DNA from: Aeromicrobium flavum
Lineage (GTDB): Bacteria; Actinomycetota; Actinomycetes; Propionibacteriales; Nocardioidaceae
DNA: 64,000 bases
Direction of reading: 5' to 3'
Assembly (NCBI RefSeq): GCF_007992115.1
Contig: NZ_BJZQ01000001.1
Span: forward strand, 496,001-560,000
A model generated the notes under the pieces. That model saw only the letters and a list, made by a program, of their open reading frames with translations, had not been told where the DNA came from and did not search any database. Of this stretch, positions 1-64,000 are shown piece after piece; positions within the stretch are counted from its first letter, which is position 1; each line of letters starts with the position of its first letter. The position numbers and the translations under genes were made by a program.

Positions 1-48
1 GAGGTCGACGGTGACGCCCGTGGCGTCGATGACAGGAGTGGTGGTCAC
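1..48 (-). CDS. znuC: Zinc/metal ABC transporter ATP-binding protein, N-terminal 16 codons only
   Basis: A GTG start at 48 overlaps the znuA stop as GTGA. The first 16 codons read MTTTPVIDATGVTVDL, which resembles the beginning of ABC ATPases just before the first beta strand. The rest lies left of the window. The coupling to a metal-binding lipoprotein gene makes the ATPase of the same importer the natural reading. No Walker motif is visible, so the call rests on context. Confidence 0.6.
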   Translation of the reverse strand, partial: MTTTPVIDATGVTVDL

Positions 49-944
49 GAGCAGCCGTTCGCCTTCTGCAGGGCGGCGAGGTTCTGGCGCATGAGGGAAA
101 CGTAGTCCTCGTCGGCCGTCTCGTCCGAGAGGCCCTCGATCGGGTCGAGCACGTCCGTCGTCGCGCCGGTCTCCCGGGCGACGGTCTCGGCGAGCGCCGA
201 GGACGCGAGCTGCTCGGTGAAGACGGTCGTGATGCCCTCGCGCTTCACCAGGTCGGTGATCTCGGCCAGGGCGGCCGTGCTGGGCTCGGACTGCGGGTCG
301 ACGCCGCTGATCGGGAGCTGGTCGAGGTCGTAGGCCGCGGCCAGGTGGCCGAACGCGGCATGCGACGTGACGAAGTCGTTGCGGTCGCACTGGGCGAGTC
401 CGGACGTGAAGTCGGCGTCGAGCGACTCGAGCTCGGCCACGAGCTCGGCGGCGTTGGCCTCGAACACCTCGCGGAGCTCGGGGTCGGCCGTGATCAGCGC
501 GTCGCGGACGTGGCCGGCGGCGGTCACCATGTTGGCCGGGTCGAGCCACACGTGCGGGTCCTCCTCGCCGTGGTCGTGGCCCTCGTGGTCGCCGGCCTCG
601 ACCTCGGCAACGTCCTGTGCGAGATCGACGGTGGAGTCGTCCTCGCGGTCGGCGTCCTCGAGCGCGGCGTCGATCGCGGTCTGGAAGTCGGAGAGGTAGA
701 CCATGACGTCGGCCTCGTTGACCTTCACGACCTGCTTGGCGGTGAGCTCGAGGTCGTGGGCCTCGGCGCCGGGGGACGTCAGCGTCGTGACGGCCACGTC
801 GCCGCCGCCGATCCGCTCGGCCAGGAACTGCGCCGGGTAGAAGGACGCCACCACCTGGACGCGCCCGTCGTCCTCGGCATCCGCGCCGCACGCGGCCAGG
901 GACAAGGACAGGGCGGCAGCGGTCAGCGCGGGAAGGAGCCTCAT
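45..944 (-). CDS. znuA: Zinc ABC transporter substrate-binding lipoprotein
   Basis: This is a cluster A-I metal-binding protein, expected to capture Zn2+ outside the membrane and pass it to a ZnuBC-type permease/ATPase. It has a lipoprotein signal ending in a LAAC lipobox, an early VVASFYPAQFLAERIGG segment typical of the family, an acidic His-rich loop (EAGDHEGHDHGEEDPH), and later conserved HAAFGHLAAAY and FTEQLASS segments. Length (299 aa) is normal. An upstream ATG at 953 is in frame, but 944 is preferred. It gives the cleaner signal peptide, and a promoter (-35 TTGACA at 981-976, -10-like GACAAT at 957-952) would start transcription right at 944, with operator sequence covering 944-958. 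No Shine-Dalgarno is visible, consistent with a leaderless message. Confidence 0.93.
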   Translation of the reverse strand: MRLLPALTAAALSLSLAACGADAEDDGRVQVVASFYPAQFLAERIGGGDVAVTTLTSPGAEAHDLELTAKQVVKVNEADVMVYLSDFQTAIDAALEDADREDDSTVDLAQDVAEVEAGDHEGHDHGEEDPHVWLDPANMVTAAGHVRDALITADPELREVFEANAAELVAELESLDADFTSGLAQCDRNDFVTSHAAFGHLAAAYDLDQLPISGVDPQSEPSTAALAEITDLVKREGITTVFTEQLASSALAETVARETGATTDVLDPIEGLSDETADEDYVSLMRQNLAALQKANGCS

Positions 945-981
945 GACAACCATTGTCAGGAAGAGTGAGAACCGTTGTCAA
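944..981 (-). promoter_or_regulatory. znuA promoter with two Zur-like operator palindromes
   Basis: TGACAACCATTGTCA (944-958) is a perfect palindrome around a 3-nt centre. TGAGAACCGTTGTCA (966-980) is a near-perfect second copy. Their centres are 22 bp apart, two helical turns. They cover the -10 and -35 elements of znuA. Spacing, position and the zinc gene point to the Fur-family repressor Zur. The regulator assignment is inferred. Confidence 0.65.
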
Positions 982-1078
982 ATCGTGCTGAGGTATCGTG
1001 AGCGGTTGACCTCGGGCGCGTCTCGTCACGACGACACGCATCGGCCCGCCGACATCCAGCCGGACAGGATTTCCCCCC

Positions 1079-2464
1079 ATGGCCTCAGTCACCGACACCG
1101 TCATCAGCCTCGCCAAGCGCCGCGGCTTCGTCTACCAGTGCGGCGAGATCTACGGCGGCACCCGCTCCGCCTGGGACTACGGGCCCCTGGGCGTCGAGCT
1201 CAAGGAGAACGTCAAGCGCCAGTGGTGGCGCTCGATGGTGCAGAGCCGCGACGACGTCGTCGGCCTCGACTCCTCGGTGATCCTTCCCACCCGCGTGTGG
1301 GAGGCCTCCGGCCACCTCGCCGCCTTCGTCGACCCGCTCGTCGAGTGCCTGCAGTGCCACAAGCGCTACCGCCAGGACCACCTGCAGGAGGCGTACGCCG
1401 AGAAGCACGGCCTCGACGACCCCGACGCGGTCGAGATGTCGATCCTGGTCTGCGCCAACTGCGGCACCCGCGGCGAGTGGACCGAGCCGCGCATGTTCAA
1501 CGGCCTGCTCAAGACGTTCCTCGGCCCGGTCGAGTCCGAGGAGGGCATGCACTACCTGCGTCCCGAGACGGCGCAGGGCATCTTCGTCAACTTCAGCCAG
1601 GTCATGACCTCGTCGCGCAAGAAGCCCCCGTTCGGCATCGGCCAGATCGGCAAGAGCTTCCGCAACGAGATCACGCCCGGCAACTTCATCTTCCGCACGC
1701 GCGAGTTCGAGCAGATGGAGATGGAGTTCTTCGTCAAGCCCGGCGAGGACGAGGAGTGGCACCAGTACTGGATCGACACGCGCCTGAAGTGGTACACCGA
1801 CCTCGGCGTCAACCCCGACAACCTGCGCCTCTACGAGCACCCGGCCGAGAAGCTCTCGCACTACTCCAAGCGCACGGTCGACATCGAGTACCGCTTCGGC
1901 TTCGCCGGCTCGGAGTTCGGTGAGCTCGAGGGCGTCGCCAACCGCACCGACTTCGACCTGTCGACGCACGCCAAGCACTCGGGCCAGGACCTGTCGTACT
2001 TCGACCAGGCCAACAACGAGCGCTGGACGCCGTACGTCATCGAGCCGGCAGCCGGCGTCAACCGCTCGCTGATGGCGTTCCTGGTCGACGCGTACACCGA
2101 GGACGAGGCGCCCAACGCCAAGGGCGGCGTCGACAAGCGCACCGTGCTCAAGCTCGACCACCGCCTGTCGCCGGTCAAGGTCGCGGTGCTGCCGCTGTCG
2201 CGCAACGAGGCCCTCTCGCCGAAGGCGCGCGACCTCGCGGCCGAGCTGCGCCAGAACTGGAACGTCGACTTCGACGACGCGCAGGCCATCGGCAAGCGCT
2301 ACCGCCGCCAGGACGAGATCGGCACGCCGTACTGCATCACGGTCGACTTCGACACGCTCGAGGACGACGCCGTGACGATCCGTGAGCGCGACTCGATGTC
2401 GCAGGAGCGCATCGGCCTGGACCAGGTCAGCGGCTACCTCGCGTCGCGCCTCATCGGTTGCTGA
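1079..2464 (+). CDS. glyS: Glycyl-tRNA synthetase (class II, dimeric type)
   Basis: Charges tRNA-Gly with glycine in the cytoplasm. The 461-aa protein starts [17 protein letters not shown] and shows the signature [20 protein letters not shown] near residues 19-38. It has two Cys pairs (CLQCHK and CANCG) consistent with the zinc-binding insertion, the class II motif 2 region ([20 protein letters not shown]) and a C-terminal anticodon-binding domain. Size matches the alpha2-type enzymes of actinobacteria, not the alpha2beta2 type. The ATG follows a weak AGGA. The next gene overlaps its stop codon (TGATG). Confidence 0.97.
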
Positions 2465-3021
2465 TGCGGCGGATCGCGGCCGTCGCCCTGCTGCTCGCCC
2501 TCGCCGCCTGCTCCGGCGGCGAGGCCGAGCAGGACGCTGCCCCGGAGCCGGGCTTCGCCGTGCCGCAGGGCCTCACGCTGTCCGAGCCGGGCACCGAGAA
2601 GAAGCTGGGCGAGAGCCTGGCCGTCGCGTACCCCAGCGCGGACGACGAGGCCGGAACGGCGCTGGCCCTGGGCGTCACGACCGTGACGAAGGCGCCGCGC
2701 AAGCACCTGGCCCTCTACCGCGTCCCGGCCGGGATGGATCCGTACTACGTGCGCGTCATGGTGGCCAACCGCGGTCCGGCGGTCGCGTCGTTCCCGGCCG
2801 GCCCTCCGTGGTGGCTCCACGTCGCCGGTGACGTGCTGGTCCCGCCGACCGCCGCTCCCGCCGGCTTCACGCGCTGCGAGGCGCCCCGGGTCGGCAAGAC
2901 GCTGCCGGCCGCCGGCAGCGTCAAGGGCTGCCTGCTGTTCTTCGTGCCGCGGGGCACGGCGGTCGAGTCCGTCGACTTCCAGCCCGGCGGCGTCACGACG
3001 GCGGTCCGATGGCGACGATGA
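2464..3021 (+). CDS. Putative lipoprotein of unknown function
   Basis: 185 aa. ATG at 2464 overlaps the glyS stop. The sequence starts [19 protein letters not shown], a textbook lipoprotein signal with an LAAC lipobox. An in-frame TTG six bases earlier is less likely. The mature part is Ala/Pro-rich and predicted extracytoplasmic, with no catalytic motif I recognise. It overlaps the following dihydrouridine synthase by 13 bp, so it is probably co-transcribed with it. The function is unknown. Confidence 0.8.
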   Translation: MRRIAAVALLLALAACSGGEAEQDAAPEPGFAVPQGLTLSEPGTEKKLGESLAVAYPSADDEAGTALALGVTTVTKAPRKHLALYRVPAGMDPYYVRVMVANRGPAVASFPAGPPWWLHVAGDVLVPPTAAPAGFTRCEAPRVGKTLPAAGSVKGCLLFFVPRGTAVESVDFQPGGVTTAVRWRR

Positions 3022-4145
3022 CGCAGGGGCTCGACCTGGGCAACGTCCACGTCGACGTGCCGGTGGTGCTCGCGCCCATGGCAGGCGTCACCAACGTGGC
3101 CTTCCGCCGGCTCTGCGCCGAGCAGGGCGCGGGACTCTACGTGTGCGAGATGATCACGACCCGCGGGCTCGTCGAGGGCGACCGGGTGAGCCTCTCGATG
3201 CTGACGTTCGCCGAGGGCGAGCAGGTCCGGTCGGTGCAGCTCTACGGCATCGATCCCGACACCGTGGGCCGCGCCGTCGAGATCCTGTGCGCCGACCACG
3301 GCGTCGACCACGTCGACCTCAACTTCGGCTGCCCGGTGCCCAAGATCACCCGCAAGGGCGGCGGCTCCGCCCTGCCGTGGAAGGCCACGCTGCTCGGCCA
3401 GATCCTCACCGCGGCCGTGCGTGCCGCCGAGCCCTACGGCGTGCCCGTCACGATGAAGACCCGGAAGGGCATCGACGAGGACCACCTCACGTATCTCGAC
3501 GCCGGGCGCATCGCGCAGGACACCGGCTGTGCCGCGATCGCCCTGCACGGCCGCACCGCCGCGCAGCACTACAGCGGCCGCGCCGACTGGGACGCGATCG
3601 GCGAGCTCAAGGCCGCCGTCGACATCCCCGTCCTGGGCAACGGCGACATCTGGGAGGCGTCCGACGCCCTCGCGATGGTCGAGCACACCGGCTGCGACGG
3701 GGTCGTCGTCGGCCGCGGGTGCCTGGGCCGGCCCTGGCTGTTCCGCGACCTGGCCGCCGCGTTCGAGGGCCGCACCGTCGCCACGCTGCCGCCGCTCGGC
3801 GAGGTGATGGCGGTCATGCGCCGCCACGCAGAGCTGCTGGGGGAGTGGCTGGGCGAGGAGCGCGGCTGCGTCGAGTTCCGCAAGCACGTCGCCTGGTACC
3901 TGAAGGGCTTCCCGGCGGGCTCGAGCGTGCGCGAGCAGCTGGGCAAGGTGAGCTCGCTGCGCGCCCTCGACGAGCTGCTGGCCGACCTCGACCCGACCGA
4001 GCCGTTCCCCGTCAGCGAGCTGGGCGTGCCGCGCGGGCGTCAGGGCTCGCCGCGGAAGGTCGTGCTGCCCGAGGGCTGGCTCGACTCGCGCGAGATGGTC
4101 GGCGCGATGGACGCGTCGGCCGAGGACGCCGCCAGCGGCGGCTGA
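3009..4145 (+). CDS. dusB: tRNA-dihydrouridine synthase (DusB-like)
   Basis: FMN/NADPH-dependent enzyme that reduces uridine to dihydrouridine in the tRNA D-loop. The TIM-barrel signatures are clear: VVLAPMAGVTNVAFRRLC near the N-terminus, VQLYGIDPDTV, the catalytic-Cys segment NFGCPVPKITRKGGGSAL, ALHGRTAAQHYSG, and the FMN phosphate-binding segment GVVVGRGCLGRPWLF. Length 378 aa is usual. Start ATG 3009 overlaps the lipoprotein; a second ATG at 3018 (MTQGLDLG) is also possible. The last 106 bp overlap the 3' end of the convergent PH-domain gene. Confidence 0.95.
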   Translation: MATMTQGLDLGNVHVDVPVVLAPMAGVTNVAFRRLCAEQGAGLYVCEMITTRGLVEGDRVSLSMLTFAEGEQVRSVQLYGIDPDTVGRAVEILCADHGVDHVDLNFGCPVPKITRKGGGSALPWKATLLGQILTAAVRAAEPYGVPVTMKTRKGIDEDHLTYLDAGRIAQDTGCAAIALHGRTAAQHYSGRADWDAIGELKAAVDIPVLGNGDIWEASDALAMVEHTGCDGVVVGRGCLGRPWLFRDLAAAFEGRTVATLPPLGEVMAVMRRHAELLGEWLGEERGCVEFRKHVAWYLKGFPAGSSVREQLGKVSSLRALDELLADLDPTEPFPVSELGVPRGRQGSPRKVVLPEGWLDSREMVGAMDASAEDAASGG

Positions 4146-5452
4146 GTCCGTCGGGCCAACCGGGCGCGCTCGACCTCCTCGAAGGTCACGGTGCGCGCCA
4201 CGGCCGCGTCGAGGTGCTTGATCTGCGCCGAGACCGGTCCGTCGGGGGTGTGCACCTCGACGCTCGCGACGCCGCGGCGGCGCTCCAGCGGACCCTGCGA
4301 GAACTCGACGGACTGCACCTTGTGGTGCGGCACGATCGACCGGTGCCGCGTGATCCAGCCCGTGGCCGTGGTGACGGTGTGCGCGGTCGCGGCAAGCGAT
4401 CGGTACCGCCAGCCGATCGGCGCGAAGAGTCGCGAGCGATGCGTCGGGCGCACGGGCTCGGTGGTGCCGCGCTCGGGGTCGGGCACGAGCTCCTCGACGA
4501 TCCGCATCGCGAGGTCGTGGTGCGCGATCGGCAGGAGCGTCGTGGTCGAGACTCCACCGTCGCTCTCGCCCGGGTTGCCGTAGCCGGCGACGTCGACGTC
4601 GAGGCGGGCCCAGCGGTAGCGGCGCCACACGATCGGCTCGACGACGCCCACGCCCTGGACCCGGTCGTAGGGGATGGTCTGCGAGCTGCGGCTGAGCAGC
4701 CCGCGCTCGATCCGCAGCCCGCGCTCGCCGCGCGACAGGGTGAAGTTCCACTGCGCGACGATCCGGGTCATGATCATCTGCACGACGGCCCAGGAGGCGG
4801 GCAGGATCAGCGGCAGCAGCGCCCAGCCGATGTCCTCGAGCAGGAACGCGGCCACCACCGAGCCGAGCGTCGCCAGCACCGTGCCGACGAAGTCGAGCGA
4901 CAGCAGCGTGCCGTAGATGATCTGGTCGGGCGGCACGACGTGCAGCACGACGCGCTGCTCCTCGGGCGGGAGCTCGCCGGTCTCGTCCCTGGGGGAGCCG
5001 CCGTGGGCACGGGTCAGCAGGAGCCGGCGCAGCCGGCGCGCCTCGACCAGGGTGAGGAAGCGCAGGCGGGTGCGCGAGTCGGACCCGCCGGCCATCTCGA
5101 TGGTCAGCTCGGACAGCCCGACGAGGCGCGCGATGAGCGGCTCGTTGATGTCGACGGACTGCAGCCGCTCGAAGGGGATCCGTCGCGAGGACTTGAACAG
5201 GATGCCGCGCTCGACCCGGATCTCCGCGTCGTCGATGACGTAGCGCGTGAAGAGCCAGCTGACGTAGCCGGCGGCCAGGCCACCGAGGAAGCCCGCCGGG
5301 ATCGAGGCGAGGGCCCACCACTGCAGATCGTCGAAGTCGAGCAGCTGCCACGCCAGCGCGACGGCCACGCCGGCACCCCAGATCAGCCCCTGCAGCAGGG
5401 CGCTCAACGGGTGGGTGCGGTGCGCCTCAGACGCCGGCGCCATGACCCTCAC
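4040..5452 (-). CDS. Membrane protein with bacterial PH (bPH2) domains, YdbT-like
   Basis: 470 aa. An N-terminal pair of hydrophobic helices (about residues 18-65) is followed by a bPH2 domain (YVIDDAEIRVERGILFKSSRRIPFERLQSVDI). Further membrane segments (about 190-235) are followed by a second (NFTLSRGERGLRIERGLLSRSSQTIPYDRVQGVGV) and probably a third PH-like unit. This matches the YdbT/YdbS family of membrane PH proteins found as adjacent pairs in Firmicutes and actinobacteria, whose molecular role is not settled. The start (ATG 5452, or 5443) overlaps the preceding PH gene by 26 bp, so the two are coupled. The C-terminal tail overlaps the end of dusB by 106 bp. Confidence 0.85.
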   Translation of the reverse strand: MRVMAPASEAHRTHPLSALLQGLIWGAGVAVALAWQLLDFDDLQWWALASIPAGFLGGLAAGYVSWLFTRYVIDDAEIRVERGILFKSSRRIPFERLQSVDINEPLIARLVGLSELTIEMAGGSDSRTRLRFLTLVEARRLRRLLLTRAHGGSPRDETGELPPEEQRVVLHVVPPDQIIYGTLLSLDFVGTVLATLGSVVAAFLLEDIGWALLPLILPASWAVVQMIMTRIVAQWNFTLSRGERGLRIERGLLSRSSQTIPYDRVQGVGVVEPIVWRRYRWARLDVDVAGYGNPGESDGGVSTTTLLPIAHHDLAMRIVEELVPDPERGTTEPVRPTHRSRLFAPIGWRYRSLAATAHTVTTATGWITRHRSIVPHHKVQSVEFSQGPLERRRGVASVEVHTPDGPVSAQIKHLDAAVARTVTFEEVERARLARRTQPPLAASSADASIAPTISRESSQPSGSTTFRGEP

Positions 5453-5933
5453 CCAGATCGGTCAGCCGGTCGCGCAGACGGGTGGCCTCGTCGAGCGGGA
5501 CACCGGGGATCGCCGCGGCGGTGGCCGTCGAGGCGGTGTGCAGCGTCACGGTGCCGAAGCCGAGGGCGCGCGCCAACGGGCCGGACTGGACGTCGACGAA
5601 CTGCATGCGGCCGTAGGGCACGACGACGAGCCGGCGGAACATGATGCCGCCGCGCACGACGAAGTCGTCCTCGTCCTCGGCGTAGCCCCAGCTACGCCGG
5701 TTGCGCGGCGCCCACCACCAGACCCAGGCCGTCAGCGCGAGGCCGAGAGCGCCGGGGAGCCACAGGAGCCACGCCCAGCCGTCGACGAGGTCTGCGAGCT
5801 GCAGCCACAGCACGAGCGACACGAGGACCAGGAACAGCCCGCACGCCGACCCGACGAGGCCGCGCGCCGTCGCGAGTCGAGGGGAGATCGGGGTCCACAC
5901 GCCCGCCGGACTGGTGAACAGGTCCTCACGCAT
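5427..5933 (-). CDS. PH-domain membrane protein, YdbS-like
   Basis: 168 aa. Two hydrophobic segments (roughly residues 25-50 and 54-75) are followed by one bPH2 domain (FVVRGGIMFRRLVVVPYGRMQFVDVQSGPL). It is the short partner of the larger three-unit PH protein downstream, with which it overlaps by 26 bp. Such pairs probably form a membrane complex. No enzymatic motif is visible. ATG at 5933 gives MREDLFTSPAG. Confidence 0.85.
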   Translation of the reverse strand: MREDLFTSPAGVWTPISPRLATARGLVGSACGLFLVLVSLVLWLQLADLVDGWAWLLWLPGALGLALTAWVWWWAPRNRRSWGYAEDEDDFVVRGGIMFRRLVVVPYGRMQFVDVQSGPLARALGFGTVTLHTASTATAAAIPGVPLDEATRLRDRLTDLGEGHGAGV

Positions 5934-6045
5934 GCCTCACACCCTAGGGGCACGGTTGACCCTGCCGCCGGTGCGGTGAGACACTGATAGACGCAGCCTT
6001 TCGTGCTGCCGTACGACTCCACCTCCTCCTTCGCAAAGGATGATC

Positions 6046-6246
6046 ATGGCCAAAGCGCTGTTCGGCCACCTCGGGGCTCCCTCCGCAGAGCATGCTCACG
6101 AGACCGCCGTCCTGCGTCGCCGGATCGGTGACCTCGAGAACGAGGTGCTGCGACTCAAGGCCGAGAACGACGGCCTCCTCGCGCGCCTCGCCGAGACCGC
6201 TCACGACGGCGACTTCGCCGAGCTCCTCGAGTCCGCATCTCGCTGA
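6046..6246 (+). CDS. Short coiled-coil protein of unknown function
   Basis: 66 aa from ATG 6046 (MAKALFGHLG), preceded by AAAGGA at good spacing. An ATG six bases upstream is less well placed. The middle (ETAVLRRRIGDLENEVLRLK) has leucine heptads typical of a coiled coil, and the C-terminus is acidic. Similar small proteins occur upstream of smc in related actinobacteria as conserved hypothetical genes. The function is unknown. Confidence 0.7.
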   Translation: MAKALFGHLGAPSAEHAHETAVLRRRIGDLENEVLRLKAENDGLLARLAETAHDGDFAELLESASR

Positions 6247-6286
6247 CCCGCGGCGTTTCCCCTGCGATGGCCGCCATCGCAGGCAC

Positions 6287-6298
6287 TAGGCTGACGTC
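6287..6298 (+). promoter_or_regulatory. -10 element of a leaderless smc promoter
   Basis: TAGGCT at 6287-6292 is followed by 6 nt and the GTG start of smc, with no Shine-Dalgarno. This is the standard actinobacterial leaderless arrangement, with the start site at the start codon. Confidence 0.55.
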
Positions 6299-9200
6299 GT
6301 GTATCTGAAGACCCTCACGCTGCGGGGTTTCAAGTCCTTCGCCTCGTCGACGACCCTGGCGCTCGAACCGGGCATCACCGCAGTCGTCGGCCCCAACGGC
6401 TCCGGCAAGTCCAATGTCGTCGACGCCTTGTCCTGGGTCATGGGCGAGCAGGGTGCCAAGACCCTGCGCGGCGGCAAGATGGAGGACGTCATCTTCGCCG
6501 GCACCGCCGGCCGCGCGCCGCTGGGCCGCGCCGAGGTCGTGCTGACGATCGACAACACCGACGGCGCCCTGCCGATCGAGTACTCCGAGGTCACGATCAG
6601 CCGCACGATGTTCCGCAGCGGCGGCTCCGAGTACGCCATCAACGGCAACACCTGCCGGCTGCTCGACGTCCAGGAGCTGCTGAGCGACTCCGGCATCGGC
6701 CGCGAGATGCACGTCATCGTCGGCCAGGGCCAGCTCGACTCGGTCCTGCGCGCCACCCCCGAGGAACGGCGCGGCTTCGTCGAGGAGGCGGCCGGCGTCC
6801 TCAAGCACCGCAAGCGCAAGGAGAAGGCGCTCCGCAAGCTCGACGCGACGCAGGACAACCTGACCCGCCTCAACGACGTGCTCACCGAGCTGCGCCGCCA
6901 GCTCAAGCCGCTGGGCCGCCAGGCCGAGGTCGCCCGCCGCGCCGCCGGCATCCAGTCCACGGTCCGCGACGCCCGCGCCCGGCTGCTGGCCGACGACATC
7001 GTCGCCGCCCGCACCACGATCGAGACCGAGCTGGCCGACGAGACCGCGCTGCGCACCCGGCGCGAGGAGGTCGAGAAGGCCCTCGCCGACGCCCGCGAGG
7101 TCGAGGCCGAGCTCGAGCAGGCGCTGGCCGCCGACGCCCCGCTGCTCAGCCGCGCCCAGGAGACCGTCTACGCGCTCGGCAGCCTGCGCGAGCGCTTCAA
7201 CGGCACCGCCAACCTGGCGCGCGACCGCATCCGGCTGGCCGCCGACGCCACCGACGACCGCGTCGACGGGCGCGATCCCGAGGAGCTCGAGGCCGACGCG
7301 CGACGTGCGCAGGAGCGGCTCGTCGAGCTCGAGGCCGACGTCACGACGTCCGCCGAGGCCCTGCAGACCACGATCGACGACCGCGCCAAGGCCGAGGCGG
7401 CCTACTCGGTCGAGGAACGTCGGATCGCCGGCCTGCTGCGGGCCGCCGCCGACCGCCGCGAGGGGCTCGCGCGCCTGCACGGCCAGGTCAACGGCCTCAA
7501 GAGCCGGGCCGCCGCCGCCGGAGAGGAGATCGGCCGGCTGACCGCCGCCCAGGCCGAGGCCCGCCAGCGCGCCGACGAGTCCCAGCACGAGTTCAGTGCC
7601 CTCGAGAGCACGATCGCCGGGCTCAGCGCCGGCGAGTCCGGCCTCGACGAGGAGCTGGAGGAGGCCGAGGAGGCGCTCGGCACCGCCGAGGCCGCCGTCG
7701 CCGAGCTCGCCACCCGCCGCGACGAGCTGGAGAAGCGCCTCGCCACGGCCACCGCGCGCAAGGAGGCCCTCGAGCTGGGCCTCAACCGCAAGGACGGCTC
7801 GGGTGCGCTGCTCGCGGCGTCCGACCGGCTCAACGGGGTGCTCGGCTCGCTCGCCGCGCTGATCACCGTCCGGGGTGGCCACGAGGCCGCCGTCGGCGCC
7901 GCCCTCGGCTCGGCCGCCGACGCCGTGGCCGTGGACCGCGTCGACTCCGCCATCGACGCCCTGCACCTGCTGCGTGACGAGGACCTCGGCCGCGCCGGCC
8001 TGCTGCTGGGATCCGGCGACGTCTCCACCGACGGATGGCCCGCCCTGCCGGCCGGAGCCGTCTACGCGGAGTCGCTGGTCGAGGCGCCCGCCGAGCTGCG
8101 CGGCTCCATGCGCCGCCTGCTGCACAAGGTGGCCGTCGTCGAGAGCCTCGCCGACGCCCGCCGCCTCGTGTCCGACCTGCCCGACGTCACCGCCGTCACG
8201 GCCGACGGCGACCGCATCGGCGCGCACTTCGCCGAGGGCGGGTCCACGTCGACCCCCAGCCTGATCGAGGTGACGGCCGCGGTCGACGAGGCCGCCGACA
8301 CGATCGAGCGCACGGGCCGCGAGCTCGAGTCGCTCCGCTTCGAGGCCGAGAAGGCCAAGGCCGCCACCGAGACCGCCCAGGACCGGGTCGACGCGGCGCT
8401 CGCCCGCCTGCACGAGTCCGACGCGTCGATGTCGGCCGTGGCCGAGAAGCTGGCCCAGCTGGGCACCACCAGCCGGTCGGCCGCCGCCGAGGCCGAGCGC
8501 CTCCAGGCCGCCATCGTCGCCGCCGAGGAGGCCCGCGACCGCGACGTCGCCGGACTCACCGAGCTCGAGGAGCGTCTCGCCGCCGCCGAGGAGGCGCCCG
8601 ACGTCGAGCCCGACACCACCGAGATGGAGCAGCTCGCCGAGCAGGCCTCGGCCGCCCGTCGCGCCGAGACCGACGCACGACTGGCGCTGCGCACCGCCGA
8701 GGAGCGGGCCAAGGCGCTCACGGCCCAGGTCACCTCGTTGCTGCAGGCCGCCGAGGCCGAGCGCGAGGCCCGCGAACGCGCCCGGATCCGCGCCGAGCGC
8801 CGCCGCCGCGAGGCCGAGGTCGCCACCGCAGTCCTGCGCGCCGCCGAGACCGCGATGTCGGCCCTCGAGCAGTCGTACGCCGACGCCACCCGCGCCCGGG
8901 TCGAGATCGAGCACTCCCGCGCCGACCGCGAGCAGCGCCTCAAGGAGGCCCGCTCCACCGTCCGCGGCCTGTCGTCCGACCTCGCCGGCTTGACCGACTC
9001 GGTCCACAAGGACGAGATGGCCCGCGCCCAGCTGCGGCTGCGCCTCGAGGGCCTGCAGGAGCGCGCGCTCGAGGAGCTCGGCGTCGAGCCCGACACCCTC
9101 GTGGCCGAGTACGGTCCCGACCAGCTCGTCCCCGTGATCGAGGGCGAGGGGGAGGGCGAGCCGATCCGGTACGACCGCGCCGAGCAGGCCAAGCGGCTCA

Positions 9201-9835
9201 AGACGGCCGAGCGCGAGCTGGCCATGCTGGGCAAGGTCAACCCGCTGGCGCTGGAGGAGTTCTCCGCGCTGGAGGAGCGCCACCAGTTCCTGTCCGAGCA
9301 GCTCGACGACCTGCGCAAGACCCGCGAGGACCTGCTGGGGATCGTCGCCGACGTCGACGAGCAGGTCGAGCGCGTCTTCACCGAGGCCTGGACCGACGTC
9401 GAGCGCGAGTTCAACGACGTCTTCTCGCGGCTGTTCCCCGGTGGCGAGGGTCGCCTGATCCTCACCGACCCGTCCGACATGCTCACCACCGGCATCGACG
9501 TCGAGGCGCGGCCCCCGGGCAAGAAGGTCAAGCGGCTGTCGCTGCTGTCCGGCGGCGAGCGCTCGCTGGTCGCGGTCGCGTTCCTCGTGGCGCTGTTCAA
9601 GGCCCGTCCCAGCCCGTTCTACATCCTCGACGAGGTCGAGGCGGCACTCGACGACACCAACCTCGGCCGCCTGCTGGAGATCTACGAGGAGCTGCGGGCC
9701 AACTCCCAGCTCATCGTCATCACGCACCAGAAGCGCACGATGGAGGTCTGCGACGCGCTCTACGGCGTCACGATGCGCGGCGACGGCGTCTCGGCCGTCA
9801 TCAGCCAGCGCCTGCGCGAGGAGGCGTCGGCGTGA
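6299..9835 (+). CDS. smc: Chromosome segregation ATPase SMC
   Basis: 1178-aa structural-maintenance-of-chromosomes protein. It forms a coiled-coil dimer that, with ScpAB, loads on DNA and compacts and segregates the chromosome. The N-terminal Walker A is VVGPNGSGKSNVVDAL near residue 30. Long Ala/Glu/Arg-rich coiled coils flank a hinge region around residues 500-650. The C-terminal head has the ABC signature LLSGGERSLVAVAFL and Walker B FYILDEVEAALDD. GTG start at 6299 gives MYLKTLTLRGFKSFAS, the conserved N-terminus. Its stop overlaps the start of the interrupted thioesterase gene (GTGA), so before integration the two were translationally coupled. Confidence 0.98.
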   Translation: MYLKTLTLRGFKSFASSTTLALEPGITAVVGPNGSGKSNVVDALSWVMGEQGAKTLRGGKMEDVIFAGTAGRAPLGRAEVVLTIDNTDGALPIEYSEVTISRTMFRSGGSEYAINGNTCRLLDVQELLSDSGIGREMHVIVGQGQLDSVLRATPEERRGFVEEAAGVLKHRKRKEKALRKLDATQDNLTRLNDVLTELRRQLKPLGRQAEVARRAAGIQSTVRDARARLLADDIVAARTTIETELADETALRTRREEVEKALADAREVEAELEQALAADAPLLSRAQETVYALGSLRERFNGTANLARDRIRLAADATDDRVDGRDPEELEADARRAQERLVELEADVTTSAEALQTTIDDRAKAEAAYSVEERRIAGLLRAAADRREGLARLHGQVNGLKSRAAAAGEEIGRLTAAQAEARQRADESQHEFSALESTIAGLSAGESGLDEELEEAEEALGTAEAAVAELATRRDELEKRLATATARKEALELGLNRKDGSGALLAASDRLNGVLGSLAALITVRGGHEAAVGAALGSAADAVAVDRVDSAIDALHLLRDEDLGRAGLLLGSGDVSTDGWPALPAGAVYAESLVEAPAELRGSMRRLLHKVAVVESLADARRLVSDLPDVTAVTADGDRIGAHFAEGGSTSTPSLIEVTAAVDEAADTIERTGRELESLRFEAEKAKAATETAQDRVDAALARLHESDASMSAVAEKLAQLGTTSRSAAAEAERLQAAIVAAEEARDRDVAGLTELEERLAAAEEAPDVEPDTTEMEQLAEQASAARRAETDARLALRTAEERAKALTAQVTSLLQAAEAEREARERARIRAERRRREAEVATAVLRAAETAMSALEQSYADATRARVEIEHSRADREQRLKEARSTVRGLSSDLAGLTDSVHKDEMARAQLRLRLEGLQERALEELGVEPDTLVAEYGPDQLVPVIEGEGEGEPIRYDRAEQAKRLKTAERELAMLGKVNPLALEEFSALEERHQFLSEQLDDLRKTREDLLGIVADVDEQVERVFTEAWTDVEREFNDVFSRLFPGGEGRLILTDPSDMLTTGIDVEARPPGKKVKRLSLLSGGERSLVAVAFLVALFKARPSPFYILDEVEAALDDTNLGRLLEIYEELRANSQLIVITHQKRTMEVCDALYGVTMRGDGVSAVISQRLREEASA

Positions 9836-9933
9836 CCTCACCCGATCGCCCCGGGACGTACACGATCTCGACCCGGTGGGAGGACGAGGACGTCTACGGC
9901 CACGTCAACAACGTGAAGTACTACTCGTACTAA
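9832..9933 (+). pseudogene. 5' fragment of acyl-CoA thioesterase, cut off by element insertion
   Basis: GTG at 9832 overlaps the smc stop. 33 codons (MTSPDRPGTYTISTRWEDED and on to NNVKYYSY) end at a TAA immediately after the left 58-bp repeat. The last 20 codons are identical to residues in the complete gene at 22682-23146. This was the original beginning of the host thioesterase gene. It may still be translated as a 33-aa peptide but lacks almost all of the hotdog fold. Confidence 0.9.
9874..9931. repeat. attL: left copy of the 58-bp att direct repeat
   Basis: The 58 bases from 9874 to 9931 recur without a mismatch at 22772-22829, while the flanking bases differ on both sides. It lies inside the thioesterase coding sequence, covering the codons for RWEDEDVYGHVNNVKYYSY. 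This is the left crossover product of the integrase. Confidence 0.93.
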
Positions 9934-10057
9934 CGGGGCGAAAGTCAACCAGACGTGACGACGGTCGACATGGGCGAATACGGTCTATATTGCAAGGCGA
10001 ACTGCAGATAGTCAGGGTGAGTCGTATCAGCCGGGAACGACACCAGTAGCGCTTCGT

Positions 10058-10076
10058 GTGGGCAGTAGGTGGGCAG
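10058..10076 (+). repeat. Left arm-type integrase site pair (GTGGGCAG x2)
   Basis: GTGGGCAG at 10058-10065 and 10069-10076, period 11 bp. The same pair with the same period lies at 22692-22710 inside the right end. Matching short repeats just inside both ends are the expected layout for arm-type binding sites of a tyrosine integrase. Confidence 0.55.
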
Positions 10077-10080
10077 TGAG

Positions 10081-10114
10081 GAGCCCCCGTCGCGGATTTC
10101 GCGGGCGGGCGCTC
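10081..10114. terminator. Hairpin terminator at the left end of the element
   Basis: A GC-rich inverted repeat of about 16 bp per arm (GAGCCCCCGTCGCGGA against TCGCGGGCGGGCGCTC, a few mismatches) lies just past the stop of the minus-strand gene ending at 10123. There is no strong T-run. It could also shield the element from smc transcription. Confidence 0.45.
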
Positions 10115-10122
10115 TCGTGCGT

Positions 10123-10314
10123 TTACTTGCCCTGAGCCCTCAGGAGATCTCGGATCTCGGAGAGAACCTGAGATTGGTAGGCGAGGTGTTCGAGCACCTG
10201 AGCATCGCGGGCGGCGGCGTCATTCGCCACCTGCTTCTGCTGCTTCGTGTACTTCTTCGATAACTGGTTGCTGCGCGTTGTGGCGAACAGGTTGCCGCTG
10301 TCTGCGATTCCCAC
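10123..10314 (-). CDS. Small hypothetical protein (element cargo)
   Basis: 63 aa from GTG 10314, chosen because AAAGGA precedes it at good spacing; the frame stays open to an ATG at 10371. The sequence is rich in Gln, Lys and Ala and probably alpha-helical (KKYTKQQKQVANDAAARDAQ then VLEHLAYQSQVLSEIRDLL), possibly a short coiled coil. It lies at the left end of the element, in lower-GC DNA than the core. I recognise no family. Confidence 0.5.
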   Translation of the reverse strand: MGIADSGNLFATTRSNQLSKKYTKQQKQVANDAAARDAQVLEHLAYQSQVLSEIRDLLRAQGK

Positions 10315-10410
10315 GATCGTCCTTTGCTCTTCTGGTCGGCTTGCCACTACCGTACGAGCCGATCGTTGCACTGTCAGCGGAACAGGCGGGCCACGTGAGT
10401 CCCCTCAGCT

Positions 10411-11064
10411 CTACTCAGCGACGAGGGAGTCCGAGGTGTGCCAGATGACGAACCGTTCTCGGGGTGCGGAGTCAGGATCGAGACCGTAGAAGACGGTCGC
10501 TGCGAGAATCGAGAAGCGCGACCCATCCGGGGTAGGGAACAGGTCGCCCTCTTCCATGAACTCGACCGCCTCCGACCTGTGAAGCAATACCGGGAGCGTC
10601 GCGCCCGTTGCCCTGAACGTGTGAGTGTGGTCGTACCGCACGATCGGGAGGTCCTGAGCGACCGCGATATTCGCTTCCTGCCCCGTTACGCCTTGCCCCT
10701 GCAGGCCATATTGTCGCGCCCACGTCTCTGGGTCCAGAGATGACACGTAGCCGTATGAGTCGATGCGCATTCGATGGACGTAGACATTCGAGGCGGTGCT
10801 TGTCAGGAGTACACCGGTCAGATTTCGACTGGAAGGTGCTTCGCCTTGCTGGTCCTCATCGCTCCTTCGCGGCTGAATGGTGAAGTTCACCTCCAGCGTC
10901 GCGAGCGCTACTTGCGCTGACCGGGCCGCGAATTGAGCGGCCGCGACCGACGCCCTTGCCGAGTCACGCGCCGACCTGCCCATCCCAAATGTCACATATA
11001 CGTAGATGGCGGTAACGCCGACGAGTGCAAGGTTGGCAATTATGGCGACCGTGGCTTGAGACAT
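10411..11064 (-). CDS. Membrane-anchored hypothetical protein (element cargo)
   Basis: 217 aa. One N-terminal transmembrane helix (about residues 5-27, ATVAIIANLALVGVTAIYVY) is followed by an Ala/Arg-rich helical linker and a soluble domain of about 150 residues (ending FVIWHTSDSLVAE) with mixed beta-type sequence. No catalytic motif or known family is apparent. GC and codon use are less extreme than in the flanking core genes, consistent with acquired cargo. Accessory positions like this in AICEs hold variable genes, so a defence or exclusion role is conceivable, but nothing in the sequence shows it. Confidence 0.7.
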   Translation of the reverse strand: MSQATVAIIANLALVGVTAIYVYVTFGMGRSARDSARASVAAAQFAARSAQVALATLEVNFTIQPRRSDEDQQGEAPSSRNLTGVLLTSTASNVYVHRMRIDSYGYVSSLDPETWARQYGLQGQGVTGQEANIAVAQDLPIVRYDHTHTFRATGATLPVLLHRSEAVEFMEEGDLFPTPDGSRFSILAATVFYGLDPDSAPRERFVIWHTSDSLVAE

Positions 11065-11184
11065 GGCCGTACGTTCTCACGTCGCGGCCATCTTCGGCAT
11101 TAGATCTCGGGAAACCCTCTGGCTCTTCGATTCTGGGCACGCCTTCGCATCGTGTGATGCGCCACTTCTGTGAATGCGACCTGT

Positions 11185-11964
11185 TCAGCGCCGGACGACT
11201 CGCGACGTCGTAGCGAAGGTTCTCGCCGTCCCTGTCGAAACGATTCGATACTGGAATCGCTTTCTTGCCTTCAACTTGATGGCGAGCGTCGTGCCCTTTG
11301 GAGGGACCACGCGTTTGACGGTTCTCCACGTGCCCCTGCCATTTGCAGTTCGACGCTGGAGGGCGAACTGCTTCTTTAGGCGGTTTGACTTTGAATTGTT
11401 AGCCCAATTCGCCGAGGACCAATTCCCGACTTCGCCGTAGGCTCCGATCGACCAGTACTGGGGACGCGCCGAGACCGTGACCGTTTTTCCCTTGCGCTTC
11501 GCCTTGACGCCTACAAACCTTGCTGACTGCTTGATCGTGACGTACCCGCGGGAAGTGTCGATGAATTCGCCAAGGTCATTACCGTCGGCGTCGTAGTACA
11601 AGACTTCTGATTCGCCTAGGTGATACTTGCCGACCGTCCCGTCGGTGTACCGAGGGCAGTAGTCAAAGGTGCCTGTCAGTCGCCCACGGGACGATTCTTC
11701 GAGGAACACTTCCGTTGAGGAGCCGGGATCGGGCCTCAGATCCGTAGAAACCTGGACCGAATGGACCCATGAGGGGGCATTGTGGCGCGCGTACACGCGA
11801 ATCCTCCGACAAGAATCGGACCGGACTGCGAGATCCTTCGCGGTAAAGCCCCAAACATCAAATGGCCCGTCATCTGCGGCGGTGGCTGTCGCGGGTGAAA
11901 CGGTAAGAAAGAGTCCAGCAATTAGTGCGACGACAGCGGTCGACCCCGAGAGACGTTTCAGCAT
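11185..11964 (-). CDS. Secreted hypothetical protein (element cargo)
   Basis: 259 aa with a classical signal peptide (MLKRLSGSTAVVALIAGLFL, then SPATATA before the mature ADDGPFDV). The mature part is polar and Lys/Arg-rich at its C-terminus, looks beta-rich and has two cysteines (residues near 52 and 101) that could form a disulfide. No family is recognised. A TACTCT -10 element at 11976-11971 sits six bases before the ATG, so the message is probably leaderless. It is a second unknown cargo gene next to the membrane-anchored one. Confidence 0.75.
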   Translation of the reverse strand: MLKRLSGSTAVVALIAGLFLTVSPATATAADDGPFDVWGFTAKDLAVRSDSCRRIRVYARHNAPSWVHSVQVSTDLRPDPGSSTEVFLEESSRGRLTGTFDYCPRYTDGTVGKYHLGESEVLYYDADGNDLGEFIDTSRGYVTIKQSARFVGVKAKRKGKTVTVSARPQYWSIGAYGEVGNWSSANWANNSKSNRLKKQFALQRRTANGRGTWRTVKRVVPPKGTTLAIKLKARKRFQYRIVSTGTARTFATTSRVVRR

Positions 11965-12033
11965 GTGCTGAGAGTAGCTTCCGTAGGCCTCGGAATCTGT
12001 GAAACGGGAGGCGCTAGCGACATGAATGGGCCC

Positions 12034-12291
12034 TCAGAAAATCACCACGCTCGACTCGTCGGCTGCCCAGGTCTCGTCGGACAAGATTGTGATCCTGAAT
12101 GGGTAGTAGGCCTTGCAGTTGGACTTGCGCGTCCTGACGCCGAGTTGGCCGGTCAGCCGCTCCCTTCCGGCCGGATGGGCGAGGAAACCCAGCAACAGAT
12201 CTCGCAACGCGAGTTGGCGCAGGTACGCGAATTGGGTTGCTTTTGCGCCGACGGGGTCGCCAGCGACGAGATCGAGGGCAGCGGTTAGCAC
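12034..12291 (-). pseudogene. Degenerate duplicate of the primase 3' end
   Basis: The last 38 codons (GQLGVRTRKSNCKAYYPFRI and on to DESSVVIF) are a diverged copy of the C-terminus of the adjacent primase-polymerase (GQLGVKTRKSNGKAFYPFRI and on to DESNAVMS). The match is also clear in DNA between about 12036-12165 and 12433-12562. The first half (LTAALDLVAGDPVGAKATQF) has no counterpart there and may continue, through a frameshift, the small gene at 12285-12434. This looks like a recombination scar rather than a functional gene. Confidence 0.7.
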
Positions 12292-12434
12292 CTCGACCGC
12301 GCGGCCGTGCTCATCGCCTCTGGGGAGGCGACCGTGAGTCTGCCGGTGTCGATTTGGGTCCAGCCGCTCAGTTCGGCCAAAGCGCCCGCCTCGTGCATCC
12401 TTGCGAATGCGCGGTCGACGGTGTGGGGGCTCAT
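12285..12434 (-). CDS. Short protein coupled to the primase gene, possibly frameshifted
   Basis: 49 aa from an ATG overlapping the primase stop (ATGA). The sequence MSPHTVDRAFARMHEAGALA then ELSGWTQIDTGRL has the look of a small winged-helix piece. It ends at TAA 12287-12285, while the neighbouring frame stays open into the primase-tail duplicate. A single frameshift in an originally longer gene is therefore likely. No function can be assigned. Confidence 0.45.
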   Translation of the reverse strand: MSPHTVDRAFARMHEAGALAELSGWTQIDTGRLTVASPEAMSTAARSRC

Positions 12435-15121
12435 GACATCACCGCATTCGACTCGTCGGGCGCCCAGATCTCATCGGACTGGACGGTGATCCTGAAGGGG
12501 TAGAACGCCTTGCCGTTGGACTTGCGCGTCTTGACGCCGAGCTGACCGGCCAACCACCGCACGTCGTTTCGAGAAGTGCCGTAGTTGTAGCCGTTCGAGG
12601 CAGCCCACCCGCGGAACTGTGCGAGGGCCGTCCGGTTGAGTGTCATCTCCGAGACCGGTGCTGTCGCAGGGAGGTCAGCGGTGCATTGGTCTCGCCACAT
12701 CTGGACCGGCGAGGCCTCGCCCAGCCATTCGTCGCGGGCCTCAACCATCGAGGGCACGACCGGAAGCGCGTAGGCGTCTCGGGCCACCAGGCCATCCTCG
12801 ACATCAGGTCCCGCCAGCTCGCGATAGGTGCGGGCGAGCAGGGCGAGGATGCCCGGCGCCTCGGCCGACAGTTTGCGCGTCAGCGCAGGGTCACGGTGGC
12901 GCGCGGGGACCGCCCACTCGATCAAGTGCAGCCGGTCCCTGGTCGCCTGGTCGACCTTGACGCCAATGCCGTGGATCGAGTTCGTCGTCATATGCATCTT
13001 GGGCTGGAACTGGTAGTCGATGGGCTCGCCGCCGAGGGGACGGCCGGACAGCCATTCCTCGGAAGTGAGGGCTTTGATCTTCGTCTCGTCGAGCGCGGAG
13101 CCGTCAGGCGCTTCCGTGAGCGCAAGAAAGTGGCGACTCGCGTTGCTGATCTCGACCGAGGCGTGTTCGTTGGCCTCGCGGCGGTACCGGCTGCGCAGGA
13201 TGAAGTCGGCCTTGACCGTCCGGCCATAACCGAGTGCGTCAGCTCCCATGACGTGATGCATGGTGTTCAGAGCCACCGATTTACCTGACCCAGTCTCGTG
13301 CCCGTGGTGGATGTAGAGCGCGCGCTGCGGGTTGCCCTGCACGAGCGACGCAGCGAACGCGAACAGGACGAAGCGGCGCTGTGCCGGATCGGGCTGGGCG
13401 TAGCGCAGGAACTTCTCGAACTGAGGCGCGGTCGCGTCAGGATTCCAGACTTGCGGGATGCGACGAGTGATCCGGTCGTTGGCTTGCGTCGGCCGGGTCT
13501 GGCCCGTGAGCAGATTGACCAACAGGGCGTGGCCATCGGCATCGAGCATCGTCACCGTGTGCTCGGGAAGGACGTCGAAGTCCTGGCCGGTGAACAGCAG
13601 GCCGTAGTCGGAGGCGCGACGGCGGAGCATCTTCGCTACGGACCCATGCATGCTCGCACCGCCCGATCGCATCTCCTTGACGAACTTGTCGTGCTGCGAC
13701 GATGCGGGCTTGGGGTTGCCCTTGTTGTCGAGTGCCGGTTCGTCGCTGTAGTGGCCGATCTCGAATTCGCATGCGGCGTCCATCGCGCGCGAAACCCACG
13801 CGGCGGCGGCGTCGTCGGAGCCGGATTTCCCCGCTGACCACAGGCCGCTGTGCTCATCGAAGGCGAACCAGATGCTGCGCGCTGCGTCGAACAGCAGCCG
13901 CCCGTCGAGGTGGTCGAGAGTGCGCTCAACGTTGCCGGACGCCGTCCAGTCCCTCTTCGGCCACAACGTGCTCAGATCGCTCGGCGTCGGCTCGGGGGTT
14001 GCCATGCCGCCGAGTGCGTCGATCAGGATTGCGGCACCGATGTCCCGGGGCAATGGGGCGACCTCGCCCTTGTCGACGGCACGGTCGAACATGCTCAAGC
14101 CGGTCGCTTGGGTGAACCCGCCGCCGTTCGGAAGGTGCTGAGCCAGAGCGCGTTCAACCTCGGAGACTGAGAGCGGGGACCAGTTCGCCAGTGCCAGAGC
14201 GGAGAGCCGCTGAGTGATCGCGAGACAGGAGTCCTGCCAGCCGCCGCGCGGCCCCGCGGCGCCCTCGGGCAGATCTGCGAGCGCGTCGAGCTCGGCGTAG
14301 AGCCTTCCGACCTCGCCAGCGACATAGTCGCGGACGTATGACTGGATCGAGGGCGTCAGGGCTTCGAACGCTTCGGTGTTGGCGGTCATGTCGGCCGTGG
14401 CGCGTTCTGGGGCTCGCAGGCCTTCGAGCCACGCGTTTGGTAGTTCGGGCAGGTCGGCCACTGACGGGAGCTTCGCAGCCGCGCCTTGCGTGTCCAGCCA
14501 CTGGTAGATGAGCCCGCTCGGGTGGGTCGACCCCGGAGCGATGGAGTAGCGGTGGTGATGCTGCAGCACGTCGACCCCGTCGCCGAGCCCGACCTGGGAC
14601 AGGTTCGACACGAGGCGCGTCCCGGTAGGCACGCGGAAGAACCGATGACCGCTGACCTTGTCGTCACGGCTGGTCAGGCGTCCGACCTTGGGCAGGGGGC
14701 CGAAGCGCTCTACCGCCGCGCGCATCGTGGCCGGGGCGTCGTGCTCGCCGTAGTTGTCGACATCGAGGGCGACCAGGCCATCGGGGAGGCGGAGGGCGAT
14801 GTTGTGGTGCTGGAAGGCGCTGTCCATGGCCCACGTTGCGACCTGCTCGGCCGTCGGAGGCGCGACGTTGATTCCCGTGAAGCCAGTTGGCGGGTGGGCC
14901 TTCGATCGAGGCGGAAGCGGCATCGGGTGCCACCCGCGAGATTGGAAGGTGTTCATCCGCTCTTCAAAGGGCGGCGCGTTCGATGCCGCCTGACCGCGAG
15001 CCTCGATCGAGGCGGCGGGCTGATCCTGCTCCACCGCCCCGGCCAAGTTCGGCTTGTCGAGCTGGAACTCGATCTCGGGCGAATCTTCGCTCGCGGTGGT
15101 GTCGTCTGAAACACTGGACAT
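12431..15121 (-). CDS. Primase-polymerase / SF3-type helicase replication initiator
   Basis: 896 aa, the presumed replication protein of the element. Residues about 50-230 form an archaeo-eukaryotic Prim-Pol domain, with the catalytic acidic strand LVALDVDNYGE near 115-124, SGHRFFRVP near 155 and DVLQHHHRYSIAPGSTHPSG. Later comes a P4/D5-type primase-helicase domain with Walker A GHETGSGKS near residues 609-617 and the conserved LTEAPDGSALDETKIKALTS segment. The domain order is that of plasmid/phage P4-family primases and of RepPP initiators of AICEs. ATG 15121 is preceded by AAGGAG. A hairpin lies just upstream of the ribosome site (15137-15157). The 3' end is partly duplicated downstream. 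Confidence 0.9.
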   Translation of the reverse strand: MSSVSDDTTASEDSPEIEFQLDKPNLAGAVEQDQPAASIEARGQAASNAPPFEERMNTFQSRGWHPMPLPPRSKAHPPTGFTGINVAPPTAEQVATWAMDSAFQHHNIALRLPDGLVALDVDNYGEHDAPATMRAAVERFGPLPKVGRLTSRDDKVSGHRFFRVPTGTRLVSNLSQVGLGDGVDVLQHHHRYSIAPGSTHPSGLIYQWLDTQGAAAKLPSVADLPELPNAWLEGLRAPERATADMTANTEAFEALTPSIQSYVRDYVAGEVGRLYAELDALADLPEGAAGPRGGWQDSCLAITQRLSALALANWSPLSVSEVERALAQHLPNGGGFTQATGLSMFDRAVDKGEVAPLPRDIGAAILIDALGGMATPEPTPSDLSTLWPKRDWTASGNVERTLDHLDGRLLFDAARSIWFAFDEHSGLWSAGKSGSDDAAAAWVSRAMDAACEFEIGHYSDEPALDNKGNPKPASSQHDKFVKEMRSGGASMHGSVAKMLRRRASDYGLLFTGQDFDVLPEHTVTMLDADGHALLVNLLTGQTRPTQANDRITRRIPQVWNPDATAPQFEKFLRYAQPDPAQRRFVLFAFAASLVQGNPQRALYIHHGHETGSGKSVALNTMHHVMGADALGYGRTVKADFILRSRYRREANEHASVEISNASRHFLALTEAPDGSALDETKIKALTSEEWLSGRPLGGEPIDYQFQPKMHMTTNSIHGIGVKVDQATRDRLHLIEWAVPARHRDPALTRKLSAEAPGILALLARTYRELAGPDVEDGLVARDAYALPVVPSMVEARDEWLGEASPVQMWRDQCTADLPATAPVSEMTLNRTALAQFRGWAASNGYNYGTSRNDVRWLAGQLGVKTRKSNGKAFYPFRITVQSDEIWAPDESNAVMS

Positions 15122-15136
15122 ATGTGAACTCCTTGT

Positions 15137-15157
15137 CTGCGGGATGCTTCCCCGCAG
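15137..15157 (-). promoter_or_regulatory. Hairpin directly before the primase ribosome-binding site
   Basis: CTGCGGG (15137-15143) and CCCGCAG (15151-15157) form a perfect 7-bp stem with a 7-nt loop, ending next to the AAGGAG of the primase gene. It could modulate translation initiation. No ligand or partner is evident. Confidence 0.4.
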
Positions 15158-15175
15158 GTCGTGTGCGATTAAGCG

Positions 15176-15211
15176 CCGACCCTCGCCCCTTGTGGCGGGG
15201 GTCGGTTTTTT
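15176..15211 (+). terminator. Intrinsic terminator on the plus strand upstream of the primase gene
   Basis: A 12-bp stem (CCGACCCTCGCC with GGCGGGGGTCGG, one G-T pair) with a CCTTGT loop is followed by a run of T residues at 15206-15211. The orientation is plus strand, yet no plus-strand gene ends here. It would stop an antisense transcript running through the primase leader. Confidence 0.7.
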
Positions 15212-15243
15212 AGTGGACGGCGAGTGCCAACTCGTGTTGAAGG

Positions 15244-15564
15244 TCAGGCAGGGATCAGGTGGGCGCTGCGCGCGTCGGCCAGTTCGGCGGCGAACAGGTG
15301 GTCGGCCTCGATCAGCTCGGCCAACCGGGCGTCGCGGCGGGCCACGAAGTCAGACCGACGCTCGCGCCGAGGATCGATGAACCAAGCCAGCACGTCGTGC
15401 TTCTTCAGCACCTTGACGATGTGGCGGCCTACCGGGGCAACGGCCACGTACTGCAAAGTGCCGTCCGCGATAGCGCGATCGACAGTCAGGCGCGCGTGGC
15501 CGGTCAGCTCGGCTGCCTCAGGCACGGTGAGGAACTCGCGTCCTCGGTCTTCGATGTATTCCAT
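15244..15564 (-). CDS. Helix-turn-helix DNA-binding protein (excisionase/MerR-like fold)
   Basis: 106 aa. Residues 11-60 (FLTVPEAAELTGHARLTVDR, then AIADGTLQYVAVAPVGRHIV) match the small winged-helix HTH_17/excisionase pattern: tandem helices, then a wing with a basic strand. The C-terminal half is charged and helical (RRERRSDFVARRDARLAELI). ATG 15564 is preceded by GGAGG. It sits between the primase gene and the octamer-repeat cluster, so a regulator of replication or transfer is plausible. The element has a second, shorter excisionase-like gene (20800-20985) that is the better excisionase candidate. Confidence 0.7.
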   Translation of the reverse strand: MEYIEDRGREFLTVPEAAELTGHARLTVDRAIADGTLQYVAVAPVGRHIVKVLKKHDVLAWFIDPRRERRSDFVARRDARLAELIEADHLFAAELADARSAHLIPA

Positions 15565-16541
15565 GGACCCTCCTACGGGATCTCAGATGTTGGACGTCTG
15601 GTTGACGGTCGCCTCTAACTAGTGATACGACCACGCTATCTGGTCAGGGTGCCTCCGCGCGGAAAAGTGGCCGTACCCGAATTGGCGAGCTGCGCTGCTC
15701 GCGTCGTGGATCGAGGGCGCTGGGCGGCTGCCCTCGGCCAGTCGCGGAGCCTGAGCCCCTCTCGAGGAGGGCCAGGCGGGTGCCCCCCGAACCTCGCAGT
15801 GCTCACAGTGCGAGCCAGTGCTCAGTCTTCTCGAACAGAGCACTGCCGATTCGGCCTGCGATTCCAGGCTCTTTTACCCCTCAGTGCTTAGAGTGCTCTT
15901 AGATAGGGGTACTACCTAAGAGACAAAGCAAAGGGCCGGAACGGGACACGTAAGAACGGTGTGCGCAGAACGGTGACGACCCGGAGAAGTCGAGCACTGT
16001 GAGCACTGGGAGCGTTATTCCCCGCAATGGCAGCCAGAATCGCCCGTTCAGACCCCGAAATCCAAAGCACTGCGGCCGAGCACTGAAGGGCAGCGGCGCC
16101 TCTTCAGGGAGTGGCCGAGCATCTGAGCTCAGTCAGTAGGTGTGAGCGAGTGGCTTCCTCGGGGCCTTTCGGCCCCACTCGAATTCCATCGACACGACCA
16201 GGACTGGTCAACTCGCGGCGCTGGCAAACATGGCTGCAGTGACCGGCGGCGCCGTCGATGGAGCCCACAGGGGGGGGGCATGCAACAGGCTGGCCTACGC
16301 CGCCCCATAGGGGTTTTTCAGCCCAGGCTCGGGCTCTCCGCCATTGCAGACCGGGCCCGCGAGATCCCTCCGAGGTGGACCCCCGGGGGGGTGTTGTCCA
16401 CATCCCGGGCACGATTTTGCACTGGAATCGCAGTAGTTATCGGAGTCGCCGATTCTGAGAGCTAGCGCGCCATAGGTGACAGGACGCGTGTGGGACATGA
16501 GCACTCGCTCATCACACCCCTGAACTCATGGAGGCTTTGCC
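15565..16541. other. Large non-coding control region of the element
   Basis: About 980 bp without a convincing gene; open frames here lack ribosome sites and recognisable sequence. It holds the octamer cluster (15797-16085), a central imperfect palindrome (15896-15922), a GGGGCC-TTTC-GGCCCC hairpin (16161-16176), G- and C-runs near 16270 and 16380, and presumably divergent promoters for the genes at 15564 (minus) and 16542 (plus). This is the best place in the element for a replication origin and/or transfer locus. Confidence 0.6.
15797..16085. repeat. Nine-copy octamer cluster (CAGTGCTC), candidate origin or clt locus
   Basis: CAGTGCTC at 15797 and 15816, variants CAGTGCTT at 15882 and GAGTGCTC at 15891. 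Inverted copies GAGCACTG are at 15838, 15992, 16001 and 16078, and AAGCACTG at 16065. Mostly forward copies lie left and inverted copies right of a 27-nt imperfect palindrome at 15896-15922 (arms CTCTTAG/CTAAGAG). Iteron-type initiator binding sites and the 8-bp TraB recognition repeats of actinomycete clt loci both look like this. The sequence alone does not decide between them. Confidence 0.65.
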
Positions 16542-17024
16542 ATGTCCACGTACACCGGCGATCACGCCACGACCACGACCACGACTGCCCAGGTCGACAC
16601 CGAAGCCGAGGACACGGCCCCGGCCTACTTGGTCGACACGACAGCCACGACTTACACGCTGGCCAACGACGCGGACGTGGCTTGCCCCGACAGCCTCACG
16701 AGCGAGGGCGCCGAGTTCCTGGCATCGGTGCGCGACGCACTGGCCGAGCGGATCGAGCACGACGCGGAGGACGTCGCGAAAAATGAGGGCGACGTGTGCG
16801 CCGAAATCGCCGACGGGGCCGTACCGGTGTGGAACACGCACCGCCTGATGACCGCCTACGTCGACTTGGCCGCGTACCGCGAGGACCTCAGCGACTACGG
16901 CGACACGGTCGACGGCGTCACGCTTGCCACCTGGTCGCTCCACCAAGTCGGTCAGCGGCTCGCGTCGACACTGCTTGATCAGTGGCGCACCGATCCCGAG
17001 ATCTCCGCGGAGAGTGCAGCATGA
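16542..17024 (+). CDS. Hypothetical protein coupled to the translocase gene
   Basis: 160 aa from ATG 16542 with GGAGG upstream. The N-terminus is Thr-rich and disordered (TGDHATTTTTTAQVDTEAED). The rest is acidic and alpha-helical (FLASVRDALAERIEHDAEDV). No family is recognised. The stop codon overlaps the ATG of the FtsK/TraB gene (ATGA), so the two are translated together. An accessory or regulatory role in DNA transfer or replication is possible but unproven. Confidence 0.75.
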   Translation: MSTYTGDHATTTTTTAQVDTEAEDTAPAYLVDTTATTYTLANDADVACPDSLTSEGAEFLASVRDALAERIEHDAEDVAKNEGDVCAEIADGAVPVWNTHRLMTAYVDLAAYREDLSDYGDTVDGVTLATWSLHQVGQRLASTLLDQWRTDPEISAESAA

Positions 17025-18418
17025 CCCCGCAGCGGTCGGCCGAGCTCGATAACGCCGGGACTGGGCAAACCTCCCATCAGGCGGCGGCGGTCCTCGGCGA
17101 CGCGGCTAGGTCTCTGCTCATCGAGGCACTCGACGGCCGTCAGAGCCCCGAGCATGACGCGGCCCGGCAGATCCTCGCCCGCACGGCTCGCGCGCTCCTC
17201 CTGGCCGACCTGGGCGCGCCAGTGGCACCGGAGACCGCGCCAGCGTCCGCGAGGCGGCCAAGGAAGCCACGAGAGTCCACCCAGCCACCAGCGGCGCCCC
17301 CGCTCGACACCGAGGCCGAGCCGGAGACGATCGCTCGGGCCCTGGCGCAGCACGGCGTCTCGGTCGCCCATGTCGAGACCATCGACGCGCCCCAGGTTCA
17401 CCGGCACGCGTTTACGCTCGCGGCCGGTGTACGAGTATCGCGGGTGGCCGCGCTCACGGCAGAGATCGAGTCGGCTCTCGATCGCGACGGCGTCGCAGTG
17501 ACCAGACAGGGAAAGCACGTGCTCATCGACGTGCCGCGCTCGCGCCGAACGTTCGTGAAGTGGTCACGCGATCGTGATCGCGAGGGCTCTGGATCGACCA
17601 AAGCGCCGCTGAGTTTCGTCGCGGGCCACGGCCTGGACGACCAGCCGGTGACGGTCGACCTTGCGACGTGCCCGCACCTCCTGATCGCAGGGTCGACGGG
17701 GTCGGGAAAGAGTGTCGCGGTGCACGGGCTGATCGCGAGCCTGTTGGACCGGTCGACCCCGGACACGCTGCGCCTGACACTCGTGGACCCTAAGCGAGTC
17801 GAGCTGGGCCAGTGGGCCAGCGCACCACAGGTCGAGCAATTCGTCTCAGGCGGTGGCTGGGAAGCTGCCCACGCCCTCGCCGTTGTCGAGACGGTCATGG
17901 ACAACCGGTTCTCAAGGTTCGCCGATGCCGGTGTCCGAGACATCGAGGAATACCGCGTGGCGCACCCCGACCGGCCGATGCCCGCTCAGGTCGTCGTCAT
18001 CGACGAACTGGCCGACCTGATGCTCGACAAGAGCCAGCGCGCCGAGATCGAGATCTCCGTGGTCCGCATCGCCCAACTCGGGCGCGCGGCCGGAGTGCAT
18101 CTGGTGCTCGCCACCCAGCGCCCGACGGTCAAGGTCGTGACCGGCCTCATCGGGGCGAACGTGCCCGCGCGCTGGGTGTTCCGCGTGAACTCGGGCGTCG
18201 ACAGTCGCGTGGCGCTGGGCCGTAACGGCGCGGAGTTGCTGTTGGGCAAGGGTGACGGCCTGCTCTCGATGCCTGGGCGCGGGATCGTACGCGTGCAGGC
18301 GCCCGCCATTGGCGACAGTGACGTCGCCGGGGTCCTCGATCGATCGCGGGCGACGTTCCCACCGAGAGAGGTCGACGGGGTCCAGATCACGAAGCCGCCA
18401 ACCTCACTCGATGAGTGA
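17021..18418 (+). CDS. FtsK/SpoIIIE-type DNA translocase (TraB/TraSA-like)
   Basis: 465 aa from ATG 17021; an upstream in-frame ATG at 16982 lies inside the preceding gene. Residues about 60-110 are a Pro/Ala-rich linker. The ATPase domain has Walker A IAGSTGSGKSVAVHG near 222-235, LTLVDPKRVELGQW, Walker B QVVVIDELADLM and the RAAGVHLVLATQRPTVKVVTG segment of FtsK/SpoIIIE motors. No transmembrane segment is visible. In actinomycete elements such a protein is the single translocase that moves double-stranded DNA between hyphae or cells at the clt locus. It is coupled to the gene before it. Confidence 0.9.
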   Translation: MTPQRSAELDNAGTGQTSHQAAAVLGDAARSLLIEALDGRQSPEHDAARQILARTARALLLADLGAPVAPETAPASARRPRKPRESTQPPAAPPLDTEAEPETIARALAQHGVSVAHVETIDAPQVHRHAFTLAAGVRVSRVAALTAEIESALDRDGVAVTRQGKHVLIDVPRSRRTFVKWSRDRDREGSGSTKAPLSFVAGHGLDDQPVTVDLATCPHLLIAGSTGSGKSVAVHGLIASLLDRSTPDTLRLTLVDPKRVELGQWASAPQVEQFVSGGGWEAAHALAVVETVMDNRFSRFADAGVRDIEEYRVAHPDRPMPAQVVVIDELADLMLDKSQRAEIEISVVRIAQLGRAAGVHLVLATQRPTVKVVTGLIGANVPARWVFRVNSGVDSRVALGRNGAELLLGKGDGLLSMPGRGIVRVQAPAIGDSDVAGVLDRSRATFPPREVDGVQITKPPTSLDE

Positions 18419-18479
18419 CGTCAGGGGCGCTTGCTCCGATGCGCACCCGCGCACCCGCGCGCTTGGGCACAGTGGCCCG

Positions 18480-18788
18480 ATGAGACGAACTGCCCTGATC
18501 GCCGTGCTCTTCGCGGCTGGCTGCGGCGGGCCCTCGGATGAGGAGCTAGTCGAGGCGTGCCCGGACCTAACGCGCGACATGATCGAGCAGCGTCTCGGCG
18601 AGCCATCAGCGTTTGAAGTGACGGAATTCGGCGTGGACACTGCACACACCGAGGGATCTGCGACCGTGGACGGCGATTCCTGTTGGTGGGGCTGCGGGCA
18701 AGGAATCACAAAGGCCGGCATGGTCGACATCGACGTTCGCGACGCCGACCGGTCGTCGGTGATCAAGGAGATCGTCGACCTGCCCTAA
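18480..18788 (+). CDS. Small putative lipoprotein
   Basis: 102 aa from ATG 18480 (MRRTALIAVLFAAGCGGPSD), a short lipoprotein signal with an AAGC lipobox at Cys15. The mature part is acidic with two nearby cysteines (CWWGCGQG), probably a disulfide. An in-frame ATG at 18411 would overlap the translocase end but would bury the signal sequence. It follows the translocase gene and converges with the next gene, overlapping it by 4 bp. The family is unknown. A surface lipoprotein next to a transfer gene might act in entry exclusion, but that is speculation. Confidence 0.65.
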   Translation: MRRTALIAVLFAAGCGGPSDEELVEACPDLTRDMIEQRLGEPSAFEVTEFGVDTAHTEGSATVDGDSCWWGCGQGITKAGMVDIDVRDADRSSVIKEIVDLP

Positions 18789-19135
18789 CGGGCGTTTCTG
18801 CTCCAGTCGGGCGCGACGTTTCCGACCGAGACGCCGCGCGCCCAGCACGTGATCCTGTGCTCGTCGGTGTCTTCGATCTCGCCGACGTCGCCGCGAACCC
18901 GGGCGACGTCTTCTTGTGTGTCGGCCGGGGGCATCATCGCGGCCAGCGCAGTGTTCCAGTCGGAGTACCAGAGGCCCACGTCCGATGCCCAGCGGTGGAC
19001 GGCTTTCGACGCGACCTGATCTCGCGGCAAGCTCGACTCCTCGGGGGTGATCCAGTCTTCGAAGCGCGGATGTGTCAGGTGCTCGCCGGGCGGTTCGGGA
19101 TCGAGGCGCGAGTGCGCGCGCCGACGGAACTTCAT
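18785..19135 (-). CDS. Hypothetical protein downstream of the terminase-like gene
   Basis: 116 aa. The start ATG at 19135 overlaps the stop of the upstream gene (ATGA), so it is translationally coupled to the small-terminase-like protein. The sequence has the aromatic segments HPRFEDWITPEE and WASDVGLWYSDWNTALAAMM. No known domain is recognised. It is the last gene of the minus-strand run that starts at the excisionase-type gene. Confidence 0.65.
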   Translation of the reverse strand: MKFRRRAHSRLDPEPPGEHLTHPRFEDWITPEESSLPRDQVASKAVHRWASDVGLWYSDWNTALAAMMPPADTQEDVARVRGDVGEIEDTDEHRITCWARGVSVGNVAPDWSRNAR

Positions 19136-19518
19136 CGGGCGCCCCCGTAGAAGCCACGCGAGCCCCCGCGACGCTGCGGGCGAGAGCCGGTGGCGTCGGA
19201 CTCGTCGTCCTCGGGCAGCCTCAGGCTCGCCACGAGGCGGGCCTGGGCAAGTGCGGTCTGTCGGGCCTCCACGATCGCCGGGTGCGCCGACTCGCGGCCG
19301 ACTTGATCTATCACGGTCGTGGCGGAGGCGGCGGCAGCTTCGGTGTGCAGTTGGTCGAGCCGGTCAGCCATGCGGGCGATCTGCAGAACAACGCTCAACT
19401 CGTGTGGATGCATGACAAACCTCTGAGTTAAGTCATCCCAAATCTCGCGACCGGACTTGCGCAGGCCGCGGGGGCGTCGAGGCTTCTGCTGCTCTGGTTC
19501 ATACGTACTGGTGCTCAT
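19132..19518 (-). CDS. Small-terminase-like protein (P27/actinophage TerS type)
   Basis: 128 aa. The order of elements resembles actinophage small terminase subunits and relatives: a Pro/Arg-rich start, a GREIWDDL segment, an acidic helix with HELSVVLQIARMADRLDQL, a loop with HPAIVEARQTALAQARLVAS, then LRLPEDDES and a basic Gly/Arg tail ending RGGSRGFYGGAR. Small terminases select DNA for packaging; satellites such as PICIs carry one to redirect helper capsids. No large terminase, portal or capsid gene is present here. Alternatives are a domesticated DNA-binding relative with another role. The call is from remembered pattern, not a search. Confidence 0.5.
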   Translation of the reverse strand: MSTSTYEPEQQKPRRPRGLRKSGREIWDDLTQRFVMHPHELSVVLQIARMADRLDQLHTEAAAASATTVIDQVGRESAHPAIVEARQTALAQARLVASLRLPEDDESDATGSRPQRRGGSRGFYGGAR

Positions 19519-19618
19519 GATGTTCGTCTTCCGATTGAGGAGCGGCTAGGGCCGCGAGGTCCCGTCCGGCGCAAGGAGAGACGCCGAACGGGGCCACGCG
19601 GCCCCCGCCGCGCCCGCG

Positions 19619-20803
19619 TCAGTCGGTGGACTCGTTCCCTTCGCTGCTCGCGGTGATCCGCTCAGACCCCGAGGCGCCCAGCTGGGTCGTGCGGAGGTCG
19701 TGCACGGTCCCCCTGGTTGCAGCGGAGATGCGGCGCCCGATGGCCTCGTGCGCTGCTCGGACGCTGCCGCGCGACTCCACAAACGCTGCAACGGCTCCGC
19801 GGTCCGGCAGTCCGTCCGGCAGTTGCGCGAGGAGCAGGTCCTGGTGCGCGACACTGAGGTAGCCGCCGTTGCGAGAGTGGCGCCCCGCCAGCCGCTCGAT
19901 ACACGCGAGCACGAACTGCGCAGTCTGGTTGCCGTCCGCAAGATTGCGAAGGACGACGTCCGGGATCGTGTCATCCGCCCAATAGCTATCGCCGAGGTCG
20001 ACCGCTTCGGCTTCTTGGCGAGCTTCAGACAGCGCCCGCGTCAACGCGGATGCGAACGTTCCACCGGCGCCGGACCACTGGCGCAAGCCAGCACCGATTG
20101 CCAGCGCAGCAAGGTCGGACTGCGCCGCCTCGACGGCGGATGCGGCCGCTTGGGCCCTGCTCAACGCAGTGACGGCCGTCTTATGCTGCTTGGCCAGCTC
20201 CTTGCGCGCCTCTTCGGCCAGCGGCAACAGATCGCTGGGGGTGATGCTGTGAACCGCGGTCTCGAACGCGTCGACCGCCCGCTTGGCCTCACCGTGCGAG
20301 CGAGCCAGGCGCACCATGCGGCGCTGGGTCTCAGCAGCCCAATCGGACGCCTCGGGGATCTCGACGTCGGGATCATCGACGCTCGACTCGATCGCGTGAC
20401 GGATGGCGCTGTCCTCCGCCGCCTCCTCCGATGCCACCGCGTCGTAATGGGCCCGGGCCTCGTAGACCAGCTCGATCAGGTCGACGGCGTGCTGACGGGC
20501 ATCGGCCACCGGCTTGAACGACCGAACGACAACAGCGGGGGCAGCCTCCTCGACGCGGGTAGCCAGCTCGCTGATCTGAGACCCGCTGATGGGCTTCGCC
20601 TTGCGTCGCTCCTCTCGGCGCCGTGCAACCGGATGGACCCAGCCCCGGGTGGGAGCGGCCTCCCCCGATGCACCTGAGTCTCCGCCGTCGAAGATCGACG
20701 CCCGCTTGTTCTGACGCGCCGTGATTGCCTCGGCGATCTGTTCGGCGCTCGGGCTCGAGTCTGTGATCTGTGGGTCGGCCGGGTTGATGAAAGTGGTACT
20801 CAT
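19619..20803 (-). CDS. Large helical hypothetical protein
   Basis: 394 aa. ATG at 20803 overlaps the stop of the excisionase-type gene (ATGA), with GGAGG just upstream. The N-terminus (about 1-70) is disordered with a basic patch (RRREERRKAKP). Residues about 80-260 are long Ala/Glu-rich helices suggestive of coiled coil (EEARKELAKQHKTAVTALSR). The C-terminal third is more globular (FVLACIERLAGRHSRNGGYL). No family is recognised. The position between excisionase and terminase-like genes suggests a structural or DNA-transaction role. A hairpin in the 100-bp gap after it (about 19559-19585) may attenuate readthrough. Confidence 0.75.
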   Translation of the reverse strand: MSTTFINPADPQITDSSPSAEQIAEAITARQNKRASIFDGGDSGASGEAAPTRGWVHPVARRREERRKAKPISGSQISELATRVEEAAPAVVVRSFKPVADARQHAVDLIELVYEARAHYDAVASEEAAEDSAIRHAIESSVDDPDVEIPEASDWAAETQRRMVRLARSHGEAKRAVDAFETAVHSITPSDLLPLAEEARKELAKQHKTAVTALSRAQAAASAVEAAQSDLAALAIGAGLRQWSGAGGTFASALTRALSEARQEAEAVDLGDSYWADDTIPDVVLRNLADGNQTAQFVLACIERLAGRHSRNGGYLSVAHQDLLLAQLPDGLPDRGAVAAFVESRGSVRAAHEAIGRRISAATRGTVHDLRTTQLGASGSERITASSEGNESTD

Positions 20804-20985
20804 CGGGTCACCTCCGACGAGGCGAGGAAGTCCACGAGGGCGGCGCGCCTGTAGTAGACGCGACGCCCCAGCTTCACGTAACTGGGACCTTGCTCGGTCT
20901 GGCGGAAGTGCTTCAAGGTCGACGGGGGCAGGCGCAGCATGCGCGCGGCCTCGTCGGTGTCCAGCAGGACATCTGTGTCTGTCAT
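20800..20985 (-). CDS. xis: Excisionase-type HTH protein
   Basis: 61 aa: MTDTDVLLDTDEAARMLRLP, then PSTLKHFRQTEQGPSYVKLG and a basic wing RRVYYRRAALVDFL. This is the complete small winged-helix HTH_17/AlpA fold used by excisionases of AICEs and phages, which bend DNA at the att arms and direct the integrase to excise. It is transcribed away from the integrase and is first in a coupled minus-strand operon. Its divergent promoter region with the XRE regulator (20986-21161) suggests regulated excision. Confidence 0.85.
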   Translation of the reverse strand: MTDTDVLLDTDEAARMLRLPPSTLKHFRQTEQGPSYVKLGRRVYYRRAALVDFLASSEVTR

Positions 20986-21074
20986 ATGAGTGTTCCTGTC
21001 GTTAGGTAGGTGGAGCTACATCGCCCCCCTTGGGATTGACATTCGCTGGGCCCCCTCTGGGCGTGGGCTCATGT

Positions 21075-21123
21075 ACGGAATAACCATAGCACGATCACGG
21101 GTAGACAGTAACGGACTGACCGT
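21075..21123. promoter_or_regulatory. Candidate XRE operators in the xis/XRE divergent promoter region
   Basis: ACGGACTGACCGT (21111-21123) is a near palindrome, and the related ACGGAATAACCAT lies at 21075-21087, centres 36 bp apart. A TAGACA (21102-21107) and an AT-rich GTATATG (21122-21128) nearby could be promoter elements of the XRE gene. The placement fits autoregulation and control of the excisionase operon. The weak symmetry keeps confidence low. Confidence 0.35.
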
Positions 21124-21161
21124 ATATGGTTCGGGTTAAGCCAACCGATGAGGAGTGGGAC

Positions 21162-21560
21162 ATGACAACAGCCGCGGAGCTGGAGGAATTTTTCGCCACG
21201 AACCAGCGAAAGCTGGAGGCGGACAGGGAAGCCGCTGCCGAGAAGTACCGGCAGCTCGATGTCGAAATCGGAGCCCGCGTACGGAAGCTGCGCGAGGATC
21301 GCAGAGTCTCCCGAAAGGAACTGGCGGCAGGACTCGCCCTAAGCGGCCATGACCTCTCAGAGAGCAGCATCGCTGATATCGAGCGGGGAGCTCGGGGCCT
21401 TCGTGTTTCCGAGGCGGTCCTCCTCGGCAACATCTTCGGAGTCCCCATTTCGTACTTTGTTGAGCAGACGGACGACATTGACCGAGCCAAAGCCGCCGAA
21501 CTGCTGGCAGTGGCTGAGCACCTGCGAGAGCGGGCGGCGCGCCTGCTTGGAGAGGACTAA
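21162..21560 (+). CDS. XRE-family transcriptional regulator
   Basis: 132 aa from ATG 21162, chosen for the AGGAG eight bases upstream; an in-frame ATG at 21126 lacks one. An N-terminal helical extension (EEFFATNQRKLEADREAAAE) precedes the helix-turn-helix (VRKLREDRRVSRKELAAGLA and on to SSIADIERGARGLRVSEAVL) and FGVPISYFVEQ, the usual dimerisation end of XRE proteins. It lies divergent to the excisionase operon and 3 bp before the integrase gene, the position of the element's master repressor. Confidence 0.9.
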   Translation: MTTAAELEEFFATNQRKLEADREAAAEKYRQLDVEIGARVRKLREDRRVSRKELAAGLALSGHDLSESSIADIERGARGLRVSEAVLLGNIFGVPISYFVEQTDDIDRAKAAELLAVAEHLRERAARLLGED

Positions 21561-21563
21561 GCC

Positions 21564-22685
21564 ATGGCGTCAATCAAGAAACGCGAGATCCCCAAGAGCG
21601 ACGGATCAACAACGATCCGGTGGCGCGCTCGGTACCGCGACCGTCGCGGGGAGATGCACGAAAAGTTGTTTGCCCGTGAGCGCGAGGCGAAGGACTGGAT
21701 CGCCACCCAGACCGCCAGCGTGGTGACCGGGAAGCACGTCGCGCCAAGGGATGGCTCGGTGACCCTGTCGAACTACGCAGAGCACTGGCTGACACGTTAC
21801 CGACCCGAGGCCCCTTCCTCGGTCGCGTCGGCGCGCGTCCACGTTCACAAGATCCAGGGAGCACCTTTCGCATCGAAGGGCATCGTGGATGTCGAGCCGG
21901 TCGACGTCGAGGATTGGTTGGCTGACCTTGCCGACGAAGGGCGAGCGCCGTCGTACATCGCAGCCGTGCATGCGCGCCTGCGGTCGATCTACAAGTACGC
22001 AATCGATCGAGAGCGGATCATCCACCACAATCCGGCCGCCGCAGTGAAGGGCCGTGGGGGCCGACGGCGGGAGTACACGCTTTGCTCACCCGAACAGATG
22101 TGGGCCATTCATGAGCATGCAGAGACCGACTCAGTAAAGATCGGCATTCTCCTCGGCGCTTTCGCGGGCCTGCGGGTTGGCGAGATCGTCGGCTTAAGGC
22201 CAGAGGATTGCTTCGTGCTCGATCCGTCGAGCGCCTATGTCTACCCACGCCAGCAGTTCGGGGGAGCGCCGCTCAAGACTCCGGGGTCAGCGGCACGCGT
22301 TGAGATACCGTCCGAGTTTGCGACCACCCTGCGCCGTCACATCGAGTCACGTCCGTCCGACTCACTTCTCGTTAACCAGTGGGGCAAGCCACTGCAACAG
22401 GTGGTGTTCTCCAAGTCGTTCCAGCGAGCACGAGACAAGGCCATCGCGGTCGAGGTCGAGGCAGGAGTCCCGGTGGGCCAGCGCATCCCGACGAACCTCC
22501 GAGCGCACGACCTTCGACACTTGTGTGCGTCGATGCTCTTCGCAGCGGGACGGCCAGTCCCCGAGGTCGCCGAGCATCTGCGCCACGCATCAAGCGCCGT
22601 GACGCTTGCTGTGTACTCTCACATGATCCCCGGTCGCGGGCGCGCTGGGGCCGATGCGTTGTCGTCGTCTTGGAGGTCAGCATGA
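21564..22685 (+). CDS. int: Site-specific tyrosine recombinase (integrase)
   Basis: 373 aa. N-terminal arm-binding domain (about 1-60), core-binding SAM-like domain (65-150), catalytic domain (170-360). The catalytic set is visible: Arg204 in AGLRVGEIVGL, Lys238, His315 and Arg318 in HDLRHLCAS, His341 in HLRHASS and the nucleophile Tyr351 in AVYSHM. It would recombine the 58-bp att sites. It is the last gene of the element, and its stop overlaps the ATG of the rebuilt thioesterase gene (ATGA at 22682-22685), so transcription and translation run from integrase into the host gene. Confidence 0.96.
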   Translation: MASIKKREIPKSDGSTTIRWRARYRDRRGEMHEKLFAREREAKDWIATQTASVVTGKHVAPRDGSVTLSNYAEHWLTRYRPEAPSSVASARVHVHKIQGAPFASKGIVDVEPVDVEDWLADLADEGRAPSYIAAVHARLRSIYKYAIDRERIIHHNPAAAVKGRGGRRREYTLCSPEQMWAIHEHAETDSVKIGILLGAFAGLRVGEIVGLRPEDCFVLDPSSAYVYPRQQFGGAPLKTPGSAARVEIPSEFATTLRRHIESRPSDSLLVNQWGKPLQQVVFSKSFQRARDKAIAVEVEAGVPVGQRIPTNLRAHDLRHLCASMLFAAGRPVPEVAEHLRHASSAVTLAVYSHMIPGRGRAGADALSSSWRSA

Positions 22686-23146
22686 ACGAGCGTGGGCAGA
22701 CTGTGGGCAGTGACCTGAATCCCAAGTCTCCGGTTCGCGAAGGGAATGTCGGTTATTACCGTATTTCCAGTCGGTGGGAGGACGAGGACGTCTACGGCCA
22801 CGTCAACAACGTGAAGTACTACTCGTACTTCGACACCGCCGTGAACGGCTACCTCATGCGCGAGACCGGCGTCGACATCCGCCGGCTCGACGCCTACGGC
22901 ATCGTCGCGGAGTCGTCGTGCCGCTTCCAGCGCGAGCTTCGTTTCCCGCTCGACGTCGTGGCCGGCCTGAAGGTCACGAAGCTGGGCAACTCCAGCGTGG
23001 TCTACGAGATCAGCCTCTTCCAGGGCGACGACCCCGAGCCGGCTGCCGTCGGGCGGTTCGTTCACGTCTACGTGACGGGCGAGGACCGCAACGTCACGCC
23101 GATCCCCGCGCAGATCCGCGCGGTGCTCGAGCCCCTCGTCGGCTGA
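22682..23146 (+). CDS. Acyl-CoA thioesterase (hotdog fold) with element-supplied N-terminus
   Basis: 154 aa, a 4-hydroxybenzoyl-CoA-thioesterase/YbgC-type enzyme that hydrolyses acyl-CoA thioesters in the cytosol. The family start is conserved: RWEDEDVYGHVNNVKYYSYF with the Asp that typically acts in catalysis, then GIVAESSCRFQRELRFPLDV. The first 30 codons (MNERGQTVGSDLNPKSPVRE onwards) come from the mobile element. Those after RWEDED are the original host gene. The element imitates the lost beginning: host TYTISTRWEDED becomes YYRISSRWEDED. The start overlaps the integrase stop, replacing the former coupling to smc. Confidence 0.93.
   Translation: MNERGQTVGSDLNPKSPVREGNVGYYRISSRWEDEDVYGHVNNVKYYSYFDTAVNGYLMRETGVDIRRLDAYGIVAESSCRFQRELRFPLDVVAGLKVTKLGNSSVVYEISLFQGDDPEPAAVGRFVHVYVTGEDRNVTPIPAQIRAVLEPLVG
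22692..22710 (+). repeat. Right arm-type integrase site pair (GTGGGCAG x2)
   Basis: GTGGGCAG at 22692-22699 and 22703-22710, period 11 bp, the same as the pair at 10058-10076. Both pairs end in GTGGGCAGTGA. The repeats lie within the first codons of the thioesterase and encode part of its new N-terminus (RGQTVGSD). Confidence 0.55.
22772..22829. repeat. attR: right copy of the 58-bp att direct repeat
   Basis: Identical to 9874-9931. It lies in frame within the complete thioesterase gene. Recombination between the two copies would restore the original gene coupled to smc and release a 12.9-kb circle. Confidence 0.93.
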
Positions 23147-23147
23147 T

Positions 23148-23981
23148 TCAGCCCACCGTCGTGCGGTAGTGCACCCAGCTGCGGCGCAGTCGCCGGGCCA
23201 CCTCGTCGATCGCGTCGGGGTCGGTGGGCAGCTGGCGTGACAGGTCGAGGCGGACCGCGTCGACGGCCTCGGGCCCCCGGCCGAAGCGCTCGGCCGTCTC
23301 GACGATCTCGTCGTCGTCGCGGTGGGGCGTGTTCAACGCGACCTCGTCGTGGCTGCGCACGCCGAAGCCCGTGCGGTGCGAGTCGGCCAGCAGGCGCAGG
23401 CGCTCGGGGTCCATCGTGACGAGAGGATCCTTCGGCCGCGGGTTGCCGGCGAGGTCGCCGCGGTTCGCCAGCGAGAGAACGGCGGGCTGGCCGGCGGGCA
23501 TCGTGACGTCGCGCAGGGTCAGGGACGTCAGCGGGCGGTGCGGCGACGACGAGCGGGTCAGGACGAGCCGCTGGATCAGCTGCAGCCGGGTCGCCCGGTA
23601 GACGCCGGCGCCGCGGGACGCGACCTCGGCCAGGACGTCCGGGTCGACGGCGCCGAGCAGCTCGGGGTCGGGGCGGGACACCGCCGGCGGGTGCGGGTTC
23701 TCGACGTAGACGACGGTGGGGTCGACGGCGGCCCAGCGCCGGGCCACGAGCCGCGACAGGGCGGTGGCCGACGCCTCCTGGTCCTCGCGCGTGAGGATCG
23801 GCGAGACCCACGGCTCGAGCTCGGCGGGGAAGGCCGCCGTGGCGTCCGGACAGGACACCAGGACGTCGGCCCCGGCGAGGGCCTCGTCGAGCGATCGGTG
23901 CCGCGCGTCGGCCCAGAAGGTGATGTCCGGCACATCGAAGGCCGTCCCGGCGGTGATGTACGCCACGGCGGCCTCGTTCAC
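23148..23981 (-). CDS. N-formylglutamate amidohydrolase-like protein
   Basis: 277 aa from GTG 23981, chosen because the protein then starts MNEAAVAYITAG and a TACGGT -10 element lies six bases upstream; the frame is open further but runs into the cydA promoter. Sequence features (DVLVSCPDATAAFPAELEPW, YVENPHPPAV, RTGFGVRSHDEVALNTPHRD) recall the FGase/HutG-like hydrolase family, which cleaves N-formyl amino acids. The metal ligands typical of the family are not all obvious, so substrate and activity are uncertain. It converges with the thioesterase gene and stops one base after it. Confidence 0.5.
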   Translation of the reverse strand: MNEAAVAYITAGTAFDVPDITFWADARHRSLDEALAGADVLVSCPDATAAFPAELEPWVSPILTREDQEASATALSRLVARRWAAVDPTVVYVENPHPPAVSRPDPELLGAVDPDVLAEVASRGAGVYRATRLQLIQRLVLTRSSSPHRPLTSLTLRDVTMPAGQPAVLSLANRGDLAGNPRPKDPLVTMDPERLRLLADSHRTGFGVRSHDEVALNTPHRDDDEIVETAERFGRGPEAVDAVRLDLSRQLPTDPDAIDEVARRLRRSWVHYRTTVG

Positions 23982-24028
23982 TGCTCCACCGTAGTGCCGC
24001 GGACCCCTTTCGTGACCCTTTGGCGACC

Positions 24029-24058
24029 TACGATCGCCTCGTGGCCACACCGAAGTGA
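24029..24058 (+). promoter_or_regulatory. cydA promoter -10 with a leaderless mini-ORF in the leader
   Basis: TACGAT (24029-24034) is followed by six bases and a GTG that opens a five-codon frame (MATPK, stop TGA 24056-24058), ending 23 bp before the cydA start. If the -10 is real, this mini-ORF would be translated without a leader before cydA. Confidence 0.35.
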
Positions 24059-24081
24059 CCACTGAGTAAGAAGGGACCAGA

Positions 24082-25512
24082 GTGGACACCGCACTCGACC
24101 TCGCACGCTGGCAGTTCGGCATCACGACCGTTTACCACTTCCTCTTCGTCCCGATGACGATCAGCCTGGCGTTCCTCGTCGCGATCATGCAGACCGTCTG
24201 GTGGCGGACCCAGGACGAGCAGTGGCTGCGGCTCACCCGGCTCTTCGGCAAGCTCTTCCTGATCAACTTCGCGATGGGCATCGTGACCGGCATCGTGCAG
24301 GAGTTCCAGTTCGGCATGAATTGGAGCAGCTACTCACGCTTCGTCGGTGACATCTTCGGCGCGCCGTTGGCGATCGAGGGCCTGCTGGCCTTCTTCCTCG
24401 AGTCCACGTTCCTCGGCCTGTGGATCTTCGGCTGGGACCGGCTCAAGCCCGGCCTGCACCTCATGACCATCTGGATCGCCGCGATCGGCACGGCCCTGTC
24501 GGCCTACTTCATCCTCGCCGCGAACTCCTTCATGCAGAACCCGGTCGGCTACCGGATGAACGAGGAGCGCGGCCGGGCCGAGCTGATCGACTTCATGGCC
24601 GTGCTGACCAACAAGGTCGCGCTCATCACGGTGCCGCACACGCTGTTCGCCGCGTTCATGGTCGGTGGCGCGTTCGTGGCGGCGGTGGCGGTCTGGCACC
24701 TGATCCGCCGGCCCGACCAGGACGTGCAGGCCTTCCGCGGTGCGGCCCGGCTCGGCGCGGTCACCCTCCTGATCGCCGGGCTCGGCGTCGTCATCACCGG
24801 CGACATCCAGGGCAAGGTCATGACCGAGGTCCAGCCGATGAAGATGGCGGCCGCCGAGGGGCTCTACGAGGACGCCGACCAGTGCGCGCCCTTCTCGGTG
24901 CTCACCGTCGGCACGCTCGACGGCTCGAAGCCACTGTTCAGCGTCGAGATCCCGTGCCTGCTCTCCCAGCTGGCGACCGGCGGTCTCGACGGCGGAGTGC
25001 GCGGCATCGACTCCCTCAACGCCGAGTACGCCAAGACGTACGCCGACTCCGGCATCACCGACTTCGCACCGAACATCCCGATCACGTACTGGAGCTTCCG
25101 GCTGATGATGGGCCTGGGCTTCGCGGGCATGGCCGCGGCCGCCTGGATCCTCTGGGCGCTGCGCCGGGGCCGCGTCCCGACGCCTGGCGCGCGCACCACG
25201 CGGTGGCTGCTGTGGACCTCGCTCGTGCTGCCGCTGCTGCCGCTGTTCGCCAACTCCTTCGGCTGGATCTTCACCGAGATGGGACGCCAGCCGTGGGTGG
25301 TCTTCGGCCTCATGCCCACCGAGGCCGGCGTCTCGCCCTCGGTGTCGGCCGCCCAGGTCTGGACCTCGATGATCGGCTTCACGCTGCTCTACGGGGCGCT
25401 GGCCGTGGTGGAGGTCAAGCTGCTGCTGACCTACATCCGCAAGGGCCTGCCCGACGCGAACCCGCCCCGGCCCGACGACGACCAGGACGCCCCGCTGGCG
25501 TTCGCCTACTGA
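24082..25512 (+). CDS. cydA: Cytochrome bd ubiquinol/menaquinol oxidase subunit I
   Basis: 476-aa integral membrane subunit of the bd-type terminal oxidase, which oxidises quinol and reduces O2 with high affinity. The heme ligand His19 sits in FGITTVYHFLFVPMTIS. A second heme-ligand candidate is in ALITVPHTLFAAFMVGGAF, and GRQPWVVFGLMPTEAG contains the Met region for heme b558. The quinol-binding loop is short, as in actinobacterial enzymes. GTG 24082 follows AAGGGA. It is first in cydABDC, all in line and mostly overlapping. Confidence 0.97.
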   Translation: MDTALDLARWQFGITTVYHFLFVPMTISLAFLVAIMQTVWWRTQDEQWLRLTRLFGKLFLINFAMGIVTGIVQEFQFGMNWSSYSRFVGDIFGAPLAIEGLLAFFLESTFLGLWIFGWDRLKPGLHLMTIWIAAIGTALSAYFILAANSFMQNPVGYRMNEERGRAELIDFMAVLTNKVALITVPHTLFAAFMVGGAFVAAVAVWHLIRRPDQDVQAFRGAARLGAVTLLIAGLGVVITGDIQGKVMTEVQPMKMAAAEGLYEDADQCAPFSVLTVGTLDGSKPLFSVEIPCLLSQLATGGLDGGVRGIDSLNAEYAKTYADSGITDFAPNIPITYWSFRLMMGLGFAGMAAAAWILWALRRGRVPTPGARTTRWLLWTSLVLPLLPLFANSFGWIFTEMGRQPWVVFGLMPTEAGVSPSVSAAQVWTSMIGFTLLYGALAVVEVKLLLTYIRKGLPDANPPRPDDDQDAPLAFAY

Positions 25513-25522
25513 GGACATCGCC

Positions 25523-26518
25523 ATGGAACTCACCACCGTCTGGTTCATCCTGATCGCCTTCCTCTTCGTCGGGTACTTCGTGCTCGAGGGGTTCGACTTC
25601 GGCGTCGGCATGCTCGTCGGCCTGCTCGCCAGGGACGAGCGCGAGCGTCGCGTGCTCATCAACACGATCGGCCCGGTCTGGGACGGCAACGAGGTGTGGC
25701 TCATCGTCGGGGGCGGAGCGCTCTTCGCGGCCTTCCCCGAGTGGTACGCCACGCTGTTCAGCGGCTTCTACCTGCCGCTGCTGCTGATCCTCGTCGCGCT
25801 GATCATCCGCGGCGTCGCCTTCGAGTACCGCGGGCTGCGCGACGACCAGGCCTGGCGCGACCGCTGGGACTGGGCGATCATCGTCGGCTCGTTCCTGCCG
25901 GCGCTGCTGTGGGGCGTCGCGTTCGCCAACATCATCCGCGGCGTGCCGATCAACGAGTCGCACGAGTACGTGGGCGGGTTCTTCAACCTGCTCAACCCCT
26001 ACGCCCTGCTGGGCGGCCTGCTCACGACGACGGTCTTCCTCGTGCACGGCGCGATCTTCGTGGGACTGAAGACCGTGGGCGACATCCGTGAGCGCGCGCA
26101 CGCGTTCGCGCAGCGCCTCGGCGGGCTCGCGGCCGTCCTCGCGGTGGCGTTCATCGGCTGGACCGCGGCGCGTGACGGCGAACTGGCCGTGTGGCTGATC
26201 GGCGGACTGGGCGCCGTCGCGTTCCTCGGCGGGCTGGCCGCGAGCCGGGCCGGCCGGGACGGCTGGGCGTTCGTCGGCACCGCGGGCGCGATCGCCTCGG
26301 TCGTCGCGATGCTCTTCGTGGCGCTGTTCCCCGAGGTCATGCCCTCGAGCCTCGACCCGGCGTTCGCCCTCACCACCGAGAACGCGTCCTCGACGCCGTA
26401 CACGCTCAAGATCATGACGTGGGTGGCCGTGGCGTTCACCCCGATCGTGCTGCTGTACCAGTCGTGGTCGTACTGGGTGTTCCGCAAGCGCATCGGCGTG
26501 CACCACATCCCGGCGTGA
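25523..26518 (+). CDS. cydB: Cytochrome bd oxidase subunit II
   Basis: 331 aa with about eight or nine membrane helices. The family start MELTTVWFILIAFLFVGYFV, then LEGFDFGVGML, and GPVWDGNEVWLI are the hallmarks of CydB. Together with CydA it forms the membrane oxidase heterodimer. It lies 10 bp after cydA, and its stop overlaps the GTG of cydD. Confidence 0.97.
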   Translation: MELTTVWFILIAFLFVGYFVLEGFDFGVGMLVGLLARDERERRVLINTIGPVWDGNEVWLIVGGGALFAAFPEWYATLFSGFYLPLLLILVALIIRGVAFEYRGLRDDQAWRDRWDWAIIVGSFLPALLWGVAFANIIRGVPINESHEYVGGFFNLLNPYALLGGLLTTTVFLVHGAIFVGLKTVGDIRERAHAFAQRLGGLAAVLAVAFIGWTAARDGELAVWLIGGLGAVAFLGGLAASRAGRDGWAFVGTAGAIASVVAMLFVALFPEVMPSSLDPAFALTTENASSTPYTLKIMTWVAVAFTPIVLLYQSWSYWVFRKRIGVHHIPA

Positions 26519-28110
26519 AGCCCCTCGACCCGCGCCTGGTGCGCCGCTCCGGCACCGTCCGCACCCACCTGGTGTGGTCGGTGCTGCTCGGCGCGCTCAC
26601 GGCGCTGCTGGTCATCGTCGTCTCGTGGTGCGTCGCCGAGGTCGTGGCACGGCGGTTCGACGGCTCCGAGGTGCTGCTGTTCCCGGCGGCGATCGTGGCG
26701 GCCTTCGCGCTGCGTGCGGGCATCGCGTGGGCGCACGGCGTCGTCAGCGAGCGCGCGGCCATCAGGGTCAAGGCCGAGCTGCGCGCCGAGGTCGTCGACG
26801 ACCTGCTCGACCCGCGTCGCGTCGGACCGCGCCCGGAGAGCGGGCGTCTCGTGGCCCTGCTGGGGCCGGGCATGGACGCGTTCGACGGGTACGTGGGCCG
26901 GTTCCTGCCGCAGCTCGCGCTCGCGGCGATCGTGCCCGCCGCGGTCATCGGCGTGGTCGCGTGGGTCGACCTGCTCTCGGCGGTCATCATCGTCGTGACG
27001 CTGCCGCTGATCGGCGTGTTCATGGCACTCGTCGGCCTGCTCACCCGTGACCGTGTCGAGCGCCGCTGGGCCGCGATGGAGCGCCTGTCGCGGCACTTCG
27101 CCGACGTCCTGGACGGCCTCGTCGTGCTCAAGGTGTTCGGCCGCCGGCAGGAGCGGGGGATCCGCGAGGTCGGCGAGCGGCACCGGGCCGAGACGATGCG
27201 GGCCCTGCGGCTGGCGTTCCTGTCCTCGCTGGTGCTCGAGCTGATCTCGACGATCTCGGTCGCGCTCGTGGCCGTCAGCGTCGGCCTGCGGGTGGTCGAG
27301 GGCGACCTGGGCCTGCGCGACGCGATGGTCGTCCTGCTGCTCGCGCCCGAGGCGTACCTGCCGGTGCGCCGGGTCGGGATGATGTTCCACGACAGCACCG
27401 AGGGGGCCACGGCCACGGCCGAGCTGCTCGACCTGCTGGACCACGACCGCCACACCGGAACCGTCGTCCCGCCCGCTGCGCCGGCGCCCATCGTCGTGCG
27501 CGGAGCCCGGTTGACGCACCGCGGCCGCACGGCGGTCTCGCTCAGCCTCGACGACCTGCACGTGGAGCCCGGTGAGTTCGTCGCGGTCGTCGGGCCGTCC
27601 GGCGGCGGCAAGTCGACGCTGCTCGACGTCCTGCTGGGCTTCGAGCGGCTGGACGCCGGCGACGTCACGATCGGTGGCACCTCGGTCACCGACCTCGACA
27701 TCGCGGCCTGGCGCGACTCGGTGGCCTGGGTGCCGCAGACCCCGCACCTGGTGGCCGGCACGATCGCCGAGAACATCGCGCTGGGCCAGCCCGCGGCGCC
27801 GCGCGACGAGATCGCGGCGGCCGCGGCGGACGCCGGGCTCGACCTCGATCTGGACCGCGCCGTCCGCGAGGGCACGACCGACCTGTCGGCGGGGGAGCGG
27901 CGCCGGCTGGCGGTGGCGCGCGCCCTGCTGCGGGTGCGCCGGACCGGAGCGTGGCTGGTGCTGCTGGACGAGCCGACCGCCGGGCTCGACGCGCTCCACG
28001 AGGCGCTGGTGCTGGACGCGCTGCGTGCCTCCCGCGCGACCGTGCTCGTCGTGACGCACCGCCCCGAGTCGGTGGCCGCGGCCGACCGTGTCGTCGAGGT
28101 GGTGGCATGA
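26515..28110 (+). CDS. cydD: Cytochrome bd assembly ABC exporter, CydD subunit
   Basis: 531 aa from GTG 26515 overlapping the cydB stop; this start gives MKPLDPRLVRRSGTVRTHLV. Half of the heterodimeric exporter needed for bd oxidase assembly (thiol export in E. coli). An N-terminal six-helix domain is followed by an ABC domain: Walker A VVGPSGGGKSTLLDVL, Q-loop VPQTPHL, signature LSAGERRRLAVARALL, Walker B WLVLLDEPTAGLD. It overlaps cydC by 4 bp. Confidence 0.93.
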   Translation: MKPLDPRLVRRSGTVRTHLVWSVLLGALTALLVIVVSWCVAEVVARRFDGSEVLLFPAAIVAAFALRAGIAWAHGVVSERAAIRVKAELRAEVVDDLLDPRRVGPRPESGRLVALLGPGMDAFDGYVGRFLPQLALAAIVPAAVIGVVAWVDLLSAVIIVVTLPLIGVFMALVGLLTRDRVERRWAAMERLSRHFADVLDGLVVLKVFGRRQERGIREVGERHRAETMRALRLAFLSSLVLELISTISVALVAVSVGLRVVEGDLGLRDAMVVLLLAPEAYLPVRRVGMMFHDSTEGATATAELLDLLDHDRHTGTVVPPAAPAPIVVRGARLTHRGRTAVSLSLDDLHVEPGEFVAVVGPSGGGKSTLLDVLLGFERLDAGDVTIGGTSVTDLDIAAWRDSVAWVPQTPHLVAGTIAENIALGQPAAPRDEIAAAAADAGLDLDLDRAVREGTTDLSAGERRRLAVARALLRVRRTGAWLVLLDEPTAGLDALHEALVLDALRASRATVLVVTHRPESVAAADRVVEVVA

Positions 28111-29708
28111 CTCGCACGTACCCGCGCCGGGCGCGGCTGGCGTTCGGCCTCGCGACCGGCGTTGCCGCACAGCTCGCGGCCGTCGGTCTGCTGCTCGCGT
28201 CCGCCTGGCTCATCGTGCGGGCCGCCGAGCAGCCGCCGGTGCTCTACCTCATGGTGGCGATCGTCTCGGTGCGGTTCTTCGGGATCTCGCGCTCGGTGCT
28301 CCGGTACGTCGAGCGACTGGCGACCCACGACGTCGCCCTGGCCGACGCGGTCGAGCGCCGTGTCGAGACGTACGTCGACCTCGACCGGGCCGCTCCCGGC
28401 GGGCTCGGCGACCTGCGCCGCGGCGACCTGGTCAGCCGGGTGGTCGCCGACGTCGCGCGCCTGCAGGACCGGCTGCTGCGGCTGCGGTTGCCGTGGTGGG
28501 TCGGGCTCGCCGCGACGCTCGTCGTGGTCGCCGTCGTGGCCGCGATCGACCTGCGCTCGGGATTCGTGATCGCCGCCGGCGTCCTGGTCTGTGGCACCGC
28601 CCTGCGCCGCGTCGTGTCGAGCGTCGGCGCCCGGCGCAGCGGCCGCGCCGAGGCCCAGGGCCGGCTGTCGGCCGAGGTGGCGGCGTCGGCCGTCGCCTCC
28701 CGCGAGCTGGTGGCCTTCGGCGCCGCCGGGCAGGCCGGCGCGAAGGCTCGCACGGCCACCGATGACGCGGAGTCGGCCCAGTCGGGCGGAGCGAGCGTCG
28801 CCGGGCTCGGATCGGCGATCGTGTTGACCATCGCGGGCGCGACCGTCGCCGTGCTGGCGGCCTGGTCGTCCGGTCCCGATCCCGTCCTCATCGGAGTCGT
28901 CCTGCTGGCCCCCATCGCCCTCATCGAGCCGTGGGACGGGTGGTCCGAGGCCGAGCGCCTGCGGCCCGAGGTGACGGCCGCGGGGGAGCGGCTGGCCGCC
29001 TTGGCCGCCCTGCCGAACCCCGTCTCGGATCCCGCGGACCCGCGACCGCTGCCCGAGTCGTACGACCTGGTCGTCGATGCGGCCGTCGTCGGATGGGACG
29101 GTCCGGTCACCGCGCCGGTCTCCTTCAAGGTGGCCGAGGGCGACGCCGTCGCCGTCACCGGGCCGAGCGGTGTGGGCAAGTCGACGCTGGCGTACGCGCT
29201 GCTGCGGTTGCTGCCGACGTGGACGGGCACCGTCCTGCTCGGGGGCACGCCGACCACCGAGCTCGCCGCCTCGGACGTGCGCCGGCGGATCGGCTACCTC
29301 GGCCAGGACGACGTCGTCTTCGACACCTCCGTGCGCGAGAACCTGCGGATCGCCGACCCGCAGGCCGACGACGACCGCCTCCGGGACGCGTTGGCCTCCG
29401 CGGGCCTGCTCGCGGCCGTCGACGCGATGCCCCGGGGCCTCGACACGCCGGTGGGCGAACACGGCGGCCGGCTGTCCGGCGGCGAGCGCCAGCGCCTGTG
29501 CCTGGCTCGCCTGCTGCTGGCCGACCACCGGGTCCTCGTCCTCGACGAGCCCACCGAGCACCTCGACGCCCCGACGGCCGAGGCGCTGATGGACGACGTG
29601 CTCGCGCTGGCCGGTCCGGGCGGGCGCAGCCTCGTGGTCGTCACGCACAGCCCGAGCGTGCTGGCCCGGTTCGACACGGTCGTGGCCCTGTCTAGGGTGG
29701 ACCCGTGA
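28107..29708 (+). CDS. cydC: Cytochrome bd assembly ABC exporter, CydC subunit
   Basis: 533 aa from ATG 28107, partner of CydD. Six membrane helices begin with ARLAFGLATGVAAQLAAVGLLL and contain the CydC-type VRFFGISRSVLRYVERLATHD. The C-terminal ABC domain has Walker A VTGPSGVGKSTLAYAL, signature LSGGERQRLCLARLL and Walker B VLVLDEPTEHLD. It closes the cyd operon. Its last codons contain the promoter of ftsY, whose GTG overlaps the stop. Confidence 0.94.
   Translation: MTRTYPRRARLAFGLATGVAAQLAAVGLLLASAWLIVRAAEQPPVLYLMVAIVSVRFFGISRSVLRYVERLATHDVALADAVERRVETYVDLDRAAPGGLGDLRRGDLVSRVVADVARLQDRLLRLRLPWWVGLAATLVVVAVVAAIDLRSGFVIAAGVLVCGTALRRVVSSVGARRSGRAEAQGRLSAEVAASAVASRELVAFGAAGQAGAKARTATDDAESAQSGGASVAGLGSAIVLTIAGATVAVLAAWSSGPDPVLIGVVLLAPIALIEPWDGWSEAERLRPEVTAAGERLAALAALPNPVSDPADPRPLPESYDLVVDAAVVGWDGPVTAPVSFKVAEGDAVAVTGPSGVGKSTLAYALLRLLPTWTGTVLLGGTPTTELAASDVRRRIGYLGQDDVVFDTSVRENLRIADPQADDDRLRDALASAGLLAAVDAMPRGLDTPVGEHGGRLSGGERQRLCLARLLLADHRVLVLDEPTEHLDAPTAEALMDDVLALAGPGGRSLVVVTHSPSVLARFDTVVALSRVDP
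29693..29704 (+). promoter_or_regulatory. -10 element of a leaderless ftsY promoter
   Basis: TAGGGT at 29693-29698 plus six bases, then the ftsY GTG. It lies inside the 3' end of cydC, letting ftsY be expressed independently of the cyd operon. Confidence 0.5.
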
Positions 29709-30859
29709 ACACCGAGCTCCTCGTCGCCCTGATCGCCGTCGCGATCGTCGTCCTCGGCGCCGGCATCTCCTTCCTCGTCGCGAACCGCAAGCGGGAGCTC
29801 CCGCCGCCGGACGTGATGGACGAGCTGACCGAGCGCGAGATCGAGCATCCCGAGCTGGCACCCGTCGACCTCGAGGAGGTCGAGGAGCTCGAGGCGGGCG
29901 TCGCCGAGGACCACCTCACGCCCACCATCGAGCGTCCCGAGACCCCGAAGGGGCGGCTCGGCCGGCTGCGCTCGCGGCTGTCGCGGTCGCAGTCCAGCCT
30001 CGGCCGGGGCCTGTTGACCCTGCTCGGCGGCGGCGACCTCACCGAGGACCAGTGGGAGGAGATCGAGGACACCCTGCTGGCGGCCGACGTCGGCGTCGGT
30101 CCCACCACCGAGCTGGTCACCAACCTGCGGGCGCGCCTCGCCGCCGAGGGCGTCAAGGATCCTGCTCGTGCCCGGGAGGTGCTGCGCGAGGAGCTGATCG
30201 GCCTCGTCGGGCCGTCGCTCGACCGCCAGCTGCACACCACCGGCGACGAGGCCCTGCCCGGCGTCGTCCTGGTCGTCGGCGTCAACGGCACCGGCAAGAC
30301 CACCACCGTGGGCCGCCTCGCCCGCGTGCTGGTCGCCGAGGAGCGCTCCGTCCTGCTCGGCGCGGCCGACACGTTCCGCGCCGCCGCGGCCGACCAGCTC
30401 GAGACGTGGGGCTCGCGCGTCGGCGTCCCGGTCGTGCGCAGCCACGAGGGGGCCGACCCCGCCAGCGTCGGCTTCGAGACCGTGAAGCAGGGCATCACCG
30501 ACGCGGTCGACGTCGTCCTCATCGACACCGCCGGCCGCCTGCACACGAAGTCGGGCCTGATGGACGAGCTCGGCAAGGTCAAGCGCGTCGTCGAGAAGCA
30601 GGCGCCGGTCACCGAGGTGCTGCTCGTCATCGACGCCACCACGGGACAGAACGGCCTCACGCAGGCCCGCGTGTTCGGCGAGGTCGTCGACGTCACCGGC
30701 ATCGTCCTGACCAAGCTCGACGGCACCGCCAAGGGCGGCATCGTGATCGCCGTCCAGCGCGAGCTGGGCGTCCCGGTCAAGTACGTCGGCCTGGGGGAGG
30801 GCCCCGACGACCTCGCTCCGTTCGACGCGGAGGAGTTCGTCGACGCCCTCCTCGACTAG
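29705..30859 (+). CDS. ftsY: Signal recognition particle receptor FtsY
   Basis: 384 aa. An N-terminal membrane helix (LLVALIAVAIVVLGAGISFL) and an acidic A domain (to about residue 85) precede the NG domain: G1 VVGVNGTGKTTTVGRLARVL, G2 DTFRAAAADQLETW, G3 LIDTAGRLHTKSGLM, G4 LTKLDGTAKGG. The GTPase docks SRP-ribosome complexes at the membrane and works with Ffh, encoded about 5 kb downstream. GTG start, probably leaderless. In many actinobacteria ftsY follows smc; here the thioesterase, cyd genes and element lie between. Confidence 0.97.
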   Translation: MNTELLVALIAVAIVVLGAGISFLVANRKRELPPPDVMDELTEREIEHPELAPVDLEEVEELEAGVAEDHLTPTIERPETPKGRLGRLRSRLSRSQSSLGRGLLTLLGGGDLTEDQWEEIEDTLLAADVGVGPTTELVTNLRARLAAEGVKDPARAREVLREELIGLVGPSLDRQLHTTGDEALPGVVLVVGVNGTGKTTTVGRLARVLVAEERSVLLGAADTFRAAAADQLETWGSRVGVPVVRSHEGADPASVGFETVKQGITDAVDVVLIDTAGRLHTKSGLMDELGKVKRVVEKQAPVTEVLLVIDATTGQNGLTQARVFGEVVDVTGIVLTKLDGTAKGGIVIAVQRELGVPVKYVGLGEGPDDLAPFDAEEFVDALLD

Positions 30860-30863
30860 GACC

Positions 30864-31376
30864 TCAGACGATCCGGCAGTGGATGCCGGTCTTGTAGGGG
30901 TTGTAGGTGTACTTCCAGCCGCTCAGCGTCGTCTCCGACCTGGACGGCCACCACGAGATCTTCTTGATCCGGTACTTGTGCCGCGAGCCCAGCGGGTAGG
31001 CCTCGAGCTTCTGGCCCTTCTTCAGCGTCACCGTGTTGCATCCGACGGACACCGACTGCGAACTCGAGGAGCTGATGTTCAGCTCGCCGGCCACCCAGTC
31101 GTTCGAGAGGCCGAAACTGGTCGCGATCGTGCGTGTCGCGGTCCGGCCGCTCGTGATGCTGCACTTCACGCCGTCGCTGCCCGCACTGCACACACCGAGA
31201 CGGTGGTCCCAGTCGACGACGTCGGTCTTCTTGGTCCAGTCGACCAGGAAGTACTTCGTGCAGATCTTGCACCCGGAGGGCCGGGGCTCCGCCGAGGCGG
31301 TCGTCGGTGCGGCCAGCAGGGCCACCATGCTGAGCAACGCCACGAGGGCGAGGCGGATGTACGTGAACGACTTCAT
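30864..31376 (-). CDS. Secreted hypothetical protein
   Basis: 170 aa with a signal peptide (MKSFTYIRLALVALLSMVAL, cleavage after TTASA). The mature domain has six cysteines (GCKICTKYF, GVCSAG, VKCSIT, GCNTV, IHCRIV), likely disulfides, and a Trp/Tyr-rich end (WWPSRSETTLSGWKYTYNPY). No known family is recognised. It is an isolated minus-strand gene between ftsY and amtB. Confidence 0.75.
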   Translation of the reverse strand: MKSFTYIRLALVALLSMVALLAAPTTASAEPRPSGCKICTKYFLVDWTKKTDVVDWDHRLGVCSAGSDGVKCSITSGRTATRTIATSFGLSNDWVAGELNISSSSSQSVSVGCNTVTLKKGQKLEAYPLGSRHKYRIKKISWWPSRSETTLSGWKYTYNPYKTGIHCRIV

Positions 31377-31473
31377 GGGATCCCCCGGTAGGTGAGTTTG
31401 GTCCGCGAAACGTACTGAGCGACGACCGCCCGGGTCGAGGACGAAACGCAGACTTAACACGGGGCGCGTCCAG

Positions 31474-31489
31474 GACACCTGCACGAAAC
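31474..31489 (+). promoter_or_regulatory. Candidate GlnR-type box upstream of amtB
   Basis: GACAC-CTGCAC-GAAAC differs from the actinobacterial GlnR half-site pair (GTnAC, six bases, GAAAC) by one base. Further GAAAC half-sites lie at 31443-31447 and 31407-31411. It sits 38 bp before the amtB start, the right place for nitrogen control. No GlnR gene is in the window. Confidence 0.4.
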
Positions 31490-31526
31490 ACCAAAGCGCG
31501 ATCCCGCGAAATCCGCGCCCGACACA

Positions 31527-33163
<1,637 letters not shown>

Positions 33164-33177
33164 AGCACGACCTCCAG

Positions 33178-35418
33178 GTGGATCTGGCCCGCGCCCGCGT
33201 CGCGCGGGCCGGATCCACCGACGACGTGGTGCGTGAGGCCTTCGAGGCCGCCACCACGCAGTACGGCAGCGGCGTCGCGCTGGTCGCCGTCGGCGGGTAC
33301 GGCCGGGGCGAGCTCTCACCGCACAGCGACGTCGACGTGGTGCTCCTGCACGCGGACCACGTCGACCCGCAGGCGATGGACGGCGTCGCCTCCCGGCTCT
33401 GGGCCTGCCTCTGGGACCGCCAGGTGCCGATCGACCAGTCGGTGCGATCGGTCTCCGAGATGACGCGGCTGGCCGCCGACGACTTCCGGGTGGCGCTCGG
33501 CGCGCTCGACGCCCGCTGCGTCGCCGGCGACGGGGGAGTCGTGCTCGCGCTCCGCGCGACCATCCTGGCCGCCTGGCGCCGCGACGCGAAGGCTCACCTG
33601 CGTGCCGTGCGGGCCGATCGCGACGCCCGGCTGCGGCGTTCGGGACAACTGGCCTACGAGGCCGTGCCCGACCTCAAGAACGCCGGCGGGGGACTGCGCG
33701 ACATCGTGCTGCTGCGGGCGATCGCGGCCACGTGGCTGGTCGACGTCCCGGCCGCGGAGGTCGCCGAACTCGGCGACGAGCTGCTCGCCGTCCGCGACGC
33801 CCTGCACGCGGCCGCCGGACGACGCACCGACAAGCTCCTGCCGGACCTGCTGCCCGAGGTGGCCGATCGGCTCGACACGAGCCCGGCCGACCTGGACGTC
33901 GAGGTCCGCGACGTGGGCCGGCGCATCGACCACCTCGTCGCGCGAGCCTGGCGCCGGATCGACGTGCTCGAGCGCGACCCGCACCGGCGGGTCAACCGCC
34001 GGGGACCCGTCATCGAGCAGGTCTCGCCGGGCGTCGGCGTCCTGGACGGCGAGGTCGTCCTGACCGCCGACGCGGAGCCCGGCGACATCGAGCTGCTGTT
34101 CCGGCTGGCCTCGACCGCAGCCCACCGGCCGCTGCCGATCAACGAGGCGTCGCTGGCCCGCCTCGCGCGGGAGACGCCGTCCGTCGAGGCCCCGCTGGGC
34201 CTGTCGGCGCACCGCGCCCTCGTCGACCTGCTGATCACGGGGGAGCGACTCGTGCCGGTGTGGCTCCAGCTGGACTTCGCCGGGCTGGTCGATCGCTTCC
34301 TGCCGGAGTGGTCGGCGATCCGGCTGAGGGGGTCGTCCTCCCCGATCCATCGCTTCACCATCGACCGGCACAGCGTCGAGACCTGCCTGAACGCCGACGA
34401 GCTGAACCGCGACGTCACGCGCCCGGACCTGCTGGCCGCCGCCGCTCTCCTGCACGACATCGGCAAGGGCCGACCCGGCGACCACAGTGAGGTCGGCGGC
34501 CCGCTGGCCCGCGACATCGCCCGGCGCTGGGGCTTCGACGAGACCGACGCCGACGTGATCGGTCGGCTCGTGCGGTGGCACCTGCTGCTGCCCACCGTCG
34601 CGACGCGCCGCGACATCGAGGATCCCGTCACCGCCGCGAACGTCGCCGAGATCGTCGGCACCGAGTCCTTCCTCGACCTGCTGGCCGCCCTGACGGCCTG
34701 CGACGCGACAGCGACCAGCGCCTCGGCGTGGAGCAGCTGGCGCCGCGGCCTGGTCGAAGGGCTCGTCGCCAAGACCCGCCTGCACCTGCGCGGCCTGGTG
34801 GACGAGGAGCCCGAGCAGTACGCGGGCTGGCCCGCCCACCTCCCGCTGCCCGACGCCGCCGACCTCGGTCCGCGCGAGATCCGGCTCGCTGCCGAGCCGC
34901 ATCACGACGGGTCGCTGGTCCGCGTCGTGTCCCGGGATCGCAAGGGCCTGCTGGCCGACCTCGCCGGGGCGTTCACCGTGGCGGGCCTCAACATCCGGTC
35001 GTGCCGCACGGTCGCGGTGGGCGAGACCGCCGCCTCGCTGTGGGAGGTGACCCGGCCCGACGTGGACGCCGTGGCGCTGGCCGAGCGGATCCGGCCGATC
35101 CTCGACGGTCACGTCGACCTCGCCGCGCGCCTGGCCTACTCGCTCGGACCGGACTACCTGGTGCCCCGCGTCACGGTGCTCGACGCCCTGCGCCAGACCG
35201 CCACGCTGCTCGAGGTGCGCGCCCTCGATCGCCGCGGACTCGTCTGGACCGTGTGCCACACCATCACGGGGCTGGGGCACCAGATCCGCTCGTCGCACCT
35301 GTCGACGTACGGCGACGAGGCGCGTGACGTCTTCTACGTCACGGATGACTGCGACCGTGCGCTCGACGAGGAGGCGGCGCGGGTGTTGCGCCAGGCGGTG
35401 AGCGACGCCCTGACCTGA
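33178..35418 (+). CDS. glnD: PII nucleotidyltransferase / nucleotidyl-removing enzyme
   Basis: 746 aa from GTG 33178, the only usable start near the domain boundary; the frame is open into glnK but has no ATG or GTG close to its end. The nucleotidyltransferase domain has GGYGRGELSPHSDVDVVLLH. A helical linker with DLKNAGGGLRDI follows, then the HD domain (LLHDIGKGRPGDHSEVGG) and two C-terminal ACT domains (VRVVSRDRKGLLADLAGAFT and EVRALDRRGLVWTVCHTIT). It modifies and demodifies GlnK in response to glutamine. The N-terminus is somewhat shorter than in proteobacterial GlnD. Confidence 0.93.
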   Translation: MDLARARVARAGSTDDVVREAFEAATTQYGSGVALVAVGGYGRGELSPHSDVDVVLLHADHVDPQAMDGVASRLWACLWDRQVPIDQSVRSVSEMTRLAADDFRVALGALDARCVAGDGGVVLALRATILAAWRRDAKAHLRAVRADRDARLRRSGQLAYEAVPDLKNAGGGLRDIVLLRAIAATWLVDVPAAEVAELGDELLAVRDALHAAAGRRTDKLLPDLLPEVADRLDTSPADLDVEVRDVGRRIDHLVARAWRRIDVLERDPHRRVNRRGPVIEQVSPGVGVLDGEVVLTADAEPGDIELLFRLASTAAHRPLPINEASLARLARETPSVEAPLGLSAHRALVDLLITGERLVPVWLQLDFAGLVDRFLPEWSAIRLRGSSSPIHRFTIDRHSVETCLNADELNRDVTRPDLLAAAALLHDIGKGRPGDHSEVGGPLARDIARRWGFDETDADVIGRLVRWHLLLPTVATRRDIEDPVTAANVAEIVGTESFLDLLAALTACDATATSASAWSSWRRGLVEGLVAKTRLHLRGLVDEEPEQYAGWPAHLPLPDAADLGPREIRLAAEPHHDGSLVRVVSRDRKGLLADLAGAFTVAGLNIRSCRTVAVGETAASLWEVTRPDVDAVALAERIRPILDGHVDLAARLAYSLGPDYLVPRVTVLDALRQTATLLEVRALDRRGLVWTVCHTITGLGHQIRSSHLSTYGDEARDVFYVTDDCDRALDEEAARVLRQAVSDALT

Positions 35419-35430
35419 CGGGCGCTCGGC

Positions 35431-35444
35431 TACTCTGGGGACCT
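35431..35444 (+). promoter_or_regulatory. -10 element of a leaderless ffh promoter
   Basis: TACTCT at 35431-35436, eight bases, then the ffh ATG, with no Shine-Dalgarno in between. Confidence 0.5.
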
Positions 35445-37034
35445 ATGTTCGATTCGCTGCAGGACCGGCTCCAGTCGGCATTCAAGGGACTCCGCGGCAA
35501 GGGCAAGCTGTCCGACGCCGACATCGACGCGGTCGCCCGCGAGATCCGCGTCGCGCTGCTCGACGCCGATGTCGCCGTACCGGTCGTGCGCGAGTTCATC
35601 TCCAACGTCAAGGAGCGCGCCCGCGGCGCCGAGGTGAGCCAGGCGCTCAACCCGGCGCAGCAGGTCATCAAGATCGTCAACGACGAGCTGGTGCGCATCC
35701 TCGGTGGCGAGACGCGCCGCATCCGGTTCGCGAAGAACCCGCCGACCGTCATCATGCTGGCCGGCCTGCAGGGCGCGGGCAAGACGACCCTCGCGGGCAA
35801 GCTCGGTCGCTGGCTCAAGGAGCAGGGCCACTCGCCGATGCTCGTCGCGGCCGACCTCCAGCGCCCCAACGCCGTCACCCAACTGAAGGTCGTGGGCGAC
35901 CAGGCCGGCGTCACCGTCTTCGCCCCGGAGGCGGGCAACGTCGGCGCCGTCCAGCAGTCGTCCGGCACCCAGAGCATCGGCGACCCCGTCCGTGTCGCAC
36001 GCGACGCCATCGCCGAGGCCAAGCGCACGCTGCACGACGTCGTCGTCATCGACACCGCCGGCCGCCTCGCGATCGACGCCGAGCTGATGAAGCAGGCCGC
36101 CGACATCCGCGAGGCCACGCAGCCCGACGAGGTGCTGTTCGTCATCGACGCGATGATCGGCCAGGACGCCGTCGGCACCGCCGAGGCGTTCCTCGAGGGC
36201 GTCGACTTCACCGGCGTCGTCCTGTCCAAGCTCGACGGCGACGCCCGCGGCGGTGCCGCGCTGTCGGTGCGCTCGGTCACCGGGCGCCCGATCATGTTCG
36301 CGTCGACGGGCGAGAAGCTCGACGAGTTCGACGTCTTCCACCCCGACCGCATGGCCTCGCGCATCCTCGACATGGGCGACGTCATGACGCTCATCGAGCA
36401 GGCCGAGAAGGTCTTCGACGCCGACCAGGCCGCCCAGGCGGCCGAGAAGGTCGCCGGCGGCTCGTTCACCCTCGGCGACTTCCTCCAGCAGATGGAGGCC
36501 CTGTCGAAGATGGGGTCGATGACCAAGATGCTCGGGATGCTGCCGGGCATGGGTCAGTTCAAGGACCAGCTGGCGAACTTCGACGAGAAGGACATCGACA
36601 AGATCAAGGCGATCATCCGCTCGATGACGCCCGCCGAGCGCGACAACCCGAAGATCATCGACGGGTCGCGGCGCGCGCGCATCGCCCGTGGCTCGGGCAC
36701 GCAGGTCAGCGACGTCAACCAGCTCGTCACGCGGTTCTTCGAGGCCGCCAAGATGATGCAGCGGATGGCCAAGGGCGGCGGCATGCCCGGCATGCCGGGG
36801 ATGGGTGGCATGCCCGGAATGCCCGGCATGGGTGCCGGCAAGCGCGCCGGGGCCAAGCAGCCCAAGCAGAACAACAAGAAGAAGGGCAAGCGCGTGTCGG
36901 GCAACCCGGCCAAGCGCGCGGCCGCGGCGCAGGCCGAGCCCGCCAAGCCCGCCGGTGCCGGCGCCTTCGGCTTCGACCAGAACGCCGCCGGCGAGGACTT
37001 CGAGCTCCCGAAGGAGCTGCGCGACCTGCTCTGA
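35445..37034 (+). CDS. ffh: Signal recognition particle protein Ffh (SRP54)
   Basis: 529 aa. N domain, then GTPase with G1 MLAGLQGAGKTTLAGKLGRW, VAADLQRPNAVTQL, VVIDTAGRLAIDAELM and LSKLDGDARGGAALSV. The M domain (about 330-450) binds 4.5S RNA and signal sequences through SGTQVSDVNQLVTRFFEAAK. A Met/Gly-rich tail (GGMPGMPGMGGMPGMPGMGA) and a Lys-rich C-terminus extend it beyond the usual 450 aa, as in related actinobacteria. It works with FtsY, encoded upstream. Confidence 0.97.
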   Translation: MFDSLQDRLQSAFKGLRGKGKLSDADIDAVAREIRVALLDADVAVPVVREFISNVKERARGAEVSQALNPAQQVIKIVNDELVRILGGETRRIRFAKNPPTVIMLAGLQGAGKTTLAGKLGRWLKEQGHSPMLVAADLQRPNAVTQLKVVGDQAGVTVFAPEAGNVGAVQQSSGTQSIGDPVRVARDAIAEAKRTLHDVVVIDTAGRLAIDAELMKQAADIREATQPDEVLFVIDAMIGQDAVGTAEAFLEGVDFTGVVLSKLDGDARGGAALSVRSVTGRPIMFASTGEKLDEFDVFHPDRMASRILDMGDVMTLIEQAEKVFDADQAAQAAEKVAGGSFTLGDFLQQMEALSKMGSMTKMLGMLPGMGQFKDQLANFDEKDIDKIKAIIRSMTPAERDNPKIIDGSRRARIARGSGTQVSDVNQLVTRFFEAAKMMQRMAKGGGMPGMPGMGGMPGMPGMGAGKRAGAKQPKQNNKKKGKRVSGNPAKRAAAAQAEPAKPAGAGAFGFDQNAAGEDFELPKELRDLL

Positions 37035-37058
37035 CGCGCCACGGACCGCCTCCGGGCG

Positions 37059-37071
37059 TAACGTGCTGCGC
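37059..37071 (+). promoter_or_regulatory. -10 element of a leaderless gntK promoter
   Basis: TAACGT at 37059-37064, seven bases, then ATG 37072; no Shine-Dalgarno. Confidence 0.45.
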
Positions 37072-37581
37072 ATGAGCCCAGCCCTGGTCGTGGTCATGGG
37101 GATCTCGGGTGTCGGGAAGTCGGCGGTCGGTCACGCCGTCGCCGACCGGGCCGAGGTCCCGTACGCCGACGGAGACGACTACCACCCGCAGGCCAACATC
37201 GAGAAGATGTCGTCGGGGCAGGCGCTCACCGACGAGGACCGCTGGCCCTGGCTCGAGCTGATCGGCCAGTGGCTCGCCGAGCACGACGAGGCCGGCGGGG
37301 TGATCAGCTGCTCGGCGCTGCGCCGCGTCTACCGCGACGTCCTCACCAAGCACGCGCCTCGCGTCGTCTTCCTGCACCTCGTCGGCGACCACGAGCTGAT
37401 CCTGTCCAGGATGAGCGGCCGCGACCACTTCATGCCGGTCTCGCTGCTGGATTCGCAGGAGGCCACCCTCGAGCCGCTCGAGGCGGACGAGCAGGGCGTC
37501 GTCTTCGACGTCACCGAGACACCGGACCGGATCGCCGCGTCCTTCCTGGTCTGGCTGCGGAGCCAGGAGGACAACTCGTGA
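37072..37581 (+). CDS. gntK: Gluconokinase
   Basis: 169-aa P-loop kinase that phosphorylates D-gluconate to 6-phosphogluconate. Walker A is GISGVGKSA at residues 10-18. The substrate segment YADGDDYHPQANIEKMSSGQ, then ALTDEDRWPWL, is diagnostic for gluconokinases; VISCSALRRVYRDVL and GRDHFMPVSLLDSQEATLEP complete the fold. The stop overlaps the GTG of the gluconate permease gene, so the pair forms a gluconate uptake and activation operon. Confidence 0.95.
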   Translation: MSPALVVVMGISGVGKSAVGHAVADRAEVPYADGDDYHPQANIEKMSSGQALTDEDRWPWLELIGQWLAEHDEAGGVISCSALRRVYRDVLTKHAPRVVFLHLVGDHELILSRMSGRDHFMPVSLLDSQEATLEPLEADEQGVVFDVTETPDRIAASFLVWLRSQEDNS

Positions 37582-38912
37582 GCGAATCCACCCAGCTGCT
37601 GCTGGCCGCCCTCGTCGGCATCGCGGTGATCGTCGCACTCATCACCGTCGCGAAGCTGCATCCCTTCCTGAGCCTGACCCTGGGCTCGCTCACCGTCGGA
37701 GCGGTGGCCGGCCAGCCGATGGCGGACACCGTCGAGAGCTTCAGCGCCGGCGTCGGCTCGACCGTCGCGGGCGTCGGCATGCTGATCGCCCTCGGTGCGA
37801 TGTTCGGCAAGCTGCTGGCCGACTCCGGGGGCGCCGACCAGATCGTCGACACGATCATCGGGAAGTCCTCCGACCGGATGCTGCCGTGGGCGATGGCCGC
37901 GATCGGCGCGATCATCGGCCTGCCGATGTTCTTCGAGATCGGCCTCGTGCTGCTGATGCCGGTGATCTTCCTGGTCGCGCGGCGCTCGGGGAAGTCGCTC
38001 GTGGCGCTGGGCATCCCGGCGCTGGCGGGACTCTCGGCGATGCACGGCTTCGTGCCGCCGCACCCCGGGCCGCTGGCGGCCGTCGGGCAGCTGGAGGCGG
38101 ACCTGGGCCTCACGCTCGGGCTCGGCGTCCTCGTGGCGATCCCGACCATCATCGTGGCGGGCCCGCTGTTCGCGCGGTTCGCCACGGCATGGGTCGACGT
38201 CCCGGCCCCGGACCTCTTCACCGCCGACGAGACCGAGCGCAGCGCCGAGCGTCCCTCGTTCCCGCTCACCCTGGCCACCGTGCTGTTGCCGGTGGTGCTC
38301 ATGCTCGCCAAGACGGTCGCGGACATCCTCGAGGCGGAGGGCGCCCTGCGGTCCACGCTGGACTTCATCGGCACGCCGCTGATCGCGCTGCTGATCTCGG
38401 TGCTCGTGGCCCTGTTCACGTTCGGCAGCGCCGGCGGGATGTCGTGGGAGAAGATCACCGACAGCATCGGCGCCTCGCTCGGGCCCATCGCCGGCATCGT
38501 CTTCATCGTCGCCGCAGGCGGCGGCTTCAAGCAGACCCTGGTCGACACCGGCATCGCCGACGTCGTGGCCGAGTGGGTGGAGGATTCCAACCTCTCGGTG
38601 CTGGTCGTCGCGTGGCTCGTGGCGGTGCTCATCCGGCTGGCCACGGGCTCGGCCACGGTGGCCACGGTCACCGCCGCGGGCATCATGGTGCCGCTCGCCG
38701 AGGGTCTGCCCAGCGCCGAGGTGTCGCTGCTCGTGCTGGCGATCGGCGCGGGCTCGGTCTTCTTCAGCCACGTCAACGACGCCGGCTTCTGGCTGGTCAA
38801 GGAGTACTTCGGCATGACCGTGGGCCAGACGATCAAGACGTGGTCGCTGATGGAGACGGTGCTGTCAGTGTCCGGACTGGCCTTCGTGCTCTTGCTGGGC
38901 CTCGTAGTGTGA
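37578..38912 (+). CDS. gntP: Gluconate permease, GntP family
   Basis: 444 aa, about 12-14 membrane helices. Family segments: HPFLSLTLGSLTVG, GMLIALGAMFGKLLADSGGA, GLPMFFEIGLVLLMPVIFLV and MHGFVPPHPGPLAA. It imports gluconate as a proton symporter. GTG at 37578 overlaps the gntK stop. The last codons contain a possible promoter for the ABC transporter gene that follows 4 bp later. Confidence 0.93.
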   Translation: MSESTQLLLAALVGIAVIVALITVAKLHPFLSLTLGSLTVGAVAGQPMADTVESFSAGVGSTVAGVGMLIALGAMFGKLLADSGGADQIVDTIIGKSSDRMLPWAMAAIGAIIGLPMFFEIGLVLLMPVIFLVARRSGKSLVALGIPALAGLSAMHGFVPPHPGPLAAVGQLEADLGLTLGLGVLVAIPTIIVAGPLFARFATAWVDVPAPDLFTADETERSAERPSFPLTLATVLLPVVLMLAKTVADILEAEGALRSTLDFIGTPLIALLISVLVALFTFGSAGGMSWEKITDSIGASLGPIAGIVFIVAAGGGFKQTLVDTGIADVVAEWVEDSNLSVLVVAWLVAVLIRLATGSATVATVTAAGIMVPLAEGLPSAEVSLLVLAIGAGSVFFSHVNDAGFWLVKEYFGMTVGQTIKTWSLMETVLSVSGLAFVLLLGLVV

Positions 38913-38916
38913 TCAG
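38905..38916 (+). promoter_or_regulatory. -10 element of a leaderless ABC transporter promoter
   Basis: TAGTGT at 38905-38910, six bases, then GTG 38917. It spans the 3' end of gntP. Confidence 0.45.
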
Positions 38917-40650
38917 GTGCTGATCGCGCTCCTGCGCCACCACCTGCGTCCCTACCGGGTCCCCGTGCTGGTCGTCTGCCTCTTCCAACTGGTCCAGACG
39001 CTCGCCACCCTGTACCTGCCCGGCCTGAACGCCGACATCATCGACGAGGGCGTCGCCCAGGGCGACGTCGGGCACATCTGGCAGGTCGGCGGGCTCATGC
39101 TCGGCGTCACCGTGCTGCAGGTCGTGTGCAACGTCGTGGCCGTCTACATCGGCTCGCGGGTGGCGATGGCGGTCGGGCGCGACCTGCGTGCGGCGGTCTT
39201 CGGCAAGGTGCAGTCGTTCGGCAGCCGCGAGATGGCCTCGTTCGGCCCGCCCACCCTGATCACGCGCAACACCAACGACGTCCAGCAGGTGCAGCTTCTG
39301 CTGTTCATGGGCCTGACGATGATGGTCGCCGCCCCGATCACCGGCATCGGCGGCCTCATCATGGCGCTGCGCGAGGACGTGCCGCTGTCGGGCGTCTTCC
39401 TCATCGTGCTGCCGGTGCTGGCGATCTCACTCGGCCTGATCATCCGGCGGATGCGACCGCTCTTCCGGCTCATGCAGACGCGCATCGACACCCTGAACCA
39501 GATCATGCGCGAGCAGATCACCGGCGTGCGCGTCGTCCGCGCGTTCGTCCGAGAGGAGCAGGAGGCGGCTCGGTTCGCCGAGGCGAACGAGCTCAACCGA
39601 CAGGTCGCCGTCGGCGCGGGTCGCCTGATGAGCACCTTCTTCCCGCTGCTGATGGGGATCATGAACCTCTCGGTCGTCCTGGTGCTGTGGTGGGGTGCCT
39701 CGCGGATCGGTGACGGCGAGCTGCAGATCGGCCAGCTGACGGCGTTCCAGCAGTACCTGATCCAGACGCTCATGGCCGTCATGATGGCCACCTTCATGTT
39801 CATGCTGTGGCCTCGGTCGGAGGTCTCGGCCGAGCGGATCACCGAGGTGCTGGGCACCGAGCCCGCGATCGACCTCGACCCCGAGACGCCGAGCGTCGAT
39901 CTCGCCGGGGGCCGGGTCGACGTCGAGGGTGCCGCGTTCGCGTACCCGGGCGCGGAGAGCTCGGTCGTCCACGACGTCTCGTTCATCGCCAGGCCGGGGG
40001 AGACCACCGCGATCGTCGGCTCGACCGGCAGCGGCAAGACCACCGTGCTCGGCCTCGTCGCGCGGCTGTTCGACGTCACCGAGGGCCGGGTGCTGATCGA
40101 CGGGTTCGACGTCCGCGACGTGCGACCCGCGGACGTGTGGCGGGCGGTGGGCCTCGTGCCGCAGAAGGCGCTGCTGTTCTCCGGCACGATCGCCGACAAC
40201 CTGCGCTTCGGTCGTCCGGACGCGAGCGACGACGAGCTGTGGGACGCGCTGAGGATCGCGCAGGCCGACGACTTCGTGCAGGCGATGCCGGACGGCCTCG
40301 CGTCGGCGGTCTCGCAGGGCGGCTCGAACTTCTCCGGTGGCCAGCGGCAGCGCCTCGCGATCGCCCGCGCCATCGTGAAGCGCCCCCGGATCTACCTGTT
40401 CGACGACTCGTTCTCGGCCCTGGACTACGCCACCGACGCGGCGCTGCGGGCGGCCCTCAAGCCGGTCACCGCGGATGCCGCCGTGATGATCGTCGCCCAG
40501 CGGATCAGCACGATCCGCCACGCCGACCGGATCGTGGTGCTCGACGAGGGCCGCGCCGTCGGCACGGGCACTCACGAGGAGCTCATGGAGGACTGCGAGG
40601 TCTACCGCGAGATCGTGCTCTCGCAGCTGTCGCCGGAGGAGGCCCGATGA
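38917..40650 (+). CDS. ABC exporter, membrane-ATPase fusion subunit 1
   Basis: 577 aa of the type IV (MDR-like) exporter family: an N-terminal six-helix domain from MLIALLRHHLRPYRVPVLVV, a coupling region with LNQIMREQITGVRVVRAFVR, then the ABC domain with Walker A IVGSTGSGKTTVLGLV, Q-loop LVPQKALLFSGTI, signature FSGGQRQRLAIARAI and Walker B IYLFDDSFSALD. The residue after the Walker B Asp pair is Ser rather than Glu (DDSFSALD), as often seen in the degenerate site of heterodimeric exporters. It overlaps the next ABC gene by 4 bp. The substrate is unknown. Confidence 0.92.
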   Translation: MLIALLRHHLRPYRVPVLVVCLFQLVQTLATLYLPGLNADIIDEGVAQGDVGHIWQVGGLMLGVTVLQVVCNVVAVYIGSRVAMAVGRDLRAAVFGKVQSFGSREMASFGPPTLITRNTNDVQQVQLLLFMGLTMMVAAPITGIGGLIMALREDVPLSGVFLIVLPVLAISLGLIIRRMRPLFRLMQTRIDTLNQIMREQITGVRVVRAFVREEQEAARFAEANELNRQVAVGAGRLMSTFFPLLMGIMNLSVVLVLWWGASRIGDGELQIGQLTAFQQYLIQTLMAVMMATFMFMLWPRSEVSAERITEVLGTEPAIDLDPETPSVDLAGGRVDVEGAAFAYPGAESSVVHDVSFIARPGETTAIVGSTGSGKTTVLGLVARLFDVTEGRVLIDGFDVRDVRPADVWRAVGLVPQKALLFSGTIADNLRFGRPDASDDELWDALRIAQADDFVQAMPDGLASAVSQGGSNFSGGQRQRLAIARAIVKRPRIYLFDDSFSALDYATDAALRAALKPVTADAAVMIVAQRISTIRHADRIVVLDEGRAVGTGTHEELMEDCEVYREIVLSQLSPEEAR

Positions 40651-42545
40651 GCTGGCACGGCGCGCCGCAGAAGCCGGCGAAGGCCAACCACTTCAAGGCG
40701 ACGTTCGGTCGCGTGTTCCGCCGGCTCCTGCTGGACCGCACGATGGTGCTCGCCCTCGCGCTGTTCGGCCTGATCGGCGTGACGCTGTCGGTGATCGGCC
40801 CGCGGATCCTGGGCCACGCCACCGACGTGATCTTCGACGGGTTCATCTCCAGCCGGTTCCCCGAGGGGATGACGAAGGCCGAGGCCGTCGCGTCGCTGCG
40901 CGCCGACGGCCAGGACCAGCTGGCCGAGCTGGTGGGCGCACTCGACCTGCGGCCCGGCGAGGGCATCGACATGGGCGAGCTCGGCACGATCCTGCTGATC
41001 GTCACGGCGATCTACGTCGTGTCGTCGCTGTTCATGTGGCTGCAGGGCGTGCTGGCCACCACCGTGGTGCAGCGCATGGTCGCCGACCTGCGCAATGACG
41101 TGGAGGAGCAGCTCAACCACCTGCCGCTGGCGCACCTGGACCGCCAGGAGCGCGGCGAGATCATGTCGCGCACGACGAACGACCTCGACAACCTGGCGCA
41201 GTCGCTGCAGCAGACGCTGAGCCAGATGATCACCAGCATCCTCATGGTGGTCGGCACGCTCGCGATGATGTTCTGGATCTCGCCGCTGCTGACGATCATC
41301 GCGCTCGTGACGATCCCGGTGGCCATCATCATCACCGGCGGCGTGATGAAGCGGTCGCAGCCGCAGTTCGTGGCGCAGTGGACGCAGACCGGACGCCTCA
41401 ACGCGCTCATCGAGGAGTCGTTCACCGGCCACGAGGTCGTCAAGGTCTTCGGTCGCCAGCAGGCCGCCGAGGACGAGTTCGCCACCACCAACGACGCCCT
41501 CTTCGGTGCCTCGTTCCGGGCGCAGTTCATCTCCGGCGTCATCCAGCCGCTGATGATGTGCGTCTCGAACCTCAACTACGTGCTGGTGGCGGTCGTCGGC
41601 GGGATCCGGGTGGCCAACGGGTCCCTGTCGCTCGGATCGGTGCAGGCGTTCATCCAGTACTCGCGCCAGTTCACGCAGCCGCTGACGCAGGTGGCCGCGA
41701 TGATCAACCTGCTGCAGTCGGGCATGGCGTCGGCCGAGCGCGTCTTCGCGTTCCTCGACGAGGAGCGCGAGCGGCCCGACCGGGCGGACGCCCCGGCTCC
41801 CGACCCGCTGCGCGGACGCGTCGTGTTCGACCACGTCGACTTCTCGTACACCGACGAGCCGCTCATCGAGGACCTGTCGCTCGTGGCCGAGCCGGGCCAG
41901 ACGATCGCGATCGTGGGCCCGACCGGTGCCGGCAAGACCACGCTGACGAACCTCGTGCTGCGGTTCTACGAGGTCGACGCCGGCCGCATCACCCTCGACG
42001 GCGTCGACATCGCCGACATGAGCCGCGGCGAGCTGCGCGACGACTTCGGCGTGGTCCTGCAGGACACATGGCTCTTCTCCGGGACGATCCGCGAGAACAT
42101 CGCCTACGGCGCGAACGACCCGACCGAGGAGCAGATCCTGGCCGCCGCGAAGGCCGCCTCGGTCGACCACTTCGTGCGCACGCTGCCCGACGGCTACGAC
42201 ACCGTGATCACCGACGACGGCGGGGGAGTGAGCGCCGGTCAGCGCCAGCTGCTGACGATCGCGCGCGCCTTCCTGGCCGACCCCGCCATCCTCGTGCTCG
42301 ACGAGGCGACCAGCTCGGTGGACACCCGCACCGAGGCGCTGGTGCAGACGGCGATGAACGATCTTCGCTCCGGTCGCACCAGCTTCGTGGTGGCGCACCG
42401 GCTCTCCACGATCCGCGACGCGGACCTCATCGTGGTCATGGAGAGCGGCCGGATCGTCGAGCAGGGGAGCCATGACCAGCTCATCGCGGCGCGGGGTGCG
42501 TACCACCGGCTGTACTCGGCCCAGTTCGCCTCCACGAACCGCTAG
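40647..42545 (+). CDS. ABC exporter, membrane-ATPase fusion subunit 2
   Basis: 632 aa from ATG 40647. The transmembrane domain has a long insertion between the first two helices (FPEGMTKAEAVASLRADGQD and on to DMGELG, about residues 70-115), typical of the longer half of such pairs. The ABC domain carries Walker A IVGPTGAGKTTLTNLV, Q-loop VLQDTWLFSGTI, signature VSAGQRQLLTIARAFL and an intact Walker B LVLDEATSSVD, so it keeps the catalytic Glu its partner lacks. Together they form a heterodimeric exporter of unknown substrate. Confidence 0.93.
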   Translation: MSWHGAPQKPAKANHFKATFGRVFRRLLLDRTMVLALALFGLIGVTLSVIGPRILGHATDVIFDGFISSRFPEGMTKAEAVASLRADGQDQLAELVGALDLRPGEGIDMGELGTILLIVTAIYVVSSLFMWLQGVLATTVVQRMVADLRNDVEEQLNHLPLAHLDRQERGEIMSRTTNDLDNLAQSLQQTLSQMITSILMVVGTLAMMFWISPLLTIIALVTIPVAIIITGGVMKRSQPQFVAQWTQTGRLNALIEESFTGHEVVKVFGRQQAAEDEFATTNDALFGASFRAQFISGVIQPLMMCVSNLNYVLVAVVGGIRVANGSLSLGSVQAFIQYSRQFTQPLTQVAAMINLLQSGMASAERVFAFLDEERERPDRADAPAPDPLRGRVVFDHVDFSYTDEPLIEDLSLVAEPGQTIAIVGPTGAGKTTLTNLVLRFYEVDAGRITLDGVDIADMSRGELRDDFGVVLQDTWLFSGTIRENIAYGANDPTEEQILAAAKAASVDHFVRTLPDGYDTVITDDGGGVSAGQRQLLTIARAFLADPAILVLDEATSSVDTRTEALVQTAMNDLRSGRTSFVVAHRLSTIRDADLIVVMESGRIVEQGSHDQLIAARGAYHRLYSAQFASTNR

Positions 42546-42593
42546 GCGATGCGGGTCACGCGGCGAGTGGCGTGGACCTTCGTGGAGGCCCGA

Positions 42594-42605
42594 TAGGCTG
42601 TGGGG
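42594..42605 (+). promoter_or_regulatory. -10 element deciding the der start
   Basis: TAGGCT at 42594-42599, six bases, then GTG 42606. The earlier in-frame GTG at 42600 touches the -10, so 42606 is the better leaderless start. Confidence 0.45.
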
Positions 42606-43928
42606 GTGTCCACGCAGCCCGTCCTCGCCGTCATCGGCCGTCCCAATGTCGGCAAGTCGACTCTCGTCAACCGCATCATCGGGCGCCGCGAAGCCGTCGT
42701 GGAGGATGTTCCGGGCGTGACGCGCGACCGCGTCCCCTACGACGCGATCTGGAACGGCCGCTCGTTCACGGTCGTCGACACCGGCGGTTGGGACCCTGAC
42801 GCCAAGGGCATGGCCGAGCGCATCGCCGCCCAGGCCGAGGTCGCCATCGCCGTCGCCGACGCGATCCTCTTCGTCGTGGACGCCACCGTCGGCGCCACCG
42901 ACATCGACGACAAGGTCGTCAAGCTGCTGCGCGCCTCGGGCAAGCCCGTCGTGCTGGCCGCCAACAAGGTCGACGACCAGAAGGGCGAGCTGGAGGCCGC
43001 GTCGCTGTGGAACCTCGGCCTCGGTGAGCCGTACGCCGTCTCGGCCCTGCACGGCCGTGGCAGCGGCGACATGCTCGACGCGATCCTCGAGGCCCTGCCC
43101 GAGGCGCCCGAGGAGGACTTCGACGCGCCTCGCGGCCCGCGCCGCGTCGCGATCGTCGGCAAGCCCAACGTCGGCAAGTCCAGCCTGCTGAACAAGTTCG
43201 CCGGCGAGGACCGCGTCGTCGTCGACAACGTCTCGGGCACCACCGTCGACCCGGTCGACGAGCTGGTCGAGCTCGGTGGCCGCGTGTGGACGTTCATCGA
43301 CACCGCCGGCATCCGCAAGCGCGTGAAGACCGCCACCGGCCACGAGTACTACGCCAGCCTGCGCACGTCGGCCGCGATCGAGCGTGCCGAGGTCTGCGTG
43401 ATGGTCATCGACTCCAGCGAGTCGATCAGCGAGCAGGACCTCCGCATCATCAACTCCATCGAGGAGACCGGCCGCGCCGTCGTGCTGGCCTTCAACAAGT
43501 GGGACCTCGTCGACGACGAGCGCCGTTTCTACCTCGAGCGCGAGATCGAGCGCGACCTCGTGCAGATCCCGTGGGCGCCGCGGATCAACGTGGCCGCCCG
43601 GACCGGCTGGCACATCGACCGCTTGGTGAAGGCGCTGGACCTGGCGCTCGAGGGCTGGGAGACCCGTGTCTCGACCGGTGCGCTCAACGCGTTCCTCGGC
43701 CGGCTCGTGGCCGAGCACCCGCACCCGGTGCGCGGCGGCAAGCAGCCGAAGATCCTCTTCGGCACGCAGGCCTCGACCGCGCCGCCGACCTTCGTGCTCT
43801 TCACCTCGGGCAAGCTCGAGGCGGGCTACCTGCGCTTCATCGAGCGCCGCCTGCGCGAGGAGTTCGGCTTCGTCGGCAGCCCGATCCACCTGACGCAGCG
43901 CCCGCGGAAGAAGCGCGAGCGCCGCTGA
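42606..43928 (+). CDS. der: Ribosome-assembly GTPase Der (EngA)
   Basis: 440 aa with the diagnostic tandem GTPase domains: first G1 [16 protein letters not shown] and G3 VDTGGWD, second G1 [16 protein letters not shown] and G3 [10 protein letters not shown], with NKVD and NKWD as G4 motifs, then the C-terminal KH-like domain ending in a basic RKKRERR tail. It acts in 50S subunit maturation. The stop overlaps the glutaminase start (TGATG). The usual neighbour cmk is not next to it. Confidence 0.96.
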
Positions 43929-45064
43929 TGCGGTCGCCGGTCCCGGAGTACCTCGACGAGGTCCTGAGCGCTTGCGCGAAGGACGACTCCGAACCGGCGG
44001 CCATCGCGCTGACCACGGTCGACGACGCGCACCACGGTGCGGGCGACGTGGAGCACCGCTTCGCGATCCAGTCGATGTCGAAGGCGTTCGCCTACGCGCT
44101 GGCCATCGAGCGGCTGGGCTGGGACGCCGTGCACGAGAAGATCGACGTCGAGCCCTCGGGGGAGGCGTTCAACGAGATCTCGCTGGACTCGCAGACGGGC
44201 CGTCCGCACAACCCGATGATCAACGCCGGCGCGATCGCGACCGCGGGGCTGATCGGCTCCTTCGACACGTTCGCCGAGTTCGCGTCGCAGCTGGCCGGGC
44301 GCGAGCTGGAGATGGACGACGAGGTGTACGCCTCCGAGAGCAAGGAGGCGCACCGCAACCTCGCCCTGGCCCACCTGCTGGCCCACTACGGGATCATCGA
44401 CGACCCGGTGGAGGCGGTCGACCATTACCTGCGGCAGTGCGCGCTGTCGGTGGACGTGCGCGACCTGGCGACGATGGCGTCGGTACTCGCGAACGGGGGA
44501 GTGCACCCCGACTCGGGCGAGCGGCTCATGGCCGAGCGCACGGCCATCCAGGTGCTGAGCGTGATGGCGACGTGCGGGATGTACGACGATGCGGGGGACT
44601 GGCTCGCGTCGGTGGGCATCCCCGCCAAGAGCGGCGTCTCGGGCGGCATCATCGGCGTGCTGCCGGGGCAGGTCGGCATCGCGGTGTTCTCGCCCGGGCT
44701 GGACGACCACGGCACCAGCATCATGGGAGTCGAGATGATGCGGCGGATGTCGGCGGAGATGGGCATGCACCTGATGAACCCCGGGCGCCCGTCGCGCTCG
44801 GCCCTGGCCGACGTGCTGGAGGACGGCGACGAGACGGTCTACGTCCTCAGCGGCGACCTGATGTTCTCCAGCGCCGAGTCGCTGCTGGCGCGCCTGATCG
44901 CACACCCGCCCGAGACCGAGCGGGTGGTCTTCGACATCACCCGCGTCACCGAGGTGTCGGACGTGGGTCGTCGCATGGTGGCCGAGGCCCGCGATCGACT
45001 CGAGCAGGACGGGGCGTCGGTCGAGATCCGGGACAACGACGGCGACGACCGCCTCGGTCAGTAG
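43928..45064 (+). CDS. glsA: Glutaminase with C-terminal STAS domain
   Basis: 378 aa. Residues about 1-280 form a serine-type (beta-lactamase fold) glutaminase that deamidates glutamine: Ser49-x-x-Lys52 in AIQSMSKAFAYAL, GEAFNEISLDSQTGRPHNPM and then INAGAIATAG, and PAKSGVSGGIIGVLPGQVGI. Residues about 285-375 look like a STAS/anti-sigma-antagonist-type domain (VYVLSGDLMFSSAESLLARL, RVVFDITRVTEVSDVGRRMV). Fusions of glutaminase to STAS are known in some bacteria; the STAS part may sense a ligand or partner. It overlaps der by one base. Confidence 0.92.
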   Translation: MRSPVPEYLDEVLSACAKDDSEPAAIALTTVDDAHHGAGDVEHRFAIQSMSKAFAYALAIERLGWDAVHEKIDVEPSGEAFNEISLDSQTGRPHNPMINAGAIATAGLIGSFDTFAEFASQLAGRELEMDDEVYASESKEAHRNLALAHLLAHYGIIDDPVEAVDHYLRQCALSVDVRDLATMASVLANGGVHPDSGERLMAERTAIQVLSVMATCGMYDDAGDWLASVGIPAKSGVSGGIIGVLPGQVGIAVFSPGLDDHGTSIMGVEMMRRMSAEMGMHLMNPGRPSRSALADVLEDGDETVYVLSGDLMFSSAESLLARLIAHPPETERVVFDITRVTEVSDVGRRMVAEARDRLEQDGASVEIRDNDGDDRLGQ

Positions 45065-45076
45065 CCGGCGCACCCG

Positions 45077-45145
45077 AGATGTGTAGCGGTCTCCACCCGA
45101 ATCCGGCCTTGAGGGCCGATTCCGGGTGGACAGCGCTACACATCT
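45077..45145. repeat. Long imperfect inverted repeat between convergent genes
   Basis: Two arms of about 32 bases (left AGATGTGTAGCGGTCTCCAC onward, right ending GACAGCGCTACACATCT) with few mismatches and a short TTGAG loop. It lies between the ends of glsA and ldh and could act as a bidirectional terminator, though there is no T-run. The shape is also that of a dispersed palindromic (REP-like) element. Confidence 0.6.
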
Positions 45146-45162
45146 GGCCCGGGGACCCGGGT

Positions 45163-46128
45163 TCAGATGCCGAGGTCCTGCTGCACCTTCCTCAGCGCTT
45201 CGGCGGACGCGTGCAACTGCCGCTCCTCGTGGGCGGACATGCGCACGTCGAGCACCCGGGCGACGCCACGTGAGTTCACGATGCTGGGCAGCGACAGCGC
45301 CACGCCGTCGACGCCGTGGTGGCCGCGGTGCACGATGCTGACCGGCAGGACGGCGTTCTCGTCGGTCAGGACCGCCTCGACGATCCGGGTGGCCGAGACG
45401 CCGATCGCGTAGTTCGTGGCTCCTTTGCCCGCGATCACGGTGTAGGCAGCGTTGCGGACACGATCGGTGATCTCGTCCAGCTCGCGGTGGGCGAACGGTC
45501 GCTGGTCGGCAGCGGTGGACGAGGGCACCCAGTCCAGGATCGGCACCGGACCGATGCGCGCCTGCGACCACAGCGCGAACTCGGTGTCGCCGTGCTCCCC
45601 GATGATGTCCGCGTGCACGCTGTGCGGGGCCACCCCGGCCCGCGTGGCGAGCAACTGCCGCAGGCGCGAGGTGTCGAGCACCGTACCCGACGCCATGACG
45701 CGTTCCTCAGGAAGGCCGGTGATCTGCTGCGCCGCCACGGTCAGGACGTCACACGGGTTGGTGACGAGCATGTAGACGGCATCGGGTGCGTGCTGCATGA
45801 GGACGGGCAGCATCTGCTCGAGGATCTTGACGTTGGTGCCCGCCAGGTCGATGCGGGTCTGGCCCGGATCCTGCTTCGCGCCGGCCGTGATGATCACCAG
45901 GTGCGCGCCGGCGACGACCGACGGGTCAGCGCCGCCGATGATCTGACTCGAGCCGGTGTAGAGCGCACCGTGCTGCAGATCGAGCACCTCGGCGTCGACC
46001 TTGGCCCGGTTGACGTCGTACAGCGCGATGGTGCGCGCCGAGCGCCGGATCAGGGACGCGTAGGCGATCGCCGTGCCGACGCTGCCGGCTCCGACGATGG
46101 CGACCTTGGAGTTCTCGATGACGGACAT
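45163..46128 (-). CDS. ldh: L-lactate dehydrogenase
   Basis: 321 aa from ATG 46128 (MSVIENSKVAIVGAGSVGTA), preceded by GAGGATGG. NAD-dependent enzyme interconverting pyruvate and L-lactate. Rossmann GAGSVG, LVIITAGAKQDPGQTRIDLA with the mobile-loop Arg, MLVTNPCDVLT and the catalytic His in ADIIGEHGDTEFALWS are all present. The frame is open upstream into the tRNA gene, but that part is non-coding. It converges with glsA across a long inverted repeat. Confidence 0.95.
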   Translation of the reverse strand: MSVIENSKVAIVGAGSVGTAIAYASLIRRSARTIALYDVNRAKVDAEVLDLQHGALYTGSSQIIGGADPSVVAGAHLVIITAGAKQDPGQTRIDLAGTNVKILEQMLPVLMQHAPDAVYMLVTNPCDVLTVAAQQITGLPEERVMASGTVLDTSRLRQLLATRAGVAPHSVHADIIGEHGDTEFALWSQARIGPVPILDWVPSSTAADQRPFAHRELDEITDRVRNAAYTVIAGKGATNYAIGVSATRIVEAVLTDENAVLPVSIVHRGHHGVDGVALSLPSIVNSRGVARVLDVRMSAHEERQLHASAEALRKVQQDLGI

Positions 46129-46157
46129 GGACCCATCCTCGCGTGTGGATGGGCCGA

Positions 46158-46187
46158 TGACGACTTCCGGAGGACCTGCGCTAGACT
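46158..46187 (+). promoter_or_regulatory. Putative promoter of tRNA-Pro
   Basis: TGACGA at 46158-46163 and TAGACT at 46182-46187, spaced 18 bp, end 14 bp before the mature tRNA. They resemble housekeeping -35 and -10 elements. Confidence 0.4.
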
Positions 46188-46201
46188 CTTGCAGGTTGTC
46201 A

Positions 46202-46275
46202 CGGGCTGTAGCGCAGCTTGGTAGCGCACCTGACTGGGGGTCAGGGGGTCGCAGGTTCAAATCCTGTCAGCCCGA
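46202..46275 (+). tRNA. tRNA-Pro (anticodon GGG)
   Basis: 74 nt. The acceptor stem CGGGCTG pairs with CAGCCCG, the D-arm is GCGCAGCTTGGTAGCGC, the anticodon stem CCTGA/TCAGG carries the loop CTGGGGG with anticodon GGG, and the T-arm is GCAGGTTCAAATCCTGT. Discriminator A; no encoded CCA. Excisionase and integrase remnants directly downstream show it has served as an integration site. Confidence 0.95.
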
Positions 46276-46281
46276 CCGTGA

Positions 46282-46314
46282 GGTACCGGGAATTCCAGCG
46301 GAATTCCCGGTACC
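46282..46314. repeat. Perfect 15-bp inverted repeat just after tRNA-Pro
   Basis: GGTACCGGGAATTCC (46282-46296) and its exact reverse complement (46300-46314) are separated by AGC. It is 7 bp after the tRNA and not followed by T residues. It could be a transcription stop for the tRNA or part of the former attachment region. Confidence 0.75.
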
Positions 46315-46336
46315 GAAAGAGACGACAGATGGCCAA

Positions 46337-46355
46337 GTGTCCACTTTGTGTCCAC
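46337..46355 (+). repeat. Direct repeat GTGTCCAC x2, period 11 bp
   Basis: GTGTCCAC at 46337-46344 and 46348-46355, between the tRNA and the excisionase-like gene. The 11-bp period and position suit arm-type recombinase or excisionase sites of the former element. Confidence 0.45.
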
Positions 46356-46455
46356 ATTGGACGCCAGGACCGCCCTCCCCGCTGCTTCCACATCCCGTTC
46401 GGTTCTTCGCCGTGCGTGACCGAGTGGCGCGGTCGAGTGCGCACACCTACTCGGC

Positions 46456-46674
46456 ATGAACGACACCCACACCCCTTCCGCACTGGAACCGATGATGAGC
46501 GTCGAGGAGCTCTCGGCCTACCTCGACGTACCGATCCGCACCCTCTACGACTGGCGTCGCGTCGGACGCGGACCCTGTCCCATCCACGTCGGCCGTCAAC
46601 TGCGCTACTTCGTCAGCGACGTGCTTGCCGACCAGCGCGAGTTGAGCGGCGGCGCCAACCCCACCCCGGGCTGA
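46456..46674 (+). CDS. Excisionase-like HTH protein
   Basis: 72 aa. Residues 14-58 (MSVEELSAYLDVPIRTLYDW, then a basic wing RQLRYFVSDVL) form the HTH_17/excisionase fold. It sits 180 bp after tRNA-Pro and 13 bp before the integrase fragment, the normal xis-int order of tRNA-targeted elements. Its integrase partner is truncated, so it is probably a leftover, though the gene itself is intact. Confidence 0.75.
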   Translation: MNDTHTPSALEPMMSVEELSAYLDVPIRTLYDWRRVGRGPCPIHVGRQLRYFVSDVLADQRELSGGANPTPG

Positions 46675-46687
46675 GGGGGGCGCAGCG

Positions 46688-47037
46688 GTGAGCAAGCCAC
46701 GCCTGGCGATCGGCACCTATGGATCGATCGCCTTTACCGCCACGGACTCCGGTCGGGTCCGCGCGGAGACGCGCTTCCGTGACGAGGACGGCTCCGTTCG
46801 GCGCATCACGGCCACCGGAGACTCGCGCAGCGCCGCCGCCCGTGCGCTGAAAGCCAGGATCGCAACCCGCCGGATGCACGGCGAGTTCGACGACATCACC
46901 GGTGACACCAGCTTCGCCCGGCTCGCCGCCATGTGGCTCGCCGACATCAGGGACGAAGGGCGCCTGTCTCTGAACACCCAGTCCCTCTACGAGCGGGACA
47001 TGCGCACTCTGGTGCTTCCGGCGTTCGAGCAGACCTT
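46688..47037 (+). pseudogene. Tyrosine integrase, N-terminal fragment
   Basis: From GTG 46688 about 115 codons (MSKPRLAIGTYGSIAFTATD onward to RDMRTLVLPAFEQT) correspond to the arm-binding and start of the core-binding domains of an actinobacterial integrase. The catalytic domain is gone. After about 47037 homology jumps to a relaxase in another frame; the integrase frame runs on as meaningless sequence to a stop at 47185. A deletion joined the two genes. Confidence 0.8.
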
Positions 47038-47568
47038 GAGAGCGAGCTGCCACGACTCATCCCGCGGCGGACACTCGCCGACGCCGACGACATCGGGGCC
47101 GTGCTCATCAGCCGGATCCACCGGGCCGAGGCTCAGTCCAGCAGGCACCGCCGAAAGGACTCCAGACGGCTCATCGCCGGTCTGATACCCCAGGCAAGTG
47201 GTGCGATGGCACCCGACATGGCCAACGCCCTGATCCAACGGCAACACCTCATCGAGTCACGCGTATCGGCACTCGCCGAAGCGGCGCTCGCGCAACAGGA
47301 AGCCTGGCTCAAGCGCCTCGGTACACCCCCGGCCGGGGGCCGGCGGCTCGAACGATGGCTCCAGGAACTTCGCACCGTGGTCGCCTATCGAGACCGATAT
47401 GCCGTCGACTCGAGTGCCGTTCTGGGCGACGCTCGCTCCGACGCCCAGCGACTTGACCACGCCCGAGCCGCGCAGGCGATCAGGCGCGCACGCACCATCT
47501 CCGACGAAGCCTGCGACCTTTCGCCAGTCGTAGATCCACGAATCGCAGTCCGCGAGAGGTCCCGCTAA
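47038..47568 (+). pseudogene. MobF/TraA-type relaxase, C-terminal fragment
   Basis: About 176 codons reading ELPRLIPRRTLADADDIGAV, LIAGLIPQASGAMAPDMANA, WLQELRTVVAYRDRYAVDSS and LDHARAAQAIRRAR. These are segments typical of the extreme C-terminus of actinobacterial TraA/MobF relaxases. The relaxase and helicase domains are missing, and there is no start of its own. This shows that the former element at tRNA-Pro was conjugative. Confidence 0.65.
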
Positions 47569-47676
47569 GAGCCGCAGGGTCGGCCCTCCCGACTTATCCG
47601 CAGATCGACGTCCTGCAGACGCGCATCGTCGGTGGGGGCCGGAAAGTTGAGTCACCCACACCGAACGAGTTGACTC

Positions 47677-48144
47677 ATGATCACTTTGTCGCTCCGGACA
47701 AGCGCCGCCATTCACCGGTACCTGCGGCACGTCGCGCCCATCAACATCGCCGTTGCCTGGCTTCGCTCGCCGCACGGCAGCACTTGGGCCATTCCCATCG
47801 GGCTCATGCTCGCAATCGGGTACTTCCACGCGTCGAGTTTTTGTGCCGTGATCGTTGAGTCCAGCGGACCTGGCTGGGTGAACCTGTTGGTCATCCTCTT
47901 CTTCTGGAACTCGCAGAAGTTCGTCTGGGTCGCGATATTCGGAATGCGGCGAGTGCCCCTGATCGTCTCGCGTGCCGACCATCGGAAATGTCGGAGAGGT
48001 CCTCGTCGCAATGCCGATCCTCCTGGGAATGTCGGGCCGTCATTTCCTGCACCGGAGCGGTCCAGACGCTCGGCTTCGAGCCCGCCACGCCTGAGTTCGG
48101 TCCCCGCCAGCCCTCGTCGGATTCCTGGCGGTCTGGCGTCTTAG
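47677..48144 (+). CDS. Small membrane protein of plasmid/ICE type, probably 3'-degenerate
   Basis: 155 aa. Residues 1-95 (APINIAVAWLRSPHGSTWAI, GPGWVNLLVILFFWNSQKFV and WVAIFG) have two or three hydrophobic segments and resemble small membrane proteins commonly next to relaxase genes on actinobacterial plasmids. From about residue 96 the sequence turns into Arg/Pro/Ser-rich text without membrane segments, suggesting that a frameshift or deletion destroyed the original end. Confidence 0.45.
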   Translation: MITLSLRTSAAIHRYLRHVAPINIAVAWLRSPHGSTWAIPIGLMLAIGYFHASSFCAVIVESSGPGWVNLLVILFFWNSQKFVWVAIFGMRRVPLIVSRADHRKCRRGPRRNADPPGNVGPSFPAPERSRRSASSPPRLSSVPASPRRIPGGLAS

Positions 48145-48298
48145 CCCCTGGGCCGACGGTCCCCCAGAAGTGGTGCGTAGATCGCCTGAGCGCGGTCGCG
48201 ATTGGTGGGGATAGATCTACTGCGGCGATGGAGTCGCAGCAAGGCGGGCCTGTGGCAACGAAGTCGGCGCGATTCGGGCCGTGGTCGTGCGGCCCCGT

Positions 48299-48641
48299 TC
48301 AGGAGGTGGTGAGGGCTTCCGTGTCGCGTGCGGTGGGGTCGTGCAGCACCTCGGCGAGGAGCCCGGAGAAACGGGGGGCGTTGGAGTAGAAGGCCCAGGG
48401 TGCCCCGCTGTTCGCGGGCGAGGAGTCCGGCCTCGACGAGGATCTTGAGGTGGTGCGAGACCGTGGGCTGGCTCAGTCCGACGGGCTCGGTGATGTCGCA
48501 GAGCGTGAGCAGCCGGACTCGCGGGATCGGCGAGCGCCTTGAACTTGCGCGCGAACTCGCCGCGTCCTCGTGAGCTATTGGTGCCGCTGTGAGCGGGATG
48601 CAGCAGTCCGCGTCTTGCCCGGCGAGGGTAGCCAAATCCAA
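48299..48641 (-). pseudogene. ArsR/SmtB-family metal regulator, frameshifted
   Basis: One frame reads CDITEPVGLSQPTVSHHLKI then LVEAGLLAREQRGT, the recognition helix region of ArsR regulators, with an N-terminal DADCC motif. The expected EFARKFKALADP and the end AFYSNAPRFSGLLAEVLHDP lie in other frames. Two frameshifts, near 48525 and 48400, therefore break the gene. If intact it would have been a Cys-rich metal or arsenic sensor. Confidence 0.7.
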
Positions 48642-48751
48642 GTATGGACGGGGAGCCGCGTTGGCCTACGCCCGGCAGTGGTGACCGGTCCCGAGGTTGT
48701 GCTGCGGCTCAGCTCGGCTGACGTCCCTCACGTGCGGTCTGGAGGTCCGTG

Positions 48752-49057
48752 TCACCTGTGGTCGTGCCCCCCGGGCATGGCGAACATCATGGCCGCCATC
48801 ATCGCGGTGCACAGGAGCGCGGCAACGACCAGGTTGGTACCCGCAACACCGGTCAGGAACAGCAGGCCGGCGATGAGCAACATAGGAACGCAGCAGATGA
48901 TCATCATCAAACCGTGACCGCGATGTGTCCCGTGGCCGACGCTGTCGGACTCGTGCCCGCCATGGTGGTTTTCGGAACTCGGCGAGGACTCCCCCGGATG
49001 GTGCCCCGCGTGCCCATCGCTGTGCGCACCGTGATCCATGCCGTGTGGCGTACTCAT
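48752..49057 (-). CDS. His-rich small membrane protein
   Basis: 101 aa. The N-terminal half is packed with His and acidic residues (MSTPHGMDHGAHSDGHAGHH, then ENHHGGHESDSVGHG). The C-terminal half forms two membrane helices (LMMIICCVPMLLIAGLLFLT and LVVAALLCTAMMAAMMFAM) with a CC pair and ends in GGHDHR. The start overlaps the stop of the upstream gene (ATGA). It is probably a periplasm-facing metal-binding membrane protein of the copper island. No characterised homologue is known to me. Confidence 0.75.
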   Translation of the reverse strand: MSTPHGMDHGAHSDGHAGHHPGESSPSSENHHGGHESDSVGHGTHRGHGLMMIICCVPMLLIAGLLFLTGVAGTNLVVAALLCTAMMAAMMFAMPGGHDHR

Positions 49058-49299
49058 GATGTCTTTCCTTTCAAGGAGGCGGGCATGTGCCCGAGTTTGG
49101 CGTACAGCGGGCAGTGTCCGAGCGCTCCGGTGACGATGAGGTCGAGGCCTGCCGCCAGCAACAGCAGTTCGAGGACGACAGCCCAGGTGGATGAGGCGCC
49201 AGCCAGCAGCACGATTCCGGTAACGGTGCCGAGCGCTCCGACGACCACTCGAGCGACGCGTTCGGCAGGGGTGATGTTGATGCTCCACCGCTTACTCAT
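49054..49299 (-). CDS. DUF2892 (YgaP-type) inner membrane protein
   Basis: 81 aa from ATG 49299, preceded by GGAGGAG. It reads MSKRWSINITPAERVARVVV, then two membrane helices and LIVTGALGHCPLYAKLG, the standard DUF2892 pattern with its conserved Cys-Pro. In other bacteria this domain is fused or adjacent to rhodanese-type sulfur transferases. It heads an operon with the His-rich gene and has one of the island's 17-bp motifs 86 bp upstream. Confidence 0.8.
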   Translation of the reverse strand: MSKRWSINITPAERVARVVVGALGTVTGIVLLAGASSTWAVVLELLLLAAGLDLIVTGALGHCPLYAKLGHMPASLKGKTS

Positions 49300-49384
49300 G
49301 ATCTCCTCCAACTCTTGGTCGACCGCCGATATCCGGTCCAATTCGATGTTCTCGCCGCGCGGTGAAGGTGACCGGCGTTGTCTC

Positions 49385-49401
49385 GTGAAGGTTCGTTGAA
49401 G
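49385..49401 (-). promoter_or_regulatory. CopR-type direct-repeat motif, site 1
   Basis: On the minus strand CTTCAACGAACCTTCAC: two CTTCA units 11 bp apart, 86 bp before the DUF2892 start and pointing toward it. It matches the perfect form (sites 2 and 6) at 16 of 17 positions. Confidence 0.65.
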
Positions 49402-49477
49402 AAGCGCTCGGTGGGGGGTGCCATGTCGACCGTTGGGTTTCCGGGACACGCAGCAGCCGGCGTCATGGCGCGGGTCG

Positions 49478-49972
49478 TCAGCCGTGGTGACCCTCGTGCT
49501 CGTCCGGATCAACGGTCCGCACAGGAACCCGTTCCTGGTCGCCGTTGCTGATGGCGGGACCGATGACGAAGGCCGAGAGGGAGAACATCAGCGCGAACAC
49601 ACCCAACGCGAGGGCGGGCGCCTTCCACGAGTCGAATCGTCGATGAAGACGTCGCAGTAGCGGTATGGAGAAGACCAGTCCGACGACGGCGAACAGCACG
49701 TTGCCGGTCGCGCCGGTCACCAGTACTGCTCCGCCGAGAAGGCCGACGTGGTGCAGCAGGTGGGGGAGCAGGCCCATGATGGCGCCGACAAGCGCGGTCA
49801 GTGCGTCCCATGCAGTCCCGAAGACGCCCACGTGCTTGTCAGATTCAGGACGAGCGAGTTCCGCCAAGTTGAGCTCACGATCCGGGACGTGGTGTGCGGG
49901 CATCGTCAGCCGCCCGTCCGGTGGGACAGCGTGGTCATCATGCCGGTCTCGGCGTGGTGAATGTCGTGGCAT
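49478..49972 (-). CDS. Membrane protein of the copper island, unknown function
   Basis: 164 aa from ATG 49972, favoured by AGGGGA upstream; a later ATG at 49903 lacks a ribosome site. A basic/His-rich N-terminus (MPRHSPRRDRHDDHAVPPDG) is followed by three hydrophobic segments (LTALVGAIMGLLPHLLHHVG, VTGATGNVLFAVVGLVF and ALGVFALMFSLSAFVIGPAI) with a LLHH motif, and an acidic His tail DPDEHEGHHG. Membrane proteins of this type occur near copper ATPases in actinobacteria. The His residues suggest metal binding. Confidence 0.7.
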   Translation of the reverse strand: MPRHSPRRDRHDDHAVPPDGRLTMPAHHVPDRELNLAELARPESDKHVGVFGTAWDALTALVGAIMGLLPHLLHHVGLLGGAVLVTGATGNVLFAVVGLVFSIPLLRRLHRRFDSWKAPALALGVFALMFSLSAFVIGPAISNGDQERVPVRTVDPDEHEGHHG

Positions 49973-50062
49973 GGTGGGTCGTCCCCTGGCTCGGGTTGTG
50001 GCTTCGAAGTTCACTTCCAAGGCCCGCCATCGGGCACGATGACCACGATCGGACCTGGGTCC

Positions 50063-50362
50063 TCATGGCACGCCGTCGATCTCGTTGCGGCGACAAGACG
50101 GTGGTTGGTTCTCCTGCCGCTGTGAGGTGCGCAGCACGGTGCTGCGGGCGTGGTACTCGTCCTCGTTGATCTCGCCGCGGGCGAACCGCTCGTTAAGGAT
50201 CTGCATCGGGTCCCTGCGATCAGAAGGGGATGCATCAGTGCTCTGAGTGCCGCGGAAGATCGCGATCACTGCAACGACCACCAACGCCCAGAACGCGACC
50301 ATGGCCAGGGTCATGAGGATCCAACCGACCCATCCCGTGCCGTCGTGATACCAACCCATCAT
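50063..50362 (-). CDS. SHOCT-domain membrane protein
   Basis: 99 aa from ATG 50362 with GGAGGAG upstream. One membrane helix (VGWILMTLAMVAFWALVVVA) is followed by a SHOCT domain (DPMQILNERFARGEINEDEY) with the invariant LxxRFARGEIxxxEY pattern. The role of SHOCT proteins is not settled; they often accompany metal and redox genes. A perfect 17-bp motif lies 75 bp upstream, shared with the divergent response-regulator gene. Confidence 0.85.
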   Translation of the reverse strand: MMGWYHDGTGWVGWILMTLAMVAFWALVVVAVIAIFRGTQSTDASPSDRRDPMQILNERFARGEINEDEYHARSTVLRTSQRQENQPPSCRRNEIDGVP

Positions 50363-50436
50363 CGTGCTCAGCTCCTCCGTCGGGCCTCGTACTTTCAATG
50401 ATCGACCCGGCACCAGGGCGACATAGTGGTCTTCGT

Positions 50437-50453
50437 GTGAAGGTTCGCTGAAG
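50437..50453 (-). promoter_or_regulatory. CopR-type direct-repeat motif, site 2
   Basis: GTGAAGGTTCGCTGAAG on the plus strand, i.e. CTTCAGCGAACCTTCAC toward the SHOCT gene. It lies in the divergent gap to the response-regulator gene, so it may control both. Confidence 0.65.
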
Positions 50454-50506
50454 GATGGGCCGCCCGCGGTGCTGATCTGGGCTGGTAGGGCAGATGGACT
50501 GCCATC

Positions 50507-51283
50507 ATGTCGGGTATGGGCGAGGACGTGATCAACGGAACGGCCGGCTCACCGGCGGGAGGTGCCGCGGGTGTTCGTCCCCCGACGGGCCTGCGGGCGA
50601 TGGTCGTCGAGGACGAGACGCACCTTGCGGGGGTCATCGGCAGCTACCTCGAACGCGAAGGCCTGGAGGTGGCTGTGGTCCACGACGGTATGGAGGCATT
50701 GGAAGTCGCTCGAACCGTCGATCCGGATGTGGTGGTGCTGGACTTGGGTCTGCCGAGTCTGGACGGTGTGGAGGTCTGTCGGCAATTGCGCACATTCTCC
50801 GATGCCTATGTGGTGATGCTGACAGCGCGCAGCGAGGAGGTCGACACCTTGATCGGCCTCTCGGTGGGGGCAGACGACTACATGACCAAGCCTTTCAGCC
50901 CTCGGATCCTGATGGCCCGGATCCAGGCACTGCTGCGCCGACCTCGGAAGCCGGATGGGGCAGACGACCAGGTGGAGGGGGCCCGGACCTTCGGTGCGTT
51001 GGTCGTCGATCCGCTGGGGCGGGACGTCTGGCTCGAGGGGGAACCGGTGTCGTTGACGCGCACCGAGTTCGACCTTCTGGCCGCTCTCTCCGACCACCCG
51101 CAGATGGCATTCAGCCGCCGGCAGCTCATCGACACCGTCTGGGGTCCCACCTGGGTCGGCGATGAACATCTGGTCGACGTCCACGTCGGGCACTTGCGGC
51201 GCAAACTCAACGACGACGCCAGCCAGGCCCGATTCATCCGCACCGTCCGTGGAGTCGGCTACCGGATGGGCACCGGCCAGTGA
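50507..51283 (+). CDS. OmpR-family response regulator (CopR-like)
   Basis: 258 aa. The receiver domain starts after a 27-aa extension: MVVEDE, phosphoacceptor Asp79 in VVVLDLGLPSLDG, Thr in MLTARSEE and Lys in YMTKPFSP. The winged-helix DNA-binding domain ends VDVHVGHLRRKLNDD and IRTVRGVGYRMG. Its gene overlaps that of the sensor kinase (GTGA), lies in a copper island, and has the island's direct-repeat motif in its own promoter, so it is the likely reader of that motif. The copper link is inferred from context. Confidence 0.93.
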   Translation: MSGMGEDVINGTAGSPAGGAAGVRPPTGLRAMVVEDETHLAGVIGSYLEREGLEVAVVHDGMEALEVARTVDPDVVVLDLGLPSLDGVEVCRQLRTFSDAYVVMLTARSEEVDTLIGLSVGADDYMTKPFSPRILMARIQALLRRPRKPDGADDQVEGARTFGALVVDPLGRDVWLEGEPVSLTRTEFDLLAALSDHPQMAFSRRQLIDTVWGPTWVGDEHLVDVHVGHLRRKLNDDASQARFIRTVRGVGYRMGTGQ

Positions 51284-52404
51284 CCGACCGCCGAGCTCGC
51301 GCGGACACGACCCGTGTCCGCTCTCGGTTCGCCGCTCGGCTCCTGGTGGCCCAAGCCCTGGTCCTCGTGGCCGGGGCCCTGACCACGTGGCTCGTGGCTT
51401 CCGTCGTGGGCCCCGGCATCTTCAGCGACCACCTGCAACAGGCCGGTGACGAACACACCGCCGAACAGATTCGCCATGTGGAGGAGGCCTTCGCCTCCGC
51501 GCTGGTTCTGTCCATCTCTCTCGCGCTGATCGCCTCGGTGCTCGCAGCGCTGGCCGTCTCCTGGTACTTCAGCCGCCGGGTTCAGCGTTCGATCAGCGAC
51601 GTCGCGGCGGCGGCGGCACAGGTCGCTGCCGGCCGGTACGGCGCCCGGGTGCCCGACCCGGGACTGGGTGAAGAGTTCGCCTCGCTCGCACTGACCTACA
51701 ACCGCCTCGCCGAGAGACTCGAAGCGACGGAGTCGACCCGCCGGAGCATGCTGGCCGACCTGGCACACGAGATGCGGACCCCCCTGGCCACGATCGACGC
51801 CCATCTCGAGGCCGTCGAGGACGGCATCCGGTACCTCGATGACGACACCCTGGGCGTCATCCGGGGCTCGACAGGCCGACTGCGGCGCTTGGCCGAGGAC
51901 ATGACCGCCGTGTCGCGAGCGGAGGAAGGGCTCGACGTCACGCTGCGACCCGTGCCGGCAGCGGATGCTGCTGCGGCGGCCATCGAGGCCGCACGTGACC
52001 GGTACGCCACCAAGGGGGTTCGCCTGCTCAGCGAACTCGCCGACGCCGGCCAGGTCCGCCTTGACTCCGACAGATTCGGACAGGTGCTCGGCAACCTGCT
52101 CGACAACGCTCTGCGCCACACTCCGACGGGCGGGACCGTCACCTTGGACTGTCGCCGCATCGATGACTGGGTCCAGTACCGCGTCAGCGACACGGGCCAG
52201 GGGGTGGCGGCAGAGCACCTGCCGCACCTGTTCGACCGGTTCTACCGCGCCGACAGCGCCCGCGACCGCGGCCACGGTGGCTCTGGCATCGGTCTGGCGA
52301 TCGCCAAGGCGCTCGTGGAGGCACAAGGCGGTGGCATCTCGGTGACCAGTGCCGGGCCCGGGAGCGGCACGACGTTCACGTTGCGCTTTCCCTGCTTCAA
52401 GTAA
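51280..52404 (+). CDS. Two-component sensor histidine kinase (CopS-like)
   Basis: 374 aa from GTG 51280. Two membrane helices (about 20-45 and 73-95) enclose a short external loop of about 30 residues containing three His (GIFSDHLQQAGDEHTAEQIR), a plausible metal site. HAMP domain (SRRVQRSISDVAAAAAQVAA), dimerisation/phosphoacceptor His163 in LADLAHEMRTPLATI, N box QVLGNLLDNALRHT, and G boxes SDTGQGVAAEHLPHLFDRFY and GSGIGLAIAKALVEA. It pairs with the response regulator it overlaps. Confidence 0.94.
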   Translation: MTDRRARADTTRVRSRFAARLLVAQALVLVAGALTTWLVASVVGPGIFSDHLQQAGDEHTAEQIRHVEEAFASALVLSISLALIASVLAALAVSWYFSRRVQRSISDVAAAAAQVAAGRYGARVPDPGLGEEFASLALTYNRLAERLEATESTRRSMLADLAHEMRTPLATIDAHLEAVEDGIRYLDDDTLGVIRGSTGRLRRLAEDMTAVSRAEEGLDVTLRPVPAADAAAAAIEAARDRYATKGVRLLSELADAGQVRLDSDRFGQVLGNLLDNALRHTPTGGTVTLDCRRIDDWVQYRVSDTGQGVAAEHLPHLFDRFYRADSARDRGHGGSGIGLAIAKALVEAQGGGISVTSAGPGSGTTFTLRFPCFK

Positions 52405-52433
52405 CTCGTCCGCCCGGACTGAACGGCCCGGAT

Positions 52434-52450
52434 CTTCAGCGAAACATCAC
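52434..52450 (+). promoter_or_regulatory. CopR-type direct-repeat motif, site 3
   Basis: CTTCAGCGAAACATCAC, two mismatches from the perfect form, pointing toward csoR. Confidence 0.5.
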
Positions 52451-52552
52451 AGAACCTCGCGGCCTTTCACCTACTGCCCTGGCCATCATGGCCGTGTTCA
52501 ACACCGACTCGGTGAACGACATCAGCGTCTGACAGGGCAGGAAGCGGCGAAC

Positions 52553-52569
52553 ATGAAGGTTCGACGAAG
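52553..52569 (-). promoter_or_regulatory. CopR-type direct-repeat motif, site 4
   Basis: ATGAAGGTTCGACGAAG on the plus strand. This is the only copy pointing away from its nearest downstream gene (csoR). Confidence 0.45.
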
Positions 52570-52627
52570 TTCTCTTCGCGGCCGTGCTTTTCATTGCCCG
52601 GTGGGGGTATGGTCAGTCACGAAGACC

Positions 52628-52646
52628 GATACCCCCAAGGGGTATC
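52628..52646 (+). promoter_or_regulatory. CsoR operator
   Basis: GATACCCCCAAGGGGTATC: 8-bp perfect inverted arms around a 3-nt centre, the known GC-rich TACCCC/GGGGTA type bound by CsoR repressors. It lies between a -10-like element and the csoR ribosome site, so Cu(I)-free CsoR would block its own operon. Confidence 0.85.
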
Positions 52647-52664
52647 TTCCGAAGGAGTTTCGCG

Positions 52665-52949
52665 ATGGCCGTTGAACCGGGATACATCACCGAGAAGCAG
52701 GCTGTCCTCGCCAGGCTCCGTCGCGTTGAGGGTCAGGTGCGTGGCCTGCAGCGGCTGGTGGACGAGGAGCAGTACTGCATCGACATCCTCACCCAGTTGT
52801 CGGCGGCCACGAAGGCTCTCGAAGGGGTCGCGCTGCTGTTACTCGACCAGCATCTCGAACACTGCCTGACGCACCCCACCGACCCTGCCGAGGCCCAGCA
52901 GAAGCTCAACGAGGCCTCCGCAGCGATCCGGCGACTCGTCCGCTCATGA
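52665..52949 (+). CDS. csoR: Copper-sensing repressor CsoR
   Basis: 94 aa from ATG 52665 with GAAGGAG upstream. All-helical DUF156 protein: LARLRRVEGQVRGLQRLVDE is the family signature. The Cu(I) ligands Cys38, His63 and Cys67 (QYCIDIL; DQHLEHC) form the intact C-H-C set, so it is a copper rather than a formaldehyde sensor. Apo-CsoR represses; Cu(I) releases it. A perfect operator sits just before the gene, and copZ, copA and a second ATPase follow. Confidence 0.95.
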   Translation: MAVEPGYITEKQAVLARLRRVEGQVRGLQRLVDEEQYCIDILTQLSAATKALEGVALLLLDQHLEHCLTHPTDPAEAQQKLNEASAAIRRLVRS

Positions 52950-52975
52950 TCGATCCATCAAACGAAGGAGCACCC

Positions 52976-53356
52976 ATGTCCGTGTCAGACGACAGCCGCA
53001 ATCTTCAACTGCTCGACTCCTCCGCCGGCGACGGCGGGTGCGGCTGCGGGGGATGCGGCTGCGGATCCAACACCCAGTCCGAAAGTTCGACCGACACCAC
53101 CACTGAGGCGATCACCATCGCCGCGACGAAGGAGAGCGACATGACCACCAACACCTACGCCGTCACCGGAATGACCTGCGGCCACTGCGCCAGCGCCGTC
53201 ACCGGCGAACTCAAGAGCCTCGACGGGGTCTCCGACGTCAGCGTCGACCTCGTCGCCGGCGGTACCTCGACAGTCACCGTCGCGAGCGCCGAGCCACTCG
53301 ACCAGACCCAGGTCGCCGCCGCCCTCGACGAGGCCGGCGACTACCAACTCGCCTGA
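52976..53356 (+). CDS. copZ: CopZ-like copper chaperone with Cys/Gly-rich N-terminal extension
   Basis: 126 aa from ATG 52976, with AGGAG upstream. The C-terminal 70 residues are a heavy-metal-associated domain ([20 protein letters not shown]), which carries Cu(I) to CopA. The first 60 residues are unusual for CopZ: a Cys-Gly cluster ([12 protein letters not shown]), then a Ser/Thr/Glu linker. An internal ATG before MTTNTYAV would give a normal-size chaperone, so two forms are possible. It lies between csoR and copA. Confidence 0.88.
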
Positions 53357-53408
53357 GGACCGAAACCCTCACGCGCATCCCGATTCAATCCAGGCAGGAG
53401 ACACAGTC

Positions 53409-55754
53409 ATGGCACAACCAACCCCTACGGTCGACGCGCTGCACGACGTCGAGCTCGCCATCGGCGGGATGACCTGTGCCTCCTGCGCCGCGCGGATCGA
53501 AAAGAAGCTGAACAAGGTCGAGGGTGTGTCGGCCACGGTCAACTACGCCACCGAAAAGGCCAAGGTCAGTTATCCGACGACGCTCACCCCTGCCGATCTT
53601 GTCAGCGTGGTGGAGGCCACCGGGTACACCGCGACCGTGCCCACTCAGGCGGCCAGCGGTGACGACCCTTCGACCGACGCGCAGACGGACCACCGGGATC
53701 TGGAGGCCGCGAGCTGGCGACAGCGCCTGATCGTCTCAACCGTGCTCTCCGTCCCGGTCCTGGCGATGTCGATGATTCCGGCGTTGCAGTTCGACAACTG
53801 GCAGTGGATCTCACTGACGCTGGCCTCACCCGTGGTCGTCTGGGGGGCGGCCCCGTTCCACCGTGCCGCGGTGACCAACGCGCGCCACGGCGCGGCGACC
53901 ATGGACACCCTCATTTCCGTCGGAGTCACCGCCGCGTGGCTCTGGTCGTTGTGGGCGCTGCTGTTCACCCACGCCGGGATGACTGGCATGCGGATGCCGT
54001 TCGACCTCTTCCCGGATGGTGAAGCTGACGTCCACATCTACCTGGAGGTCGCGGCGGCGGTGACCACCTTCATCATTGCGGGCCGCTACTTCGAGGCTCG
54101 AGCCAAGCGCCAGTCTGGAGCGGCTTTACGCGCCCTGCTCGACATGGGCGCCAAGGACGTTGCCGTCCTGCGCGGCGGCACGGAGGTGCGCGTGCCGGTG
54201 GGCCAACTTGAGGTCGGCGACCGGTTCCTGGTGCGCCCGGGCGAGAAGGTCGCCACCGATGGCGTCGTCGAGGACGGTACATCGGCAATCGACGCGTCCA
54301 TGCTCACGGGCGAGTCGGTCCCCGTCGAGGTCGGGCCCGGTGATGTCGTCGTGGGCGCCACGGTGAACGCCGGCGGACGTCTGGTGGTCCGGGCCGCCCG
54401 CGTCGGAGCCGACACCCAACTCGCCCAGATGGCACGGCTGGTCGAGGACGCCCAGAACGGCAAGGCGCAGGTCCAGCGACTCGCCGACCGTGTCTCAGCC
54501 GTATTCGTGCCCATCGTGCTCGTGCTCTCCTTGGTCACGCTCACCGCTTGGCTGCTGACTGGTCACAGCGTCACCGCCGCATTCACCGCCGCGGTGGCGG
54601 TGCTGATCATCGCCTGCCCCTGCGCCCTCGGTCTCGCGACCCCCACCGCACTGCTCGTCGGGACCGGCCGCGGTGCCCAACTCGGCGTGCTCATCAAGGG
54701 CCCGGAGGTGCTCGAGTCCACTCGGGTGGTCGACACGATCGTCCTGGACAAGACCGGCACCGTGACCACCGGAAGGATGGAACTGGTCGATGTGGTCCCC
54801 GCCGATGGTGTGAACAGTGCCGATCTGCTCCGGCTGGTCGGTGCCCTCGAGAACGCCTCGGAACACCCCATCGGTCAGGCCATTGCCACCGGGGCCAGCC
54901 AACGACTCGAGTCGCAGCTGCCCGATGTCGAGGGATTCTCCTCGACCCAAGGCCTCGGCGTCGCCGGGGTGGTCGACGGCCACGCGGTCGTGGCCGGCCG
55001 CCCCGGCTGGCTGGCCCGAGAGTGGAACCAACCCCTCGACGCGAGCCTGGCGGGAGTGGTCGAGGCCGCGGAACAGCAAGGCCGGACCGTGATCGCCGCT
55101 GGCTGGGACGGAGCGGCCCGCGGGGTCGTCGTGGTCTCCGACGCGATCAAGCCCACGAGTGCGCAGGCCGTGGCCGAGCTCAAGGAGCTGGGACTCGAGC
55201 CGATTCTGCTCACCGGTGACAACGAACGCGCTGCCCGTGCCGTCGCCGCCGAGGTGGGCATCGAGCAGGTGATCGCCGAGGTCCTCCCCGCTGAGAAGGT
55301 CGCCACTGTCGAGCGTTTGCAGCGCGAGGGCCGCACGGTCGCCATGGTGGGAGACGGCGTCAACGACGCCGCGGCACTGGCCACCTCCAACCTGGGCATC
55401 GCCATGGGCACCGGCACCGACGCCGCCATCGAGGCTTCCGACCTCACTCTCGTTCGCGGCGACCTGCGCGCCGCCGTGGACGCGATCCGGCTCTCTCGGC
55501 GCACGCTGCGGACCATCAAGAGCAACCTGTTCTGGGCCTTCGCCTACAACGTTGCGGCGCTGCCCCTGGCCGCGCTCGGTCTGCTCAACCCGCTGATCGC
55601 CGGCGCTGCCATGGCGTTCTCCTCGGTGTTCGTCGTGTCGAACAGTTTGCGACTGCGGCGCTTCCAGCCCGTCTCGACGCAGACAGCCGAGACGTCGCAC
55701 GCTCGCCTTGACTCAAGCAAGACCAACCTTTCCCATGTGGAGGCAGGACGATGA
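53409..55754 (+). CDS. copA: Copper-exporting P1B-type ATPase
   Basis: 781 aa. One N-terminal metal-binding domain ([20 protein letters not shown]), then eight expected membrane helices. The metal-site motif is CPC in [19 protein letters not shown]. The actuator has LTGESVPV, the phosphorylation site is [11 protein letters not shown], the HP motif is SEHPIG, and the hinge is [13 protein letters not shown]. All P1B-1 (Cu+) features are intact. It exports Cu(I) from the cytoplasm. Its stop overlaps the start of a second ATPase gene. Confidence 0.95.
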
Positions 55755-58195
55755 CGACGCACCAGCACACGAGCGGCCACCGCGACCATCACGCGCAGCG
55801 TGACGGGGGTACCACCGCCATCATCGAGGTCTCTGGGGTCCAGTGGGCGTCCAGCAAGAACGTCGCCGAAGCGATGCTGTCGCGCCGGCCCGGGGTGCTC
55901 TCCGTCGATGCCAACCCGGTCGCCCAGACGGCCACCGTCACCTATGACCCGAAGCGCACCAGCGTGAGCGATCTGCGGGACTGGGTGCGCGAATGCGGCT
56001 TCCACTGCGCGGGACAGTCGGTTCCCAATCATGTGTGCGATCCGATGCTCGAACCTGGCCGTGACGAGCACGAGCTCCAGCACGACGGTCACGACGCGGG
56101 CACCAGCCACGCAGGCGCGGCTTCGCCGATCTCGTCACCGCATGATGCGATGGGCCACGGCGGTCACGCGACGATGTCGATGGCTGACATGGTTCGCGAC
56201 ATGCGCAACCGATTCCTGGTCGCCCTGCTGCTCGCGGTACCCATCACGCTGTATTCGCCGATGGGGCGGGACATGCTCGGCTTCGACGCGGCCGCTCCAT
56301 TCGGGATGCGCGATGACATCTTCGCCTTGATCCTGTCCCTGCCGGTGATCTTCTACTCGGCCTGGATCTTCTTCGACGGTGCCTGGCGAGCGCTCCGGGC
56401 CAAGACCCTGGACATGATGGTGCTGGTGGCCGTGGCCGTCGGAGCCGGCTGGCTGTACTCCCTCGGAGTCACCGTCACCGGGGGCGGTGAGGTCTTCTAC
56501 GAGGCCGTTGTCATGCTCACCGTGTTCGTGTTGCTCGGCCACTGGTTCGAGATGCGGGCACGAGGCGGCGCCAACGACGCGATCCGTACGTTGCTTGATC
56601 TGGCTCCGCCGTTGGCGGTCGTTCTCCGCGAAGGCGAACCGGTCGAAGTTCCCACCTCCGAGGTCGAGGTCGATGACCTTCTCCTGATCCGGCCGGGGGC
56701 GAAGATCGCCACTGACGGCACCGTCGAAGAGGGCGAGTCGGAGGTCGACGAGTCCATGGTCACCGGCGAGAGCCTCCCGGTGCACAAGGGGCCCGGCGAT
56801 CGGGTCATCGGCGCCACCATCAACGCCAGCGGCACCATCCGGGTGCGCGCCACCAAGGTGGGCGCTGACACCGCTCTGGCACAGATCGTCGCGCTGGTGC
56901 AACAGGCGCAGAACTCCAAAGCGCCGGGACAGCGACTCGCGGACAGGGCCGCATTCTGGCTCGTTCTGGTCGCACTGGTCGGTGGAGTCGGCACCTTCCT
57001 GGTTTGGCTCGCTGCCGGCGCAAGCGTGCAGACTGCGCTGCTGTTCGCCATCACCGTGGTCGTGATCACCTGCCCCGACGCCCTTGGACTCGCCACGCCG
57101 ACAGCAATCATGGTCGGCTCCGGCCTCGGCGCGAAACGCGGGATTCTGTTCAAGAACGCCACCGCCATCGAGAGCTCCGCGCGCGTCGACACCGTCGTCT
57201 TCGACAAGACCGGCACCCTCACCAAGGGGGAGCCCGAGGTCACGGACGTCATTGTCGGCGACTTCGATCGCGATCGGGTCCTGGCGCTCGCGGGCGCACT
57301 CGAACGAGAGTCCGAACATCCTCTCGCTCAGGCCGTCGTGCGCCACGTCGATGCAACCGATGTGCCGCGCTTGCGCGCCACCGCGTTCCGCAACGTCACG
57401 GGCATCGGCGCCCTCGCCGAGGTCGACGGCCACCAGATCGCCATCGGCAACCGTCGCCTCATGGAATCCGAAGCGATCACCATCGGTGACCTGGGTGCGC
57501 AGCGCGACGAGATCGCCGCCGGCGGTCGCACGGCGGTGTTCGTTGCCGTCGATGATCGGGTCGTCGCGGTGATCGGGATCGCCGACGCGGTCCGCGAGAC
57601 GTCCGCCGCCGCGATCTCCGCACTTCACGAGGCGGGCATCAGGGTCGCCATGCTCACCGGCGACAACCGTGCGACCGCCGAGCGGATCGCCGAGGAGTTG
57701 GGAATCGACGACGTCATCGCGGACGTCCTGCCCGAGGACAAGGCACACCAGGTCAAGCAACTGCAGGCGCAGGGGCGCACCGTGGCGATGGTCGGTGACG
57801 GAGTCAACGACTCGCCTTCTCTCGTGCAGGCAGACGTCGGCATCGCGGTTGGCGCGGGTACCGACGTCGCGATCGACGCCGCAGACGTCGTTCTCATGAG
57901 GTCGGACCCGCTGGACGTCCCCGTGGCGCTGACGATTGGCCGAGGCACACTGCGCAAGATGCGTCAGAATCTCGGTTGGGCGGTGGGATACAACGCGATC
58001 GCGCTACCCATCGCGGCAGGTGTCTTCCAACCGTCCTTCGGCCTGGTCCTGAGGCCCGAGGTCGCCGCCTTGTCGATGTCCGGCTCCAGCTTGCTGGTGG
58101 CAGTCAACGCGCTGCTGCTCAAGCGACTGCGGTTGCCCGGGCAGCAGCCCGAGAACGATCCCACCCAGCGTTCGGAGATGCAGCGGGCGTCCTGA
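55751..58195 (+). CDS. Second heavy-metal P1B-type ATPase with atypical CPD motif
   Basis: 814 aa from an ATG overlapping the copA stop. A His-rich start ([20 protein letters not shown]) is followed by a degenerate ferredoxin-like domain lacking CxxC (residues 22-75), then a second His-rich stretch ([27 protein letters not shown]). The catalytic core is complete ([46 protein letters not shown]). The membrane metal motif reads CPD ([20 protein letters not shown]) near residue 441 instead of CPC or CPH. It resembles CopB-like His-rich ATPases, but the ion, possibly Cu or Ag, cannot be read from sequence. Confidence 0.88.
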
Positions 58196-58208
58196 GAGAA
58201 CTTGTGCC

Positions 58209-58613
58209 TCAGCCCAGACTGGCGAGGAGGTCGCGACAGGCTTCCTCGCACCGGCGGCAGGCCTCGGCGCAGATGCGGCAGTGCGCGTGCATGCTGCCGT
58301 GACTCTCACACTCGTCGCCACAGGCCTCGCACGCGGCGGCACAGGCTTCCAAGAACGCTCGGGTCACATCGGCGTCGTATCCAGTGCGCCTCGATAGCAT
58401 GTTGCCTGTCGCAACGCAGATGTCGGAGCAGTCCAGATTGGTGCGGATGCATGTCGTCAATTCGGCGACCATGTCCTCGGCCAGGCACGCGTCAGCACAA
58501 GCCGTGCAGGCTTGGGCGCATTCGAAGCAGGCTGCGATGCACTCGGCCAACTTCTGCTTGTCGATCTGACCCAGATCCTTCGGGTAAGCATCCAGCATCT
58601 TCGTGTGAACCAT
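58209..58613 (-). CDS. csp: Cytosolic copper storage protein (Csp/DUF326, four-helix bundle)
   Basis: 134 aa with 18 cysteines placed as CxxxC along helices (AECIAACFECAQACTACADA, EACAAACEACGDECESH, CRICAEACRRCEEACRDL), the hallmark of Csp proteins, which bind many Cu(I) ions inside a four-helix bundle. It lacks a signal peptide, so it is the cytosolic Csp3 type. ATG 58613 with GGAGGAG upstream. It converges with the ATPase operon. Its 170-bp upstream gap shows none of the island's 17-bp motifs. Confidence 0.92.
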   Translation of the reverse strand: MVHTKMLDAYPKDLGQIDKQKLAECIAACFECAQACTACADACLAEDMVAELTTCIRTNLDCSDICVATGNMLSRRTGYDADVTRAFLEACAAACEACGDECESHGSMHAHCRICAEACRRCEEACRDLLASLG

Positions 58614-58784
58614 GGTTCTCCTCCTCGAAATGGTGGTGGCGGGTGACCTGCATCTGACGACCGGTGGGAACCGCCCTCCCGTGATCAGTACCCGTCCGGT
58701 AGGCGGACCATTCGCTCACGAGCTTCTTGCCCAGGGGATGTAGGTGTCCTGGACCGCCAGCCGCGATCGGAGGGGCCATGACTG

Positions 58785-59627
58785 CTAAGTGAGGCGACTC
58801 CACGTGGCACCTGAGGTCGTCGATTCGAAGACGGCATCACCCGCGGCTGCGTACCAGCGATCCGGCGTCACTTCGAGTGCCTCCGGGGAGTCCGGGAGCG
58901 CACCTCCTGCTCTCCAGCTCTCACCGCCGTCCCGACTCACATGAACACGTCCAGTGGCTGCAATGCCCACGACGAGACCGTCCTGGCCCCCATCGATGTA
59001 CGCCAAGGACGGTGCGACGACGGTCCGCGCGCGAGCTCCATCGCTCGCGGGATAACGAATCAATCCGCCGGACGGGGTCGTCACGAAGAGGTCGGTCGAG
59101 TCGAGATCGGTGGCGACGTCAATCACCGGACGTTCATCGATCGTGATCCAGTTCGTACGGTCGCTCGTGAGAAGCAGCTGTCCGGAAACGCTGTTGTAGC
59201 CCGCCAGCCGAGAGTCAGTGCCATCGAGTGCGTGGAAGTCTGCCTTTCCCGCTAGGGACACCTGCCGCCACGTCTTCCCCGCGTCGATGGACTCCATCAG
59301 ACCGAGATGCGTGGGCAGGTCGCTTGCCAGGTCCGGGTGACCACTCGCGACGAAATGCCCGGGACCGATCACCGAGAATCCCATGAGATCGTGCCAAGCT
59401 TCCCCGACCCGCCGCGGTGGCGACCCTTCCTCCACGGTGAACAGGCCCAGATGAGATGCCACGAAGAGAGTCCCGTCGGCGGGGTCGATTCCCATGCCGT
59501 GAACGTGCCCCATGGCATCGCCCGACGTTGACTCGATCTTTGGTGCTGCCGTGCCGCAGGCCGCGAGCGAGGACACGATTACGGCGGATACAACAACTGC
59601 CGCACAGGCGCGGCGGGTGTTACTCAC
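58785..59627 (-). CDS. Lipoprotein with BNR/sialidase-type repeats (F510_1955-like)
   Basis: 280 aa from GTG 59627, chosen because the protein then starts with a lipoprotein signal (VSNTRRACAAVVVSAVIVSS, then LAAC). The mature protein starts with VHGMGIDPADGTLFVASHLG and repeats Asp-box-like units (IDAGKTWRQVS, RDGGESWRAGG, SGATWSRL), indicating a beta-propeller. This type is often labelled a glycosylhydrolase but is known from copper-resistance neighbourhoods; activity is doubtful. The conserved GHVHGMGID may bind metal. A direct-repeat motif lies 143 bp upstream. Confidence 0.8.
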   Translation of the reverse strand: MSNTRRACAAVVVSAVIVSSLAACGTAAPKIESTSGDAMGHVHGMGIDPADGTLFVASHLGLFTVEEGSPPRRVGEAWHDLMGFSVIGPGHFVASGHPDLASDLPTHLGLMESIDAGKTWRQVSLAGKADFHALDGTDSRLAGYNSVSGQLLLTSDRTNWITIDERPVIDVATDLDSTDLFVTTPSGGLIRYPASDGARARTVVAPSLAYIDGGQDGLVVGIAATGRVHVSRDGGESWRAGGALPDSPEALEVTPDRWYAAAGDAVFESTTSGATWSRLT

Positions 59628-59768
59628 GTGACAGCCCTTCTGTCGAGGACGGTAACGGTGAACTCTCCGGCGTGGCCGGCTCGTGGCGTCATACAGGTCA
59701 TCTCCGGCTAGCTTGCTGAAATCCCTATAGAGCCAACACGAAACATGTGTCGGAATGTTCACCGCGCA

Positions 59769-59785
59769 ATGAAGCTTCCCTGAAG
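59769..59785 (-). promoter_or_regulatory. CopR-type direct-repeat motif, site 5
   Basis: Minus strand CTTCAGGGAAGCTTCAT, 143 bp before the BNR lipoprotein start and pointing toward it. Confidence 0.5.
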
Positions 59786-59919
59786 ATTTCAGCGTGACCG
59801 GCTCGGCCTTTCACTCCCGGGCAATGGGACGTCGTACAACGAACGTGGCACCGTGGCCGCACTTGTGCGTGTTGTCGAGCAAGGACCCAGCAGCACCCGG
59901 CTGATTCACGAAGCGGGAT

Positions 59920-59936
59920 CTTCAGCGAACCTTCAC
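59920..59936 (+). promoter_or_regulatory. CopR-type direct-repeat motif, site 6
   Basis: CTTCAGCGAACCTTCAC, identical to site 2, 71 bp before the gene at 60007 and pointing toward it. Confidence 0.65.
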
Positions 59937-60006
59937 GGAATCAGCGCCCCAGTCGGGAGTGGGGAGCGGATGCTGGGGTGGTTCGTCCCAGGGAGTGGAG
60001 TTCGAC

Positions 60007-60240
60007 ATGAACCGGTTCAATGGCAAGTTGGTGTGGTTCGTCGCCGTAAGTGCGGCCGTGCTGGTCGGTGCGTTCGCCATGGGTGCGCCACCGTCGGGAT
60101 TCGTGCTCATCCTCCTGCTCGCTTGCCCGTTGATGATGCTTCTTTTCATGCCTGAAACGCATGGCGAGGCTGACGAGGACGACGACTCGCGGCCCGTCGA
60201 GAAGGACCTTCAGCGGTGCGGGCCCCGCAGCGGACACTGA
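60007..60240 (+). CDS. Small membrane protein (DUF2933-like)
   Basis: 77 aa from ATG 60007, preceded by GGAGTGGAG. Two adjacent membrane helices (LVWFVAVSAAVLVGAFAM and GFVLILLLACPLMMLLFM, with a CP pair) are followed by H and a highly acidic tail (GEADEDDDSRP). It resembles the small CPL-containing membrane proteins that accompany copper determinants, including the His-rich gene at 48752-49057. One perfect direct-repeat motif precedes it. Confidence 0.75.
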   Translation: MNRFNGKLVWFVAVSAAVLVGAFAMGAPPSGFVLILLLACPLMMLLFMPETHGEADEDDDSRPVEKDLQRCGPRSGH

Positions 60241-60321
60241 GGCCACGTGGAGTGTCGTTTCTGACCGCTTAAGGCCATCAATCTCACCCGGGCGCACAAC
60301 GCGAGCGTCCAAAAGGGTGCC

Positions 60322-61302
60322 TCAGGGTCGATCGACCCCGCCCGGCCACGCATTGGCCCGACACCCATCGAGGGTTTTGGTCTGTTGGAGCATGACCGGA
60401 GCTGGCGCGCCGTTGCCTGGGCAAGCGGCGTGGGGGAGCCCGAGCGCATGGCCGAACTCGTGGTTGATCAGGTACCGACGATATGCACCGATGTCCTTCC
60501 CGTAAGACGGGGCGCCATTCACCCAGCGCCAGGCGTTGATCACGACCCGATCCCCATTGCGGCACGAGAGGCGGCCGGCGGTGTCAAGGGGAGCGCACAG
60601 GTCATCCGCCGTCTGTGGCGACGCGAGAATGATCCTCACTGAGGCATCGTTCGCCACACGAGTGAATTCGTGGCCAGGGGACGCCCACCCCCGGGGATCG
60701 CTGAGGGTGGCGTCCACGGCTCGCGCGAAGCCCGCTGGCGCGAACGAAAGGCCCTCCTCGACTTCGACTTGGTAGGTCATGGTCGTGGGCGTGGATTTCC
60801 GCGGGGCAGAAGGGGTAGGTGCGATCTGGAACCTGCCTGACGCTGCCTCCGGGACACTGACCGGCTTGTCCGTGTCCGTGGATCGCCGCGCGGGTGGCCG
60901 GGCGGAACGGCTGCCCCGGCTTTCGACGTGGTCCTTCGGCGGCGACGGTCTGGCACGTGGCAACTCTGACCGAGCATCCGAACCGTTGGAAGCTGGGTCA
61001 TCGGGGAGTTGCTTCTGTCCGTTGCCGACATAAGGGACGAGGAAAGCAGTTGCAACCACGGCTGCGGCCGACGCGGGTAGTCCTATCCACGCGGTCCTGG
61101 GTCTTCGCGCGCGCTGGGGCTGACGGCGCCGGTGTCCTCGCGGAGCCACCGGGCTGGCGGCTCCACTGCGACTCCTTCTTCGGGAACCTGTCACGACCTC
61201 GCTCGATCTGGAAGGGCGGCGTGCCGCCGGGCTGGGGGGGGAAGTGACCCAGCGGCACGCCAGTCGGCTGCAGCATCCATTCCGACGGCAGGTCGGAATC
61301 AT
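60322..61302 (-). CDS. DUF3152-type secreted/membrane-anchored zinc protease-like protein
   Basis: Up to 326 aa; the start is uncertain (ATG 61302 as listed; GTG codons further in would give about 300 aa). A basic N-terminus is followed by one membrane helix (WIGLPASAAAVVATAFLVPY, about residues 72-91), a disordered Pro/Ser/Arg linker and a C-terminal domain from MTYQVEVEEGLSFAPAGFAR to the end. That domain has a metzincin-like HEFGHALGLPH motif (HExxHxxGxxH) followed by PVMLQQ, the Met-turn-like segment. This fits DUF3152 proteins of actinobacteria. It lies 26 bp after the DUF305 gene, probably in one transcript. Confidence 0.8.
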   Translation of the reverse strand: MIPTCRRNGCCSRLACRWVTSPPSPAARRPSRSSEVVTGSRRRSRSGAASPVAPRGHRRRQPQRARRPRTAWIGLPASAAAVVATAFLVPYVGNGQKQLPDDPASNGSDARSELPRARPSPPKDHVESRGSRSARPPARRSTDTDKPVSVPEAASGRFQIAPTPSAPRKSTPTTMTYQVEVEEGLSFAPAGFARAVDATLSDPRGWASPGHEFTRVANDASVRIILASPQTADDLCAPLDTAGRLSCRNGDRVVINAWRWVNGAPSYGKDIGAYRRYLINHEFGHALGLPHAACPGNGAPAPVMLQQTKTLDGCRANAWPGGVDRP

Positions 61303-61328
61303 GGTGGAGATGCTGCGAAAACGCTGCG

Positions 61329-61934
61329 TCAGGACCCGAGGAGACTGTTCATCAGGTCGATTTCAGCCTGCTGGTCGCTGATCACCTTCTGTGCCATCGC
61401 GATCGCGTCGGCATTCTCGCCGTCCTGGACTTCCGTCTCGGCCATGGCGACCGCACCCTCGTGGTGCTCGATCATCATCTGCAGGAACATGCGGTCGAAC
61501 TCAGCGCCAGATGCATCCTCGAGGGACTTCATGTCCTCCTCGTCCATCATCCCGGCCATGCCGCCTTCGTCACTGGACCCGTGGTTCATGTCCCCGTGGT
61601 CCATCTCCCCGGACGGCACGTCTTCACCCCAGCTCTCGAGCCAGCCCTCAAGGGTCTCGATCTCGGGACCCTGCGCGGCTTCGATGTCGGCAGCCAAGGA
61701 CTTGACTTCGTCGCTGCCGGCACGTGTCTCGGCGACCTTGGCCATCTCGATCGCCTGCTCGTGGTGAGGGATCATCTGTTGGGCGAACGTGACATCCGCG
61801 TCATTGAACGGGGCGCTCTGGCTGGAGGAGGAGCCCGTGTCGCTCGACTTTCCGCCATCGGAATCGTCGCTGCATGCGGCCAGGGTGAGACCGATCGTCG
61901 CGAACAGCGTGAGAGCCGCCAGCTTCCTCTTCAT
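61329..61934 (-). CDS. DUF305 lipoprotein (ferritin-like, metal-associated)
   Basis: 201 aa from ATG 61934, with GGAGAAA upstream. Lipoprotein signal MKRKLAALTLFATIGLTLAAC, a Ser/Asp linker, then two DUF305 helical pairs with the conserved FAQQMIPHHEQAIEMAKVAE and FDRMFLQMMIEHHEGAVAMA, separated by a Met/His-rich loop (GEMDHGDMNHGSSDEGGMAG). Such Met/His motifs bind Cu in periplasmic copper proteins. Its promoter carries motif site 7, 80 bp upstream. Confidence 0.92.
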   Translation of the reverse strand: MKRKLAALTLFATIGLTLAACSDDSDGGKSSDTGSSSSQSAPFNDADVTFAQQMIPHHEQAIEMAKVAETRAGSDEVKSLAADIEAAQGPEIETLEGWLESWGEDVPSGEMDHGDMNHGSSDEGGMAGMMDEEDMKSLEDASGAEFDRMFLQMMIEHHEGAVAMAETEVQDGENADAIAMAQKVISDQQAEIDLMNSLLGS

Positions 61935-62013
61935 CAGGTTTTCTCCATCTCTGGTCGTCTTCAGTACGCCAGCGAGTCTGCCTCCCGAATGTGAAGAGCG
62001 ACCACGCTCAGTC

Positions 62014-62030
62014 CTCAAGGTTCCATGAAG
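62014..62030 (-). promoter_or_regulatory. CopR-type direct-repeat motif, site 7
   Basis: Minus strand CTTCATGGAACCTTGAG, the most diverged copy, 80 bp before the DUF305 start and pointing toward it. Confidence 0.5.
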
Positions 62031-62109
62031 ACTCCGGGACTGCGCCGGGTCCGAGGCTCCCGGTTGGTCGACCGGGGCGGTCGCACACACGTTGAAGGCG
62101 AGAGTTCAA

Positions 62110-62137
62110 CTACTAGGAAGCATAGTAGACTCCAGCC
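62110..62137 (+). promoter_or_regulatory. resB promoter with overlapping BlaI/CopY-like palindrome
   Basis: CTACTA-GGAAGCA-TAGTAG (62110-62128) is a perfect 6-bp inverted repeat of the TACTA/TAGTA type seen in operators of BlaI/MecI/CopY repressors. It overlaps a -10-like TAGACT (62126-62131) that stands six bases before the resB ATG, implying a leaderless, repressible promoter. No such repressor gene is in the window. Confidence 0.5.
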
Positions 62138-63703
62138 ATGGTCGACGAGGCGCTCAAGGAGAGAGATCAGTCGAAGTCGCCGACGCCAACCCGGACTGTC
62201 TACGGGTGGGGCTGGGGCCGCTGGGCGTGGCGAACGCTGACGTCGATGCGGACCGCCGTGATCCTACTGGCGCTGCTCGCGCTGGCGGCGATCCCCGGAT
62301 CGTTCCTGCCACAACGGAACGTGGCGACCGATCCCGCGGCCGTCCCCCTCTTCTACCGAGACCATCCCACCATGGCGCCATGGCTCGACCGACTCTTCTT
62401 GTTCGACGTCTACGCGTCTCCGTGGTTCGCGGCGGTGTACCTGCTGCTGCTCGTGTCCATGACCGGCTGTGTCCTCCCTCGATGCGCGAAGCTCTGGCAG
62501 GAGTGTCGCGCGGAGCCGACACGTGCTCCGACCCGCTTGTCGCGGATGGATGGTCATCGCGAGCTGTCCGTGCAGTCAGACCGTGGCTCGGTGCTGCGAC
62601 GCGCAACTGAGATTCTTTCGCGGCGCGGTTACCGGGTCGTGCAGGCGCCTGGGGAAGTCCGGGCGGAGAAGGGCTACGTCCGCGAGGTCGGGAACCTCAT
62701 GTTCCACCTCTCGCTGTTGCTGTTGTTGGTGGGCATGGCCAGTGGCAAGCTCCTCGGGTTCGAAGGTCGAGCCGCGCTCGCCGACGGGGACACCTTCACC
62801 AACGTCGAGTCGTCCTACGACGAGTTCTCCCGGTCGGCCCTCACCCGCGTCGATGAGCTGACTCCGTTCTCGGTCACCTTGGACGGCTTGGACGCCGAGT
62901 TCGCCCTCAGCGGTGCGCGTGCGGGGGAGCCTCGCAAGTTCGACGCCACGGTGACCTACCTGCAGGCCGACGGAACAGAGAAGTCCGCCAGCATCAAACC
63001 CAATCAGCCCCTCGACATCGAGGGAACCAAGTTGTTCCTCACGGGGCACGGCTACGCGCCGCGCGTCACGGTCCGCGACGGTACCGGTGAGGTCGTGTTC
63101 GCCGGTCCGGTGATTTTCCTGCCGATCGAGAACAACTTCACGAGCGACGGAGTCGTCAAGGCGCCGAACGCCCAGCCGACACAGCTCGGGTTCGAGGGTC
63201 TCTTCTTGCCGACGGCTCCCACCAATGAGGGCGACCGCTCGCAGTTCCCCGGTTTGATTGCCCCGCGGTTGGACCTGACTGCCTACACCGGTGATCTCGG
63301 GATGGACCGGGGTGCTCCTCAGTCGGTGTACGCCATCAAGCTCGACGGCATGGAGGAAGTGGCTCAGAAGCAGATGCGGGTGGGCGACTCGTTGGAGCTG
63401 CCCGACGGAGCCGGCAGCATCACCTTCGATGGCGTGTCACGGTTTGCCAACTTCCAGATCGCCTATGACCCGGGCAAGGAGATCTCGCTGGTCGCAGCGA
63501 TCTTCCTGATGATCGGCCTCACCACGTCGCTGCTCATACGTCGCAGGCGGGTGTGGGTCCGTGCCACTGACTCCGGGCCGACGGTCACGGTGGAGATCGC
63601 CGGCCAGTCGCTGACCCGCAGGGATCTTCCCCCCGCGGATCTGGTCCGCCTCGAACGAGAACTACTCAGCCTCAATGAATCCTTGGAAAGGACCCCGTCA
63701 TGA
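62138..63703 (+). CDS. resB: Cytochrome c biogenesis protein ResB
   Basis: 521 aa, system II cytochrome c assembly. Three N-terminal membrane segments (MRTAVILLALLALAAIPGSF, FAAVYLLLLVSMTGCVLPRC, and NLMFHLSLLLLLVGMASGKL) precede a large extracytoplasmic domain (about 200-445) and a final helix (ISLVAAIFLMIGLTTSLLIR). SLPQRN-like GSFLPQRN and YVREVGNLMFHLSLL are family marks. With CcsB it delivers heme to apocytochromes. The stop overlaps the ccsB start. Placement beside copper genes fits the need to protect or rebuild c-type cytochromes under copper, which is an inference. Confidence 0.95.
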   Translation: MVDEALKERDQSKSPTPTRTVYGWGWGRWAWRTLTSMRTAVILLALLALAAIPGSFLPQRNVATDPAAVPLFYRDHPTMAPWLDRLFLFDVYASPWFAAVYLLLLVSMTGCVLPRCAKLWQECRAEPTRAPTRLSRMDGHRELSVQSDRGSVLRRATEILSRRGYRVVQAPGEVRAEKGYVREVGNLMFHLSLLLLLVGMASGKLLGFEGRAALADGDTFTNVESSYDEFSRSALTRVDELTPFSVTLDGLDAEFALSGARAGEPRKFDATVTYLQADGTEKSASIKPNQPLDIEGTKLFLTGHGYAPRVTVRDGTGEVVFAGPVIFLPIENNFTSDGVVKAPNAQPTQLGFEGLFLPTAPTNEGDRSQFPGLIAPRLDLTAYTGDLGMDRGAPQSVYAIKLDGMEEVAQKQMRVGDSLELPDGAGSITFDGVSRFANFQIAYDPGKEISLVAAIFLMIGLTTSLLIRRRRVWVRATDSGPTVTVEIAGQSLTRRDLPPADLVRLERELLSLNESLERTPS

Positions 63704-64000
63704 CCTGGGCTCGGCTGTCGGACGACCTTGTCGTCGCCACCATGATGATCCTCGCGTTGGCGTTCTGCCTCTATGCGGTGAGCATGGCTCAACGCACCAC
63801 ACGGCAGCGAGGAGTCGCGAAGGAACCAGTGACCACACCCGCCGCCGCGTCCTCAGCGGCGGGAGACGCCCTCGAGCACCCGCCCGAGGTGGGCGCGCCG
63901 TGGAGCGAGCGGACCGCGCGGATCGCGTCGGTCATGGTCGTGATGGGCCTCGTACTCAATGCGGCCGCGGTCCTGGCACGCGGAATCGCGGCCGAGCGAG
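63700..64000 (+). CDS. ccsB: Cytochrome c biogenesis protein CcsB/ResC, N-terminal part
   Basis: ATG 63700 overlaps the resB stop (ATGA). The 100 visible codons start MTWARLSDDLVVATMMILAL with a membrane helix, continue with a linker (VTTPAAASSAAGDALEHPPE) and reach a second helix (IASVMVVMGLVLNAAAVLAR), the normal N-terminus of actinobacterial CcsB. The heme-handling WWD domain would lie beyond the window. It is coupled to resB. Confidence 0.9.
   Translation, partial: MTWARLSDDLVVATMMILALAFCLYAVSMAQRTTRQRGVAKEPVTTPAAASSAAGDALEHPPEVGAPWSERTARIASVMVVMGLVLNAAAVLARGIAAER

Follow-up and report, generated by a model that had tools for sequence, protein, structure and literature searches.

The seven direct repeats of a 17-bp motif in the copper island of the 64-kb stretch of DNA analysed here (the window) are most probably binding boxes for the CopR-like response regulator whose gene lies at 50507-51283, a reading to which we assign a probability of roughly 0.88 from sequence comparison. 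The initial annotation had proposed a seven-site regulon with this regulator as the DNA-binding protein, and the proposal is supported because the repeats match the published CopR box, a box lies upstream of the regulator gene in all same-family genomes found to carry it, and box and regulator co-occur across genomes. The island is best read as a multi-promoter member of the kind of CopRS regulon known from Corynebacterium, from which it stands apart by its larger number of targets and its clear promoter layout. Copper-resistance genes adjoin the boxes (Table 1).

Table 1. Boxes, predicted promoter elements and genes of the copper island (bits, score with the matrix built from relatives)
Feature	Position	Strand	Remarks
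CopR box 1 (predicted)	49385..49401	-	faces YgaP-like/His-rich operon; 31.3 bits
Predicted -10 GAACAT, YgaP-like operon	49346..49351	-	34 nt from box 1; by sequence
CopR box 2 (predicted)	50437..50453	-	between divergent SHOCT and response-regulator genes; perfect 17-mer; 28.6 bits
Predicted -10 GATCAT, SHOCT gene	50398..50403	-	34 nt from box 2
CopR box 3 (predicted), degenerate	52434..52450	+	23.1 bits; CATCAT at 34 nt
CopR box 4 (predicted)	52553..52569	-	upstream of csoR, opposite orientation; 25.2 bits
Predicted csoR -10 TATGGT	52608..52613	+	38 nt from box 4
CsoR-operator-like palindrome GATACCCCCAAGGGGTATC	52628..52646	.	from sequence
CopR box 5 (predicted)	59769..59785	-	faces F510_1955 (BNR) lipoprotein gene, 142 bp off; 27.0 bits
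CopR box 6 (predicted)	59920..59936	+	faces DUF2933 gene; perfect 17-mer; 33.1 bits
GATGCT, -10-like	59969-59974		33 nt from box 6
CopR box 7 (predicted)	62014..62030	-	faces DUF305 gene; 22.3 bits
Predicted -10 CAGACT, DUF305 gene	61975..61980	-	34 nt from box 7
His-rich protein	48755-49057	-	no Pfam match
YgaP-like membrane protein	49057-49299 (operon 48755..49299)	-	PF11127
SHOCT-domain small protein	50066..50362	-	PF09851
CopR-like response regulator, OmpR/PhoB type	50507..51283	+	PF00072, PF00486
CopS-like sensor kinase	51280..52404	+	PF00672, PF00512, PF02518; short loop with His51, His66
CsoR-family repressor	52665..52949	+	PF02583
Heavy-metal-associated domain protein (copper chaperone-like)	52979..53356	+	PF00403
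Copper-type P-type ATPase	53409..55754	+	TIGR01511 above cut-off
Second copper-type P-type ATPase	55751..58195	+	TIGR01511 above cut-off
F510_1955-family (BNR) lipoprotein, GTG start	58785..59627	-	NF045728 above cut-off
DUF2933 small membrane protein	60007..60240	+	PF11666
DUF305 (CopM-type) protein	61329..61934	-	PF03713; NF049983 CopM above cut-off

All seven reported copies were located in the window, with the two CTTCA units 11 bp apart as described; read from the opposite strand, the repeat is TGAAG-N6-TGAAG. A search with CTTCAGCGAACCTTCAC at up to three mismatches matched six of the seven sites and no other place in the window (shuffles gave a mean of 0.15 and a maximum of 2); the seventh, box 7, was found as CTTCA-N6-CTTCA with one mismatch, a pattern that gives eight matches in the window, one of them unrelated (14951), against a shuffle mean of 1.31. 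Boxes 2 and 6 are the only perfect copies. When a matrix was built from 17 unique sites that precede related response-regulator genes elsewhere, window excluded, its top seven places in the window were exactly the seven sites (33.1 to 22.3 bits; the eighth place reached 17.6), and none of 20 Markov-shuffled 64-kb sequences attained 22.3 bits. Across the genome (3,090,412 bases, 31 contigs) the exact CTTCA-N6-CTTCA pattern has four copies, every one inside the island. With one mismatch the pattern occurs 56 times, close to the 50 of the reversed control, so that the weaker pattern is uninformative by itself, and the degenerate 17-mer CTTCANSGAANCTTCAY at up to two mismatches was found at nine places, seven of them in the island (reversed control, 4). 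These genome scans place the motif chiefly in the island and not at equal density in core promoters. Six sites face the next gene, box 4 being the exception, and distances of about 71-86 bp to the start codon hold for the YgaP-like, SHOCT, DUF2933 and DUF305 genes, in agreement with the initial annotation, with the refinement that a single box is common to regulator and SHOCT.

Boxes of the PhoB, PhoP and MtrA types, recognized by OmpR-family regulators, consist of two direct-repeat half-sites with an 11-bp period that are bound by tandem monomers. The window differs from these types in half-site sequence, gene content and the 33-34 nt distance from box to -10; the solved proteins nearest in sequence to the regulator include mycobacterial MtrA, RegX3, PrrA and PhoP. 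The CopR box TGAAGATTTnnTGAAGATTT of C. glutamicum was proved by EMSA and mutation; it lies at -59 to -78 from copR, compared with about -69 to -50 in the window, and it agrees with the window in both the TGAAG half-site and the 11-bp period (PMC3140484). The initial annotation does not mention this precedent. In both systems an OmpR-family regulator is accompanied by a kinase with a short His-containing loop and by a downstream copper ATPase, whereas a divergent multicopper oxidase is found in C. glutamicum and in relatives of the window but not in the window itself (PMC3140484). For C. glutamicum a single box is reported, against seven here, the flanks after TGAAG differ (GTTCG in C. glutamicum, ATTTGA in the window), and the csoR operon and the SHOCT, YgaP-like, DUF2933 and DUF305 genes are added as predicted targets in the window; the mapped start of cg3286 lies far from the box (PMC3140484), which counts against the CopR reading.

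For the cop region of plasmid pLEW279b, a similarity of 97% to its C. glutamicum counterpart is reported (PMC3140484). The window regulator is 51% identical to the pLEW279b regulator and 53% identical to that of a C. marinum plasmid, before which the published box is found letter for letter; the kinase identity is 42%. Homology to CopR was judged through these two proteins and strict orthology is not claimed, the pLEW279b regulator (L160) being a long branch. A second likely CopR target on pLEW279b is a gene for a four-helix copper-binding protein. The window has the hallmarks of a CopRS-type system: the regulator gene is preceded by a TGAAG direct repeat with an 11-bp period, and the CopR-homologous OmpR-family regulator is paired with a kinase of short extracytoplasmic loop, whose loop histidines are conserved among aligned kinases (His51 in 51 of 53, His66 in 52 of 53). 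Proteobacterial CusRS/CopRS (TIGR01387/TIGR01386) have the copper two-component logic and the receiver and winged-helix domains in common with the window, but membership in the CusR/CopR family is ruled out, the regulator scoring 144.7 bits against a TIGR01387 cut-off of 279.2; the kinase, at 168.1 bits, is far under the TIGR01386 cut-off of 292.55. A literature search for TGAAGATTT and copper gave, among the matches listed, two papers on C. glutamicum as the only relevant items, and a search for F510_1955 and copper found none.

A fixed spacing between box and -10 element is new here. A -10-like hexamer lies 33-34 nt from 51 of 66 non-redundant boxes, and the largest single count among the shuffles was 10; AA was required in the first half-site, so box 3 of the window was left out of this survey and read separately. 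Several observations count against the CopR reading: no -10-like hexamer was found at 33-35 nt on the CTTCA side of boxes 4 and 5, the CTTCA-side -10 at 34 nt is missing in corynebacterial loci, and in the window the regulator's own direction shows no clear -10. A search of the window's clade for a conserved -10 in that direction likewise found none. In TCAAG-type and corynebacterial loci a regulator-direction -10 is present at about 47-50 nt. In the comparison of flanks in this direction, those shown for L010 and L121 belonged to identical boxes elsewhere in these loci, so its TGAAG-group counts are approximate and are not used; the survey of 66 boxes is free of this.

Box 4 precedes csoR in reversed orientation, and the reversal is kept at csoR in relatives. 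By eye, nine of ten printed csoR rows carry TANNNT at 36-38 nt from the box. The palindrome GATACCCCCAAGGGGTATC, with its C-tract and G-tract, may be of the CsoR operator type; similar tracts are found in several relatives and are absent in L203. Since a reversed box lies upstream of the csoR promoter and of this palindrome, the export operon should answer both external copper, through CopR, and internal copper, through CsoR. The combination of box and CsoR-operator-like sequence at csoR, which implies dual copper control, is new here.

It is conceivable, but improbable, that a different OmpR-family regulator binds the boxes and that the regulator at 50507 merely co-travels on the island. Among 293 genomes, 22 contain the sequence TGAAGNTTCGNTGAAG, at 38 places in all (one for the reversed control), and the regulator is present in 15 of the 22; its absence at E<=1e-75 from the other seven favours a different binding protein and tells against CopR. 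A different binding protein is also favoured by genome G144, where a csoR box is retained although the best match to the regulator is just 44% identical. Against this stand the C. glutamicum precedent with identical half-site and period (PMC3140484), the proximity of 27 of the 38 places to the regulator (within 15 kb), and the exact box upstream of the regulator gene itself, at the position of box 2, in all 11 same-family genomes in which the regulator was found.

The repeats might also be operators of CsoR or another metal repressor, given a CsoR-family gene in the island and a box in its promoter; this is very unlikely, as the box is a direct repeat lacking C/G tracts, the palindrome at csoR is a separate element, and a fixed distance separates the boxes from a -10 downstream of them, as is usual for activator sites. 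That same fixed distance could suggest CTTCA as a -35 core-promoter element of an alternative sigma factor. The spacing from -35 to -10 is 16-19 nt, so the 33-34 nt measured from the second unit is too long for a -35; both units are conserved and the csoR boxes are reversed, and we give this explanation still less credence. Least probable of all is a chance or mobile-element repeat devoid of regulatory role: the island is patchy, with the regulator in only three of 24 genomes of the same genus and relatives on plasmids, but the enrichment is far above shuffles and the -10 spacing is fixed in non-redundant flanks. A chance origin is ruled out by the genome-wide counts and shuffles.

Under the CopR reading, the kinase, with the two conserved histidines in its short loop, would sense excess extracytoplasmic copper, and the CopR-like regulator would then be phosphorylated. 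Two regulator monomers would bind head-to-tail on TGAAG half-sites one helical turn apart. At CTTCA-direction promoters, with 33-34 nt from the end of the box to the -10, the box would occupy about -62 to -47 from the start, beside the -35 region, so that the bound regulator could recruit RNA polymerase. The SHOCT gene, the YgaP-like/His-rich operon, the DUF2933 and DUF305 genes and the regulator's own operon would be switched on, and probably F510_1955; the csoR export operon would be under joint CopR and CsoR control.

The half-site itself varies among relatives. A sister clade using TCAAG-N6-TCAAG in place of TGAAG-N6-TGAAG is new here; together with 45 of 90 distinct regulators for which no clear box is seen within the roughly 260 bp preceding the match, which counts against the reading, it rules out a universal TGAAG rule. 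Loci lacking a clear box include L014, L015, L017, L019 and L020 and the plasmid loci L155, L157, L158 and L159, and plasmid locus L153 has a degenerate box only. Of the 22 TGAAG-first types, 21 have His at residue 229, and all 21 TCAAG types have Asn there; a causal role is not established, because pLEW279b (L160) combines Asn with a TGAAG box and a single 24-row clade holds 20 of the 21 TCAAG rows, L195 being the exception. The rearranged locus L212 has correctly placed boxes at SHOCT, DUF2933, F510_1955 and DUF305, and this retention of a gene's own box through changes in gene order is new here. We see about an even chance that, across Actinomycetota, the CopR box, at its fixed 33-34 nt from the -10, serves as a portable copper-activation cassette that tracks the SHOCT, YgaP-like, DUF2933, DUF305 and F510_1955 genes through rearrangement, adds to CsoR control at csoR, and in one clade has changed from TGAAG to TCAAG with a His-to-Asn change at recognition-helix residue 229. 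Under the CopR reading, the single-site copper switch of one corynebacterium would become a predictable regulon in other Actinomycetota, with targets named by a 20-bp matrix and the fixed -10 spacing, several poorly understood small proteins placed in the copper response, and dual external and internal control predicted for the export operon; the natural difference between TGAAG and TCAAG half-sites lends itself to studies of DNA recognition by OmpR-family proteins.

Box 3 has counterparts in relatives (L205:9152 and L206:9937) and is probably a promoter relic left by a redox operon that is missing from the window. The two CTTCANSGAANCTTCAY places outside the island score 11.5 and 18.5 bits with the relatives' matrix and lie within long open stretches. 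The place on contig C2 lacks a -10-like hexamer at 33-35 nt; C15:37141 has TACCGT at 35 nt and may be a weak eighth site outside the island.

All seven copies of the direct repeat CTTCA-N6-CTTCA (TGAAG-N6-TGAAG on the other strand) that the initial annotation had claimed for the copper island are present as described, and its reading of them as a regulon of the adjacent OmpR/PhoB-type response regulator is supported, as of CopR type, by their confinement within the genome, by an independent matrix and by likeness to CopR of Corynebacterium glutamicum. On sequence comparison the finding stands and was soundly interpreted: the seven boxes are predicted binding sites of a CopR-type regulon, which is an already known kind, here with a larger membership. 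In the window, a search with the 17-mer at up to three mismatches returned six of the seven sites as the sole matches (shuffle mean 0.15), and the seventh, at 62014, was found as CTTCA-N6-CTTCA with one mismatch. Across the 3.09-Mb genome, the exact form of this pair occurs four times, always in the island, and with one mismatch it is nearly as frequent as its reversed control (56 vs 50). The degenerate 17-mer at up to two mismatches gave nine places, seven of them in the island (reversed control, 4); the other two score 11.5 and 18.5 bits, lie within long open stretches and have no -10-like hexamer at 33-34 nt. The one at 18.5 bits (G000:C15:37141-37157), a weak eighth site outside the island, has TACCGT 35 nt away.

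To avoid circularity, the window was left out of a 20-bp matrix, which was made only from the boxes that precede related response regulators in other genomes (22 sites, 17 of them unique). Its seven highest scores in the window are exactly the seven sites (33.1 to 22.3 bits), the next best being 17.6 bits, and 0 of 20 Markov-shuffled 64-kb sequences contained a match of 22.3 bits or more.

Schelder et al. 2011 (PMC3140484) report, by EMSA and mutation, that C. glutamicum CopR binds TGAAGATTTgaTGAAGATTT, located 59-78 bp before copR, that its apparent Kd decreases from 2.3 to 0.4 uM upon phosphorylation, and that activation is CopRS- and copper-dependent. The half-site (TGAAG) and the 11-bp period of that box are identical to those of the window sites, and the window box begins 69 bp before the regulator gene. 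Plasmid pLEW279b, whose similarity to the cop region of C. glutamicum is given as 97% (PMC3140484), encodes a regulator 51% and a kinase 42% identical to those of the window; on a plasmid of Corynebacterium marinum, a regulator with 53% identity to that of the window is preceded by a box with exactly the published CopR box sequence. In the sensor kinase loop, His51 is found in 51 of 53 aligned kinases and His66 in 52, and three loop histidines of the C. glutamicum kinase were named as possible copper ligands (PMC3140484). pLEW279b has a second TGAAG-N6-TGAAG box (L160, 6273-6288), which has TAGGGT at a distance of 34 nt and faces the gene of a four-helix bundle copper-binding protein (5755-6165, minus strand), a likely second CopR target.

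Among 293 genomes searched, 11 of the same family, the own genome included, contain the regulator at E<=1e-75 (G210 is apparently the same genome as L011), and in each of the 11 an exact TGAAG-N6-TGAAG stands a short way upstream of the regulator (L120-L130). At the 13 nearest named-collection loci (L010-L022) the upstream box is exact in six, has one mismatch in two and is missing from five; in L018 the exact box is in the opposite orientation. Seven of 12 plasmid loci have a TGAAG- or TCAAG-type box there and five have none. A tree of 89 regulators places the window inside a clade of 17 rows, near-copies included (support 100/99), and the box is present in every row. TGAAGNTTCGNTGAAG occurs at 38 places in 22 of the 293 genomes of the order (reversed control, 1); the regulator is encoded in 15 of the 22, and no more than 15 kb separates it from 27 of the places. 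In relatives, boxes recur at the promoter region of the divergent SHOCT and regulator genes, at the YgaP-like operon, at csoR and at DUF305. Where gene order is altered (L212), boxes stand on the correct side at SHOCT (one exact and one near), DUF2933, F510_1955 and DUF305, the last two with one half-site mismatch. Counting against the regulon reading, 45 of 90 distinct regulators lack a clear box within ~260 bp of the match start, in part because the match may begin inside the gene. Also against it, G144 keeps the csoR box although its closest match to the regulator has only 44% identity; the box lies at L213 10228, on an island stretch lacking CopR/CopS genes. Other members of the OmpR family may also use the box, since at L094 / G275:C1:2535218 one stands where a more distantly related regulator begins (~37-39% identity to that of the window).

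For relatives belonging to a second family of the order (L131-L201) the box upstream of the regulator is TCAAG-N6-TCAAG or TCAAG-N6-CCAAG with the same period, and 18 of 22 rows, counting near-copies and one TTAAG row, have a -10-like hexamer 33 nt away on the opposite side. Regulator residue 229, in a stretch which we take to be the recognition helix as in PhoB-type proteins, is Asn in all 21 TCAAG types, whereas 21 of the 22 TGAAG-first types have His (exception, pLEW279b). The apparent association of residue and half-site is only a lead, since phylogeny confounds it.

Promoter geometry was studied in 75 boxes from 34 scanned loci (score >=22, AA filter), of which 66 were kept once similar flanks had been discarded. 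A hexamer whose second base is A and whose sixth is T (for example GAGGCT, CAGACT or GACGCT) starts in the CTTCA direction at offset 33-34 in 51 of the 66 (34 in 38 boxes, 33 in 14, one box having both); every other offset has at most six boxes, and the maximum at any offset in 2000 shuffles was 10. If this hexamer is the -10, with starts inferred from it, the box would lie at about -62 to -47 and the activator beside the -35 region, a spacing rule that makes the CopR-type regulon testable. Window boxes 59769 and 52553 have no CTTCA-side -10-like hexamer at 33-34 nt. Further points against the regulon reading are that the corynebacterial loci lack such a -10 at 34 nt and that the mapped start of cg3286 is far from the CopR box (PMC3140484).

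Boxes and csoR promoter element in the window
Feature	Position	Sequence or hexamer	Offset (nt)
Box	49385	-10-like hexamer	34
Box	50437	-10-like hexamer	34
Box	52434	CATCAT	34
Box	52553		
Box	59769		
Box	59920	-10-like hexamer	33
Box	62014	-10-like hexamer	34
csoR promoter element (from sequence)	52628-52646	GATACCCCCAAGGGGTATC	

The csoR-proximal box is reversed, as are its counterparts in relatives, and of 10 rows read by eye, several of them near-copies, nine have TANNNT 36-38 nt past it in the TGAAG direction; L203 is the row that does not fit. TACCCC/GGGGTA-like tracts lie close to this -10 in several rows, and the csoR promoter element of the window is a putative CsoR operator. The simplest reading would be dual control of the csoR promoter.

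Box 52434 has counterparts in two relatives' islands, both of them exact boxes (L205:9152 and L206:9937). In L206 the box points right and is followed by glutaredoxin-like (under the Pfam cut-off), DsbD/CcdA-like and AhpC/redoxin genes and then by the csoR box. Comparison of L206 9937-11977 with window 52434-52569 reveals that this operon is missing in the window and a degenerate box remains, ~100 bp from the csoR box (~155 bp in L205); box 52434 is probably a relic. The window also lacks, between 49481 and 50362, a multicopper oxidase that relatives have between SHOCT and the following gene, and a search of the own genome gave no match; the same query matches the relatives' loci at 53-63%. 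At the left edge of the island, an ArsR-type HTH stretch (48141-48641, minus strand) covers only positions 16-45 of the 47-position Pfam profile and is possibly a fragment.
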